DNA of 42,778 nucleotides from Solirubrobacterales bacterium. Its GTDB lineage: Bacteria > Actinomycetota > Thermoleophilia > Solirubrobacterales > Solirubrobacteraceae. Positions within the stretch are counted from its first letter, which is position 1, and every line of letters begins with the position of its first letter. The translations under genes were made by a program, and so were the position numbers. Location: assembly GCA_025964115.1 (NCBI GenBank), contig JAOPZM010000163.1, positions 1-42,778 of the forward strand. Reading direction: 5' to 3'. The notes under the pieces were generated by a model. The model made no database searches. It saw only the letters and a list, made by a program, of their open reading frames with translations, and was not told the DNA's origin. Of the stretch, positions 1 to 42,778 are shown in pieces.

Positions 1-1
1 C

Positions 2-1204
2 GACTGCGAGCTGCTCGGAGCTGAGCCCGGCCGCCCGAACCTCGTCGCGCGCCTGCGGCCTGCGGGCGCCGGTGCCGCCGAGTCGGGAAGGAGCGGTCCG
101 CGGCTCTGCTACCTGGGACACGTCGACACGGTGCTCGCCGACGCCGGCGAGTGGTCGCACGATCCCTGGTCGGGCGATCTCGCGGATGGCTTCCTGTGGG
201 GTCGCGGAGCGCTCGACATGAAGTCCCAGGTCGCCGCCGAGGTCGCCGCAGCGGCGTCGCTCGCGCGCTCGGGCTGGCGTCCGGCACGGGGGGAGCTGCT
301 CGTCGTGAGCGTCGTCGACGAGGAGACCGGGGGCGCCCTCGGCGCGCAGTGGCTCACCGAGACGCATCCAGAGAAGGTCCGCTGCGAGATGCTCGTCAAC
401 GAGGGCGGCGGCGGCTGTTTCGAATACGGGGGCAGGCGCCTCTACGGGGTGTGCTGCGCGGAGAAGGGGGTCTTCCGCTTCACGGTCATCACCGACGGGG
501 TCGCCGGACACGCTTCGATGCCGGGCATGGGCGAGAACGCGCTGCTGAAGATGGCGCCGGTGCTCGAGAGGCTCGCGGCTGGACAGCCTTCCTACCGCCT
601 GACCGATGCCCCGCGCGCGTTCCTGCGGGGGCTTGGTGAGGACCCGGAGGACCCACGCGGGTCTGTCGAGCGGCTGCGCGCCGCCGACCCTCGCCTGGCC
701 ACGATGTTCGAGCCGATGCTCGGGGTCACGTTCACGCCGACCCGAATCAGGGCGTCCGAGAAGGTCAACGTGATTCCCAGCCGGGCGGAGCTGAAGATCG
801 ATTGCCGCGTGCCCCCCGGCCTCGGCGAGGAGGAGGTCCGGCAGGGCATCGCCGAGGTGCTCGGCGACGGCGCCGACGCGCCCTGGCGCATCGAGTTCAC
901 CGAGCGCGTACCCGGCAACGGCTCGCCCATGGATTCGCCGCTGATGGAGACGGTCTCGACATGGGTCGCCGAGCACGATCCCGGAGCGGAGGTCGTTCCC
1001 GTGATCCTTCCCGGGTTCACCGACTCACGTCACTTCCGTGCCGCGTTCCCGGAGTGCGTGGCCTACGGCTTCTTCCCCCACCGCCATCAGCCCTTGGTGC
1101 AGACGGCGCCGCTGATCCACGGAGCAGACGAGCGAATCGACGTGCGCGACCTGGCGCTCGCGACAGAGCTCTACCGCGACCTCGCCGTTCGCATACTCGG
1201 CTGA
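2..1204 (+). CDS. M20-family metallopeptidase (ArgE/DapE/ACY1-like), 5' end outside window
   Basis: The reading frame is open from the first bases of the window, so the true start lies upstream; 400 residues are visible. M20 enzymes are cytoplasmic di-zinc hydrolases that remove acyl or amino-acid groups from N-acyl amino acids or dipeptides. Seen here: GHVDTV at visible residues 39-44 (first zinc His), ALDMK near residue 71 (bridging Asp), VVDEETGG near residue 105 (catalytic Glu and metal ligand), LVNEGGGG (metal Glu) and a C-terminal IHGADERI with the last His ligand. A central lid/dimerisation domain begins at about visible residue 160 (GVAGHASMPG). The first internal start candidate, at 131, falls after GHVDTV and cannot be the real start. 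The substrate cannot be told from the sequence. Confidence 0.9.
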   Translation, partial: DCELLGAEPGRPNLVARLRPAGAGAAESGRSGPRLCYLGHVDTVLADAGEWSHDPWSGDLADGFLWGRGALDMKSQVAAEVAAAASLARSGWRPARGELLVVSVVDEETGGALGAQWLTETHPEKVRCEMLVNEGGGGCFEYGGRRLYGVCCAEKGVFRFTVITDGVAGHASMPGMGENALLKMAPVLERLAAGQPSYRLTDAPRAFLRGLGEDPEDPRGSVERLRAADPRLATMFEPMLGVTFTPTRIRASEKVNVIPSRAELKIDCRVPPGLGEEEVRQGIAEVLGDGADAPWRIEFTERVPGNGSPMDSPLMETVSTWVAEHDPGAEVVPVILPGFTDSRHFRAAFPECVAYGFFPHRHQPLVQTAPLIHGADERIDVRDLALATELYRDLAVRILG

Positions 1205-1231
1205 CCTCGTGCGGCCCGCCGCATGGCGGAC

Positions 1232-1260
1232 TTGTCAAGACGGCCGACGAGCCGCATAAT
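1232..1260 (+). promoter_or_regulatory. Candidate sigma70-type promoter for the ftsH-like gene
   Basis: TTGTCA (1232-1237) and CATAAT (1255-1260) are separated by 17 bp in the short intergenic region, with the ATG of the protease gene about 58 bp further on. The match and spacing are good for a housekeeping promoter; no transcript data are available. Confidence 0.5.
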
Positions 1261-1318
1261 GGAACGAAGATGCCACGGAGGGTAGAGGGATAATGGACGC
1301 ACGGGGAGCGGGCTCAGG

Positions 1319-3052
1319 ATGAGCTCGCATGTCACGAGCACCGCGACTCAGCCGGCAGGTGGAACGCCGGCGCCGAGCGTGCCCGCCGCCGGACACGCCG
1401 CCGTCAAGGAAGCGGCCGCGCTCCATGGCGTGGCCGCGCACCCGGCGATCGCGCACGCGCACACGGTCACACATCCGGCCGTAGTGCACACCTCCTTCGC
1501 GCAGGAACTCCAGAACTGGGCCTACAACTGGGAGCCCGTTCTGATGATCGTGTTCTTCTCGGCGCTGCTCTACGTCATGTGGCGCACGCTGAAGGCGATG
1601 CCGAGGATCAAGCCGCAGCAGATAAAGCCGGCTTCCAGGCAGTCGGTCTCATTCGATGACATCGCCGGCGTAGACGAGGCCAAGGCCGAGCTGAAGGAGA
1701 TCGTGGAGTTCCTGCGCGAGCCGAAGCCCTTCCATGCGCTCGGCGCGCAGGTGCCCAAGGGCATCCTCCTGCACGGCCCCCCGGGGACGGGCAAGACGCT
1801 GCTCGCCAAGGCCGTGGCGCAAGAGTCCGGCGCCCATTTATTCTCGCTGTCGGCGTGGTCGTTCGTCGAGATGTTCGCGGGACTCGTCGCGGCGCGGATC
1901 CGCCGGCTGTTCGCGATCGCCCGCAAACACGAGCCCGCGATCATCTTCATCGACGAGCTCGACGCCGTGGGCGGACGGCGCGGCATGGACATCTCCGGCG
2001 AGAAGGACCAGACGCTCAACCAGCTGCTCGTGGAGATGGACGGCTTCTCCTCGAGCGGACGCGTGGTCGTCATCGCCGCGTCGAACCTGCTCGAGAAGCT
2101 CGACCCCGCCCTGCTGCGCCCGGGCCGCTTCGACCGGCAGGTGTTCGTCGTGCCGCCGGACGTGAGGGGGCGTCTCGGCGTGTTGAAGGTGCACACGCGC
2201 GACAAGCCGCTGCAGGACGTGGACCTGGCGATTGTCGCGCAGCAGACGAGCGGTCTGACGGGCGCGGACCTGGCGAACATCTGCAACGAGGCTGCGATCT
2301 TCGCCGCCCGGCGCCGCGGGAGCACGATCACGGACGCCGACTTCGACGCCGCGATCGAGCGGGTGATCGCCGGCGTGCAGTCCAAGCGGGTGCTCAACGA
2401 TCACGAGAAGCGCGTCGTCGCCTACCACGAGGCCGGGCACGCGCTGTGCGGCGAGCTGCTGCCATCGGTCGATCGCGTACACCGGATCTCGATCGTCCCC
2501 CGAGGCAAGGCTCTGGGATACACGCTCAACCTGCCGGCCGAGGACCGCTACCTGAAGACCCGTGAGGAGCTGCTCGACTACATGACCGTGCTGCTCGGCG
2601 GACGGGTCGCCGAGCAGGTGGTGTTCGGCGCGATCACCACTGGCGCCTCCGATGACCTCAAGCGCGTCGCCGATATCGCACATTCGATGGTGCACGACTT
2701 CGCGATGGTGACCGCCGGTGTGGGACGCTCGCCCGACGGCGACGTGAGGCTGTCGGAGACGACGCTGCGGATCCGCGACGAGGAGCGCCAGGACCTGATC
2801 GAAGAGGGTCGCCGCGCGGCGCAGAAGATGATCCTCTCGCACCGCCGACAGCTTGATGCGCTCGCACACGAGCTGCTCGAGCAGGAGGTGCTGGACCGGG
2901 AGGCGATCGAGCGGATCATGGAGGGCGTGCCGCGGCTGGAGCGGGCCCCGGGCATAGGCCTCCGCGTCGTGGCCGCGGCGCCGTACAACCCGCCACCGCC
3001 TCTCCCCGGTCCGATCGTTCCGCCGCCCGTCACGGGCGAGAGCGAGGGCTAG
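1319..3052 (+). CDS. ftsH: FtsH-like membrane-anchored AAA+ zinc metalloprotease
   Basis: FtsH degrades membrane and short-lived cytosolic proteins, powered by ATP. The 577-residue product has a His/Ala/Pro-rich N-terminus, one clear membrane segment (about residues 73-92), an AAA+ domain with Walker A GPPGTGKT (153-160), the pore loop FVEMFAG, Walker B IIFIDELDAVG, the second region of homology ending in LLRPGRFDRQ, and a peptidase domain with HEAGH (370-374) plus the third zinc ligand Asp in TGASDDLK near 445. It ends in a Pro-rich tail. Unlike standard FtsH it lacks the first transmembrane helix and a recognisable roughly 75-residue extracytoplasmic domain, and the usual GVGASRVRDLF stretch reads LVAARIRRLF. 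It may therefore be a divergent paralogue rather than the housekeeping copy. A candidate promoter lies just upstream. Confidence 0.93.
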   Translation: MSSHVTSTATQPAGGTPAPSVPAAGHAAVKEAAALHGVAAHPAIAHAHTVTHPAVVHTSFAQELQNWAYNWEPVLMIVFFSALLYVMWRTLKAMPRIKPQQIKPASRQSVSFDDIAGVDEAKAELKEIVEFLREPKPFHALGAQVPKGILLHGPPGTGKTLLAKAVAQESGAHLFSLSAWSFVEMFAGLVAARIRRLFAIARKHEPAIIFIDELDAVGGRRGMDISGEKDQTLNQLLVEMDGFSSSGRVVVIAASNLLEKLDPALLRPGRFDRQVFVVPPDVRGRLGVLKVHTRDKPLQDVDLAIVAQQTSGLTGADLANICNEAAIFAARRRGSTITDADFDAAIERVIAGVQSKRVLNDHEKRVVAYHEAGHALCGELLPSVDRVHRISIVPRGKALGYTLNLPAEDRYLKTREELLDYMTVLLGGRVAEQVVFGAITTGASDDLKRVADIAHSMVHDFAMVTAGVGRSPDGDVRLSETTLRIRDEERQDLIEEGRRAAQKMILSHRRQLDALAHELLEQEVLDREAIERIMEGVPRLERAPGIGLRVVAAAPYNPPPPLPGPIVPPPVTGESEG

Positions 3053-3071
3053 CGCCTATAGACTGCGGCCG

Positions 3072-3494
3072 ATGTTCAGCCGCATCGACCACATAGGGGT
3101 GGCCGTCGAGGAGCTCGAGCCGGCGCTCGAGCTCTATCGCGACAGCTTCCAGTTGCAGCTCGCCCACCGCGAGGTGGTTGAGGAGCAGGGCGTCGAGGCG
3201 GTTCTGCTCGACGTCGGCGAGAACCACGTGGAGCTGCTTGCGCCGCTCGGCCCGGAGACGCCTGTGGGGAAGTTCCTCGCCAGGCAGGGTCCTGGCCTCC
3301 ACCACGTCGCCTACCAGGTGACCGATATAGATGCGACGCTCGCGGCGCTGAGCCAGGCGGGGCTCGCGCTGATCGACGAGCGCCCACGCACCGGCATCAG
3401 GGGATCGCGCGTGGCGTTCGTGCACCCGCGCGCGACCGGCGGCGTGCTCACCGAGATCGTCGAACCGGCGGCGGCCGCTGGAGCGGACCACTGA
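3072..3494 (+). CDS. mce: Methylmalonyl-CoA epimerase
   Basis: A VOC-fold enzyme of 140 residues, the normal length for the family. It interconverts (R)- and (S)-methylmalonyl-CoA in propionyl-CoA metabolism in the cytoplasm. The two beta-alpha-beta-beta-beta modules start at IDHIGVAV (metal His7) and GLHHVAYQV (His77/78), and the last metal ligand fits Glu128 in LTEIVEP. The stop codon overlaps the ATG of the next gene (TGATG at 3492-3496), so the two are probably translationally coupled. The mutase is not in the window. Confidence 0.88.
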   Translation: MFSRIDHIGVAVEELEPALELYRDSFQLQLAHREVVEEQGVEAVLLDVGENHVELLAPLGPETPVGKFLARQGPGLHHVAYQVTDIDATLAALSQAGLALIDERPRTGIRGSRVAFVHPRATGGVLTEIVEPAAAAGADH

Positions 3495-3709
3495 TGGCGT
3501 CCGTCACGCGACGCATCAGCGTCGGCTTCCATGGCGGCCAGGTGCTCTCGGTGCGCGTCGACGAGAAGCAGTGGAAGGCCCTGAGCGAAGCGCTGGGCGG
3601 CACCGGCTGGATCGACGTCGAGACCGACGAAGGGCCCGTGCGGGTGAACCTCGACCAGCTCTCCTACGTGAGCGCCGACAGTAGCGAGCCGCACGTCGGC
3701 TTTGGCTAG
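3494..3709 (+). CDS. Small conserved-looking protein of unknown function (71 aa)
   Basis: I do not recognise the family. The 71-residue product is soluble, with alternating beta-like stretches (RRISVGFHGGQVLSVRV, WIDVETDEGPVRVNLDQLSYV) and no signal peptide or membrane segment; it reads like a small beta-rich domain. The start is fixed by the TGATG overlap with the epimerase gene. Its stop lies inside the next gene, which begins with a TTG at 3702. The tight overlaps on both sides support it as a real gene in the same operon. Confidence 0.65.
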   Translation: MASVTRRISVGFHGGQVLSVRVDEKQWKALSEALGGTGWIDVETDEGPVRVNLDQLSYVSADSSEPHVGFG

Positions 3710-4298
3710 AGCCAAGCTGGCCGCCGATGGCCGCTCCCCGCTCGTGGCGCGCCTCCGTTCCCTCGACCAGCGGCTCCTGCTGCTGGCCCGCACACGCGGC
3801 CACACCACCGGCGCCGAGCGCGCCGCCGCCCGCTTCTCGCGACTCGGCGAGCATGGCGCGCTGTGGCTTGCGGTCGGGATGGCCGGCCAGCTGCTCGACC
3901 GGCGGCGCAGGTCCAGCTGGCACGCCGCGACGCGCGCCGTCGCAGGCGCCTATGCGCTGAACACGGCGATCAAGCCGCTGGTCGGCAGGCGCCGCCCGGA
4001 GCTCCCCGGACTGCCGCCGCTCACCTCCACGCCGACGCAGCTGAGCTTCCCCAGCGCGCACGCCGCCACCTCGTTCGCCGGCGCGCTCGCCTACTCGCGT
4101 CTCGGCCTGCCGCGCGCCCCGCTCTACGGGCTGGCGGCGCTCCTCTCGTTCTCGAGGGTGTACCTCGGCGTCCACCACCCCTCCGACGTGCTCGCCGGAG
4201 CGCTGCTCGGGAGCGCGGTCGCAGGATGCGCCACCCGTGACGCGCGTCGGCCCGCCCACCCATCTCGGGACCCGGTCGCCGGGAGCGGCTCGCCGTGA
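3702..4298 (+). CDS. PAP2-family membrane phosphatase
   Basis: PAP2 enzymes dephosphorylate phosphatidic acid, undecaprenyl diphosphate or related lipid phosphates at the membrane. The three signature motifs are present in 198 residues: KPLVGRRRP (91-99), PSAH (117-120) and SRVYLGVHHPSD (151-162) with the catalytic His at the end. Several hydrophobic helices separate them. Family members with this compact layout are common in actinobacteria; the exact lipid substrate cannot be deduced. The TTG start overlaps the preceding gene by 8 bp, and the stop overlaps the GTG start of ychF (GTGA), which indicates one transcript. Confidence 0.83.
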   Translation: MARAKLAADGRSPLVARLRSLDQRLLLLARTRGHTTGAERAAARFSRLGEHGALWLAVGMAGQLLDRRRRSSWHAATRAVAGAYALNTAIKPLVGRRRPELPGLPPLTSTPTQLSFPSAHAATSFAGALAYSRLGLPRAPLYGLAALLSFSRVYLGVHHPSDVLAGALLGSAVAGCATRDARRPAHPSRDPVAGSGSP

Positions 4299-5380
4299 GC
4301 ACGCGGATCGGCATCGTCGGGATGCCCAACGCCGGTAAGTCCTCGCTGTTCAACGCTCTCACGAAAGCCGGCGCCGAGGCGGCCAACTACCCGTTCACGA
4401 CGATCGAGCCGAACGTGGCGGTGGTGCCCGTGCGCGACGAGCGCCTCGAGCAGGTCGCCCAGACGGTCGGCGCCTCGGAGATCGTGTGGGACACGATCGA
4501 CTTCCATGACATCGCCGGCCTCGTCGCCGGAGCTCACCAGGGCGAGGGCCTCGGGAACCGCTTCCTCGCGAACATCCGCGAGACCGACGCGATCGTGCAC
4601 GTCGTGCGAGCGCACGGCGACGAGAACGTCATCCACCCCGAGGGCAGGGTCGACCCGCTGAGAGACATCGAGACGATCGAGACCGAGCTGGTGCTCGCCG
4701 ATCTCGAGCAGGCCGAACGGCGCATCGAGCGCGTCGCCAGGCAGGCCCGCAGCGGCGACCGAGCGGCGGTCGCCGAGGAGGCGTGGCTCACGCAGGTGAT
4801 CGACGCGCTCCAGGCGGGACGCCCGGCTCGCACCGTCGCGGTGCCGGAGGACGCGCCGAATGCGGCCCGCGACCTGGGCTCGCTGACGGTCAAGCCGGTG
4901 TTGTTCGTGGCGAACGTCGACGAGGGCTCCGAGGAGCTTCCGGCTGAGATCGCGGCACATGCCGCCGAGCAGGGAGCTCGGGCGGTGGCGGTCTCATCGA
5001 GAATCGAGTCCGAGCTCGCCGAGCTCGAGGATGCGGACGCCGCCGCCATGCGAGCCGAGCTCGGCGTCAGCGAGTCCGGCCTCGAGCGAGTCGTGCGTGA
5101 GGCCTTCACCCTGCTTCAGCTGATCGCGTTCTTCACCGCCGGCGAGGCCAAGCCCGCCCAGTCCTGGCACCTGCGCCAGGGTCTCACCGCCTGGCATGCC
5201 GCCGGGGAGATCCACTCGGACATCCAGAAGGGCTTCGTGCGCGCGGAGGTGATCGGCTGGAGCTCGCTGGTCGAGGCGGGCGGCTACGCGGGCGCTCGGG
5301 AGAAGGGCACACTGCGCCTGGAGGGGCGCGATTACGTGATGGCCGACGGCGACGTGATCAACGTCAAGTTCACGCCGTAG
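4295..5380 (+). CDS. ychF: YchF/Ola1-type Obg-like P-loop ATPase
   Basis: YchF is a ribosome-associated P-loop NTPase of the Obg superfamily that prefers ATP. The 361-residue product has the G1 loop GMPNAGKS (residues 9-16), switch region NYPFTTIEPN, G3 DIAGLVAGAHQGEGLGNRFL, a coiled-coil insertion, and VANVDE in the G4 position, where YchF has NxxE instead of the GTPase NKxD. The C-terminal TGS domain runs from about 275 to the end (KGFVRAEVI, DYVMADGDVINVKF). The GTG start overlaps the upstream stop codon. The gene ends convergently with, and overlaps by 11 bp, the exonuclease gene on the other strand. Confidence 0.95.
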   Translation: MSTRIGIVGMPNAGKSSLFNALTKAGAEAANYPFTTIEPNVAVVPVRDERLEQVAQTVGASEIVWDTIDFHDIAGLVAGAHQGEGLGNRFLANIRETDAIVHVVRAHGDENVIHPEGRVDPLRDIETIETELVLADLEQAERRIERVARQARSGDRAAVAEEAWLTQVIDALQAGRPARTVAVPEDAPNAARDLGSLTVKPVLFVANVDEGSEELPAEIAAHAAEQGARAVAVSSRIESELAELEDADAAAMRAELGVSESGLERVVREAFTLLQLIAFFTAGEAKPAQSWHLRQGLTAWHAAGEIHSDIQKGFVRAEVIGWSSLVEAGGYAGAREKGTLRLEGRDYVMADGDVINVKFTP

Positions 5381-6305
5381 CCAGCTTCTCCAGCCGCTCC
5401 GACAGCCGTCTCATCCCAAGCTCGCGAGCCAGCAGCGCTCCGCCCGCGAAGTCCGTCGTCCGGTCCGGCGGCGAGTCGACCTCGATGCGCTGCAGCGTCG
5501 CTATCTCCTTGAAGGCCAGCAGCAGGCCCGCATGCTCGCGAAGGGTCGCCGCCACGCGCGGACGCATGACGGTGGTGGCCCGCACCGCGGCACCCGCGCC
5601 TCCGCCGCCCGCCGAGGCTCCCGCGGCAAGCAGCAGGTCCCCCAGGGACCCGTGGGCTCGCAGCAGCTCCGCGGCCGTCTTCGCACCGATGCCCGGCGCT
5701 CCCGGCAGGCCGTCGGAGGGGTCGCCGCGCAAGGCGATGAAGTCGGGTACCTGCGAGGGCTCCACGCCGTAGCGCTCGCGCACCTGCTCGGGGCCGATCT
5801 CAGTCTGCTCGCTGCCTTTGCGCAACTCGACGACAGCCACACGGTCGGTGACGGCGCCGAAGAGATCGCGGTCGCCGGTGAGCAGCAGCGCGCGACCGCC
5901 GCGCTCCTCCTCGGTGCGCGCATGGGAGAACATCACGTCGTCGGCCTCCAGGTTCTCGCTGCCGGTCACCGTCCATCCGAGCCCTGCCAGCAGGGTGGGC
6001 GCCTTCTGCCACTGCGCCGCCAGCTCAGCCGGCATCGGCTCACGGTGTGCGTGATACGGCGGATAGAGGGCAACGCGATACTCAGCCTCCTCGGCGCCGA
6101 GGCAGGCGACGACGCCACGCGGCGGCTGCGTGGGCGCCCGCACGTCGACCAGCGCCAGCAGCGCGTTGACCGTGCCCAGCAGGGCGTTGACCGGAACGCC
6201 CTCTGCATCGACGATCGATTTCGGCAGTGCGAAGAACGAGCGGTACAGCAGCCATGGAACGTCGGCGAGCAGCAGCGGGGCTGTCATCCGCCGCAGCCTA
6301 CGCAT
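5370..6305 (-). CDS. 5'-3' exonuclease (DNA polymerase I 5' nuclease-like, stand-alone)
   Basis: A flap-endonuclease/PIN-type 5' nuclease of 311 residues that is not attached to a polymerase. Such proteins process RNA primers or DNA flaps. Visible are LADVPWLLYRSFFALP (first metal Asp), YRVALYPPYHAHRE, ENLEADDVMFSHA, LLTGDRDLFGAV and GDPSDGLPGAPGIGAKTAAELL (helix-hairpin-helix DNA-binding motif); together these give the acidic metal cluster. An in-frame ATG seven codons later (MTAPLLL, 6287) is an equally likely start. The 3' end overlaps ychF tail to tail. Confidence 0.88.
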   Translation of the reverse strand: MRRLRRMTAPLLLADVPWLLYRSFFALPKSIVDAEGVPVNALLGTVNALLALVDVRAPTQPPRGVVACLGAEEAEYRVALYPPYHAHREPMPAELAAQWQKAPTLLAGLGWTVTGSENLEADDVMFSHARTEEERGGRALLLTGDRDLFGAVTDRVAVVELRKGSEQTEIGPEQVRERYGVEPSQVPDFIALRGDPSDGLPGAPGIGAKTAAELLRAHGSLGDLLLAAGASAGGGGAGAAVRATTVMRPRVAATLREHAGLLLAFKEIATLQRIEVDSPPDRTTDFAGGALLARELGMRRLSERLEKLATA

Positions 6306-6331
6306 GTCCGACGCTGTGTGACCGATTCACG

Positions 6332-6360
6332 TTGACACCGCAATGCCAGGGTGGTTTGCT
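6332..6360 (+). promoter_or_regulatory. Candidate promoter for the methyltransferase gene
   Basis: A perfect -35 TTGACA at 6332-6337 is followed 17 bp later by a poor -10 (TTTGCT, 6355-6360). The gene starts at 6417, behind a GAGAGGAGG ribosome-binding site at 6402-6410. Confidence 0.35.
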
Positions 6361-6416
6361 TGCCCAACGGCGGCCTGATTCCAGCGGCCGTCTGGATGCG
6401 GAGAGAGGAGGCACTT

Positions 6417-7484
6417 ATGAGTGCGACAGAGATTGACGAGGCCAAGCTCGAAGCTTTCATGGGCCAGGCCGTGACCGACATGGGCGCCGTCGTCAGCGCG
6501 CCGCTGATGCTGATCGGAGAGAAGCTCGGGCTCTACAAGGCTATGGCTGGTGCGGGACCGCTCAGCTCGCAGGAGGTGGCAGAACGGTCAGGGGCCGCCG
6601 AGCGTTCAGTCCGCGAGTGGCTCGCAAACCAGGCGGCAGGCGGCTACGTGAGCTATGACCCCGAGACCGACCGCTACACGCTCCCGGACGAGCATGCGCT
6701 CGCGCTTGCCGACGAGGAGAGCCCGTTCTACATCCTCGGCGCCTATGAGCTGATCGCGTCGTTGTTCGCGGACGAGCAACAGATCCTGGAGGCGTTCCGC
6801 AGTGGCGAGGGCATGGGCTGGCACGAGCACGACCACCGCCTGTTCCGCGGGACCGAGCGTTTCTTCCGGCCCGGCTACCGCGGCAACCTGGTGCCCGAGT
6901 GGATCCCGGCGCTGGAGGGCGTCCAGGAGAAGCTCGAAGCGGGCGCCAAGGTCGCCGACGTCGGCTGCGGGCATGGCGCGTCGACGATCATCATGGCCGA
7001 AGCGTTCCCCAACTCGGAGTTCTTCGGCTTCGACTACCACCAGGCCTCGATCGACCGGGCCCGCGAAGCAGCCCGCGAGGCCCGCGTCGAGGACCGCATC
7101 ACGTTCGCGGTCGCGACTGCCAAGGACTACCCGGGCACCGACTATGACCTCGTGTGCGTGTTCGACTGCCTGCACGACATGGGCGACCCCGTCGGCGCGT
7201 CCGAGCACATCCTCAGCACGCTCGACGCGGACGGCACGTGGATGATCGTCGAGCCTTTCGCAAACGACCGGATCGAGGAAAACCTCAACCCTGTGGGTCG
7301 TGTCTTCTACGGTGCGTCGACAGTGATCTGCACACCCGCCTCACTGGACCAGGAGGTCGGCCTCGCGCTCGGGGCGCAGGCGGGCGAGGCGCGGCTGACT
7401 GACGTGCTCAAGCAGGGAGGATTCACGCGCGTGCGGCGAGCGACCGAAACTCCGTTCAACCTGATCCTCGAGGCGCGGCCATAG
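6417..7484 (+). CDS. SAM-dependent class I methyltransferase with N-terminal winged helix (Rv2258c-like)
   Basis: The 355-residue product has an N-terminal winged-helix/dimerisation part (LGLYKAMAGAGPLSSQEVAE to GYVSYDPETDRYTLPDEHA), as in small-molecule O-methyltransferases, then a Rossmann methyltransferase domain with the SAM-binding motif VADVGCGHGAS near residue 178 and an acidic FGFDYHQ at the end of strand 2. VCVFDCLHDMGDP corresponds to motif II. I chose the ATG at 6417 because it has a strong GAGAGGAGG Shine-Dalgarno; the frame is open further upstream without one. It stands alone between divergent and convergent neighbours. The substrate is unknown. Confidence 0.85.
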   Translation: MSATEIDEAKLEAFMGQAVTDMGAVVSAPLMLIGEKLGLYKAMAGAGPLSSQEVAERSGAAERSVREWLANQAAGGYVSYDPETDRYTLPDEHALALADEESPFYILGAYELIASLFADEQQILEAFRSGEGMGWHEHDHRLFRGTERFFRPGYRGNLVPEWIPALEGVQEKLEAGAKVADVGCGHGASTIIMAEAFPNSEFFGFDYHQASIDRAREAAREARVEDRITFAVATAKDYPGTDYDLVCVFDCLHDMGDPVGASEHILSTLDADGTWMIVEPFANDRIEENLNPVGRVFYGASTVICTPASLDQEVGLALGAQAGEARLTDVLKQGGFTRVRRATETPFNLILEARP

Positions 7485-7525
7485 GAGTCGAGAGCTAGAC
7501 AGCAGCCGTAGGCGCCCCGCTGGTG

Positions 7526-8590
7526 CTATCCGGCGGCGACCCCACCGGTCGTGGCGGTCTGCGCCGACGCGGGCGCGCCCGGCGCGGGAGACCCTCCCTG
7601 CGGCGTCGGTGCCGGGGCAGGCACGGCCGGGGGGGCTTCGCTTGCGGGCTGATGGCCGCTGCGGTCGGGCTCGGGGCGGACGCTGCGCCCGTTCTGCACG
7701 CTGAAGTACAGCCAGGTGGAGCCGAGGCCGAGCCGTGCGGCAAGTTCGGGCCCGCTCAGCGCGGTTGCGCCGCCCGTTCCGAGCGTCTCGGCGGAGACGA
7801 TCCTCGGCGATGCGCCGCGCGTGAGGACGGCGATGCCGCGGAAGGTGCCCTTCACCGCTCCTCGCAGCCGGGCTGCCGCCGTCTTGAAGCTCATCGCGAT
7901 CCTCCAGTTGAAGGCTGCGCCCCTGTTGTACGGGTCTGCGACCCCGCGCAGCCACGGCTCCGCCGGGGAGCCGAGGAACGCGTTCTCGATGCTCTCCGTC
8001 ATCCCACCCGAGCTCGCGAAGAAATAGGTGGTCGAAGGCCTGCCGTTATAGAGGACGATGCGGCCGGCCGTGGCCGCGACGGCCGCGTTGGTGGCGGCGG
8101 TTTCAGCCGCCACGCCCAGGTAGACCTGCGAGCGCGTGTCGGAGTACACGTCGAAGCGCGAGCCGCCGGCGTGGGCGGTGAGCGCATAGGTACGACTGGC
8201 GACGGCCTGCGCCTCCAGCGCCTGGAGCGGCCAGCCCGATGGCATCTCGGCGGCGACCACGCCGCGTACGTAGCGCTCGAGGGGGAGCTTGCGCACCTTG
8301 GCGCCCACAAGCACCCGCACGCTCGCGTTGGCAGGCGCCTGACCCAGGGTCGTGCCGGTGTAGTAGTGGGCAAGTATCTGCTGGTAGCTCCAACCGTGCT
8401 CGGCGAACCCGAGTGCCCCGTATTGACTCATGCCCACGCCATGGCCTTCACCCGATCCCGCGATCACGAGGGTCGAGGCACGGGCACCGGCGGTCAGCAG
8501 GACGAGCAGGCCGGCGACCGTCGCGACGAGCGTCTGGGTGCGGCGGCAAAGGCGCCGGGCGCCGCAGGGGCGATGATAGGTTGAGCGCAT
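7526..8590 (-). CDS. Secreted SpoIID/LytB-domain protein
   Basis: SpoIID/LytB proteins are lytic transglycosylases or amidase-associated peptidoglycan enzymes. The product (354 residues from 8590) has a signal peptide, with basic residues followed by TLVATVAGLLVLLTAGARA. Next come GHGVGMSQYGALGFAEHGWS, then LPLERYVRGVVAAEMPSGWP and AQAVASRTYAL, and a Pro/Ala-rich tail. In Bacillus SpoIID the GHGVGMSQ motif follows the ERY/AQAVA region; here it precedes it, an order also found in actinobacterial homologues. Alternative in-frame ATGs lie at 8599 and 8623. The open frame continues upstream antisense to the dehydrogenase, but that extension is not coding. No sporulation role should be assumed. 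Confidence 0.82.
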   Translation of the reverse strand: MRSTYHRPCGARRLCRRTQTLVATVAGLLVLLTAGARASTLVIAGSGEGHGVGMSQYGALGFAEHGWSYQQILAHYYTGTTLGQAPANASVRVLVGAKVRKLPLERYVRGVVAAEMPSGWPLQALEAQAVASRTYALTAHAGGSRFDVYSDTRSQVYLGVAAETAATNAAVAATAGRIVLYNGRPSTTYFFASSGGMTESIENAFLGSPAEPWLRGVADPYNRGAAFNWRIAMSFKTAAARLRGAVKGTFRGIAVLTRGASPRIVSAETLGTGGATALSGPELAARLGLGSTWLYFSVQNGRSVRPEPDRSGHQPASEAPPAVPAPAPTPQGGSPAPGAPASAQTATTGGVAAG

Positions 8591-8704
8591 GTCGAGCATC
8601 TGTGCCCACGCGAACACGGACATTCGGCGATCGTCTCGCACGAGCGGGGAACGGCCCATGCTTCTCCGGTCGGGCGTGGACGGATTTACCGTGAGCGGTG
8701 CACG

Positions 8705-10171
8705 ATGACTGGCACCGGGCGCGAAAAAGCGGTTCTGGAGCGGGTCCCCAAGGATCTTTACATCGGTGGCGAGTGGCGCGCGGCCACCGGCGGCGGCAAG
8801 CTCGCCGTGGAGGATCCGGCCACCGGCCAGCCGCTCGTCGAGGTGGCCGACGCCCAGGTCGAGGACGCGCTCGCGGCGCTCGCCGCGGCGGCCGAGACCC
8901 AGGCCGACTGGGCGGCCCATGCCCCTCGCGAGCGGGGCGAGATCCTGCGCCGCGCGTATGAGGCGGTCACGGCGCAGGCGGACGATCTGGCGCTGCTGAT
9001 GACGCTCGAGATGGGCAAGTCGGTCGCTGAATCGCGGGCGGAGATCACCTATGCGGCGGAGTTCCTTCGCTGGTTCTCCGAGGAGGCGGTTCGCATACAC
9101 GGCCGCTACATGGTCAACACGACCGGCAAGGGGCGCATCCTCACGATGCGCCAGCCCGTCGGGCCATGCGTGTTCGTCACGCCGTGGAACTTCCCCACGG
9201 CGATGGGCACGCGCAAGATCGCACCGGCGATCGCCGCGGGCTGCACGATGGTCGTCAAGCCGGCCCAGCAGACGCCGCTGTCGATGCTCGCGCTGGCACA
9301 GGTCCTGGAGGAGGCCGGACTGCCGAAGGGCGTGCTGAACGTGATCACGGCGAAGCGGTCCGGCGCCGTGATCGAACCGCTGCTGAAGGACCCCCGCACA
9401 CGCAAGCTCTCGTTCACCGGCTCCACCGAGGTCGGGCGCACCCTCATCGAACAGTCCGCAGCGCAGATCCTGCGCGTCTCGATGGAGCTCGGAGGCAATG
9501 CGCCGTTCCTGCTCTTCGACGACGCCGATCTGGACGCGGCCGTCGAGGGAGCGCTGCTCGCAAAGATGCGCAACATCGGCGAGGCGTGCACGGCAGCCAA
9601 CCGCTTCCATGTGCACCAGTCGGTGGCCGAGGAGTTTGCACGACGACTGGCCGAGCGGATGAGCAAGATGAAGGTCGGCCGGGGGACCGAGCCGGACGTC
9701 GACGTTGGCCCGCTGATCGACGACAAGCAGCGAGCCAAGGTCGCCGAGCTCGTGGACGACGCGGTGCGCCGCGGCGCTCGCCTGCTGCTGGGAGGACACG
9801 CGATCGACGGGCCCGGCTACTTCTTCGAGCCGACGGTGATCGTCGACGTGCCCGACGACGCCCGGCTGCTCCGCGAGGAGATCTTCGGCCCAGTCGCCCC
9901 GATCGCGACCTTCTCATCCGAGCAGGAGGCACTGCAGGCGGCCAACAGCACCGAGTACGGGCTCGTGGCCTTCCTCTATACGCGCGATCTCGAGCGCGCC
10001 ATTCGCGTCAGCGAGGGACTCGAGTCCGGGATGGTCGGGCTCAACCAGGGCGTCGTCTCCAACCCGGCGGCCCCCTTCGGGGGCGTCAAGCACTCGGGCT
10101 TCGGCCGCGAGGGCGGCTTCGAGGGCATCGACGAGTACCTCGAGGTCAAGTACGTCGCGCTCGCAGTCTGA
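8705..10171 (+). CDS. gabD: NAD(P)-dependent aldehyde dehydrogenase, succinate-semialdehyde dehydrogenase type
   Basis: A full-length 488-residue ALDH-superfamily enzyme that oxidises an aldehyde, probably succinate semialdehyde, to the acid in the cytoplasm. It shows TPWNFPTAMGTRKIAPA (cofactor-binding region), VVKPAQQTPLS, FTGSTEVGR, MELGGNAPF with general base Glu261, GEACTAANRFHV with catalytic Cys295, and EEIFGPVAP. The NVITAKRSG, ELGGNAPF and ACTAANR spacing matches GabD-type enzymes. The usual GQ before the Cys reads GEA. It is divergent from the SpoIID-like gene and convergent with the DUF4832-like gene, with no obvious operon partner, so the substrate is inferred from family resemblance only. 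Confidence 0.85.
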   Translation: MTGTGREKAVLERVPKDLYIGGEWRAATGGGKLAVEDPATGQPLVEVADAQVEDALAALAAAAETQADWAAHAPRERGEILRRAYEAVTAQADDLALLMTLEMGKSVAESRAEITYAAEFLRWFSEEAVRIHGRYMVNTTGKGRILTMRQPVGPCVFVTPWNFPTAMGTRKIAPAIAAGCTMVVKPAQQTPLSMLALAQVLEEAGLPKGVLNVITAKRSGAVIEPLLKDPRTRKLSFTGSTEVGRTLIEQSAAQILRVSMELGGNAPFLLFDDADLDAAVEGALLAKMRNIGEACTAANRFHVHQSVAEEFARRLAERMSKMKVGRGTEPDVDVGPLIDDKQRAKVAELVDDAVRRGARLLLGGHAIDGPGYFFEPTVIVDVPDDARLLREEIFGPVAPIATFSSEQEALQAANSTEYGLVAFLYTRDLERAIRVSEGLESGMVGLNQGVVSNPAAPFGGVKHSGFGREGGFEGIDEYLEVKYVALAV

Positions 10172-10219
10172 GCGGGAGTAAGGCGTGCCCCTGAGCCGGA
10201 GGAGCGGCTGCTGTCGGCC

Positions 10220-12436
10220 TCAGCCGACGGTCAGCGTGCCGAGCGGGTAGGCGCCATCGCTCGTGCGCCCGGTATCGGCGAGCCGCATCGGTGCGAGCGC
10301 GCCAGTGGGGTCGACCACCTTCACGGCGAGGATGTAGTTGCCTTTGGGCAGGCCGATCGGCAGCGTGAAGGTATCCGTCGATTTGAGGGGTTTGCCTTCG
10401 GTGGGTAGGAGCTTGCGTAGGTCCAAGGCGGAGGTTGCGCTCCAGGCGACGCTTTCGCCGCTGCGCAGCTCGTACTTCACTTCCCAGGGGTCATAGGTGG
10501 GCGCTACGTTCACGTTCTCCCACGTCGAGGTGACGATCGCCGCGTGGCCGGCGAGGAGGGGAGTGACTTCGACGCGGTCGAGCTGATCGCGGAAACCGGC
10601 CCGCTTCAGGATTTCTTCGTACTGCGCGGGGTTGGCTTTCCAGATCTGCGACGGGTTGTTGCCCGAGCCGATCAGCGCCACGTGCTGTTCTTCCTCGGTC
10701 TGTTTCGCGTTGGCGAGCGTCGCGTTCGACTGGTTCCACCACTCCCCGATCACCGGTGCGGTCTTCCACCGTTCCCAGATTTCGGCGTCGGGCACCGCAG
10801 CGCCAGGCTTGGCGTAGGGCAGGTTGTTGCCGTCCGCCGGTGCCACCGCCCCGAAGTTGTCCATGTGGAAGCCGACGGTCGGGAAGGCTTTGATGATCGC
10901 CGGCATGAGCGGCGGCTGCAGCGGGGCTTCATTTTTAATCGCAGCGCTCGTGCCCAGCACGACATGCGCTTTGGGGAACGCGTTCACCACCGCCGCCACC
11001 ATGCGGACGCCGTTCGCCGTCGTGATGTGGCTGCCGACCGTCATCGTGCAGCTCGACGGGCACATGTGCCACTCGCCCCACGCGCCATATCCCGAGGTGT
11101 CGACCTCGCCCACGCGGGGGTCCGATCCGTACTTCTGCCCGAGGGCTTTCCAGAGGTTTTCCCATGCGGTCAGCCAGCCTTCGCTGTTCCAGTCGGGGAA
11201 CGTGTACCCGCTGCTCGTCATGGTCGGGATATAGGACGGATAACGCGGCGAGCCGCTGCCCATCCATGCCATCACCCGGAATCGGAGCTTGCCGCCTTTG
11301 GCCTGCGCCTTGGCGAGGGCCGAGTCGATCACGCCCGGTGTCGTCAGGAACGGATAGACCCCTTTGCTCGTTTCGAGGTCCCGCGGCCAGCTCAGTTCGT
11401 CGCGGAGGTAGTAGTCCACGAGCGGCCAGCCGGCGGGCGTCATCGAGTGTTCGCCCATCCAGTCGTACAGCCCGCGGCCGCTGTTCGGTATCTCCGGTGC
11501 CGACAGAGGAATCACCGATGGCGTGAACGTCAGGATCCCTTTGCCATGTTCGGCTTCTTCACGTTCCCGCGCTTCGCGTTCGGCTTTTTCCCTGGCTTCC
11601 CGTTCAGCTCTTTCTTTGGCTTCGCGTTCCGCTTTTTCCCTGGCTTCCCGTTCGGCTCGTTCCCGCGCTTCGCGTTCCGCTTTTTCCCGCGCTTCGCGTT
11701 CGGCTCTTTCTTTGGCTTCCCGTTCGGCCTTTTCTTTGGCTTCGCGTTCGGCCTTTTCCCGGGCTTCCCGTTCAGCTCTTTCTTTGGCTTCGCGTTCGGC
11801 TTTTTCTTTGGCTTCACGTTCAGCCTTTCCGGTTCCTTCGTGTTCGGTCTTTTCCCGGGTCCTGGCTCTCGCTTCCCGTTCGGTCACTTCCCTCGCCTCA
11901 CGTTCGACGGCTTCCTTCGTCTCCCGACGCGCATCTTCGCTCGCCTGACGGCCGGCTTCCGCGGCCCGCGGGGGGTAGGTGATCCACACCTCGTTCGACC
12001 AGCTCCGGCGCGCGCGGGCTCGTACCTGATACCCGACCGTCAGCCCGGGGTGCGCCGCGGGCGTGTCCGTGGTGCCGACGAGCATCGAGTAGCTCGGGCC
12101 GGCTCCCGGGACCTTGACCCTGAGCACGTAGTGGTTGTGTCGTGCGGTCGCCGTCCACGACAGGAGTTCACCGACGGCCGTCAGTCTCGCGGCCCCGGTG
12201 ACTCGCGTGCGGTGGTTGGAACGCGGGGGCGCATGCTGGGCGCCCGCCTGTACGCTACGAGCGGTCCCCTGCGGTCTGGCGGCGGCGGGCGCCGCGCCGA
12301 GCGCGCACGCCAGCATCGCTGCGATGCCTGCGAGTCCGGTCTTCGTGATGCGAGCCGTGATCGGTGCGCGGTCCTGCGCGCAAGTTGAGAAGCAGGACTC
12401 AAGCGCGGCGATCCTGGTGCCGAAGCGAGTGATCAC
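10220..12436 (-). CDS. Secreted DUF4832-like protein with fibronectin-like module and a long charged ER/K helix
   Basis: The 738-residue product has four parts. An N-terminal hydrophobic signal-like segment (about 34-54, GLAGIAAMLACALGAAPAAA) comes first. A fibronectin-III-like beta domain (about 82-155, LLSWTATARHNHYVLRV to WSNEVWITYPP) follows. Next is a highly charged Glu/Lys/Arg/Ala stretch (about 160-298). Last is a globular region of about 430 residues. That region has NSGRGLYDW, WGEWHM and VGFHMDNFGA motifs, reminiscent of the DUF4874/DUF4832 putative glycoside-hydrolase-like proteins. The annotated GTG at 12436 is the earliest clear start; the next ATG (12316) would cut into the signal segment. 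A role in cell-surface carbohydrate handling is only a guess. Confidence 0.75.
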   Translation of the reverse strand: MITRFGTRIAALESCFSTCAQDRAPITARITKTGLAGIAAMLACALGAAPAAARPQGTARSVQAGAQHAPPRSNHRTRVTGAARLTAVGELLSWTATARHNHYVLRVKVPGAGPSYSMLVGTTDTPAAHPGLTVGYQVRARARRSWSNEVWITYPPRAAEAGRQASEDARRETKEAVEREAREVTEREARARTREKTEHEGTGKAEREAKEKAEREAKERAEREAREKAEREAKEKAEREAKERAEREAREKAEREARERAEREAREKAEREAKERAEREAREKAEREAREREEAEHGKGILTFTPSVIPLSAPEIPNSGRGLYDWMGEHSMTPAGWPLVDYYLRDELSWPRDLETSKGVYPFLTTPGVIDSALAKAQAKGGKLRFRVMAWMGSGSPRYPSYIPTMTSSGYTFPDWNSEGWLTAWENLWKALGQKYGSDPRVGEVDTSGYGAWGEWHMCPSSCTMTVGSHITTANGVRMVAAVVNAFPKAHVVLGTSAAIKNEAPLQPPLMPAIIKAFPTVGFHMDNFGAVAPADGNNLPYAKPGAAVPDAEIWERWKTAPVIGEWWNQSNATLANAKQTEEEQHVALIGSGNNPSQIWKANPAQYEEILKRAGFRDQLDRVEVTPLLAGHAAIVTSTWENVNVAPTYDPWEVKYELRSGESVAWSATSALDLRKLLPTEGKPLKSTDTFTLPIGLPKGNYILAVKVVDPTGALAPMRLADTGRTSDGAYPLGTLTVG
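11564..11827 (-). repeat. Eleven tandem 24-bp units encoding (K/R)AEREA(K/R)E
   Basis: Within the DUF4832-like gene, residues 204-291 are eleven consecutive eight-residue units alternating KAEREAKE, RAEREARE and KAEREARE. The period is eight, not seven, so Glu and Lys/Arg face each other at i/i+4 along a straight helix, the signature of a stable single alpha-helix rather than a coiled coil. The DNA repeat is near-perfect, so unit number is likely to vary between strains. Confidence 0.9.
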
Positions 12437-12622
12437 GGCCCGAATTTCGACGGTCCCCTACGGCAGCCCAAGCGCGGACCGTCGCGAGTGGACTGCCGTT
12501 GTTTTCTTGCCTCAAAGGTGCACTTTTCCGACGCCGAGGAGACGCTTCGGGCGTCCCAAAAGGACGACAACCTCGGGCCGGATCGGGCAGCATCCAACGT
12601 GGTCTGGCCTACCCTGCGGGAT

Positions 12623-13393
12623 GTGACGATCGCCGATCCAGCCGACCTCGAGGCTGCCGCCCGCGCGCGGGCGTGGCACCACGCCGCGCATGCCGCCGTC
12701 TGCGACGTGATCGAGCCATGGGCCCACGGCACCGTGGCGCGAGCAACGCGATACCCGAGCTACTGGGACTACAACGTGGTCCGCGTCGAGGACGACCCCG
12801 GATGGGGAGTCGACGAGCTCGAGTCGTTTGCCGACGAGGCCCTCGCCGAGCTTGCGCACCGACGCGTGGACTTCGAGCTCGCCGCGGCCGCCGAGCCGCT
12901 GCGAGCTGGCTTCGAGGACAGGGGCTGGCTCGCGATGCGCCTGCTATGGATGCGCCACCAGGCAACGAGGCCGACCATCGCGGACGCTCTGGTGCGGGAG
13001 GTCCCCTACGGCGCGGTGAACGACCTGCGCGTCGCCTGGCACCGCGAGGACTTCCCCGATCAGGATGCGACCGGCTACTTCTCCCAGGCGCGCGAGGTCG
13101 CCGAGATCCGGCACGCCAGGGTCCTCGCGATGTACGAGGGCGGCGTGCCCGTCGCCTTCACCCAGCTCGTACGTGAGGGCGCATCGTCTGAGATAACTCA
13201 CGTATACGTGCATCCGGAGCGTCGTGGCGCCGGACGGGGGACCGCCATCACACGCGCCGCGATCGCTGCGACAGGCGACGCTCAGGAGCTCTGGATCTGT
13301 GCGGACGACGAGGACCGGCCCAAGCACCTCTACGCACGGCTGGGCTTTCGGCCGGTGTGGACATCGCTGCAGGTCACGCGGCTACCCCGGTAG
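12623..13393 (+). CDS. GNAT-family N-acetyltransferase
   Basis: The C-terminal half carries a GNAT fold: VAFTQLVREGASSEITHVYV (beta4/beta5) followed by the acetyl-CoA loop HPERRGAGRGTAITRAAI and the terminal YARLGFRPVWTS. The N-terminal half (to about residue 130) resembles a degenerate second GNAT-like domain, as in many actinobacterial two-domain acetyltransferases. I chose the GTG at 12623 (VTIADPADLE); the frame stays open to 12488 but the upstream part is of low quality. The product is 256 residues. The acceptor substrate is unknown. Confidence 0.75.
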   Translation: MTIADPADLEAAARARAWHHAAHAAVCDVIEPWAHGTVARATRYPSYWDYNVVRVEDDPGWGVDELESFADEALAELAHRRVDFELAAAAEPLRAGFEDRGWLAMRLLWMRHQATRPTIADALVREVPYGAVNDLRVAWHREDFPDQDATGYFSQAREVAEIRHARVLAMYEGGVPVAFTQLVREGASSEITHVYVHPERRGAGRGTAITRAAIAATGDAQELWICADDEDRPKHLYARLGFRPVWTSLQVTRLPR

Positions 13394-13446
13394 TGCATGA
13401 GCCCTGGCGGCCGTGACCGCAAGCCGGTTCGAGCGTCCTACGGTTA

Positions 13447-14994
<1,548 letters not shown>

Positions 14995-15080
14995 CCACGT
15001 TGCCGTTGAGTAGATGGGCACCTTGGTGCCGGTCCGCAACTGCCGAAGACGACCGGAACGCCAGCTACTGTCTGCTGCCC

Positions 15081-15785
15081 ATGCGTCCCCGCCTTCCGCC
15101 CTTCGCAGGTTCGGCGCTGGGGCTGGCCGTTGTCGGCTGGCTGCTCGTCGGCTGCGGCAGCTCCTCCTCCACGGGCAACGGCATCGCGTCCAAATCGCCG
15201 ACCGAGATCGTGGCCGCCGCCAAGGCTGCGGCCGACGAAGCGGCCTCCGTTCACATCTCTGGAGCGATCGTCGAAGGAGCGCCGCTCTCGCTGGACATGC
15301 AGCTGCTCGCAGGCAAGGGCGGCCGGGGGCGCATAACGCAGAACGGGATCAGCTTCGAGCTGATCACCCTGGGTCGCACGGTCTACATCAAAGGCAGCCC
15401 CGCCTTCTATCGCCGCATCGGCGGCCAGGCTGCCGCGCAGCTGTTCAAGGGCAAGTGGCTGAAGGCTCCTGCGACAGCTGGCCAATTCGCCCCGATCTCC
15501 GCACTGACGGACCTCCGCAAGGTCATCGACACGACGCTGGCGAGCCATGGCACCCTTGCGAAGGGTGCCGCCACGACCGTCGGCGGCCGCAAGGTCCTCG
15601 CCGTCAACGACCTCGCAAAGGGCGGAGTTCTCTACGTCGCTGCGACCGGCAAGCCGTTCCCGGCTGAGATCGCCCGGGGCGGGGCGAACGGCGGTCATAT
15701 CGTGTTCGACCGATGGAACCAGGCGGTGACGATCTCACCTCCGCTGAACGCGATCAACCTGACCCAGCTTCAGGCTGGACACTGA
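15081..15785 (+). CDS. LppX/LprG-like lipoprotein
   Basis: The 234-residue product begins with a lipoprotein signal (MRPRLPPFAGSALGLAVVGW) and lipobox LLVGC followed by a Ser-rich linker, so it should be lipid-anchored on the outer face of the membrane. The mature part has the LppX/LprAFG-type pattern: a helix with EAASVHISGAI, then an antiparallel sheet (RGRITQNGISFELITLGRTVYIKG, GKWLKA, VGGRKVLAVND). Mycobacterial relatives bind lipids or glycolipids. The frame is open from 15000, but the ATG at 15081 places the signal peptide correctly. It lies next to the kinase gene. Confidence 0.78.
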   Translation: MRPRLPPFAGSALGLAVVGWLLVGCGSSSSTGNGIASKSPTEIVAAAKAAADEAASVHISGAIVEGAPLSLDMQLLAGKGGRGRITQNGISFELITLGRTVYIKGSPAFYRRIGGQAAAQLFKGKWLKAPATAGQFAPISALTDLRKVIDTTLASHGTLAKGAATTVGGRKVLAVNDLAKGGVLYVAATGKPFPAEIARGGANGGHIVFDRWNQAVTISPPLNAINLTQLQAGH

Positions 15786-16019
15786 GGCGGCGCTCGGCCA
15801 TATGTCTACCGGCCCGCCTGCGTCGTCAAGACCGTCACAGCGCGGGTCGAACCGGGGGACAGGACCAGGACGCGAGAGCTCTCAGTGCACGGTGCAACCC
15901 CAGTCAGCCTCCGGAGGCCCGCAAAACGTGGGGTGGCCCCGTCACGATCCGGACTGGACAAACGTACGAGAGCCGACTCGGGCGTCGTTCGCGTGAATAA
16001 GATCGATCGACTGAGCGCG

Positions 16020-17552
16020 ATGTCCAACAACGGCCCGCCGCATCGCGGGCGGACGGATGCGGATTCGCCTCCGCATCGGCGCCCGGTGTGGAGAATGCTG
16101 CCCTGGGCCACCCTCGCCATTGCTGCCGCCAGCGGGGCTGTCGTGGCCGGAGCGTCGGCGATCGTCGCAGGATGTGTGGTTGTGCTCGCCGGGGCGGCCG
16201 CCACGTTTGGCTGGCACTTCGGCGAAAGCAAGCGGATCGCGCTTGAGCAGGAGATAGACGGTCGCTCGAGCGAGCTCAAACGCGCGCTTTCGGAGCTGGA
16301 GATCGCGCAGGCCGAGACGGTACGCCGGCTGTCGATGGCGGTCGAGTTCCGAGACGAGGACACAGGGGCGCACATCGAGCGGATCGGCCGCTTTTCGACA
16401 CTATTGGCCGAACACATCGGCATGGATCCGGAGTTCTGCGAGAGGCTCAAGCACGCGGCTCCGCTGCATGACGTGGGCAAGGTGGCGATTCCGGACGCGA
16501 TCCTGCTCAAGCCCGGGCCGCTGACGCCCCAGGAGCGGGCGATCGTCGAGACGCACGCCGAGGAGGGTCACAGGCTGGTGCGCGGGTCCTCCTCGTCGAT
16601 CCTCGACCTCGCGGCAACGATTGCCCTCAGCCACCAGGAGAAGTGGGACGGCACTGGATACCCCCGTGGCCTGAAAGGCGAGGAAATCCCGATCGAGGGC
16701 AGAATCGTGGCGGTCGCGGACGTCTTCGACGCGCTCACGAGCGACCGCGTCTACCGCAAGGCCTTCTCCGTGGAGGACGCGATCCAGATGATGCGCGAAC
16801 AGCGCGGCCGCCACTTCGACCCGGTGCTGTTGGATGCCTTCCTCGAAGTCCTCGGCGAGTCGGGCCCCGACGCGCGCGAGCAGATGCGCGCCGACCCGAC
16901 GGCTCTGGTAGAGAGCACGCTGGAGACGTACGTGACCGCTCTGCAGCGTGGCGACGCCGAGATGGCGGAGGGCGCGATCGCGACCGCTATCGAAGACGGC
17001 ATCGCGCCCACCAAGCTCCACGCCGAGGTCATCGCTCCCGCCCTCCGCCGGATCGCCCTGCTGTGCGAGAACGGAGAGATCGACATCGAGCGGGAGCACC
17101 GCGCCACCGGCATCACGCGGCGCGTCCTGGCCACCCTCTACCGCTACATGATCGGCGGCACCGAGCCCACCCGCGAGCGGGTCCTGCTTGCAGGGGTCGA
17201 GGGCGACGAGCACACGCTGGGTCTGCAGATGGTCCACGACCAACTGGCGGCGGCGGGCTATCAGACGATCTTCGACACCGACCTCTCGGCTGAGCGGCTT
17301 CGGAGCATGGTCGAGAGCCGCTCCCCCGACCTGCTCGTCGTAGGGGCCACGGCTGCCACGACGGCGAAGGACGTCGAGGTCGCGCTTCGGGATCTGCGCA
17401 TGAGCCACCCGGACATCCCGATCGTGCTGGGCGGGGCGGCCGTGGGCGGCGACGTTCCTCGCGATCACGACGGCATGAAGGTCCTCGAACGGATCGACGA
17501 GTCGGTCGAAGCCGTCGAAGCTCTGCTCGCGCAATCACCCGCAGCCGTATAG
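16020..17552 (+). CDS. HD-GYP phosphodiesterase fused to a cobalamin-binding (CarH/MetH-type) module
   Basis: The 510-residue product starts with two hydrophobic helices (about 24-66) and a short coiled coil. An HD-GYP domain follows, with LHDVGKVAIPD (His150, Asp151) and HQEKWDGTGYPRG (GYP at 213-215), the family that hydrolyses cyclic di-GMP. Residues from about 300 form a four-helix cap like MetH/CarH, then a Rossmann-type B12-binding domain with DxHxxG as DEHTLG (Asp396, His398, Gly401) and VVGATA/VLGGAAVGG loops. In CarH-type caps the W-x9-EH motif covers the upper cobalamin face; here it is C-x9-EH (Cys349, Glu359-His360). A GTG at 15993 is an alternative start. A light- or cobalamin-controlled second-messenger enzyme is the likely role. 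Confidence 0.88.
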   Translation: MSNNGPPHRGRTDADSPPHRRPVWRMLPWATLAIAAASGAVVAGASAIVAGCVVVLAGAAATFGWHFGESKRIALEQEIDGRSSELKRALSELEIAQAETVRRLSMAVEFRDEDTGAHIERIGRFSTLLAEHIGMDPEFCERLKHAAPLHDVGKVAIPDAILLKPGPLTPQERAIVETHAEEGHRLVRGSSSSILDLAATIALSHQEKWDGTGYPRGLKGEEIPIEGRIVAVADVFDALTSDRVYRKAFSVEDAIQMMREQRGRHFDPVLLDAFLEVLGESGPDAREQMRADPTALVESTLETYVTALQRGDAEMAEGAIATAIEDGIAPTKLHAEVIAPALRRIALLCENGEIDIEREHRATGITRRVLATLYRYMIGGTEPTRERVLLAGVEGDEHTLGLQMVHDQLAAAGYQTIFDTDLSAERLRSMVESRSPDLLVVGATAATTAKDVEVALRDLRMSHPDIPIVLGGAAVGGDVPRDHDGMKVLERIDESVEAVEALLAQSPAAV

Positions 17553-17570
17553 GCCGCCCTTGCGGCGGCC
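17552..17570 (+). terminator. Short GC hairpin after the HD-GYP gene
   Basis: GGCCGCC (17552-17558) and GGCGGCC (17564-17570) pair over a five-base loop, directly at the stop codon of the HD-GYP gene. No T-run follows, so it is at best a weak intrinsic terminator. Confidence 0.3.
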
Positions 17571-17603
17571 CATGTCTCCGCACGGCGAGATAGATTGCCG
17601 CGG

Positions 17604-18533
17604 ATGAGCCAGAGCACGATCGTCACCGGCGGTGCCGGCTTCATCGGCTCGCACGTCGTCGATGCGCTGCTCGCCGCGGGGAACTCGGTGACGGTGATCG
17701 ACGACCTGTCCACGGGCGATCGCGAGCGGGTCGCCGCAGGCGCGGAGCTGCGCGAGCTTGACATCGTGGATCTCCCAGCTCTCCGGGCGGTCGTAGAGGA
17801 GGTCAAGCCGAACGCGATCTACCACCTGGCCGCACAGGCGAGCGTCGTGGCCTCGGTCGAGGACCCGGGCAGGGACTGCGAGGTCAACGTGCGAGGCACG
17901 CTGAACGTGGTCGAGGCCGCCCGCGTCTGCGGTGCGCCGGTGGTCTTCACCTCGACCGGCGGCGCGCTATACGGCGATGAGGCGCCGATGCCCACCAGCG
18001 AGGAGTGGACGCCGGCGCCCCTGTCGCCCTACGGAGCGTCGAAGTGGGCGGCCGAGGCCTACGTGAAGACATGGTCGCTGTCCTCTGGCATCCCGCACGC
18101 GGTGTGCCGGCTCGGCAACGTCTACGGCCCGCGTCAGAGCCCGCACGGGGAGGCAGGGGTTGTCGCGATCTTCAGCCATCACCTGCACGTCGGGCAGGCG
18201 CCCAAGCTCTTCGGGTACGGGAAGCCAACTCGCGACTACGTGTATGTCGAGGACGTTGTCAGGGCGCTGCTGGCCGCCACCGGGAAGCGCGGCACCTACA
18301 ACATCGCCACTGGCGTGGAGACGGACGTGCTCGCTGTCTGGGATGAGCTGCGCGAGGCGGCCGGCTCGGACATCGAGCCGCAGCTCGCGGAGCTGCGCCC
18401 GGGCGAGCTCCAGCACAGCCGTCTGGACATCAGCCTTGCCTCACGGGAGCTGGGATGGCGTCCCGAGGTTCCGATCTCCGAGGGCCTTCGAAAAACCTAC
18501 AGGGCGCTCGTCGAGGAATTCAAGAAGGAATAG
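17604..18533 (+). CDS. NAD-dependent nucleotide-sugar epimerase/dehydratase (GalE-like)
   Basis: An extended short-chain dehydrogenase/reductase of 309 residues. The NAD-binding GGAGFIGSH lies at residues 9-17, the Asp of DDLSTG follows strand 2, and the catalytic residues are the Ser/Thr of FTSTGGALYG plus Tyr143-x3-Lys147 (YGASK). NVYGPRQSPHGEAGVVAIF and DYVYVEDVVRALL are typical of UDP-glucose/UDP-GlcNAc 4-epimerases and related enzymes. The substrate is not determinable. The ATG at 17604 begins three residues before the first beta strand; a TTG at 17595 is a less likely start. It probably feeds surface-polysaccharide synthesis. Confidence 0.87.
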   Translation: MSQSTIVTGGAGFIGSHVVDALLAAGNSVTVIDDLSTGDRERVAAGAELRELDIVDLPALRAVVEEVKPNAIYHLAAQASVVASVEDPGRDCEVNVRGTLNVVEAARVCGAPVVFTSTGGALYGDEAPMPTSEEWTPAPLSPYGASKWAAEAYVKTWSLSSGIPHAVCRLGNVYGPRQSPHGEAGVVAIFSHHLHVGQAPKLFGYGKPTRDYVYVEDVVRALLAATGKRGTYNIATGVETDVLAVWDELREAAGSDIEPQLAELRPGELQHSRLDISLASRELGWRPEVPISEGLRKTYRALVEEFKKE

Positions 18534-18609
18534 CCCGCTCGACCGCGACGGTCGTCTGTTTCCGCGCGCTCGGCTTCAGCAGCCTCGGTGAAGGTCCGAA
18601 GTCCGGTCC

Positions 18610-19623
18610 ATGAGCTTCGTGCGCAAGGTCGCCGTCTGCGGCCTGACGACGACGATGGTGCTGGTGAGCGCTCCCGGCGCCCAGGCGGCCAATCCACCGG
18701 GCGGCGCGGTCGCGCCCGCCGGAGCGCAGGCGGGCGGCAGCGAATTCGCGGTTCCGGCGCGGCCGCGGGAAACACCCAGGCCGATCGTGACTGAACTCGT
18801 CGTCCCCAGAACGGCTCCCGCCGGCCGACTGCCGCGGGTGTCCCTCCGGATCGACGAGAAGGGCGTGAGCTCCGTCGCCGCGCTCGTCACGGTTACAGAC
18901 CTCACTACCCGCACGAGGGTGCTGTTCGTGTCGCTCGGCTGGGTGCGTACCGGACGCACCATCGCCGTGCAATGGCCCCGCAGCGCGGTGCTGAGGGCGG
19001 GCAGCTACCACGTGAGCGTCAACGCCCACGATCACCGCTCGGGGACGCTGCTGCGCAGGGCGCACGCCTCGGGTGTGGCCACTCTCACCGTCCTCGCCCC
19101 GGTGGCGCCTCCGCCGCAGCCATCGCCGCCGCCGGCGCCGAGCCCCCCTGTCAGCGAAGAAGGCGTGCCGACGCCGGCCCAGACCGTCGCGGCGGGCGCG
19201 GTCTTCCCGGTTGCCGGACCACACAGCTTCGGCGGCCCGGAAGGCCGCTTCGGCGCCCCGCGTGGCAACCACATCCATCAGGGCCAGGATGTGCTGACCG
19301 CCGAAGGCACGCCGATCGTCGCGCCGATGGCCGGCACGATCCTCACGGCGAGCTACCAGGCCGGCGGGGCCGGCTATTACGTCGCGGAGCACTCGGCCGT
19401 CTTCGACTTCATGTTCGCCCATTGCCAGGCCGAATCGCTCAGCGTGGTCACCGGGCAGAGCGTCTCGGCGGGACAGGTGCTCTGCCGGGCAGGGCAGACC
19501 GGCGATGCCACCACGCCGCACCTGCACTTCGAGATGTGGGTGGGCGGCTGGCACGCCTCGGCGGCCTCTCACCCGATCGATCCGCTGCCGTATCTGGAAG
19601 CCTGGGAACACCCGGGCGGCTGA
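18610..19623 (+). CDS. Secreted M23-family (LytM-like) peptidase
   Basis: The 337-residue product has a signal peptide (RKVAVCGLTTTMVLVSAPGAQA). A beta-rich middle region (about 60-155) reads like an Ig/fibronectin-type fold, a proline linker (PPPQPSPPPAPSPP) follows, and a C-terminal M23 domain ends the protein. Zinc ligands are visible as HxxxD in HQGQD (His223, Asp227) and the second His of HLHFE (His304/306). FAHCQ stands where many active M23 enzymes have YAHL. M23 enzymes cut peptidoglycan cross-links, and some catalytically weak members activate amidases. The motif residues appear intact, so activity is plausible. Confidence 0.87.
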   Translation: MSFVRKVAVCGLTTTMVLVSAPGAQAANPPGGAVAPAGAQAGGSEFAVPARPRETPRPIVTELVVPRTAPAGRLPRVSLRIDEKGVSSVAALVTVTDLTTRTRVLFVSLGWVRTGRTIAVQWPRSAVLRAGSYHVSVNAHDHRSGTLLRRAHASGVATLTVLAPVAPPPQPSPPPAPSPPVSEEGVPTPAQTVAAGAVFPVAGPHSFGGPEGRFGAPRGNHIHQGQDVLTAEGTPIVAPMAGTILTASYQAGGAGYYVAEHSAVFDFMFAHCQAESLSVVTGQSVSAGQVLCRAGQTGDATTPHLHFEMWVGGWHASAASHPIDPLPYLEAWEHPGG

Positions 19624-19638
19624 CACACCGAGGAGCGC

Positions 19639-19780
19639 TCAGGCGAGGGCCGCGTAGGCCGCCGCCTGGATGTCGCGGTGAACCTGCGGCGGCTCGGGGG
19701 ACTCGAACATGCGCTGCGAACGCGAGCAGGTCCTCGGCGGTCGACAGGAGGCCAGCTGCGCCGGCTACCCTGCGCTGTCG
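19639..19780 (-). pseudogene. Possible frameshifted C-terminal remnant on the minus strand
   Basis: Read leftward, one frame gives GLLSTAEDLLAFAAH and the neighbouring frame, starting at that point, gives MFESPEPPQVHRDIQAAAY followed by AALA and a stop at 19639. Joined by a single frameshift, these would form a plausible protein C-terminus. I do not recognise the family, and the evidence is limited to the protein-like composition. Confidence 0.25.
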
Positions 19781-19876
19781 AACCTTCGTCAAGACGTGCG
19801 CCGAGATGTTCCACGAGGTCGCTCGGGCGTTGCCGCATGAGCGGGTGGACCGGCGTACCTGGAATAGGAGGCCATC

Positions 19877-20119
19877 ATGTCTGCGTCCGCCCCGAATGAG
19901 CCCGTGAGCTACGAGGCCGACATCAAGCCGCTGTTCCGTGAACGCGACCGCAGCTCGATGCTGTCGCACTTCGATCTCTGGTCCCACGACGACGTCAGCG
20001 ACCACGCGACCGCCATCCTCGCTCAGCTGGAGCGGGGATCGATGCCCTGCGACGGTGCGTGGCCAGCAGATCGGGTCGAGGTCTTTCGAGGCTGGATGGA
20101 GCAGGGCCGTCCCGTCTAG
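19877..20119 (+). CDS. Small conserved-looking acidic protein (80 aa), function unknown
   Basis: A soluble 80-residue protein with a strong ribosome-binding site (AGGAGG about 6 bp before the ATG). It contains SYEADIKPLFRERDRSSML near the N-terminus and GSMPCDGAWPADRVEVFRGW near the C-terminus. These resemble the pattern VSFADDIKPLF...GxMPCDGxWPxxxVxxFxxW in small proteins and in domains attached to cytochrome-c-like modules, but no heme CxxCH motif is present. There is no signal peptide. It is the last gene before the tRNA-Phe array. I infer that it is a real gene; its function is unknown. Confidence 0.7.
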   Translation: MSASAPNEPVSYEADIKPLFRERDRSSMLSHFDLWSHDDVSDHATAILAQLERGSMPCDGAWPADRVEVFRGWMEQGRPV

Positions 20120-20209
20120 CCGACAAGGCGCGGCTCGATGGGCAGTAGCGAGGGGGTAATCTTGAGGCGAATGTCACTGCTCTCAGCCTCGTTGGCGAGC
20201 AGGGCGCGC

Positions 20210-20282
20210 GGCGAGATAGCTCAGTTGGTAGAGCACACGACTGAAAATCGTGGTGTCCCCAGTTCGAGTCTGGGTCTCGCCA
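20210..20282 (+). tRNA. tRNA-Phe (GAA)
   Basis: A complete 73-nt cloverleaf. The acceptor stem GGCGAGA pairs with TCTCGCC, the D stem is GCTC/GAGC, the anticodon stem CACGA/TCGTG encloses loop CTGAAAA with anticodon GAA, the T stem is CCCAG/CTGGG with loop TTCGAGT, and the discriminator is A. CCA is not encoded. Its 3' 42 bases plus the next T recur five more times downstream as truncated copies, marking it as an integration target. Confidence 0.97.
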
Positions 20283-20283
20283 T
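20241..20283 (+). repeat. attachment core 1 (3' part of the intact tRNA-Phe)
   Basis: The 43-bp core runs from C32 of the anticodon loop through the discriminator base plus one T. Here it is part of the functional tRNA gene and carries the A/T pair at the inner T-stem position (CCCAG/CTGGG). Confidence 0.9.
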
Positions 20284-20294
20284 TCCGCAGTTCT

Positions 20295-20303
20295 GCCTGC
20301 AAA
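20295..20303 (+). repeat. right-arm motif GCCTGCAAA of cassette 1
   Basis: It begins 12 bp after the end of core 1 and is the reverse complement of the left-arm motif. The same motif sits at the same distance after core 4 (27334) and, shortened to GCCTGC, 10 bp after core 5 (30797). Confidence 0.65.
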
Positions 20304-20842
20304 CAGGCGCCTTTCGCTCCGGCATGGATCGGCGGCCTTGCGTGCGTGATTGGGACCGTGAGGATTCGCCGCGGACCGAAAACGCCCTACTTTCGGCGGT
20401 TCTAACGCCTGGTGCGGTCATTTGGCTGTGATGGCTATGTCGACGGCCTCCACGAAACGGCTTGCTTGTGCGGTTCTTCGAGCGGTGACGGCGGGGACTC
20501 GAACGGAGCACACCACGACAGGATTCCTGGTGTGCTCCGCTTGAGGGCCGCCGAGCACTGGGACGTATGCGGGTTCCTAAATCTTGCTCGGAAGATGTCC
20601 CTCCAGGGCCCCTCAATGGACCTATGTGTAGCGCGATGAGAAGCTGCGCAAGCGACTGTCGACGTGCTGAGCACGCTCGCAAGGCTGAGCGAGCAGGCGC
20701 GAGGCCATCGTCCCGATGCAGAACCGAGGCCGCGCGGCGGCGCTCAAGGCATATACTCCATCGCTCACAAGTGGCGGGACGCCACGCGGAGGGGTTCGTG
20801 GAGACGTTGCGTCGCGAATTACGCGACTGAGGGGGGTTCCTC
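20304..20842. other. Non-coding stretch of cassette 1
   Basis: No convincing gene is present in 540 bp. It holds a perfect 12-bp inverted repeat (20504-20539) and a smaller palindrome GTCGCG-AATTA-CGCGAC (20811-20827) just before the start codon of the cargo gene. Confidence 0.6.
20504..20539. repeat. Perfect 12-bp inverted repeat
   Basis: CGGAGCACACCA (20504-20515) and TGGTGTGCTCCG (20528-20539) are separated by 12 bases. There is no T-run on either side. It could be an operator, a recombinase or transposase site, or an old terminator. Confidence 0.6.
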
Positions 20843-22483
20843 ATGTCTGTTGGACGAATGGGTGCGCGGACCCGCGATGACCGGCTTGCGGGCGTCCCGC
20901 TGGCCGAATGCTGCAAGCCGGGGACGCAGAGCACGCTGGCCGAAGGAACTAAGACGTTCACGCCCGAAGGCAGCAGACGGTCAGGGCGTCCCTGGCGTTG
21001 TGGTTTCGGAGCGGTCCTAGCGGTGACGTTTGTGCTCTCCGTCACGGGCAGCGCGTGGGCGGCGACCGCCTGGGTCTACGTCGCCAACCAAGGAAGCGGC
21101 ACGGTGACGCCGATCGAAGCCGCGACCAACAAACCCGGCGCCGAAATCAAAGTCGGCACCCTGCCGGCAGGCGTTGCGGTCACCCCCGACGGCAAGACTG
21201 CCTACGTCGCCAACGATTTAAGCGGCACGGTGACGCCGATCGAAGTGGCGACCAACAAACCCGGCCCCGAAATCAAAGTCGGTGGCGAACCGCGCGCGGT
21301 TGCGGTTACTCCCGACGGCAAGACTGCCTACGTCGCCAACCAAGGAAGCGGCACGGTGACGCCGATCGAAGTGGCGACCAACAAACCCGGCCCCGAAATC
21401 GGAGTCGGTTCCAATCCGGTTGGGATTGCGGTCACTCCCGACGGTAAAACGGCCTACGTCGCCAACTTCGAAAGCGGCACGGAAAGCAGCACGGTGACGC
21501 CGATCGAAGTGGCGACCAACAAACCCGGCCCCCCAATCAAAGTCGGTGGCGAACCGATTGGGATTGCGGTCACTCCCGACGGTAAAACGGCCTACGTCGC
21601 CAACGCGGCAAGCGGCACGGTGACGCCGATCGAAGTGGCGACCAACAAACCCGGCGCCGAAATCAAAGTCGGTGGCGAACCGTTTGGGGTTGCGGTCACC
21701 CCCGACGGCAAAACGGCCTACGTCGCCAACTTGGGAAGCGGCACGGTGACGCCGATCGAAGTGGCGACCAACACACCCGGCCCCGAAATCAAAGTCGGTT
21801 TCGGTCCGTTTGGGGTTGCGGTCACCCCCGACAGTAAAACGGCCTACGTCGCCAACTCGGCAAGCGGCACGGTGACGCCGATCGAAGTGGCGACCAACAA
21901 ACCCGGCGGCGAAATCACAGTCGGCAGCGAGCCGGGAGGCATTGCGGTCACCCGGATTTTTCAGGCGCCGACGGTCACGAAAGTCTCGGCGACTTCCGGC
22001 CCGGTCACCGGCGATAAAGTCGTGACGATCACCGGCACGAATCTCAGCCCTGCCGCAGCCGTGGAATTCGGCGGCGTACCCGCCAACACATATTTCATCA
22101 ACGAAGCCGCGACCGAAATCGCTGCTCTCTCCCCCGTGCGGGAAGTAGCTGGCACGGTCGATGTGACCGTGAGAACCCCAGGCGGCACGAGCAAAACCAC
22201 GACGAAAGACCACTACAAGTACCTGCCGGTGATCACCAGCATTAAACCCAACAGCGGTCCAGCGGGTGTCGAACAGCAGGTGGAAATCCTCGGTGCTGGG
22301 TTCAAGCCGGCAGGATCTGAAATCTTCTTCGGGGCGACGTTCGCCGGCAATGCCGAATGCTTCACGCCTACCTTCTGCGCTGCGTACTCGCCTGCACTGC
22401 CGAAAGGGAAATTCGAAGTCAAGGTCAAGGTCAACGGCCTCACGACCATAAAAACCAAAGCGGCACTGTTTACATCGTTCTAG
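20843..22483 (+). CDS. Secreted seven-bladed beta-propeller (YVTN/NHL type) plus two IPT/TIG domains
   Basis: The 546-residue product has an unusually long N-terminal region and a signal-like segment (about 54-73, GFGAVLAVTFVLSVTGSAWA). Seven repeats of about 42 residues follow, with the pattern TAYVAN-SGTVTPIEVATNKPG-EIKVG-P-GVAVTPDGK, enough for a closed seven-bladed propeller. Two IPT/TIG immunoglobulin-like domains follow (from about residue 375, SGPVTGDKVVTITGTNLSP, and about 460, NSGPAGVEQQVEILGAGF). These proteins are exported and bind ligands or surfaces; no catalytic motif is seen. The repeats are almost identical at DNA level, so they duplicated or homogenised recently. It is the only gene of cassette 1. 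Confidence 0.85.
   Translation: MSVGRMGARTRDDRLAGVPLAECCKPGTQSTLAEGTKTFTPEGSRRSGRPWRCGFGAVLAVTFVLSVTGSAWAATAWVYVANQGSGTVTPIEAATNKPGAEIKVGTLPAGVAVTPDGKTAYVANDLSGTVTPIEVATNKPGPEIKVGGEPRAVAVTPDGKTAYVANQGSGTVTPIEVATNKPGPEIGVGSNPVGIAVTPDGKTAYVANFESGTESSTVTPIEVATNKPGPPIKVGGEPIGIAVTPDGKTAYVANAASGTVTPIEVATNKPGAEIKVGGEPFGVAVTPDGKTAYVANLGSGTVTPIEVATNTPGPEIKVGFGPFGVAVTPDSKTAYVANSASGTVTPIEVATNKPGGEITVGSEPGGIAVTRIFQAPTVTKVSATSGPVTGDKVVTITGTNLSPAAAVEFGGVPANTYFINEAATEIAALSPVREVAGTVDVTVRTPGGTSKTTTKDHYKYLPVITSIKPNSGPAGVEQQVEILGAGFKPAGSEIFFGATFAGNAECFTPTFCAAYSPALPKGKFEVKVKVNGLTTIKTKAALFTSF
21062..21957 (+). repeat. Seven tandem 126-bp propeller repeats
   Basis: The units encode the blades of the secreted propeller. 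They share long identical stretches such as the block encoding GTVTPIEVATNKPG. Blade 4 is four residues longer (ESGTESSTVTP). Confidence 0.85.
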
Positions 22484-22504
22484 GTCCACGCCTCTAAACA
22501 GCAT

Positions 22505-22537
22505 CCGGCGGCCCGGCCCTCGCGGTCGGGCCGCCGG
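22505..22537 (+). terminator. GC-rich hairpin after the propeller gene
   Basis: CCGGCGGCCCG (22505-22515) and CGGGCCGCCGG (22527-22537) form an 11-bp perfect stem about 20 bp after the stop codon. No T-run follows, as is common in high-GC actinobacteria. Confidence 0.6.
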
Positions 22538-22649
22538 GGTGTCGGATATTCCCAGTGGTGGTTCGTGCCCGCGGGCAGAGGCCACTCCAAGTTGTGCTTT
22601 ACGAACAGAGCAGGCGTCTGGTCGGCGGCTGCGCTCACGACCGGGATCG

Positions 22650-22702
22650 GACGAGGAGGAGCAGCCCGGGCCGGAGCTGGGGTCGCACTCGCTTTGCTGC
22701 CC
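22650..22702 (+). repeat. Subterminal block shared with cassette 3 (copy 1)
   Basis: About 53 bp starting GACGAGGAGGAGCAGCC and ending in CGCTTTG plus a C-rich run. A diverged copy lies at 27222-27274 in cassette 3. No gene covers either copy. Confidence 0.55.
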
Positions 22703-22731
22703 AAGCAGAGGTCGCAAGCAGCAAGCGAAAT

Positions 22732-22755
22732 GGACGTGGCGGTCTCGCCACGTCC
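22732..22755 (+). terminator. Perfect 10-bp hairpin near the end of cassette 1
   Basis: GGACGTGGCG and CGCCACGTCC pair over the loop GTCT and are followed by TTAAG. It is a terminator-like structure about 110 bp before core 2; it could instead belong to the attachment region. Confidence 0.45.
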
Positions 22756-22780
22756 TTAAGCCGCAGGTAACTACGGCAAT

Positions 22781-22867
22781 CTACGGGTATCGACGTAGAG
22801 CACGCGCGATCAGCGAGCCGCCGATTTGCAGGCCCTTTCTGTCTTTTCCGGCACCAATTGCCCGTCC
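22781..22867 (+). repeat. Left arm type A, copy 1
   Basis: These 87 bp directly before core 2 align without gaps to 32746-32832 before core 6, with about 12 mismatches counted by eye. They contain GATTTGCAGGCC, in which TTTGCAGGC starts exactly 43 bp before the core. Confidence 0.75.
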
Positions 22868-22910
22868 CTGAAAATCGTGGTGTCCCCGGGCCGAGTCCGA
22901 GTCTCGCCAT
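22868..22910 (+). repeat. attachment core 2 (tRNA-Phe 3' fragment, decayed)
   Basis: A copy of the 43-bp core with substitutions in the T loop and stem (GGGCCGAGTCCGAG where intact copies have GGTTCGAGTCCGGG). No D arm or 5' acceptor strand precedes it, so it is not a tRNA gene. Confidence 0.85.
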
Positions 22911-22925
22911 TGCTTGGCGTGGGCT

Positions 22926-23200
22926 CTACGGTCCGGTGGTTGTCCGGAGGCCCGGACTGACGATGCGGGTCTCGTACGCGAGGACGACTGTTTGGACGCG
23001 GTCGCGGACGCCAAGCTTGATCAGGATGCGGGTGGCGCGGGTCGTGACGGTCGTCTCACCGACGATCAATTCGGTGGCGATCTCGGCGTTTGTCTCGCCG
23101 GTCGCGAGCAGCCGGAACACCTCGAGGTCGCGGGGAGTGAGCTCGTCGAGACCGGGTGCCTTCTCGACAGGGGATCGCGTGCTCCGCCGATCTGCGGCGT
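22926..23200 (-). pseudogene. LuxR/NarL-type DNA-binding domain fragment
   Basis: Read leftward, this encodes EKAPGLDELTPRDLEVFRLL, then ATGETNAEIATELIVGETTV and TTRATRILIKLGVRDRVQTV, the linker and helix-turn-helix of a NarL-type response regulator. The receiver domain is absent: an in-frame stop lies about 10 codons upstream, near the end of the DUF899 gene. The fragment is truncated at its 5' side, most likely by recombination within the cassette. A GTG at 23120 could still produce a bare 64-residue helix-turn-helix protein. Confidence 0.75.
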
Positions 23201-23207
23201 GAGGCCG

Positions 23208-23939
23208 TTAGAGGTAGTCCAGCCCCGGGAAGTTCGGCTCCTCGCCGCGACCGGCGGGCGTCGTGTCGAGCACATGCCAAAGCGGCCAGATCAGGTCTAC
23301 ATGCCGGGTCTCCTCCCCCGGCGGACCTTTGGCGAAAAGCAGCTCGGAGGCCCAGAAGTGTCGGATCTCCTCGCCTTCGCGGACGAACACGTTGAGGATC
23401 GGAAGCTGCTCGCCTTCTGCCGTCTCGGCGTGGTAGTTCCGGTTGTAGGCGTTATTGCGCGAGGACAGCACCCGCAGGTTGCGCCAGCCGCGCTCCTCGG
23501 CGAACGTTCGGACCCGGTCGCGAGCGGCCTTCGCGACCACCGCTAGGCTCAGGCGTTGTGCCAGGTGAGGCGCCGCGCCGTCGAGCCCGTCGAGGATTGA
23601 CGTGCATGAGGGGCATAGGGTCTCGGTGAGTGGCCACGAAGCGGTTTCGCCGCTGACAGCCCCCGGACGCGGGTCACCGGAGTAGCGCGGGAACATGAAG
23701 CTATAGATCACGAGTGTGGTCGTTTCAGGAGAGAAGAGTTCGGAGAGCCGGACCTCCTTGCCGTCGACGGTCTCAAAGCGGTAGTCGTCGGGAATGCTTC
23801 CTCCGAGCGGCAGAGCACGCCGCTGGGTTACGATCCTCTCGATCATCCGGCGAAGCTCGATCTCAGCCTCGAGCAAACGGTCGCGCTCCCGGCGATACTC
23901 GTCGGACTCTCCGGGGAAGCGGACGTGATGAAGGCTCAC
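23208..23939 (-). CDS. DUF899 (thioredoxin-like) family protein
   Basis: A 243-residue protein of the DUF899 family, often annotated as thioredoxin-like and of unknown biochemical role. Characteristic stretches are ALPLGGSIPDDYRFET, LVIYSFMFPRY, LCPSCTSILDGLDG with a CxxC pair in the thioredoxin active-site position, and NAYNRNYHAE. The start is a GTG at 23939 with AGGAGC upstream; no in-frame ATG is better placed. It precedes the LuxR fragment and follows the VOC gene by 20 bp on the same strand, so VOC and DUF899 probably form an operon. Confidence 0.8.
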   Translation of the reverse strand: MSLHHVRFPGESDEYRRERDRLLEAEIELRRMIERIVTQRRALPLGGSIPDDYRFETVDGKEVRLSELFSPETTTLVIYSFMFPRYSGDPRPGAVSGETASWPLTETLCPSCTSILDGLDGAAPHLAQRLSLAVVAKAARDRVRTFAEERGWRNLRVLSSRNNAYNRNYHAETAEGEQLPILNVFVREGEEIRHFWASELLFAKGPPGEETRHVDLIWPLWHVLDTTPAGRGEEPNFPGLDYL

Positions 23940-23959
23940 CTCATGCTCCTGTTGCCATC

Positions 23960-24388
23960 CTACCCACGCGTCGCGCCCTCGCGGACCGGCTGGGCGATCC
24001 CGATGAGGTTACCCTCGCTGTCGTAGAAGAAAGTGCCGAGCTCGCCCGTGCCCTTGCTCGAGTAGTTGTCGGGAGCGGCGATCGTGTCGCCGCGAACCTC
24101 GAAGCCAGCCATCTCGAAGCGCTCGAACGTCACACCGCGGGCTCGCAGATCGGCCAGGGTGGCCTCGAGGTCCTCGACCTCAAAGGCCATCTGAGTCGAT
24201 GCTCCGGACGGCGCTCCCGCCGAGCTGAAGAGATGGAACTCGCTCGGCCCGCACACGTAGCGCAGGCCGCCGGTGCTCTGCTCGACCGGCTCGAGCCCGA
24301 GCTTGTCGCGGTAGAAGGCGCGCGCTCGCTCCAGGTCCTGAGCGGGGAGCTTTGTGACGGTGTGGGCGTTGCTCAGCGATCCGGGCAT
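23960..24388 (-). CDS. VOC (glyoxalase/bleomycin-resistance fold) protein
   Basis: A 142-residue VOC protein with two beta-alpha-beta-beta-beta modules. The first begins at VTKLPAQDLERARAFYRDKL and the second at MAFEVEDLEATLADLRARGV; the C-terminal strand reads LGTFFYDSEGNLIGIAQ with the usual Glu/Asp position. Members are dioxygenases, isomerases or antibiotic-binding proteins, and the sequence does not decide which. The ATG at 24388 has a good AAGGAGA site 6 bp upstream. It is the first gene of the presumed two-gene operon with DUF899. Confidence 0.8.
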   Translation of the reverse strand: MPGSLSNAHTVTKLPAQDLERARAFYRDKLGLEPVEQSTGGLRYVCGPSEFHLFSSAGAPSGASTQMAFEVEDLEATLADLRARGVTFERFEMAGFEVRGDTIAAPDNYSSKGTGELGTFFYDSEGNLIGIAQPVREGATRG

Positions 24389-24483
24389 GGTCGTCTCCTT
24401 TGGGCGATCATGGTGTTAGGTATGGGACGCGGCGACGCCGCTGACGAAACTCGTCTCCGTTTGGTTGCCTTGGCCACGCGGCG

Positions 24484-24735
24484 GTGACCTCGAGAGGTGC
24501 GCTGCCGGCGTGGGACGATGTGCTCGTGAGAGCGCTCGCAGACTGGTTCGCGGAACGCAGCGCGAGAGGGATGCTCACGCGGATGCTCGGGGCATGGCTG
24601 CTCGTCGGGCTGCCAGTGATCGTCGCCAGAATCTGGTGGTCCGTCGCGGCGGCGATCGTGGTCTTCGCCGTCACCTTGACGCTGTACGTCGGCGCCGTGG
24701 TACACCATCTTCGCACGCACCCCCGGCCGGGTTGA
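24484..24735 (+). CDS. Putative small membrane protein (83 aa)
   Basis: The frame encodes an amphipathic N-terminus followed by two hydrophobic helices (GAWLLVGLPVIVARIWW and VAAAIVVFAVTLTLYVGAVV) and a basic tail (HHLRTHPRPG). The start is uncertain: GTGs at 24484, 24520 and 24526 are in frame and none has a strong ribosome-binding site. I recognise no family. The membrane-like pattern and fit between neighbours support it moderately. Confidence 0.45.
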   Translation: MTSRGALPAWDDVLVRALADWFAERSARGMLTRMLGAWLLVGLPVIVARIWWSVAAAIVVFAVTLTLYVGAVVHHLRTHPRPG

Positions 24736-24947
24736 CGGGACGAAGATTATGCTCGCGAGCGGGCGCACGCAACAGTAGGGATGCCAGACGGCGCGCCCGT
24801 CTCCACGTGGAGCTCTTGGCGCGATGATCGTCGCCCCGGTGTGACCGACGAGCGAGCGACCTCGCAACTGGCTCGATGAGTAGAGCGAGCTGCCGCCCGC
24901 CGTCGAATGGGCTCACTCAAGGTCGTGCAGTGCCGTCCGCGAACCGA
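24736..24947. other. Non-coding stretch of cassette 2 before the left arm
   Basis: Together with the arm and core, about 490 bp up to the cupin gene are without a gene. I see no RNA or promoter here other than the attachment structure. Confidence 0.5.
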
Positions 24948-25086
24948 ATGGGACCTGCGCCACGTCTCAGGTCCCAAACCCACGGGGAAGTAACGGAAAC
25001 TACGGGGATTGTCGCGCCAGCCCGGCATTCACGAACATCGCGATTTGCAGGCCATTTGCGGCCAAATCGCGACCCTCGCCCGACAG
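24948..25086 (+). repeat. Left arm type B, copy 1
   Basis: These 139 bp before core 3 match 30606-30744 before core 5. Shared parts are a GGGACCTG/CAGGTCCC hairpin (24950-24975), the run of ACGGGGAA, ACGGAA and ACGGGGA direct repeats, and GATTTGCAGGCCATTT; TTTGCAGGC begins exactly 43 bp before the core. Confidence 0.75.
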
Positions 25087-25129
25087 CTGAAAATCGTGGT
25101 GTCCCCAGTTCGAGTCTGGGTCTCGCCAT
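25087..25129 (+). repeat. attachment core 3 (tRNA-Phe 3' fragment)
   Basis: Identical by eye to core 1 over all 43 bp, including the A/T inner T-stem pair (CCCAG/CTGGG). There is no 5' half of a tRNA before it. Confidence 0.88.
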
Positions 25130-25228
25130 TTCCAAAGGTGCCCCGGTTTTCTAGCGAACAGACGAATGATTCGAGCGGTGGCGTCGCGCTGTTGCTGGCT
25201 CATCGTTGTCTCGACCGGTTTTCCCAGA

Positions 25229-25789
25229 TCAGGGCTTCGGCTCGCCGAGCAGCAGTTCGGTCCGGTACTTCGGGGCCAGTGCGGTCGCCTTGGCGATGAA
25301 CGCGCCGGTGGCAGCATCGTCGAGCGCCGGTGGAGCCTCGGTTCGGTGCCCGACCGGCACGCCGACCTCCTTGAAGAACTCCTCCTGGCCTGCGGGCGAG
25401 CAGAGGCACAGCAGGCGTGCAGGGCATTCGGAGACGTTCCGGAAAACGTGCGGCGCGTTGGCGGGCACATTGATCGTGTCGCCCGTCGTCGCAACGGCGC
25501 TGACGCCGCGGAACGTGAGTTCGATCTCGCCGTCAAGAATGGTGAACATCTCCTCGAAGTCGTGACGGTGGGGCGGCGGCCCGCCGCCCGGCGGGACGTG
25601 CATGTCGATCAACGTGTAGCGCCCAGCGGTGTCGGCTCCGGACGCAAGGATGGTGTAGGTGTCGCCAACCACTCCGAGGTGAGGCAACGAGTCATCGGTG
25701 TCGGGGCTCACGTGCGTCAGGACCCGCCCAGGGTCATCGGCGGGGACCGGTCCTGGCGGCTTCGACTCGGCGGGTGAGCTGTCGTTCAT
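25229..25789 (-). CDS. Cupin-domain protein
   Basis: A 186-residue single-domain cupin. The metal-binding motif is HRHDFEEMFTILDGEIEL (HxH with a following Glu), and motif 2 is seen as NVPANAPHVFRN with its His. A hydrophilic N-terminal leader of about 40 residues precedes the barrel. The ATG at 25789 has GAGGAG upstream. Such small cupins are dioxygenases, isomerases or binding proteins, and no assignment is possible. It lies in the same direction as the SnoaL-like gene, 111 bp downstream of it. Confidence 0.8.
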   Translation of the reverse strand: MNDSSPAESKPPGPVPADDPGRVLTHVSPDTDDSLPHLGVVGDTYTILASGADTAGRYTLIDMHVPPGGGPPPHRHDFEEMFTILDGEIELTFRGVSAVATTGDTINVPANAPHVFRNVSECPARLLCLCSPAGQEEFFKEVGVPVGHRTEAPPALDDAATGAFIAKATALAPKYRTELLLGEPKP

Positions 25790-25900
25790 CGGGCGCTCCT
25801 CTATCGTGGGCTAAGCGGTCGAAATCGTCCTTTTATGACCTGGAGCCTACGGTCAGCTGAAGCCGCCGTCCACTCCCCGGCCGGCCGACATCCCTCGCGA

Positions 25901-26359
25901 CTAGGCGAGGCCGATCTGCTGGGCCTGCAGCGCGGAGTTCCAGAAGGCGCCAATTTCGATGAGCCGGTCGCCGTCCCACCGGCTGGTTTGGACGAAGTCG
26001 ACGTCGAACGCCTTTCCTGTCGGCGGGATCGCGTTGCCGTCGGGCAGGGTCATCTCGCCGGTGAAGGTTCCTGTGGTGCGGGTGACAACGGTGATCCAGT
26101 CGCCGCTTCCGAACTGGACTGGATATGGGTCGTTGTCGACGTGGGCGTCCGGGAAGATGCTGAACATCTGCTTCATCGCTGCCGCGTGTGCTGCCCGTCC
26201 GTAGAGCGGCTCTGCGTTCCCTGTGATGTAAGCGATCATGTCCGGGTGATGGACCGCGTCCATCGCTGCGAAGTCGCGGGAGTTGAAGGCGTCATCGCCC
26301 TCCTTCATGAGCGCGAGGAGGTGTGGGGTCCGGCTGGTGTCGTCCGTCGTGGCAGCCAT
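25901..26359 (-). CDS. SnoaL/NTF2-like fold protein
   Basis: A 152-residue protein of the SnoaL-like polyketide cyclase/NTF2 superfamily. It starts with a helix (LLALMKEGDDAFNSRDFAAM) and HHPDMIAYITGNAEPLYGRA. A beta-sheet follows, with DWITVVTRTTGTFTGEM and GKAFDVDFVQTSRWDGDRL. The ATG at 26359 has a purine-rich AAAGGGAG site; the frame is open for 30 more codons upstream but these cross the regulatory region. It is divergent from the TetR gene, which probably controls it. Confidence 0.82.
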   Translation of the reverse strand: MAATTDDTSRTPHLLALMKEGDDAFNSRDFAAMDAVHHPDMIAYITGNAEPLYGRAAHAAAMKQMFSIFPDAHVDNDPYPVQFGSGDWITVVTRTTGTFTGEMTLPDGNAIPPTGKAFDVDFVQTSRWDGDRLIEIGAFWNSALQAQQIGLA

Positions 26360-26440
26360 GAGGGCTCCCTTTCTTGGTTGGTGATGCCCTGGATCACGGC
26401 CGCCTTGGCCGATCTCCGGTTGCTGAGTGGAACGTTCGAC

Positions 26441-26472
26441 TTGGATCAAATATTAGAGTGAACTATGATATT
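26441..26472 (+). promoter_or_regulatory. Promoter and imperfect operator between SnoaL-like and TetR genes
   Basis: TTGGAT (26441-26446), 17 bp, then TATGAT (26464-26469) form a good promoter whose predicted start falls on the ATG at 26476, implying a leaderless tetR mRNA. An imperfect 24-bp palindrome, AATATTAGAGTG/AACTATGATATT (26449-26472), overlaps the -10 and is a candidate autoregulatory TetR site. Confidence 0.55.
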
Positions 26473-26475
26473 AGC

Positions 26476-27195
26476 ATGCAGTCTATATTGTCCCTTGGAG
26501 CCGCTAAGCTGCGTGAGATGCCTAGCTCCGGACTGCGCGAGCGCAAGAAGGCGCGCACCCGCCGACTCATTGCCGGCACCGCGGCCCGCCTGTTCGCTGA
26601 GCGCGGCTATGAGCATGTCTCCGTCAGTGACGTGGCACGCGAGGCCGAGGTCGCCGAGCAAACGGTCTACAACTACTTTCGGACCAAGGGCGAGTTGGTC
26701 ACCGATCAGGACGAGGAGATTCGGGATCGGCTATGCGACCTGATCCGCTCTCGACCGCCCGCCGTTACTCCGGCAGCTGCCATTCGCGACTCCGTCCTAG
26801 AGTCCGTCGCCGGCATACGCAGTATCCCGGCGGACATCTGGCGTGGCGAGATCGGCTATCTGGCGGCCATCAGCCCCACCGTCCACCGGCTGGTGCTGGA
26901 GTTGACCGACCGCCAAGCCGCCGCTCTCGCCAGCGCCATAAGCGACACCACGGCCGTCGCGCCGGAGGTCGCCAAGCTGCAGGGGATCGCCCTCGCCGCC
27001 GTGTTCCAGATCATCATCAGCGAAGCCGGCCAGCGCACCCTCGAGGGCCAGAGCCAGGCAAAGATCGCTGACGAGCTGTACCCAATCGTTGAAAACATCC
27101 TCGACGAACTCGACCGCTGGCTCAGCGTCTCGGGATCGCCGACCAGCACGATGCAAGCGAGCAGCGCCACCCCGACCTTGCCAGGGGCTTCGTAG
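26476..27195 (+). CDS. TetR-family transcriptional regulator (cassette 3)
   Basis: A 239-residue regulator with the N-terminal helix-turn-helix RLIAGTAARLFAERGYEHVS, then VSDVAREAEVAEQTVYNYF and RTKGELV, and an all-helical ligand domain. The promoter position suggests a leaderless start at 26476; the ATG at 26518 (MPSSGLRERKK) is the alternative, closer to the usual TetR N-terminus. It likely represses the divergent SnoaL-like and cupin genes and itself through the palindrome upstream. The ligand is unknown. Confidence 0.87.
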   Translation: MQSILSLGAAKLREMPSSGLRERKKARTRRLIAGTAARLFAERGYEHVSVSDVAREAEVAEQTVYNYFRTKGELVTDQDEEIRDRLCDLIRSRPPAVTPAAAIRDSVLESVAGIRSIPADIWRGEIGYLAAISPTVHRLVLELTDRQAAALASAISDTTAVAPEVAKLQGIALAAVFQIIISEAGQRTLEGQSQAKIADELYPIVENILDELDRWLSVSGSPTSTMQASSATPTLPGAS

Positions 27196-27221
27196 CACTC
27201 ACGGCTAAGAGCCGGCCACCA

Positions 27222-27274
27222 GACGAGGAGGAGCAGCCTGAGCCGGACACGCACCCACGCTCGCTTTGTACCCC
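27222..27274 (+). repeat. Subterminal block shared with cassette 1 (copy 2)
   Basis: This diverged copy of 22650-22702 starts GACGAGGAGGAGCAGCC and ends CGCTTTGTACCCC, and lies only about 5 bp before core 4. In cassette 1 the block is 165 bp from the core, so the ends are mosaic. Confidence 0.55.
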
Positions 27275-27279
27275 CGTCC

Positions 27280-27322
27280 CTGAAAATCGTGGTTTCCCCG
27301 GTTCGAGTCCGGGTCTCGCCAT
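27280..27322 (+). repeat. attachment core 4 (tRNA-Phe 3' fragment)
   Basis: A 43-bp core with the G/C version of the inner T-stem pair (CCCGG/CCGGG) and one change in the variable loop (GTTTC for GTGTC). No 5' tRNA half precedes it. Confidence 0.88.
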
Positions 27323-27333
27323 TCTCCCTTTCT

Positions 27334-27342
27334 GCCTGCAAA
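27334..27342 (+). repeat. right-arm motif GCCTGCAAA of cassette 4
   Basis: It starts 12 bp after core 4, with TTTCT before it; after core 1 the context is AGTTCT, then the same GCCTGCAAA at the same distance. Confidence 0.65.
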
Positions 27343-27458
27343 TGAGCGTGAGGCGCTCGGTGGCGCGGTCGACCATCGGGCGGGACCTGTCGATGCCGAT
27401 ACCCACGAGTACGGGGGCGGTCCCCGTCGAGGAGTGCGTCGGCCCCGGGAGCCCCGCG

Positions 27459-28073
27459 TCAGTCGAGCCGGAGCCGCACGCGAGGATCGGCTTGCCTGGC
27501 TGCCATGAGCGCGGCGCCGAACGCGGCGAGCAGCAGCTCGCGTAGCTTCGCGCGCGGGAGATCTTTGCTTTCGGTCCAATCGAGGATCGCCGCGTCCATG
27601 TAGCCGAGCCAACCTTTGATCGCGATACGCAGCGCGGGCCTCGGCTTACGCCCCTCCGTCAGCTGGGCCAGGATGAGGTCCATGGTCCGCTGGCGGAAGC
27701 CCTCGACGAGCTCGCGGGCCTCCGGCAGCGTGGCCGCGCTCTGCAGCAGCTTCGACCAGGTTTGGGCGTTGTCTTCGATCCACGCGAGGTAGGAGTCGAG
27801 GACTTGCGAGAGCTGCTCGATCGCCGGGCCATCACTGCTGGGCTCGATAAGGCGCTGGAGCTCCTCGGCCTTCTCCGACACGGCGGCCTTGAAAAGGTCG
27901 ATCTTCGAAGGGAAGTAGTGGTACAGCAGCGGCTTCGACACTCCCGCCGCCTCGGCTAACTCACGCATCGAGATCTCCTCGAAGGAGTGCTTCGCGAACA
28001 GTTCGGCGCCGGCGTCCAGCAGCTGACGGCGGCGCTCGTCGACTTGCATGCGCGTGTAGGCGGGCTGGCTCAC
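27459..28073 (-). CDS. TetR-family transcriptional regulator (cassette 4)
   Basis: A 204-residue regulator. Its helix-turn-helix reads LLDAGAELFAKHSFEEISMR, then ELAEAAGVSKPLLYHYFPSK, an archetypal TetR_N domain, followed by a helical ligand-binding domain. I chose the GTG at 28073 (VSQPAYTRMQVDERRR); the frame extends 13 codons upstream into the operator region. It is divergent from the DUF2339 gene, and two inverted 17-bp boxes lie between them, so it probably represses both. Confidence 0.88.
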   Translation of the reverse strand: MSQPAYTRMQVDERRRQLLDAGAELFAKHSFEEISMRELAEAAGVSKPLLYHYFPSKIDLFKAAVSEKAEELQRLIEPSSDGPAIEQLSQVLDSYLAWIEDNAQTWSKLLQSAATLPEARELVEGFRQRTMDLILAQLTEGRKPRPALRIAIKGWLGYMDAAILDWTESKDLPRAKLRELLLAAFGAALMAARQADPRVRLRLD

Positions 28074-28094
28074 AGCTCCGAGTCTAGCCGATTG

Positions 28095-28155
28095 TTGACC
28101 GACGGTTGACAAGATGGGCCATGAGCTCTATGGTGCTTATCAACCGACGGTCAAC
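28095..28155 (+). promoter_or_regulatory. DUF2339 promoter flanked by two inverted 17-bp operator boxes
   Basis: A strong promoter, TTGACA (28106-28111), 17 bp, TATGGT (28129-28134), is bracketed by GTTGACCGACGGTTGAC (28095-28111) and ATCAACCGACGGTCAAC (28139-28155). These are reverse complements except at the first and central bases. The first box covers the -35 and the second lies just downstream of the -10, the classic layout for repression by the divergent TetR protein. Confidence 0.7.
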
Positions 28156-28170
28156 AGTGGGAGGAAGCCG

Positions 28171-30426
28171 ATGCTCGAGACAAGCCACGGACTTGACATT
28201 GAGGAGAGGCTCAGCCGGATCGAAAGCCAGGTCGAGGAGCTCAATGCGAGCGTGGGTCGAGGTCGGTCGCCCGCTGACACGCGCGCTGCAGGTGCGGTGC
28301 GACGCGAGCCAGACGTCGGCCGACAGACCCCCCGCCCCGCACCGCGTGCGACGCCCCACATCGAGATCCGCCTCGACTCCCGCTCGCCGTCACCGGAGCG
28401 CTCGGCTGAAGCGAGAGCCTCGCTCTGGCACCTCCCCGACCGCTCGCTCAGCGACCTGCTCGGCGGTCGCGTGCTCGCGTGGCTCGGCGGAGTCACGACG
28501 CTGGTCGGCATCGTCCTCTTCCTCGGCCTCGCCGTATCACGCGGTTGGATAGGCGAGGAGGCGCGGACCGGTCTCGCCGCGGCCGCGTCGTGCGCGCTTC
28601 TGCTCGGCGGGGCCTGGCTTCACAGCCGCCGCGGCAGAACCGAGGCGGCGAAGGCGATGATCGGGGCAGCGACGGCGGCGCTGTTCGCGACCTTGATCGT
28701 CGCCAGCCAGGTCTACGAGCTGATCCCGGCCGGACTCGCCCTCGCCCTCGCCCTGCTCGTCGGTGGCGTCGCGACGACCCTCGCGATCCGCTGGGGCGGA
28801 CGCGCGATCGGCGCAATCGGACTGGTCGGGGCGCAGCTATCACCGGTGCTGGTGGGCGCCTCTCCAAGCGCGGCGACGGTTGCGGTGCTGGCGCTCGCGA
28901 ACGCCTGCGCCGTCTGCGTCGTGGCGCGCCAGCGGTGGAGCTGGCTCGTGCTGGCGAGCGTGGTCGTGTGCGCTCCGCAATGGGCCACGTGGGTGCTCGA
29001 CGGCCAGTCCACGTTGGCCACCGCGGGGGCACTCGCCGCTTTCGCCGCCCTGGGGATGATCGGCGCGGTCGCATCGCAGGCTCGCTCCGGCGAGGAGCGA
29101 CTGCTTCGCGCGAGCGCTGCGGTGGCGAGTCTCAGCGCGTGTCTCGTCGCTGCAGTGGGGCGCGTCGCTCTCGACAATTCCTCCGGGGAGGCGCTGGCCG
29201 AGCTCTGGCTCGGGGCGCTGGCCGTCGCACACGTCGTCATCGGCGCCTGGCGCTTCCGCCGGGTGGCGCTGGCAGCGCCGATGCGTCAGCTGTTGATCTC
29301 GATCGGAGTGGTCCTCGCCGATGTCGCCTTCGCATTCGGCGGCAGCGGGATCGCGCTGGTCGTAGGCTGGGGCGCGACCGCCGTAGGGTTCGCGTGGCTG
29401 GTCGGCCGCAGCCAGCCACACACCCGTGACGGCATGCTGCTCAGCCTCGGGCTGGGCGTTCACATCGCGCTCACACTGATGCGGGCGCTCATCGACGCAC
29501 CCCCGGGCGGGCTCGGCTCGACCGACCCGCAGCTGATCCCACTGCTGTCCGTCTGCACCCTGGCCTCCACGTGCGTCGCCTCAGGCCTCCTCATCGGTAG
29601 CGGACGCCGGCGGCCGCAGGCGGCGATCAACACCGTGGGCCTTGTCTCGATCGCGTACCTGACGGCTTCGGCGTTCAGCGGCCCCGCGCTCGTCTGCGCG
29701 TGGTGTGTCGAGGCGGTGGCGCTCATGCAGCTCTGGCGAACATCGGGAGACGCGGTCGCGCGGTTCGGCGCGCTCGGCTTCCTCGGCCTCGCGCTGCTGC
29801 ACGCCCTCGTTGCCGAGGCGCCACCGGTCGCACTCGTGACGGGCGTGGACGACCTCGGCGCCGCCGTGGTTGCACTCGGGGCGATCGCGCTGGCCGCCGC
29901 TCGCTCCGGGCGGACGCAGACAGCCGATGCGCCGTGGAGACATCGTCTGCTCGGCAGCGCCGCCGCCACCCTGCTGTACCTCGTCTCCGTCGCAATCGTG
30001 ACCGTTTTTCAGCCCGGGACCGAAACCAGCACGGAAACGGTCCTCGACCTCACCGTGCGTCAAGAGGGACAGGTCCTGCTGAGCGCCCTGTGGAGCGTGG
30101 TCGGCGTGGGCGCGCTCGTCATGGGGCTGCGCCGGCGCGATGACACGGTTCGCAGGCTCGCCCTGGCGTGGCTGATGGTCGCGGTTGCCAAGGTCTTTCT
30201 GTACGACCTGTCGACCCTCACGTCTATCTTCCGCGTGGTCTCGTTCGTCGTGCTTGGACTGCTGCTGCTGGCAGGTGCGTACGCTCATCAGCGTCTGCGC
30301 CCGCAATCACCGCCCGACCTGCGCATGACACACGAGGACGACTCGGGGGAGCAAGACCCGGCCGCTGGAGTGAGCGAGCCACCGAAAACACCGCGTCGCC
30401 TCCCCATTGAACCTATGCGGCGATGA
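28171..30426 (+). CDS. DUF2339 polytopic membrane protein
   Basis: A 751-residue protein beginning with a soluble coiled-coil leader (LDIEERLSRIESQVEELNAS) and a Pro/Arg linker, then about twenty hydrophobic helices to residue ~710 and a hydrophilic tail. The motif LGGRVLAWLGGVTTLVGIVL at the first helix and the regular helix spacing fit the DUF2339 family, whose function is unknown. The ATG at 28171 has GGGAGGAA upstream; the open frame before it lies in the promoter. It is the large cargo gene of cassette 4. Confidence 0.85.
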   Translation: MLETSHGLDIEERLSRIESQVEELNASVGRGRSPADTRAAGAVRREPDVGRQTPRPAPRATPHIEIRLDSRSPSPERSAEARASLWHLPDRSLSDLLGGRVLAWLGGVTTLVGIVLFLGLAVSRGWIGEEARTGLAAAASCALLLGGAWLHSRRGRTEAAKAMIGAATAALFATLIVASQVYELIPAGLALALALLVGGVATTLAIRWGGRAIGAIGLVGAQLSPVLVGASPSAATVAVLALANACAVCVVARQRWSWLVLASVVVCAPQWATWVLDGQSTLATAGALAAFAALGMIGAVASQARSGEERLLRASAAVASLSACLVAAVGRVALDNSSGEALAELWLGALAVAHVVIGAWRFRRVALAAPMRQLLISIGVVLADVAFAFGGSGIALVVGWGATAVGFAWLVGRSQPHTRDGMLLSLGLGVHIALTLMRALIDAPPGGLGSTDPQLIPLLSVCTLASTCVASGLLIGSGRRRPQAAINTVGLVSIAYLTASAFSGPALVCAWCVEAVALMQLWRTSGDAVARFGALGFLGLALLHALVAEAPPVALVTGVDDLGAAVVALGAIALAAARSGRTQTADAPWRHRLLGSAAATLLYLVSVAIVTVFQPGTETSTETVLDLTVRQEGQVLLSALWSVVGVGALVMGLRRRDDTVRRLALAWLMVAVAKVFLYDLSTLTSIFRVVSFVVLGLLLLAGAYAHQRLRPQSPPDLRMTHEDDSGEQDPAAGVSEPPKTPRRLPIEPMRR

Positions 30427-30605
30427 CACGCGTGCCAGCCCCACCGCCACGAAGGAGTGGGTGCGCGCAACAGAATCCGTGCTCCCGGGACGGTTACATG
30501 TCGCCACGCCTCCATGCCCCGCTGTCGTCGACCGCCGGTCGCGAGGACAGCCCAAACTCCCTGGGTGGGGTGGGATCCGCTGAGGCGACGTCTGTCGGCG
30601 ATCGG
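30427..30605. other. Non-coding end of cassette 4
   Basis: From the DUF2339 stop to the hydrolase stop, about 565 bp have no gene. This part shows nothing recognisable; the rest is the type-B arm, core 5 and the beginning of cassette 5. Confidence 0.5.
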
Positions 30606-30744
30606 ATGGGCCCTGAGCTGCATCTCAGGTCCCAAAGTCACGGGGAACCAGCCGAAACTACGGGGATTGCGGCGTCAGCCGCAGGATGCACAAACATCAT
30701 GAGTTGTAGGCATTTCGTGGCCAAATCCCCACCGCTCTTAGGCC
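30606..30744 (+). repeat. Left arm type B, copy 2
   Basis: 139 bp related to 24948-25086. The hairpin is kept as GGGCCCTGAG/CTCAGGTCCC with one mismatch, AACTACGGGGATTG is identical, and the motif region reads GAGTTGTAGGCATTTC, a degenerate TTTGCAGGC shifted by one base (42 bp before core 5). Confidence 0.72.
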
Positions 30745-30787
30745 CTGAAAATCGTGGTGTCCCCGGTTCGAGTCCGGGTCTCGCCAT
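30745..30787 (+). repeat. attachment core 5 (tRNA-Phe 3' fragment)
   Basis: A 43-bp core with the G/C inner T-stem pair (CCCGG/CCGGG), otherwise as in core 1. No 5' tRNA half is present. Confidence 0.88.
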
Positions 30788-30991
30788 CCGCGTTTTGCCT
30801 GCTCAGGGGCATGTTCTGACTCGGAGCTGTGTCGCCTGACTGGTGGAGTTCTGGACCTGGTAGGTCCGCCCCATCCTAAACGCGCTCGTTTTTCGCGGTT
30901 TGCCGCGCGAACTGACGAGCGTCGGCTGCAATGTCGGGACCTTCTTGATCGCCGGAAATGGCTTGCTTGTGCTCACGCCTGCTACCGACGT

Positions 30992-31816
30992 TCACGACTG
31001 CAGGAAGGCCAGCAGGTCCGGGTTGATCGTTTCGGCTTGCGTGGTCGGCATGCCGTGCGGGAATCCTTTGTAGGTCTTCAGCGTCCCGTTCTGCACGAGC
31101 TCCGCCGACAGTGGTCCGGAGTCGGCGTAGGGAACGATCTGGTCGTCATCACCATGCATGACCAGGACCGGCACCGTGATCTTCTTGAGGTCCTCGGTGA
31201 AATCGGTCTGCGAGAAGGCCACGATTCCGTCGTAGTGCGCCTTCGCGCCGCCGGTCATCCCCTGACGCCACCAGTTCTCGATGATCGCCTCAGAGGGTTC
31301 CACGCCCGGCCGGTTGAAACCGTAGAACGGACCTGCGGCCAGCTCGCGGTAGAACTCCGACCGGCGGTTGGCGACCTGGACCTGAAAGCCGTCGAACACG
31401 CTCTTGGGCAGCCCGCCGGGGTTGGCGTCGGTCTGAACCATCAGCGGCGGGACCGAACTGATCAGGACCGCCTTTGCCACGCGGCTCTCACCGTGTCTTG
31501 CGATGTAGCGAACGACCTCGCCACCACCCGTGGAGTGTCCCACGTGAACAGCGTTCTCTAGATCGAGATGGGCAACGACCGAAGCCAGATCATCGGCGTA
31601 GTGGTCCATGTCGTGACCAACGCTGGTCTGTGTGGAGCGTCCGTGGCCACGCCGATCGTGAGCGATCACTCTGAAGCCATGCTGCAAGAAGAACAGCATC
31701 TGGGTGTCCCAATCGTCAGCCGACAACGGCCAGCCGTGGCTGAAGATGATCGGTTGGCCCGAACCCCAGTCCTTGAAGAAAATCGAGACGCCTTCGGTCG
31801 TAGTGATCGTGCCCAT
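30992..31816 (-). CDS. Alpha/beta hydrolase (non-heme chloroperoxidase/esterase type)
   Basis: A 274-residue hydrolase with the complete catalytic apparatus: the oxyanion [11 protein letters not shown], the nucleophile elbow GHSTGG, the acid in [11 protein letters not shown] and the His in [10 protein letters not shown]. The N-terminal [20 protein letters not shown] is typical of cofactor-free haloperoxidase-like esterases. They hydrolyse esters and perhydrolyse acids as a side activity; the natural substrate is unknown. The ATG at 31816 has an AAAGGAGGGAG ribosome-binding site, so the 30 extra in-frame codons upstream are not used. It is divergent from a TetR gene. Confidence 0.88.
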
Positions 31817-31875
31817 CTGCGCTCCCTCCTTTGGTCTAAGCGCGGAACGCCCGCGTAGAGCACGAACATACATCC

Positions 31876-31897
31876 TTTCTCGACATCTGTCGAGAAA
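31876..31897. promoter_or_regulatory. Perfect 22-bp palindromic operator
   Basis: TTTCTCGACA-TC-TGTCGAGAAA is a perfect 10-bp inverted repeat with a two-base centre, midway between the divergent hydrolase and TetR genes. Its size and position fit the operator of the adjacent TetR regulator. Confidence 0.7.
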
Positions 31898-31933
31898 AGT
31901 GCGCACATGTTAGGTATGGCATGATCGACAGGA

Positions 31934-32566
31934 ATGAACTCGGCACGACGCCGCGCCCGCCACAACTCCGGTCCCCGACTCGGCGACCAGCGCCGCGCTG
32001 CACTACTGGCCGCGCTCGAGCACCTGCTCACAACCCGCCCACTTGCCGAGATCGCGATCCGGGACATCACCCGCGACGCCGGCCTGAGCCGCTCCTCCTT
32101 CTACTTCTATTTCCCGACCAAGGGCGCAGCCGTCGCGGCCCTGCTCGCCGATTTCCAAGCGGACATGCAGAAGGCGGCCGTCGCCTGGTATGACGGGGGC
32201 CCAGGCACGGCCCTGCAGCGCACACAAGCAGGGCTCACCGCCACGATCGAGCTCTGGCGTTCCAACGGCCGAATCCTCGTCGCGCTGCTCGACGCGACCG
32301 GAACGGACCCCGAACTACGCGAGATCTGGGACGCCTGGAACCAAGGATTCATCCAACGCGTCGCCGACCGAATCGTCGAAGACCGCAACGCCGGCCTCGC
32401 GCGCGGAACCGCGGACCCCCACGCGCTCGCGACCGCACTCCTCGGAGCATCCATCTTCACCGTGGAACAAGACCTCCGCGCGATCCTCGCAGGACAAGAC
32501 CCGTCCGACACAATCCAACCCGCGCTCGTCGAACTCTGGCACCGCACCCTCTACCAAAGCGATTAG
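31934..32566 (+). CDS. TetR-family transcriptional regulator (cassette 5)
   Basis: A 210-residue regulator related to the EthR-like branch: LLAALEHLLTTRPLAEIAIR, then DITRDAGLSRSSFYFYFPTK as the helix-turn-helix, then a long helical domain with WDAWNQGFIQRVADRI. EthR-type proteins have the same SRSSFYFYFPSK recognition helix and control oxidoreductase or hydrolase neighbours. It starts with the ATG at 31934 and probably represses the divergent hydrolase via the 22-bp palindrome. Confidence 0.87.
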   Translation: MNSARRRARHNSGPRLGDQRRAALLAALEHLLTTRPLAEIAIRDITRDAGLSRSSFYFYFPTKGAAVAALLADFQADMQKAAVAWYDGGPGTALQRTQAGLTATIELWRSNGRILVALLDATGTDPELREIWDAWNQGFIQRVADRIVEDRNAGLARGTADPHALATALLGASIFTVEQDLRAILAGQDPSDTIQPALVELWHRTLYQSD

Positions 32567-32745
32567 CAGGCGCCGCTGTCCACCGAAACGCACGGACCAC
32601 GCGATCCACGCGGTCACGACCGCCGTGACGACGACAGTCGAGATGGTTGTGGCCGACCTCAGTCCCGTCCGTCCCCGCAACAGCCGATCCTGCGCTCTGG
32701 CGACACCATCGTCTGCGTGCGGTGAGGCTGGCTGCTTCAAGCAAG
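32567..32745. other. Non-coding end of cassette 5
   Basis: No supported gene lies between the TetR stop and the type-A arm. The minus strand could encode a short hydrophobic segment (ATTISTVVVTAVVTAWIAW), but there is no start codon or ribosome-binding site for it. Confidence 0.5.
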
Positions 32746-32832
32746 CTACCGGTATCGACGTGGAATACGCGCGATCAGCGGCCCGCCGATTTGCAGGGCC
32801 TTTCTGACTTTTCCGGCACGGATTACCCGTGC
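32746..32832 (+). repeat. Left arm type A, copy 2
   Basis: 87 bp aligned without gaps to 22781-22867, about 12 mismatches. TTTGCAGGG (one change from TTTGCAGGC) begins at 32790, exactly 43 bp before core 6. Confidence 0.75.
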
Positions 32833-32875
32833 CTGAAAATCGTGGTGTCCCCGGTTCGAGTCCGGGTCTCGCCAT
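32833..32875 (+). repeat. attachment core 6 (tRNA-Phe 3' fragment), distal end of the array
   Basis: A 43-bp core identical by eye to core 5 (G/C T-stem version). It has a left arm but no right arm, as expected for the outermost junction with the chromosome. Confidence 0.88.
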
Positions 32876-32902
32876 ATCGTTGCGAGTCTGTACGTTGCCG
32901 GC

Positions 32903-33170
32903 GTGCGCGACGCGACGCTCGAACGGAGCTACGGCGAGGTCTTCAACGAGGTTGCCGTCGAGTACGAGCGCAATCGCCCGACCTACCCCGATGCGCTCGT
33001 CGACCGGGCATGCGAGGTGGCTCATATCGGGGAACGCCGAGGCGACCGTGCTGGCCGACACCGAGGCGCTCGCGCGGATTTTGCTGCGCGCCGAGTCGGT
33101 AGCGTCCTCGCGCATTGAGGGCCTAGAGGGCGGCGCCCGGCTTCACCACCGGGCCGAGCCAACGTCTAAG
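32903..33170 (+). pseudogene. Debris: methyltransferase N-terminus joined out of frame to a Fic N-terminal fragment
   Basis: In one frame 32903 to about 33035 encodes RDATLERSYGEVFNEVAVEY, then ERNRPTYPDALVDRACEVAH, the N-terminus of a class I methyltransferase that stops before its SAM motif. In the next frame about 33030-33160 encodes ADTEALARILLRAESVASSR, then IEGLE, typical of the N-terminal domain of Fic proteins, with the FIC core missing. The junction is at about 33030. Both are gene fragments left by deletion at the distal edge of the array. Confidence 0.7.
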
Positions 33171-33259
33171 TGAGACGAGGTTGCAATAGCGACCCTCTCG
33201 ATGTATGTTGCTCGGGAAACCGTGCCACTCGGGGCCGAAGCGGGGTTTGTGAGGGCGAG

Positions 33260-34393
33260 ATGCATTTGATGTCTGTTGCTGAGCAATCCGGGTCTCGTTT
33301 GCGCCGGCTCACCGGCTCGCTGGAGGCGGGGCAGTGGCGGACCATGGCGATGATGGCAACCGTCGTGCTTGGCTTGCACGCACTGGGCTTCTTCCTACTG
33401 ATCGCCGTCGTCGCGCCGCATCATTACCGCCTCGGTGCTTCGGGTGCCTTTGCGGTGGGTACCGGTGTGACTGCGTACACGCTTGGGCTGCGCCACGCCT
33501 TCGACGCAGATCACATCTCGGCGATCGATAACACCACGCGAAAGCTGATGGTCGAGGGCAAGCGGCCGATGAGCGTCGGCTTCTTCTTCTCGCTCGGGCA
33601 CTCGACGGTCGTGTTCATGCTCGCGTTCTTGTTCTCGATCGGCGCGAGGGCGCTGGGTGGCCAGGTGAAGACCGGCAACAGCCAGCTGCACAACGTCACG
33701 AGCTGGATCGGCACCGGCTTCTCGGGGACGTTCCTGTACATCATTGCGGCGCTCAACGTGGTGATCCTCTGGGGCATCATCAAGGTGTTCTTCGAGATGC
33801 GCAGCGGCAAGTACAACGAGCAGCAGCTCGAGGCGCAGTTGAACGCACGCGGCTTGATGAACCGCTTCTTTGGGCGCTTCACAAAGACGGTCTCCGAGCC
33901 CTGGCAGATGTATCCGATCGGGGTCCTGTTCGGCCTCGGATTCGATACGGCAACTGAGATCGCGCTGCTGTTCCTCGCGGCCGGCGCGGCGGGTGCCGGA
34001 CTGCCCTTCTATGCGATCCTCTGCCTTCCGATCCTGTTTGCCGCCGGCATGTCGCTGCTGGACACGATCGATGGCTCGTTCATGAACTTCGCCTACGGTT
34101 GGGCGTTCTCGAAGCCCGTGCGCAAGGTCTTCTACAACATGACGATCACCGGCCTGTCGGTCGCCGTGGCGCTCGTGATTGGCACGATCGAGATAGTCGG
34201 GCTGCTTGCACAGAAGCTCGATGGGCAAGGTCCGTTCTGGGCTTGGTGGGAGAACATCGACATCAACACGCTCGGCTTCATCATCGTCGGGATGTTCGTC
34301 GTGACGTGGGCGATCGCGCTGGCCATCTGGCGCTTTGCTCGCATCGAGGAGCGTTGGAGCGCGCACCTCGGCGATCGCGAGTCGCAGGGTTGA
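33260..34393 (+). CDS. NiCoT-family nickel/cobalt permease
   Basis: NiCoT permeases import Ni2+ or Co2+ through the membrane with high affinity. The 377-residue product has about eight hydrophobic helices and the family signature RHAFDADHISAID (HAxDADH, His79-His85) in the second helix, plus FSLGHSTVVF and LFGLGFDTATEI. The ATG at 33260 follows a GAGGGCGAG site; a second ATG is at 33269. The stop codon overlaps the ATG of the Fur-like regulator (TGATG). The neighbouring [NiFe]-hydrogenase genes point to nickel rather than cobalt. A TTGCAA half-site at 33181-33186 resembles half of the Streptomyces Nur box, but no second half is evident. Confidence 0.9.
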   Translation: MHLMSVAEQSGSRLRRLTGSLEAGQWRTMAMMATVVLGLHALGFFLLIAVVAPHHYRLGASGAFAVGTGVTAYTLGLRHAFDADHISAIDNTTRKLMVEGKRPMSVGFFFSLGHSTVVFMLAFLFSIGARALGGQVKTGNSQLHNVTSWIGTGFSGTFLYIIAALNVVILWGIIKVFFEMRSGKYNEQQLEAQLNARGLMNRFFGRFTKTVSEPWQMYPIGVLFGLGFDTATEIALLFLAAGAAGAGLPFYAILCLPILFAAGMSLLDTIDGSFMNFAYGWAFSKPVRKVFYNMTITGLSVAVALVIGTIEIVGLLAQKLDGQGPFWAWWENIDINTLGFIIVGMFVVTWAIALAIWRFARIEERWSAHLGDRESQG

Positions 34394-35085
34394 TGACGGT
34401 CTCTCCTGACGTCCCCCCGCTGGTGGCCAGAACCCTTGGCGACGCCGTGGCGGCGCTACGCAAACGGGGACTTCGGCTGTCCGCCACTCGGCGTCTGCTG
34501 CTCGAGGCGCTGTTTGCCGCCGACGGACCGGTATCGGCCGAGTACGTAGCGCGCCGCTCGAGCCTCGACGCGGCTTCTGTGCATCGCAATTTCGAGGCGC
34601 TGGAGCGCCACGGCCTGGTGCGCCACGTCCATCTCGGCCACGGCCCCGGGCTGTATGCGCTGCTCGGTCGCGGCGTGCATGAGTACCTGTACTGCGATCG
34701 TTGCGGAGCCGTCAGGGCATTGCCTGCCAAGGAGCTCGATCCCGTTCGCAAACGCATCAAAGAGCGATACGGCTACGAGACACGTTTCAGTCATTTCGCG
34801 ATTGTCGGTAGGTGCGGGCCGTGCTCAGCACAAGTCACGCGCGGCGCACCTGCGCCGTCCTCGACTCCGGGAGAGCGAGCAAAGGTGGATGAGCCACACG
34901 AGCATGACCACCCGCGTAGCCACCGCCACCAGCATGGGGGCGGAGTCGTGCACGAACACGCTCACACCGAGCACGACCAGGAGCATGTCGCCCACGAACA
35001 CGAGCACAGCCACGGCGACCACGTTCACGCCCATCCGCACGTCCACCAAGAGGACCTGGAGGGCCGGCACGAGCACGGCCACTGA
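34393..35085 (+). CDS. Fur-family metalloregulator with histidine-rich C-terminal tail (probably nickel-responsive)
   Basis: The 230-residue product has a Fur-type winged helix (LRLSATRRLLLEALFAADG, YVARRSSLDAASVHRNFEAL) and a dimerisation domain with the structural zinc site CDRC (101-104) and CGPC (141-144). Fur proteins normally end at about 140-150 residues. This one continues with residues 166-230, in which 23 of 65 are His (HEHDH, HRHQH, HVHAHPHVH, HEHGH), like the nickel-storing tails of HypB or SlyD. The ATG overlaps the stop of the nickel permease, so the two are co-expressed. It is likely a nickel-dependent repressor of nickel uptake or hydrogenase genes with a built-in metal buffer. 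Confidence 0.88.
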   Translation: MTVSPDVPPLVARTLGDAVAALRKRGLRLSATRRLLLEALFAADGPVSAEYVARRSSLDAASVHRNFEALERHGLVRHVHLGHGPGLYALLGRGVHEYLYCDRCGAVRALPAKELDPVRKRIKERYGYETRFSHFAIVGRCGPCSAQVTRGAPAPSSTPGERAKVDEPHEHDHPRSHRHQHGGGVVHEHAHTEHDQEHVAHEHEHSHGDHVHAHPHVHQEDLEGRHEHGH

Positions 35086-35118
35086 GACTCGAGGCGCGGC
35101 CGGTGCCCGCCCCCTGCG

Positions 35119-35466
35119 CTATGGCCCTGGGGTACCCATGGTCGAGCGCAGCGATCGCACGAAGCCTCGCGCTCGGTCCGTCCCGCGACGCCCAGCCCAT
35201 GGGTGCGGTCCCATCGCCCAGGGGTGCCAGCCGAGCGAGCCGTAGTGCTCGCGCAACAGGGCCTTCAGCTCGCCGCGGTGCTCACCGCACGCGTAGCGGT
35301 GGGGGCCATACATCCCGCGCCCGTGCCACGTCAGCCAGCGTCCCGGTTCGGCGTCAACGTACTCGCCGTGACGCAGGTCGAGCATCTGACGCTCGAGGGC
35401 CAGTTGCGTCTCGCAATCCGGCTGGCGCCCGCAGATCTCACACGTGAAGAGCACCGTGACCGACAT
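35119..35466 (-). CDS. Hypothetical Cys/His-rich protein next to hydrogenase genes (115 aa)
   Basis: A small soluble protein with CEICG near the N-terminus, a central WLTWHGRGMYGPHRYACGEHRG and LLREHYGSLGWHPWAMGPHP. The Cys and His pairs suggest a zinc-binding fold. I know of no function. It follows the second hydrogenase small subunit on the same strand with a 69-bp gap, so it is probably in that transcription unit and may be a hydrogenase accessory protein. Its 3' end faces the Fur-like gene. Confidence 0.7.
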   Translation of the reverse strand: MSVTVLFTCEICGRQPDCETQLALERQMLDLRHGEYVDAEPGRWLTWHGRGMYGPHRYACGEHRGELKALLREHYGSLGWHPWAMGPHPWAGRRGTDRARGFVRSLRSTMGTPGP

Positions 35467-35535
35467 CTGCCCAAGGTAGCGCTTCGCCTCCCGTGATCAA
35501 CGCGCCACGCGCCGCTTGCCCGTGGCAACCCGCCG

Positions 35536-36588
35536 TCAACGCGCTCGATAGCCGCTGGTGAGCTCGGCGCCGCGACTGCGCCAACCAGGCTCGCGGTCGA
35601 AGTTGCGGCGGATCCTCCGGTCGCGGAGATACTTCAGCAGCGGACCGTGGGCGAGTCGCGCTGTCGTGGCATACACTCGCGCGGCCGTGTCGGGCTCCAC
35701 GAACGGCATGTACTTGTCGGGAAAGCCGGGCATCGTGCACGCCATGCAGATGCCGCCCACGTTGGGGCAGCCGCCGATGCCGTTGACCCAGCCGCGGACG
35801 GGAACGTTGCACTTGGCGACCGGCCCCTTGCAGCCGAGCTTGACCAGGCACCGCCCGTCGCCGTGGCTGGTGGAGAACTGGCCGTGCTCGGCGAGGCCGG
35901 CCCGATCGCAGGACTCGTGGACGGTACGGCCGAAGATCCACTCTGGTCGGCCCTGCTCGTCGAGGTCGAGGGCCGGGCCCATTCCCGTCAGATGGAGAAC
36001 CAGCCGCAGGAGTGTCTCCGTGATGTTGTCCGGCTGCGCAGGACAGCCCGGAACACTGATGATTGGGACGCCGAGGCGGGAGACCCACTTCCATCCCAGG
36101 TAATCGCGCAGGCCCATCGCGCCTGTCGGGTTGTTGCGCATGGCGGGGATCCCTCCGTACGCGGCGCACGTCCCCATCGCCAGCACGGCCGCGGCTCTCG
36201 GCGCGAGGCGGTCGATCCACGTGTTCGTCAGGATCGGTTGTCCGGTGGCGGCGTCGACGCCGAGCCCGGCCCAATGCCCGTCTCCGTTGATCTCCTCGTT
36301 GGGAACGGATCCCTCGAGGACCAGCACGAAGGGGTCCAGCCGGCCCGCGGCGGCCTTGAACCAGGCCTGCATGAAGTCCTCACCCGTCTCAAAAGCGAAG
36401 ACCGGGTTGTAGAGGACGACCGGCGGCATTCCCGGCAGACAGCCGCGCAGAAGGTCCTCGAGGCTGGGGTTCGTCGCTGCGGTCATCGCGATCGAGTCCC
36501 CGTCGCAGCCGAGACCGCTTGTGATCCAAAGGACGCTGACGGGTTGGCCGCCCGAGGAACGTAGGGGGCTGGGAAGTTGGGCGGTCAC
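35536..36588 (-). CDS. Second [NiFe]-hydrogenase small subunit, group 1h-like, without an adjacent large subunit
   Basis: A 350-residue paralogue of the small subunit at 40434, with long identical blocks (VPVRGWVNGIGGCPNVGGIC, CTMPGFPDK). Iron-sulfur ligands are present: Cys28 and Asp31 in GCDGDS (the Asp ligand of the proximal cluster reported for actinobacterial-type enzymes), GTCAAYGG, PGCPAQPDN, the distal His224 in VHESC, and LGCKGPV, KCNVP, GGCPN, GICMACTMP. No Tat signal is present. The GTG start is 4 bp after the stop of the Crp/Fnr-type gene. No large subunit adjoins it; it could pair with HhyL as an alternative electron module or act in sensing. Confidence 0.88.
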   Translation of the reverse strand: MTAQLPSPLRSSGGQPVSVLWITSGLGCDGDSIAMTAATNPSLEDLLRGCLPGMPPVVLYNPVFAFETGEDFMQAWFKAAAGRLDPFVLVLEGSVPNEEINGDGHWAGLGVDAATGQPILTNTWIDRLAPRAAAVLAMGTCAAYGGIPAMRNNPTGAMGLRDYLGWKWVSRLGVPIISVPGCPAQPDNITETLLRLVLHLTGMGPALDLDEQGRPEWIFGRTVHESCDRAGLAEHGQFSTSHGDGRCLVKLGCKGPVAKCNVPVRGWVNGIGGCPNVGGICMACTMPGFPDKYMPFVEPDTAARVYATTARLAHGPLLKYLRDRRIRRNFDREPGWRSRGAELTSGYRAR

Positions 36589-36592
36589 GCGC

Positions 36593-37441
36593 TCACGCGA
36601 TCCGGCCGTTCGTCGAGCGGCGAGGGCGCCGAGCGGGCGTTAGCCGGGCGGCGTCCCCGATCAGTGACTCGAGGTGTGCATCGAGGTTGCCCTGGAGGTG
36701 CCAGTCGCCGGCCGCACCGCTCACGAGCCCGGCATCGGCAAGCCGACCGAGCGCGTGCGATATGGACGGCCGCTCGGCGGCGACGAGCTGACCGAGCAGA
36801 CGGTGGGTGAGCGGCAGCATCAGGTGAATCCCGCCGGGCTCGACGCGTCCCCAGCGGGCGGCCAGATGCCAGAGGAACAGGACCAGACGAACCTCCAGCC
36901 GCGGTTGAGAGGAGATCGCACGCAGGACTCCCAGGTCCTCCGCTCGGCGCTCGGTCCGGCGTAGCAGCGCGTGGCCTATCTGGGGCCAGTGACGCACGCG
37001 CTCGGCGAACTCCGCATCTAGTAACGCAAAACGACAAGCGCGCAGCGCGCGCCAAGACGCGACTCGTTCGATCATGTCGTCCACGTGTCGGCTCAGCGGT
37101 TGCAGCAGATCGCCGCTTCCCAGCAGCTCGGTGGTCGTTCGGTTGGTGATCCGCGTGTCGGCGGCGACGAGGCCGTCGAGGACCAACAGTCCCGGGCCGT
37201 GGCCGATGACCTGGAGCCAGGGCTGCAGATCGCACCTGCCTGCCTCGGCTTCGAGCACCCTCGCCGTGGCGTGCTGCCGGGCTGTGAAGCGCTCACGTAG
37301 GTCGAGCTCCTCGGCGAGCTCGTCGTCGGCGTCGAGTACGTATGCGTAAAGAGGAGGCGACTCTGGGGCGCGTGCCGCCGAAGGGCGACTGGGCCATCGT
37401 GACGATCTCAGCCGGAGCGCATCTCGACTCTCGCTTGACAT
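36593..37441 (-). CDS. Crp/Fnr-type transcriptional regulator
   Basis: A 282-residue regulator. The C-terminal winged helix reads GGIHLMLPLTHRLLGQLVAA, then ERPSISHALGRLADAGLV, the HTH_Crp pattern. The N-terminal part (about 40-150) should form a cyclic-nucleotide-type beta-barrel (LQVIGHGPGLLVLDGLVA, LLGSGDLLQP), but no canonical phosphate-binding cassette is obvious, and Cys residues at about 89 and 139 are the only potential cofactor ligands. It is divergent from hypC and directly upstream of the second small subunit. It likely controls both transcription units through the GGTAA-N6-TTACC boxes between them. The ATG at 37441 has GAGG upstream. Confidence 0.8.
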   Translation of the reverse strand: MSSESRDALRLRSSRWPSRPSAARAPESPPLYAYVLDADDELAEELDLRERFTARQHATARVLEAEAGRCDLQPWLQVIGHGPGLLVLDGLVAADTRITNRTTTELLGSGDLLQPLSRHVDDMIERVASWRALRACRFALLDAEFAERVRHWPQIGHALLRRTERRAEDLGVLRAISSQPRLEVRLVLFLWHLAARWGRVEPGGIHLMLPLTHRLLGQLVAAERPSISHALGRLADAGLVSGAAGDWHLQGNLDAHLESLIGDAARLTPARRPRRSTNGRIA

Positions 37442-37530
37442 CCCAGGCCTCGCTGCTCCCTCCGAGCCGACAGCTGATCTCCCCGGGCGAGTCTACCCCC
37501 CTAATCGATCCGGTATCCGCGATTGTGGGC

Positions 37531-37571
37531 GGTAATCCGCCTTACCGGGGATGGGTGTAAGGCGGATTACC
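37531..37571. promoter_or_regulatory. Perfect 15-bp inverted repeat made of two Crp/Fnr-type boxes
   Basis: GGTAATCCGCCTTAC (37531-37545) and GTAAGGCGGATTACC (37557-37571) are exact reverse complements around 11 bases. Each arm is itself a half-symmetric box: GGTAA-N6-TTACC on the left, GTAA-N6-TTAC on the right, the 5-6-5 layout of Crp/Fnr operators (compare TGTGA-N6-TCACA). It lies between the divergent Crp-type gene and hypC, with no T-run, so it is an operator rather than a terminator. Confidence 0.65.
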
Positions 37572-37685
37572 ACGGGTTACTTCTGCCCCGACGACGGTGG
37601 TAGAAGGACGGTGGCTCCTCGCACAGCCGATGTGCTCGTCGCGCTTTCGCGGCGGGACCAGCTCAAGAGAAGGGACGCGCGCGGA

Positions 37686-37964
37686 ATGTGTCTCGCCATC
37701 CCAGGTCAGATCGTGGAGGTGGTTGACGACGAGCACCGGCTCGCGATGGTGGATGTGGCGGGCGTGCGGCGTACCGTCAACGTCGGCCTGCTGGACGTGA
37801 ACGGAACCGGCGTCGGCCCGGGGGACTGGGTCCTCATCCACGTCGGCTTCGCCATCTCCCAGGTCGACGAGGAGGAGGCGCGTGCAACGCGCGAGCTGCT
37901 CGAACGCATGGGCGCCGACTATGAGCAGGAGCTCGAGGAGCTGAAGGCCAGCGTGATCGAGTGA
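37686..37964 (+). CDS. hypC: HypC-family hydrogenase maturation chaperone
   Basis: HypC carries the Fe(CN)2CO intermediate with HypD and hands it to the large subunit. The 92-residue product begins with the diagnostic MCLAIPGQIVEV (essential Cys2), continues with VNVGLLDVN and GDWVLIHVGFAISQVDEEEA, and ends in a charged helix. The frame is open from 37551, but the Cys2 rule fixes the ATG at 37686. It is the first gene of the hyp-hhy operon and overlaps the next start (GTGA at 37961). Confidence 0.93.
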   Translation: MCLAIPGQIVEVVDDEHRLAMVDVAGVRRTVNVGLLDVNGTGVGPGDWVLIHVGFAISQVDEEEARATRELLERMGADYEQELEELKASVIE

Positions 37965-38206
37965 AGGCTCTGGCGCCACCCGCCCCCTCATGCGCACGCG
38001 AGCACTGCATCACCTGTGCGGACGACGGAGTGCCGATGACGGTCGTGCGCACAGACGAGGACCGGGGACTCGCGCTGTGCGCGGACGCCGAGGGCGCGCG
38101 GCATGCCGTGGAGACCGCCCTGGTCGAGCCGCTTGCCGCCGGTCGGGTGGTGCTCGTCCACGCCGGCGTGGCGATCGCATCGCTCGCCGGCGAGGTGGCG
38201 CCGTGA
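37961..38206 (+). CDS. Second HypC/HupF-family protein
   Basis: An 81-residue HypC-fold protein without the N-terminal Met-Cys. It has CITCADDGVPMTVV after a 16-residue leader, then a barrel with ETALVEPLAAGRVVLVHAGV and AIASL. This longer type often accompanies HypC in actinobacterial hydrogenase clusters. The GTG start overlaps the hypC stop, and the stop overlaps the GTG of hypD, so the three are translationally coupled. It may replace HypC for a specific partner. The exact role is not known. Confidence 0.78.
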   Translation: MKALAPPAPSCAREHCITCADDGVPMTVVRTDEDRGLALCADAEGARHAVETALVEPLAAGRVVLVHAGVAIASLAGEVAP

Positions 38207-39318
38207 AGTTCGTGGATGAGTTCCGCGACGCAGCGCTCGGGCGTGCCGTGGCGGGCGAGATCCTCTCGCTGGTCGAGCCCGGCCGCCACTACAAGGTGAT
38301 GGAGGTCTGCGGAGGCCACACGCACTCGATCTACAAGTACGGCGTCGATGACCTGCTGCCGGCGAATGTCGAGCTCGTGCACGGGCCGGGTTGTCCCGTG
38401 TGCGTGATCCCCATGGGCCGGGTCGACGACGGGATCGCGATCGCCAAGGTCCCGGGCGTGATCTTCACCTGCTTCGGCGACATGATGCGCGTGCCGGGGT
38501 CGGGCGGGAGCCTGCTCGACGCCAAGGCCGCAGGCGCGGACGTGCGGATGGTGTACTCGCCGCTGGACGCTCTGCGGATCGCGAAGCAGAACCCCGACAA
38601 GCAGGTGGTCTTCTTCGCGATCGGATTCGAGACCACCGCGCCCTCGACGGCGTTGACCCTCAAGCGTGCGCGCGCCGAGGGCGTGAAGAACTTCTCCTGC
38701 ATATGCAGTCACGTCACGATCGTGCCTCCGCTGAGGGCGCTGCTCGAGTCGCCCGATTTGCGGCTCGACGGGTTCATCGGGCCCGGCCACGTGTCGACCG
38801 TAGTCGGCGCGCGTCCGTTCGAGTTCATTCCGGACGACTACCGCAAGCCGGTTGTGGTCGCGGGCTTCGAGCCGCTGGACATCCTGCAGGCGATCGCGAT
38901 GATCCTGCGTCAGCTCGCCGAGGGCCGCTGCGAGGTTGAGAACCAGTACAAGCGGGTCGTTCCCTACGAGGGCAACCTCCGCGCGCTGGAGGTGCTTGCC
39001 GAGGTCTTCGAGCTGCGCCCGCACTTCGAGTGGCGCGGCCTCGGCTTCATCTCGCACAGCGGGCTGAAGCTATCCGAGGCTTACGCCGACCTCGACGCGG
39101 AGCTTCGCTTCAGCGTGCCTGGAGTGCGAGTCGCCGATCCGAAGGCCTGTCAGTGCGGCGAGGTCCTGAAGGGCGTGATCAAGCCGTGGGAGTGCAAGGT
39201 CTTCGGGACCGCCTGTACTCCCGAGCGCCCGATCGGCACCTGCATGGTCTCCTCCGAGGGTGCGTGCGCCGCCTACTACAACTTCGGCCGCTTCGCGCGC
39301 GAGCGCGAGGTCGTGTGA
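38203..39318 (+). CDS. hypD: Hydrogenase maturation protein HypD
   Basis: HypD is the iron-sulfur scaffold on which the Fe(CN)2CO moiety of [NiFe]-hydrogenase is assembled. The 371-residue product shows all family signatures: MEVCGGHTHSIYKYGV, HGPGCPVCVIP, FGDMMRVPGS, GFETTAPSTA, CICSHVTIVPP, GFIGPGHVS, and the C-terminal cluster ligands in CQCGEVLKG, GTACTPERPIGTC and SSEGACAAYYNF. The GTG at 38203 is set by the overlap with the previous stop and by MKFVDEFRD. The stop overlaps the ATG of hypE. Confidence 0.96.
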   Translation: MKFVDEFRDAALGRAVAGEILSLVEPGRHYKVMEVCGGHTHSIYKYGVDDLLPANVELVHGPGCPVCVIPMGRVDDGIAIAKVPGVIFTCFGDMMRVPGSGGSLLDAKAAGADVRMVYSPLDALRIAKQNPDKQVVFFAIGFETTAPSTALTLKRARAEGVKNFSCICSHVTIVPPLRALLESPDLRLDGFIGPGHVSTVVGARPFEFIPDDYRKPVVVAGFEPLDILQAIAMILRQLAEGRCEVENQYKRVVPYEGNLRALEVLAEVFELRPHFEWRGLGFISHSGLKLSEAYADLDAELRFSVPGVRVADPKACQCGEVLKGVIKPWECKVFGTACTPERPIGTCMVSSEGACAAYYNFGRFAREREVV

Positions 39319-40412
39319 TGGCCGAGCAGGCGATCATCTCCGAGCGTGAGGAGAAGATTCTCGGCATCATCGAGACCGCCCGCGGCAAGCGGCCAAAGTT
39401 TCGCGATGAGCGCATCACGATGGCCCATGGCGCCGGTGGCAAGGCGACCCAGACGCTGATCGAGGGCCTGTTCGCCCCGGCCTTCGGCGGGGCGACATTG
39501 AGCCAGATGTCCGACGCCGGCGAGCTGACTGTCGATGGCGTGGAGCTGGCGCTCACGACGGACTCCTACGTAGTCAGACCACTGCGCTTTCCGGGCGGCT
39601 CGATCGGTGATCTGGCGGTCAACGGGACCGTCAACGACCTGGCGGTCGCGGGCGCCCGTCCGCTCGTGCTCAGCCTCTCGCTGGTGCTGGAGGAGGGGCT
39701 GACGGCCGATGAGCTACGCGCCGAGGTCGACACGATCGCAGTGGCCGCGCGCGCAGCCGAGGTCGAGATCGTCGCCGGCGACACGAAGGTCGTCGAGCGG
39801 GGTCACGCGGACGGCATGTACATATGCACGACCGGGCTGGGTAGGCGCGACTCGCGGGCGACCCTGGCGCCCTCGAACATTCGGCCCGGGGATCGCATCC
39901 TGCTGTCGGGGAGCATCGGTGAGCACGGCATGGCGATCATGCTCGCGCGTGGAGAATTCGACCTGGACGCGTCGATCGAGTCGGACACGGCGTCGTTGTG
40001 GCCGGCGGTCGATGTGCTGCTCGGCGCCGTGGGTCCGGGGCTGCGCAGCCTGCGTGACGCCACGCGCGGCGGTGTTGCGTCGGTGCTCAACGAGCTGGCG
40101 CGCTCCTCCTCGGTTGCGATGCTGGTGCGCGAGGGAGCGATCCCCGTGCATCCGGCCGTGGCCGGAGCGGCGGAGATCCTCGGGATCGACCCCATGTATG
40201 TCGCCAACGAGGGCAAGCTGGTCGCGTTCGTCGCACCCGAGGAGGCGGACTCGGCGCTATCGGCGCTGCGGTCGGTTTCCGGCTGCGAGCAGGCTGCGGA
40301 GATCGGCGAGGTGCGCACGGAACCGCCTGGAATGGTGCTCGTGGAGACGAGTTTCGGCGGACGGCGGGTGATGGACCAACTGGTTGGAGATCCGCTACCG
40401 CGGATCTGTTGA
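39318..40412 (+). CDS. hypE: Hydrogenase maturation protein HypE
   Basis: HypE dehydrates the carbamoyl group placed on its C-terminal Cys by HypF, giving the thiocyanate that donates CN to the iron. The 364-residue product has the PurM/SelD-like fold: MAHGAGGKATQTLIEGLF, LTTDSYVVRPLRFPGGSIGD, VNGTVNDLAVAGARPL, VAGDTKVV and DATRGGVASVLNELA. It ends in PRIC, the required terminal cysteine. A charged leader of about 33 residues before the conserved fold is longer than usual. Its ATG overlaps the hypD stop; the hydrogenase small subunit starts 21 bp after it. Confidence 0.96.
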   Translation: MAEQAIISEREEKILGIIETARGKRPKFRDERITMAHGAGGKATQTLIEGLFAPAFGGATLSQMSDAGELTVDGVELALTTDSYVVRPLRFPGGSIGDLAVNGTVNDLAVAGARPLVLSLSLVLEEGLTADELRAEVDTIAVAARAAEVEIVAGDTKVVERGHADGMYICTTGLGRRDSRATLAPSNIRPGDRILLSGSIGEHGMAIMLARGEFDLDASIESDTASLWPAVDVLLGAVGPGLRSLRDATRGGVASVLNELARSSSVAMLVREGAIPVHPAVAGAAEILGIDPMYVANEGKLVAFVAPEEADSALSALRSVSGCEQAAEIGEVRTEPPGMVLVETSFGGRRVMDQLVGDPLPRIC

Positions 40413-40433
40413 TCTGAGTCGAGAGGAGAGGTT

Positions 40434-41492
40434 ATGGCGAGCGTGGCGTTTGCGGAGCACAAGAAGACCGAGGCGGTGACCGCCCATGTCCTGTGGATGA
40501 CCACGGGCCTCAGCTGCGAGGGCGATTCCGTGGCGATGACGTCGGCCACGAATCCAAGCCTCGAGGACATCATCCTGCAGGCCATTCCGGGAATGCCGAA
40601 GGTCGTCGTCCACAACCAGGTAATCGACTACGCCGTTGGCCAGGACTACGCGCAGGCGTGGTTCGACGCCGAGGAGGGCAAGCTCGACCCATTCGTGCTC
40701 GTGATCGAGGGCTCTCTCGGTAACGAGGAGATCAACGGAGAGGGTCATTGGACCGGCTTCGCCGTGAATCCCGAAAACGGTCAGCCGATCACGATGAACG
40801 AGTGGATTGACCGGCTCGCGCCGAAGTGCGCGGCGGTCGTAGCGGTGGGCACGTGCGCCACCTACGGCGGGATCCCGGCGATGAAGAACAACCCGACCGG
40901 CGCGATGGGAGTTCCCGACTACCTCGGCTGGAGCTGGAAGTCCAAAGCCGGCCTGCCGATCGTCTGCATCCCCGGTTGTCCCGCCCAGCCGGACAACATG
41001 ACCGAGACGCTGCTGTACCTCGCGCTGCACCTCGCAGGGCTCGCACCGGCGCCGGAACTCGACGAGGCGCTGCGTCCGAAGTGGCTGTTTGGGCGGACCG
41101 TACGCGAGAGTTGCAACCGCGCCGGGTTCGCCGAGCAGGGCGAGTTCGCGACCGAATACGGCTCCGATCACCGCTGCCTGGTCAAGCTCGGCTGCAAGGG
41201 GCCGGTGGTCAAGTGCAACGTTCCCGTCCGTGGCTGGGTCAACGGCATCGGCGGCTGCCCCAACGTGGGCGGCATCTGCATGGCGTGCACGATGCCCGGC
41301 TTTCCCGACAAGTTCATGCCGTTCATGGACGAGGACAAATACGGTGGCGCGGCCGCAAACATCATCCAGTTCACCTATGGGCCGATCGTCCGCTGGGCGC
41401 GCAAGCGCAACATCAGGACGAAATACGACGTCGAGCCGCAGTGGCGCCGCAGGGGCAACACGCTATCGAGCGGCTACGCAAAGAGGTGGTAA
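40434..41492 (+). CDS. hhyS: [NiFe]-hydrogenase small subunit, actinobacterial-type group 1h/5
   Basis: The electron-transfer subunit of a high-affinity, oxygen-tolerant uptake hydrogenase that can use atmospheric H2. The 352-residue product has Cys28 and Asp31 in SCEGDS (Asp as proximal-cluster ligand is the hallmark of this group), GTCATYGG, PGCPAQPDN, then LGCKGPVVKC, GGCPNVGGIC and ACTMPGFPDKFMPF. At the distal-cluster position the usual His is Arg224 (VRESC, codon CGC), while the paralogue at 35536 keeps His224. No Tat signal is present. The ribosome-binding site is GAGAGGAGAGG. The large subunit follows 72 bp later. Confidence 0.95.
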   Translation: MASVAFAEHKKTEAVTAHVLWMTTGLSCEGDSVAMTSATNPSLEDIILQAIPGMPKVVVHNQVIDYAVGQDYAQAWFDAEEGKLDPFVLVIEGSLGNEEINGEGHWTGFAVNPENGQPITMNEWIDRLAPKCAAVVAVGTCATYGGIPAMKNNPTGAMGVPDYLGWSWKSKAGLPIVCIPGCPAQPDNMTETLLYLALHLAGLAPAPELDEALRPKWLFGRTVRESCNRAGFAEQGEFATEYGSDHRCLVKLGCKGPVVKCNVPVRGWVNGIGGCPNVGGICMACTMPGFPDKFMPFMDEDKYGGAAANIIQFTYGPIVRWARKRNIRTKYDVEPQWRRRGNTLSSGYAKRW

Positions 41493-41564
41493 GCGCTGGG
41501 AGATCTGCCTGCCTGTAGACCCTTTTGACAATTCCGGCTGAGGGCCGAGTGAGGAGCGAAGCAA

Positions 41565-42778
41565 ATGGCGACTGAAACGCCTCCGCAGCAGAAAGTGATG
41601 GTCAAGGAGATGTCCTGGGATCCGATCACGCGGATCGTTGGGAGCTTGGGGATTCACACCGAGATCGACTTCACCAACCGCGAGGTGCTCAAGTGCTACA
41701 GCACCTCGATGATCTTCCGGGGCTTTGACATCTTCATGAAGGGCATCGATCCGCGTGACGCCCACTTCATCACCAGCCGCATCTGTGGCATCTGTGGCGA
41801 TAACCACTGCACGTGCTCGTGCCTGAACCAGAACATGGCCTACGGCGTCAAGCCGCCGCCGCTGGGAGACCTGGCGTTCAACCTGGCCGAGACAGCCGAC
41901 TACATCTTCGACCACGCGATCTTCAACGACTGCATGGCAAATGTCGACTTCTGCGAGCAGATGGTGAAGGAGACCAACCCGACCCTCCTGGCGACCGCCG
42001 AGAGCACGCCCGCGCCCCACAGCAACATCCACGGCTTTGGGACGATCGCGGACATTATGCGCGCGCTCAACCCGTTCACGGGTGAGTTCTACCTGGAGAC
42101 GCTGCATGTCGCGCGCTACACGCGCGAGATGTATTGCCTCTTCGGGGGACGCCACACGCACCCCTCGACGATCATGCCGGGAGGCTGTAGCGCGGACATC
42201 ACGCACCAGACCTGCACCGACTACTACGTGCGCCTGATGCGTTACTTCGACTACGTCAAGCGCAGCGTGCCGATGCACGACGATCTGTACGACTTCTTCC
42301 TGCAGCAGCTGCCGGGGTACGACATGGTCGGCTACCGCGAGACGAACCTGGTCAACTGGGGCTCCTTCGACGATCCCGACTATGTCGACTACGACTATCG
42401 CAACATGACCGAATGGGGGCGCAAGCGCTACATCACCCCGGGCGTTGCGATCGGCGGCGAGCTGATCTCGACGGATCTCGTGGAGATCAACCTGATGATC
42501 CGCATCCTGCTCGGCTCCTCCTACTTCGACTCCTGGGAGAACGAGCCGACGCTCGTCACGGAGGATCCGCTGGGCAACCCCGTCGACAAGAACCATCCGT
42601 GGAACAAGGTCACGCTGCCGCGTCCGCAGAAGCGCGACTTCACCGACAAGTACACCTGGGTCGTCTCGCCCCGAATCTACGACAAACGCACCGACACGCA
42701 CGTCTGCTGCGACACGGGCGGCGGGCCGTTTGCGCGCCAGTGGTGTACCGCGAAGGCGGGGCTCGTCGACTTCGGCTA
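41565..42778 (+). CDS. hhyL: [NiFe]-hydrogenase large subunit, actinobacterial-type group 1h/5 (3' end outside window)
   Basis: The catalytic subunit carrying the Ni-Fe site. 404 residues are visible and the frame runs off the window, so the C-terminal CxxC ligands and protease site are not seen. The start is ATG 41565 (MATETPPQQ), preceded by GAGGAGCG. The N-terminal ligand motif is SRICGICGDNHC, flanked by DPITRIVGSLGIHTEIDF and NMAYGVKPPPLGD, the pattern of group 1h enzymes. Further family blocks are ADIMRALNPFTGEFY, GRHTHPSTIMPGG, VEINLMIRILLGSSY and LPRPQKRDFTDKYTWV. It is unusually Cys-rich (for example CTCSCLNQN and HVCCDTGGG). Last gene of the operon visible here. Confidence 0.96.
   Translation, partial: MATETPPQQKVMVKEMSWDPITRIVGSLGIHTEIDFTNREVLKCYSTSMIFRGFDIFMKGIDPRDAHFITSRICGICGDNHCTCSCLNQNMAYGVKPPPLGDLAFNLAETADYIFDHAIFNDCMANVDFCEQMVKETNPTLLATAESTPAPHSNIHGFGTIADIMRALNPFTGEFYLETLHVARYTREMYCLFGGRHTHPSTIMPGGCSADITHQTCTDYYVRLMRYFDYVKRSVPMHDDLYDFFLQQLPGYDMVGYRETNLVNWGSFDDPDYVDYDYRNMTEWGRKRYITPGVAIGGELISTDLVEINLMIRILLGSSYFDSWENEPTLVTEDPLGNPVDKNHPWNKVTLPRPQKRDFTDKYTWVVSPRIYDKRTDTHVCCDTGGGPFARQWCTAKAGLVDFG

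What the first reader, a model, noticed from the sequence alone, without database searches (positions are those of the whole stretch)
22781..22910. Inverted arm motifs at fixed distance on both sides of the cores
Left motif TTTGCAGGC(G) starts exactly 43 bp before cores 2, 3 and 6 (22825, 25044, 32790) and, degenerate, 42 bp before core 5. Its reverse complement GCCTGCAAA starts exactly 12 bp after cores 1 and 4 (20295, 27334), and a partial GCCTGC lies 10 bp after core 5. The outermost chromosomal sides (left of core 1, right of core 6) lack it. When the ends of one cassette are joined, this gives motif-core-inverted motif, the architecture of an attP site with arm-type recombinase sites. Independent cassettes share it, so they are likely served by one enzyme.
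Basis: seen in the sequence. Interest (0 to 1): 0.82.

Follow-up and report, generated by a model that had tools for sequence, protein, structure and literature searches.

The report
Shared recombinase arms beside tRNA-Phe cassettes
A soil actinobacterium carries five small gene packages stacked behind one tRNA gene; four of the five end in the same short landing signal, which recurs across its whole family at the ends of similar inserted packages and beside matching integrase genes, so they probably move with the help of an enzyme supplied from elsewhere.

Summary
The window (a Solirubrobacteraceae MAG) has six copies of the tRNA-Phe 3' half bounding five integrase-less cassettes. A weight matrix trained only on other genomes' left flanks ranks the left arms of cores 2, 3, 5 and 6 as the four best of about 85,500 positions in the window. 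The motif is 16-18 bp (GAARnnCCTGCAAATC), not 9. The right copies are weaker: cores 1 and 4 good, core 5 partial. Core 4 has no left arm, cores 2 and 3 no right arm. Only cassette 1 clearly has both.

Across the family the two sides are the same motif in inverted orientation: a left-trained matrix finds right flanks (37/117; shuffles 0.3) and a right-trained one finds left flanks (15/35; shuffles 0.4). DNA upstream of tRNA-Phe is syntenic and DNA downstream is not, so the arms lie in inserted DNA. The same arm follows other tRNAs and accompanies an integrase subfamily with an arm-binding-like N-terminal domain. The window's own genome lacks that integrase.

Best reading: accreted, non-autonomous tRNA-Phe elements using lambda-type att sites, served in trans. 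Tandem integrase-less islands at tRNA-like genes are known; the shared arm is a new variant.

The parts
20210..20282 (+). tRNA-Phe (GAA) gene, the integration target; its 3' 43 nt (20241-20283, starting at the first base of the anticodon loop) is core 1
   Evidence: ARAGORN; core alignment
20290..20307 (+). right arm after core 1 (GTTCTGCCTGCAAACAGG), start of cassette 1; also a GCCTG-CAAA-CAGGC hairpin
   Evidence: score 9.2, per-position p 1.1e-4 with relatives-only matrix
20284..22867 (.). cassette 1: beta-propeller/TIG-domain protein 20843-22483 (+)
22821..22838 (-). left arm before core 2 (CCGATTTGCAGGCCCTTT)
   Evidence: rank 2 in window, score 17.8
22868..22910 (+). core 2 (tRNA-Phe 3' copy)
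22911..25086 (.). cassette 2: DUF899 23208-23939 (-), glyoxalase 23960-24388 (-), LuxR-type HTH remnant near the left end (read by eye)
25040..25057 (-). left arm before core 3 (GCGATTTGCAGGCCATTT)
   Evidence: rank 4 in window, score 13.2
25087..25129 (+). core 3
25130..27279 (.). cassette 3: cupin (-), SnoaL-like (-), TetR (+); no arm detected at either end
27280..27322 (+). core 4
27329..27346 (+). right arm after core 4 (TTTCTGCCTGCAAATGAG)
   Evidence: score 9.1, per-position p 1.3e-4
27323..30744 (.). cassette 4: TetR 27459-28112 (-), DUF2339 membrane protein 28114-30426 (+)
30699..30716 (-). left arm before core 5 (ATGAGTTGTAGGCATTTC)
   Evidence: rank 3 in window, score 15.6
30745..30787 (+). 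core 5
30792..30809 (+). partial right arm after core 5 (GTTTTGCCTGCTCAGGGG)
   Evidence: score 0.5, weak
30788..32832 (.). cassette 5: alpha/beta hydrolase 30992-31906 (-), TetR/EthR-like 31934-32566 (+)
32786..32803 (-). left arm before core 6 (CCGATTTGCAGGGCCTTT)
   Evidence: rank 1 in window, score 19.4
32833..32875 (+). core 6, distal end of the array; no right arm

Best explanation
The paired motifs are arm-type recombinase sites of a lambda-like (heterobivalent) tyrosine-integrase system. Each cassette is, or was, a non-autonomous integrative element. Its circular form would carry left arm - tRNA-Phe core - right arm. Strand exchange in the 7-nt anticodon loop inserts it so that the tRNA gene is rebuilt, and repeated insertion at the same core stacks cassettes (accretion). 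No cassette encodes a recombinase, so integration and excision would be done in trans by a tRNA-Phe-targeting tyrosine integrase; the best candidate is the HTH-inserted subfamily found in relatives (L148/L191 type). Shown by computation: the shared inverted motif, fixed spacing, inserted context, absence of recombinase genes in the cassettes, and co-occurrence with that integrase subfamily. Inferred: protein-DNA binding, the identity of the enzyme, and present-day mobility.
For: Left-only matrix predicts right flanks: 37 of 117 non-redundant right flanks hit at +2..+12, shuffles 0.32, other windows 0-1. The right-only matrix, trained on right flanks that the left matrix had picked and without the window, predicts inverted left flanks: 15/35, shuffles 0.40, maximum 3. 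Twelve of the 15 start within 1 bp of -47 and one at -45; two are at -57, and a weaker one at -66, i.e. about one and two helical turns further. A relatives-only matrix ranks the window's four left arms 1-4. Upstream of tRNA-Phe 162/351 genome pairs share an ORF within 4 kb, downstream 3/253; the same contrast is seen at tRNA-His. So the arms travel with inserted DNA. The arm is present at +5/6 where the L148-type integrase, the related L142/L051 enzymes or their C-terminal remnants abut an intact tRNA 3' end: Phe in G164, G013, G117, G159, G047; Ile in G015; Arg in G003 (G179 is an exception, see against). The three more distant integrases beside tRNA-Thr lack it. Base rate 12/51 tRNAs. G174 holds a 10.1-kb element between tRNA-Phe and a displaced Phe core with an intact L148-type integrase and the motif at both ends. 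The integrase N-terminal 77 aa fold as bbb-a (pLDDT 86); the top three VIA-align matches are arm-type binding domains (3ju0 Z 5.4, 3rmp Z 5.3, 3jtz Z 4.7). Left arms show no hairpin signal (mean z 0.03).
Against: The host MAG lacks an L148-type integrase and has only three PF00589 proteins, though it is 85% complete and mobile DNA bins poorly. In the integrase-bearing G174 element the left motif is in direct, not inverted, orientation, so that enzyme is not shown to use the window's geometry. Displaced tRNA-His cores lack the inverted left arm. G179 has integrase remnants beside tRNA-Phe but no right arm at the tRNA itself. Right arms beside whole tRNAs often also look like terminators (19/26 with a T-run among all right hits). 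Cassettes 2 and 3 lack one or both arms. The N-terminal fold match is modest in Z.
Confidence: 0.74

Rival explanations
1. The right motif is simply the transcription terminator or 3' trailer of the tRNA gene, carried along because elements must keep the tRNA gene working; the left motif is unrelated or a decayed inverted copy.
For: Right copies often form hairpins with a T-run (19/26), e.g. GCCTG-CAAA-CAGGC at core 1 (sequence). The motif follows several tRNA isoacceptors.
Against: A matrix from left flanks alone finds the right motif, and vice versa. Left copies have no fold and few T-runs. Only about a quarter of tRNAs have the motif, sporadically among orthologues. It is almost absent away from tRNA/att sites in 1.57 Mb, unlike a general terminator.
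Confidence: 0.12
2. Shared ancestry only: cassettes share ends because they descend from one element; the motif has no current function.
For: Within the window the ends of cores 2/6 and 3/5 are homologous.
Against: Across 35 left flanks clustered below 60% identity, the motif is conserved while the surrounding flank is not; deviations in spacing are mainly about 10 or 20 bp.
Confidence: 0.06
3. The arms bind a different protein (accessory bending factor, excisionase/RDF or repressor) rather than the integrase N-terminal domain.
For: No binding is shown; a small HTH_17 protein, possibly an excisionase, lies in the G174 element.
Against: Inverted placement on both sides at fixed core distance and association with one integrase subfamily across tRNAs fit integrase arms better.
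Confidence: 0.08

Closest known systems
Dehalococcoides ssrA-specific genomic islands (PMC3146451, read)
   Same: Tandem islands bounded by repeats of the 3' end of an essential tRNA-like gene; 15 of 31 lack an integration module and are called possible cis-mobilizable elements; a conserved 15-bp motif adjoins the repeat.
   Different: Serine recombinase (CcrB type), tmRNA target, motif directly abutting the repeat; no inverted arm pair described in the passages read.
Additive flexible genomic islands with tRNA-fragment repeats ('Ca. Actinomarinales' PMC7771536; Methylophilaceae PMC10872708)
   Same: Gene cassettes inserted at tRNA 3' ends, leaving recurring tRNA fragments; cassette-like variable content; single-copy tRNA-Phe named among the tRNAs concerned in Actinomarinales.
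   Different: No arm sites or enzyme assigned in the passages read; different phyla or orders.
CIMEs and tandem accretion in ICE/IME biology (as discussed in PMC3146451)
   Same: att-flanked segments without recombination or transfer genes, stacked at one site.
   Different: Mobilisation is not shown here; cassettes are 2-3.5 kb with small metabolic or regulator modules.
Lambda/P4-type attP with arm-type sites and heterobivalent integrase
   Same: Core plus distal arms on both sides; candidate integrase matches lambda and Tn1549 integrases and, for its N-terminal domain, P4-like arm-binding domains.
   Different: One detectable arm per side; the arm is shared by cassettes with no integrase and by elements at different tRNAs; the candidate integrase has an HTH insertion.

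Membership tests
Cis-mobilizable / non-autonomous tRNA-nested element | Flanked on both sides by recombination cores derived from one target gene | tested here: met
   Six tRNA-Phe 3' cores bound five cassettes
Cis-mobilizable / non-autonomous tRNA-nested element | Encodes no recombinase or transfer gene | tested here: met
   Cassette ORFs are cargo and regulators only; the genome's PF00589 matches all lie on other contigs
Cis-mobilizable / non-autonomous tRNA-nested element | Moves when a recombinase is supplied in trans | not testable with these tools
   Needs an excision or integration assay
Lambda-type attP (arm-type sites) | Short repeated sites on both sides of the core at fixed distance, distinct from the core | tested here: met
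Lambda-type attP (arm-type sites) | Sites bound by the N-terminal domain of the integrase | not testable with these tools
   Candidate integrase has a bbb-a N-terminal domain; top VIA matches are arm-binding domains, Z about 5
Lambda-type attP (arm-type sites) | Cognate tyrosine integrase in the same genome | tested here: inconclusive
   Not found in the 85%-complete MAG; present in relatives of the same genus and family
Intrinsic terminator | Stable hairpin followed by a T-run at every copy | tested here: not met
   Left copies have no fold signal (mean z 0.03) and 4/11 T-runs
Integron cassette array | attC sites with an IntI integrase | tested here: inconclusive
   Recombination cores are tRNA-Phe 3' ends and no integrase adjoins the array; attC sites and IntI were not searched as such
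Dehalococcoides-type ssrA island | CcrB-like serine recombinase | not tested
   Serine recombinases were not searched; the elements linked here carry tyrosine recombinases
Tycheposon | tRNA-nested cargo element with its own tyrosine recombinase | tested here: not met
   No recombinase in any cassette; definition as cited in PMC10872708

The most novel reading that the evidence does not exclude
One 16-18-bp arm signal is a common currency across Solirubrobacterales: elements at Phe, His, Ala, Ile, Arg, Lys, Met, Gly, Thr and other tRNAs share the arm while the core changes with the tRNA. Integrase-less cassettes would then be served by a family of integrases with the same arm-binding domain but different core specificity, giving a cassette economy analogous to integrons but built on tRNA cores.
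Probability: 0.35. Interest if true: 0.78.

Novelty: new variant of a known kind. Interest (0 to 1): 0.6.

Why it matters
Integrase-less tRNA-bounded cassettes are seen in many bacteria, but what moves them is usually unknown. Here a conserved arm pair links cassettes with unrelated cargo to a specific integrase subfamily, so that 'moved in trans by one enzyme family' becomes directly testable. The motif also gives a sequence tag for finding such cassettes in fragmentary soil metagenomes.

Tried and rejected
Two viral-collection scans for the arm+core and for the core gave nothing. The genome's own third integrase (C120, 542 aa) sits beside a displaced tRNA-Met 3' fragment with a hairpin, not the arm pair, so it is not the obvious server (tRNA assignment by eye). 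The terminator explanation was taken seriously because right copies often fold; it was demoted. A native-trailer reading (displaced His and Thr fragments are also followed by the motif) was demoted because everything downstream of tRNA-His and tRNA-Phe is non-syntenic even within the genus; a displaced core followed by the motif is then the next element of an array. Inverted left arms were sought at tRNA-His element ends and not found. Cargo homologues of the window cassettes beside tRNA-Phe in fetched relatives: none convincing. Foldseek with the N-terminal domain alone gave no significant hit; only the VIA re-ranking points to arm-binding domains.

Full report
What is there. The window is contig C249 of a 3.0-Mb, 85%-complete MAG. 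Named records of relatives that carry the same arm+core place it in or near Solirubrobacteraceae. A complete tRNA-Phe gene (20210-20282) is followed by five more copies of its 3' 43 nt. The repeat starts at the first base of the 7-nt anticodon loop (CTGAAAA), a usual crossover place for tyrosine integrases (general knowledge). The five intervals hold ordinary cargo: a beta-propeller/TIG protein; DUF899 and glyoxalase; cupin, SnoaL and TetR; TetR and DUF2339; alpha/beta hydrolase and TetR. None encodes a recombinase. A seventh core lies on contig C216.

Checking the motif. I collected tRNA-Phe cores and flanks from 100 relatives and then the whole family. In 31 non-tRNA left flanks, TTTGCAGG with up to one mismatch occurs at exactly -43 in eight cases, including relatives in other genera and one genome of another family of the order; wrong-orientation hits show no such focus.

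Two-way prediction. A matrix trained only on left arms, read in reverse complement (consensus GAAAnnCCTGCAAATC), was run over 117 non-redundant right flanks: 37 hits at +2..+12 against 0.32 in shuffles and 0-1 in other windows. A matrix trained only on right arms outside the window was then run over 35 non-redundant left flanks: 15 inverted hits against 0.40 in shuffles. The right set had been picked with the left matrix, so the two tests are not fully independent. Twelve of the 15 start within 1 bp of -47 and one at -45; two start at -57, and a weaker one at -66. These offsets are about one and two helical turns, as expected if an arm-bound protein must face the core (inference). Trained on seven left arms from other genomes only, the matrix ranks the arms at cores 32833, 22868, 30745 and 25087 first to fourth among all window positions.

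Not a terminator, not native. Strong hits are almost confined to tRNA genes and att cores: 65 in 1.57 Mb against about 1 expected. Right copies often have a T-run and hairpin, but left copies do not. I considered that the right motif might be a native tRNA trailer, since other tRNAs carry it too: 12 of 51 in three genomes, and tRNA-His sporadically among orthologues. Synteny argues against this. Upstream of tRNA-Phe 162 of 351 genome pairs share an ORF within 4 kb; downstream only 3 of 253 do. Upstream of tRNA-His synteny is likewise conserved and downstream it is not. DNA to the right of these tRNAs is therefore inserted, and the arm is the part that recurs in it.

The enzyme. Scanning the loci for tyrosine recombinases found an integrase lying antisense against tRNA-Phe in G164, with the arm between them. 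Homologues at 50-64% identity occur in several genomes of the window's genus, but not in the window's own genome. Members or remnants abut tRNA-Phe (G164, G013, G117), tRNA-Ile (G015) and tRNA-Arg (G003, a more distant member), each with the arm at +5/6; more distant integrases beside tRNA-Phe in G047 and G159 also have it, and the three beside tRNA-Thr do not. G179 is an exception at the tRNA itself, but its displaced Phe core has both an integrase remnant and a left arm at -43. G174 has a 10.1-kb tRNA-Phe element with an intact integrase, ParDE, a replication-relaxation protein, a small HTH protein and a Dam-like methylase; its right-arm position carries the arm and its other end carries the motif in direct orientation. 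The protein is lambda/Tn1549-like, with an HTH insertion ahead of the catalytic boxes and a bbb-a N-terminal domain. Its best VIA matches are arm-type binding domains of the HAI7, P4-like and HPI integrases, at modest Z of 4.7-5.4.

Mechanism. Most likely each cassette's circular form was left arm - core - right arm, recombined at the tRNA-Phe anticodon loop by an integrase supplied in trans, and stacked by repeated insertion. Core variants (AGTTCGAGTCTGGG in cores 1 and 3, GGTTCGAGTCCGGG in 4-6) suggest that the cassettes came from hosts with different tRNA-Phe alleles (inference). Loss of arms in cassettes 2 and 3 suggests that some are fossils.

Known and new. Tandem integrase-less islands at tRNA-like genes are established: Dehalococcoides ssrA islands (PMC3146451) and additive genomic islands with tRNA-fragment repeats in 'Ca. 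Actinomarinales' (PMC7771536) and Methylophilaceae (PMC10872708). I found no description there of a shared inverted arm pair or of an arm shared across different tRNA targets; only open-access text was searched. An exact scan of 84,980 species genomes for the arm+core found five stretches, all labelled Solirubrobacteraceae or Actinobacteria MAGs. I rate it a new variant of a known kind.

Limits. No binding, excision or transfer is shown. Many relatives are fragmented genomes with contigs ending at the core. The integrase-bearing element with both ends known has a different left-arm orientation. tRNA-His elements lack the inverted left arm.

Noticed in passing
L045:10741(-), L081:7845(-), L086:7982(+): A left-arm motif (TTTGCAGGG / TTAGCAGG) sits 14 nt upstream of a complete tRNA-Phe gene, i.e. 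at -45 from the anticodon loop, as if some elements carry a whole tRNA-Phe in their att site.
   Followed up: no
L148:2130-3587(-), L191:6190-7692(+) and homologues: Tyrosine-integrase subfamily with a GerE/HTH_23-like helix-turn-helix inserted in the catalytic domain and a CxCGCGGGW stretch in the N-terminal domain.
   Followed up: partly
L267 (G000 C78, tRNA-Thr ggt) and L266 (G000 C146, tRNA-Val cac): The window's genome has further tRNA-nested insertions: displaced 45- and 42-nt tRNA 3' copies 5.1 kb and 1.5 kb downstream; the Thr copy is followed by the arm motif.
   Followed up: partly
L044:2560-2610 and 2690-4315 (G000 C120): A 542-aa integrase lies beside a displaced tRNA-Met(CAT) 3' fragment followed by a hairpin, a tRNA-Met element of another integrase type (tRNA assignment by eye).
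   Followed up: partly
L041:474-495 and 1852-1894 (G000 C216): Another Phe core, plus a truncated 22-nt core (GTTCGAGTCTGGGTCTCGCCAT), flank a lysylphosphatidylglycerol-synthase-like membrane protein gene, possibly a sixth cassette or part of a second array.
   Followed up: partly
window 26374-27195, 27459-28112, 31934-32566: Three of five cassettes pair a TetR-type regulator with a divergently oriented neighbour, a self-contained regulator-plus-target layout.
   Followed up: no
L203:2723-3043 (G003 C62) and L194:7928-8001 (G016 C20): Second, divergent tRNA-Phe (GAA) genes near integrase pieces, with altered anticodon and T stems; one is followed by a displaced copy of itself.
   Followed up: no
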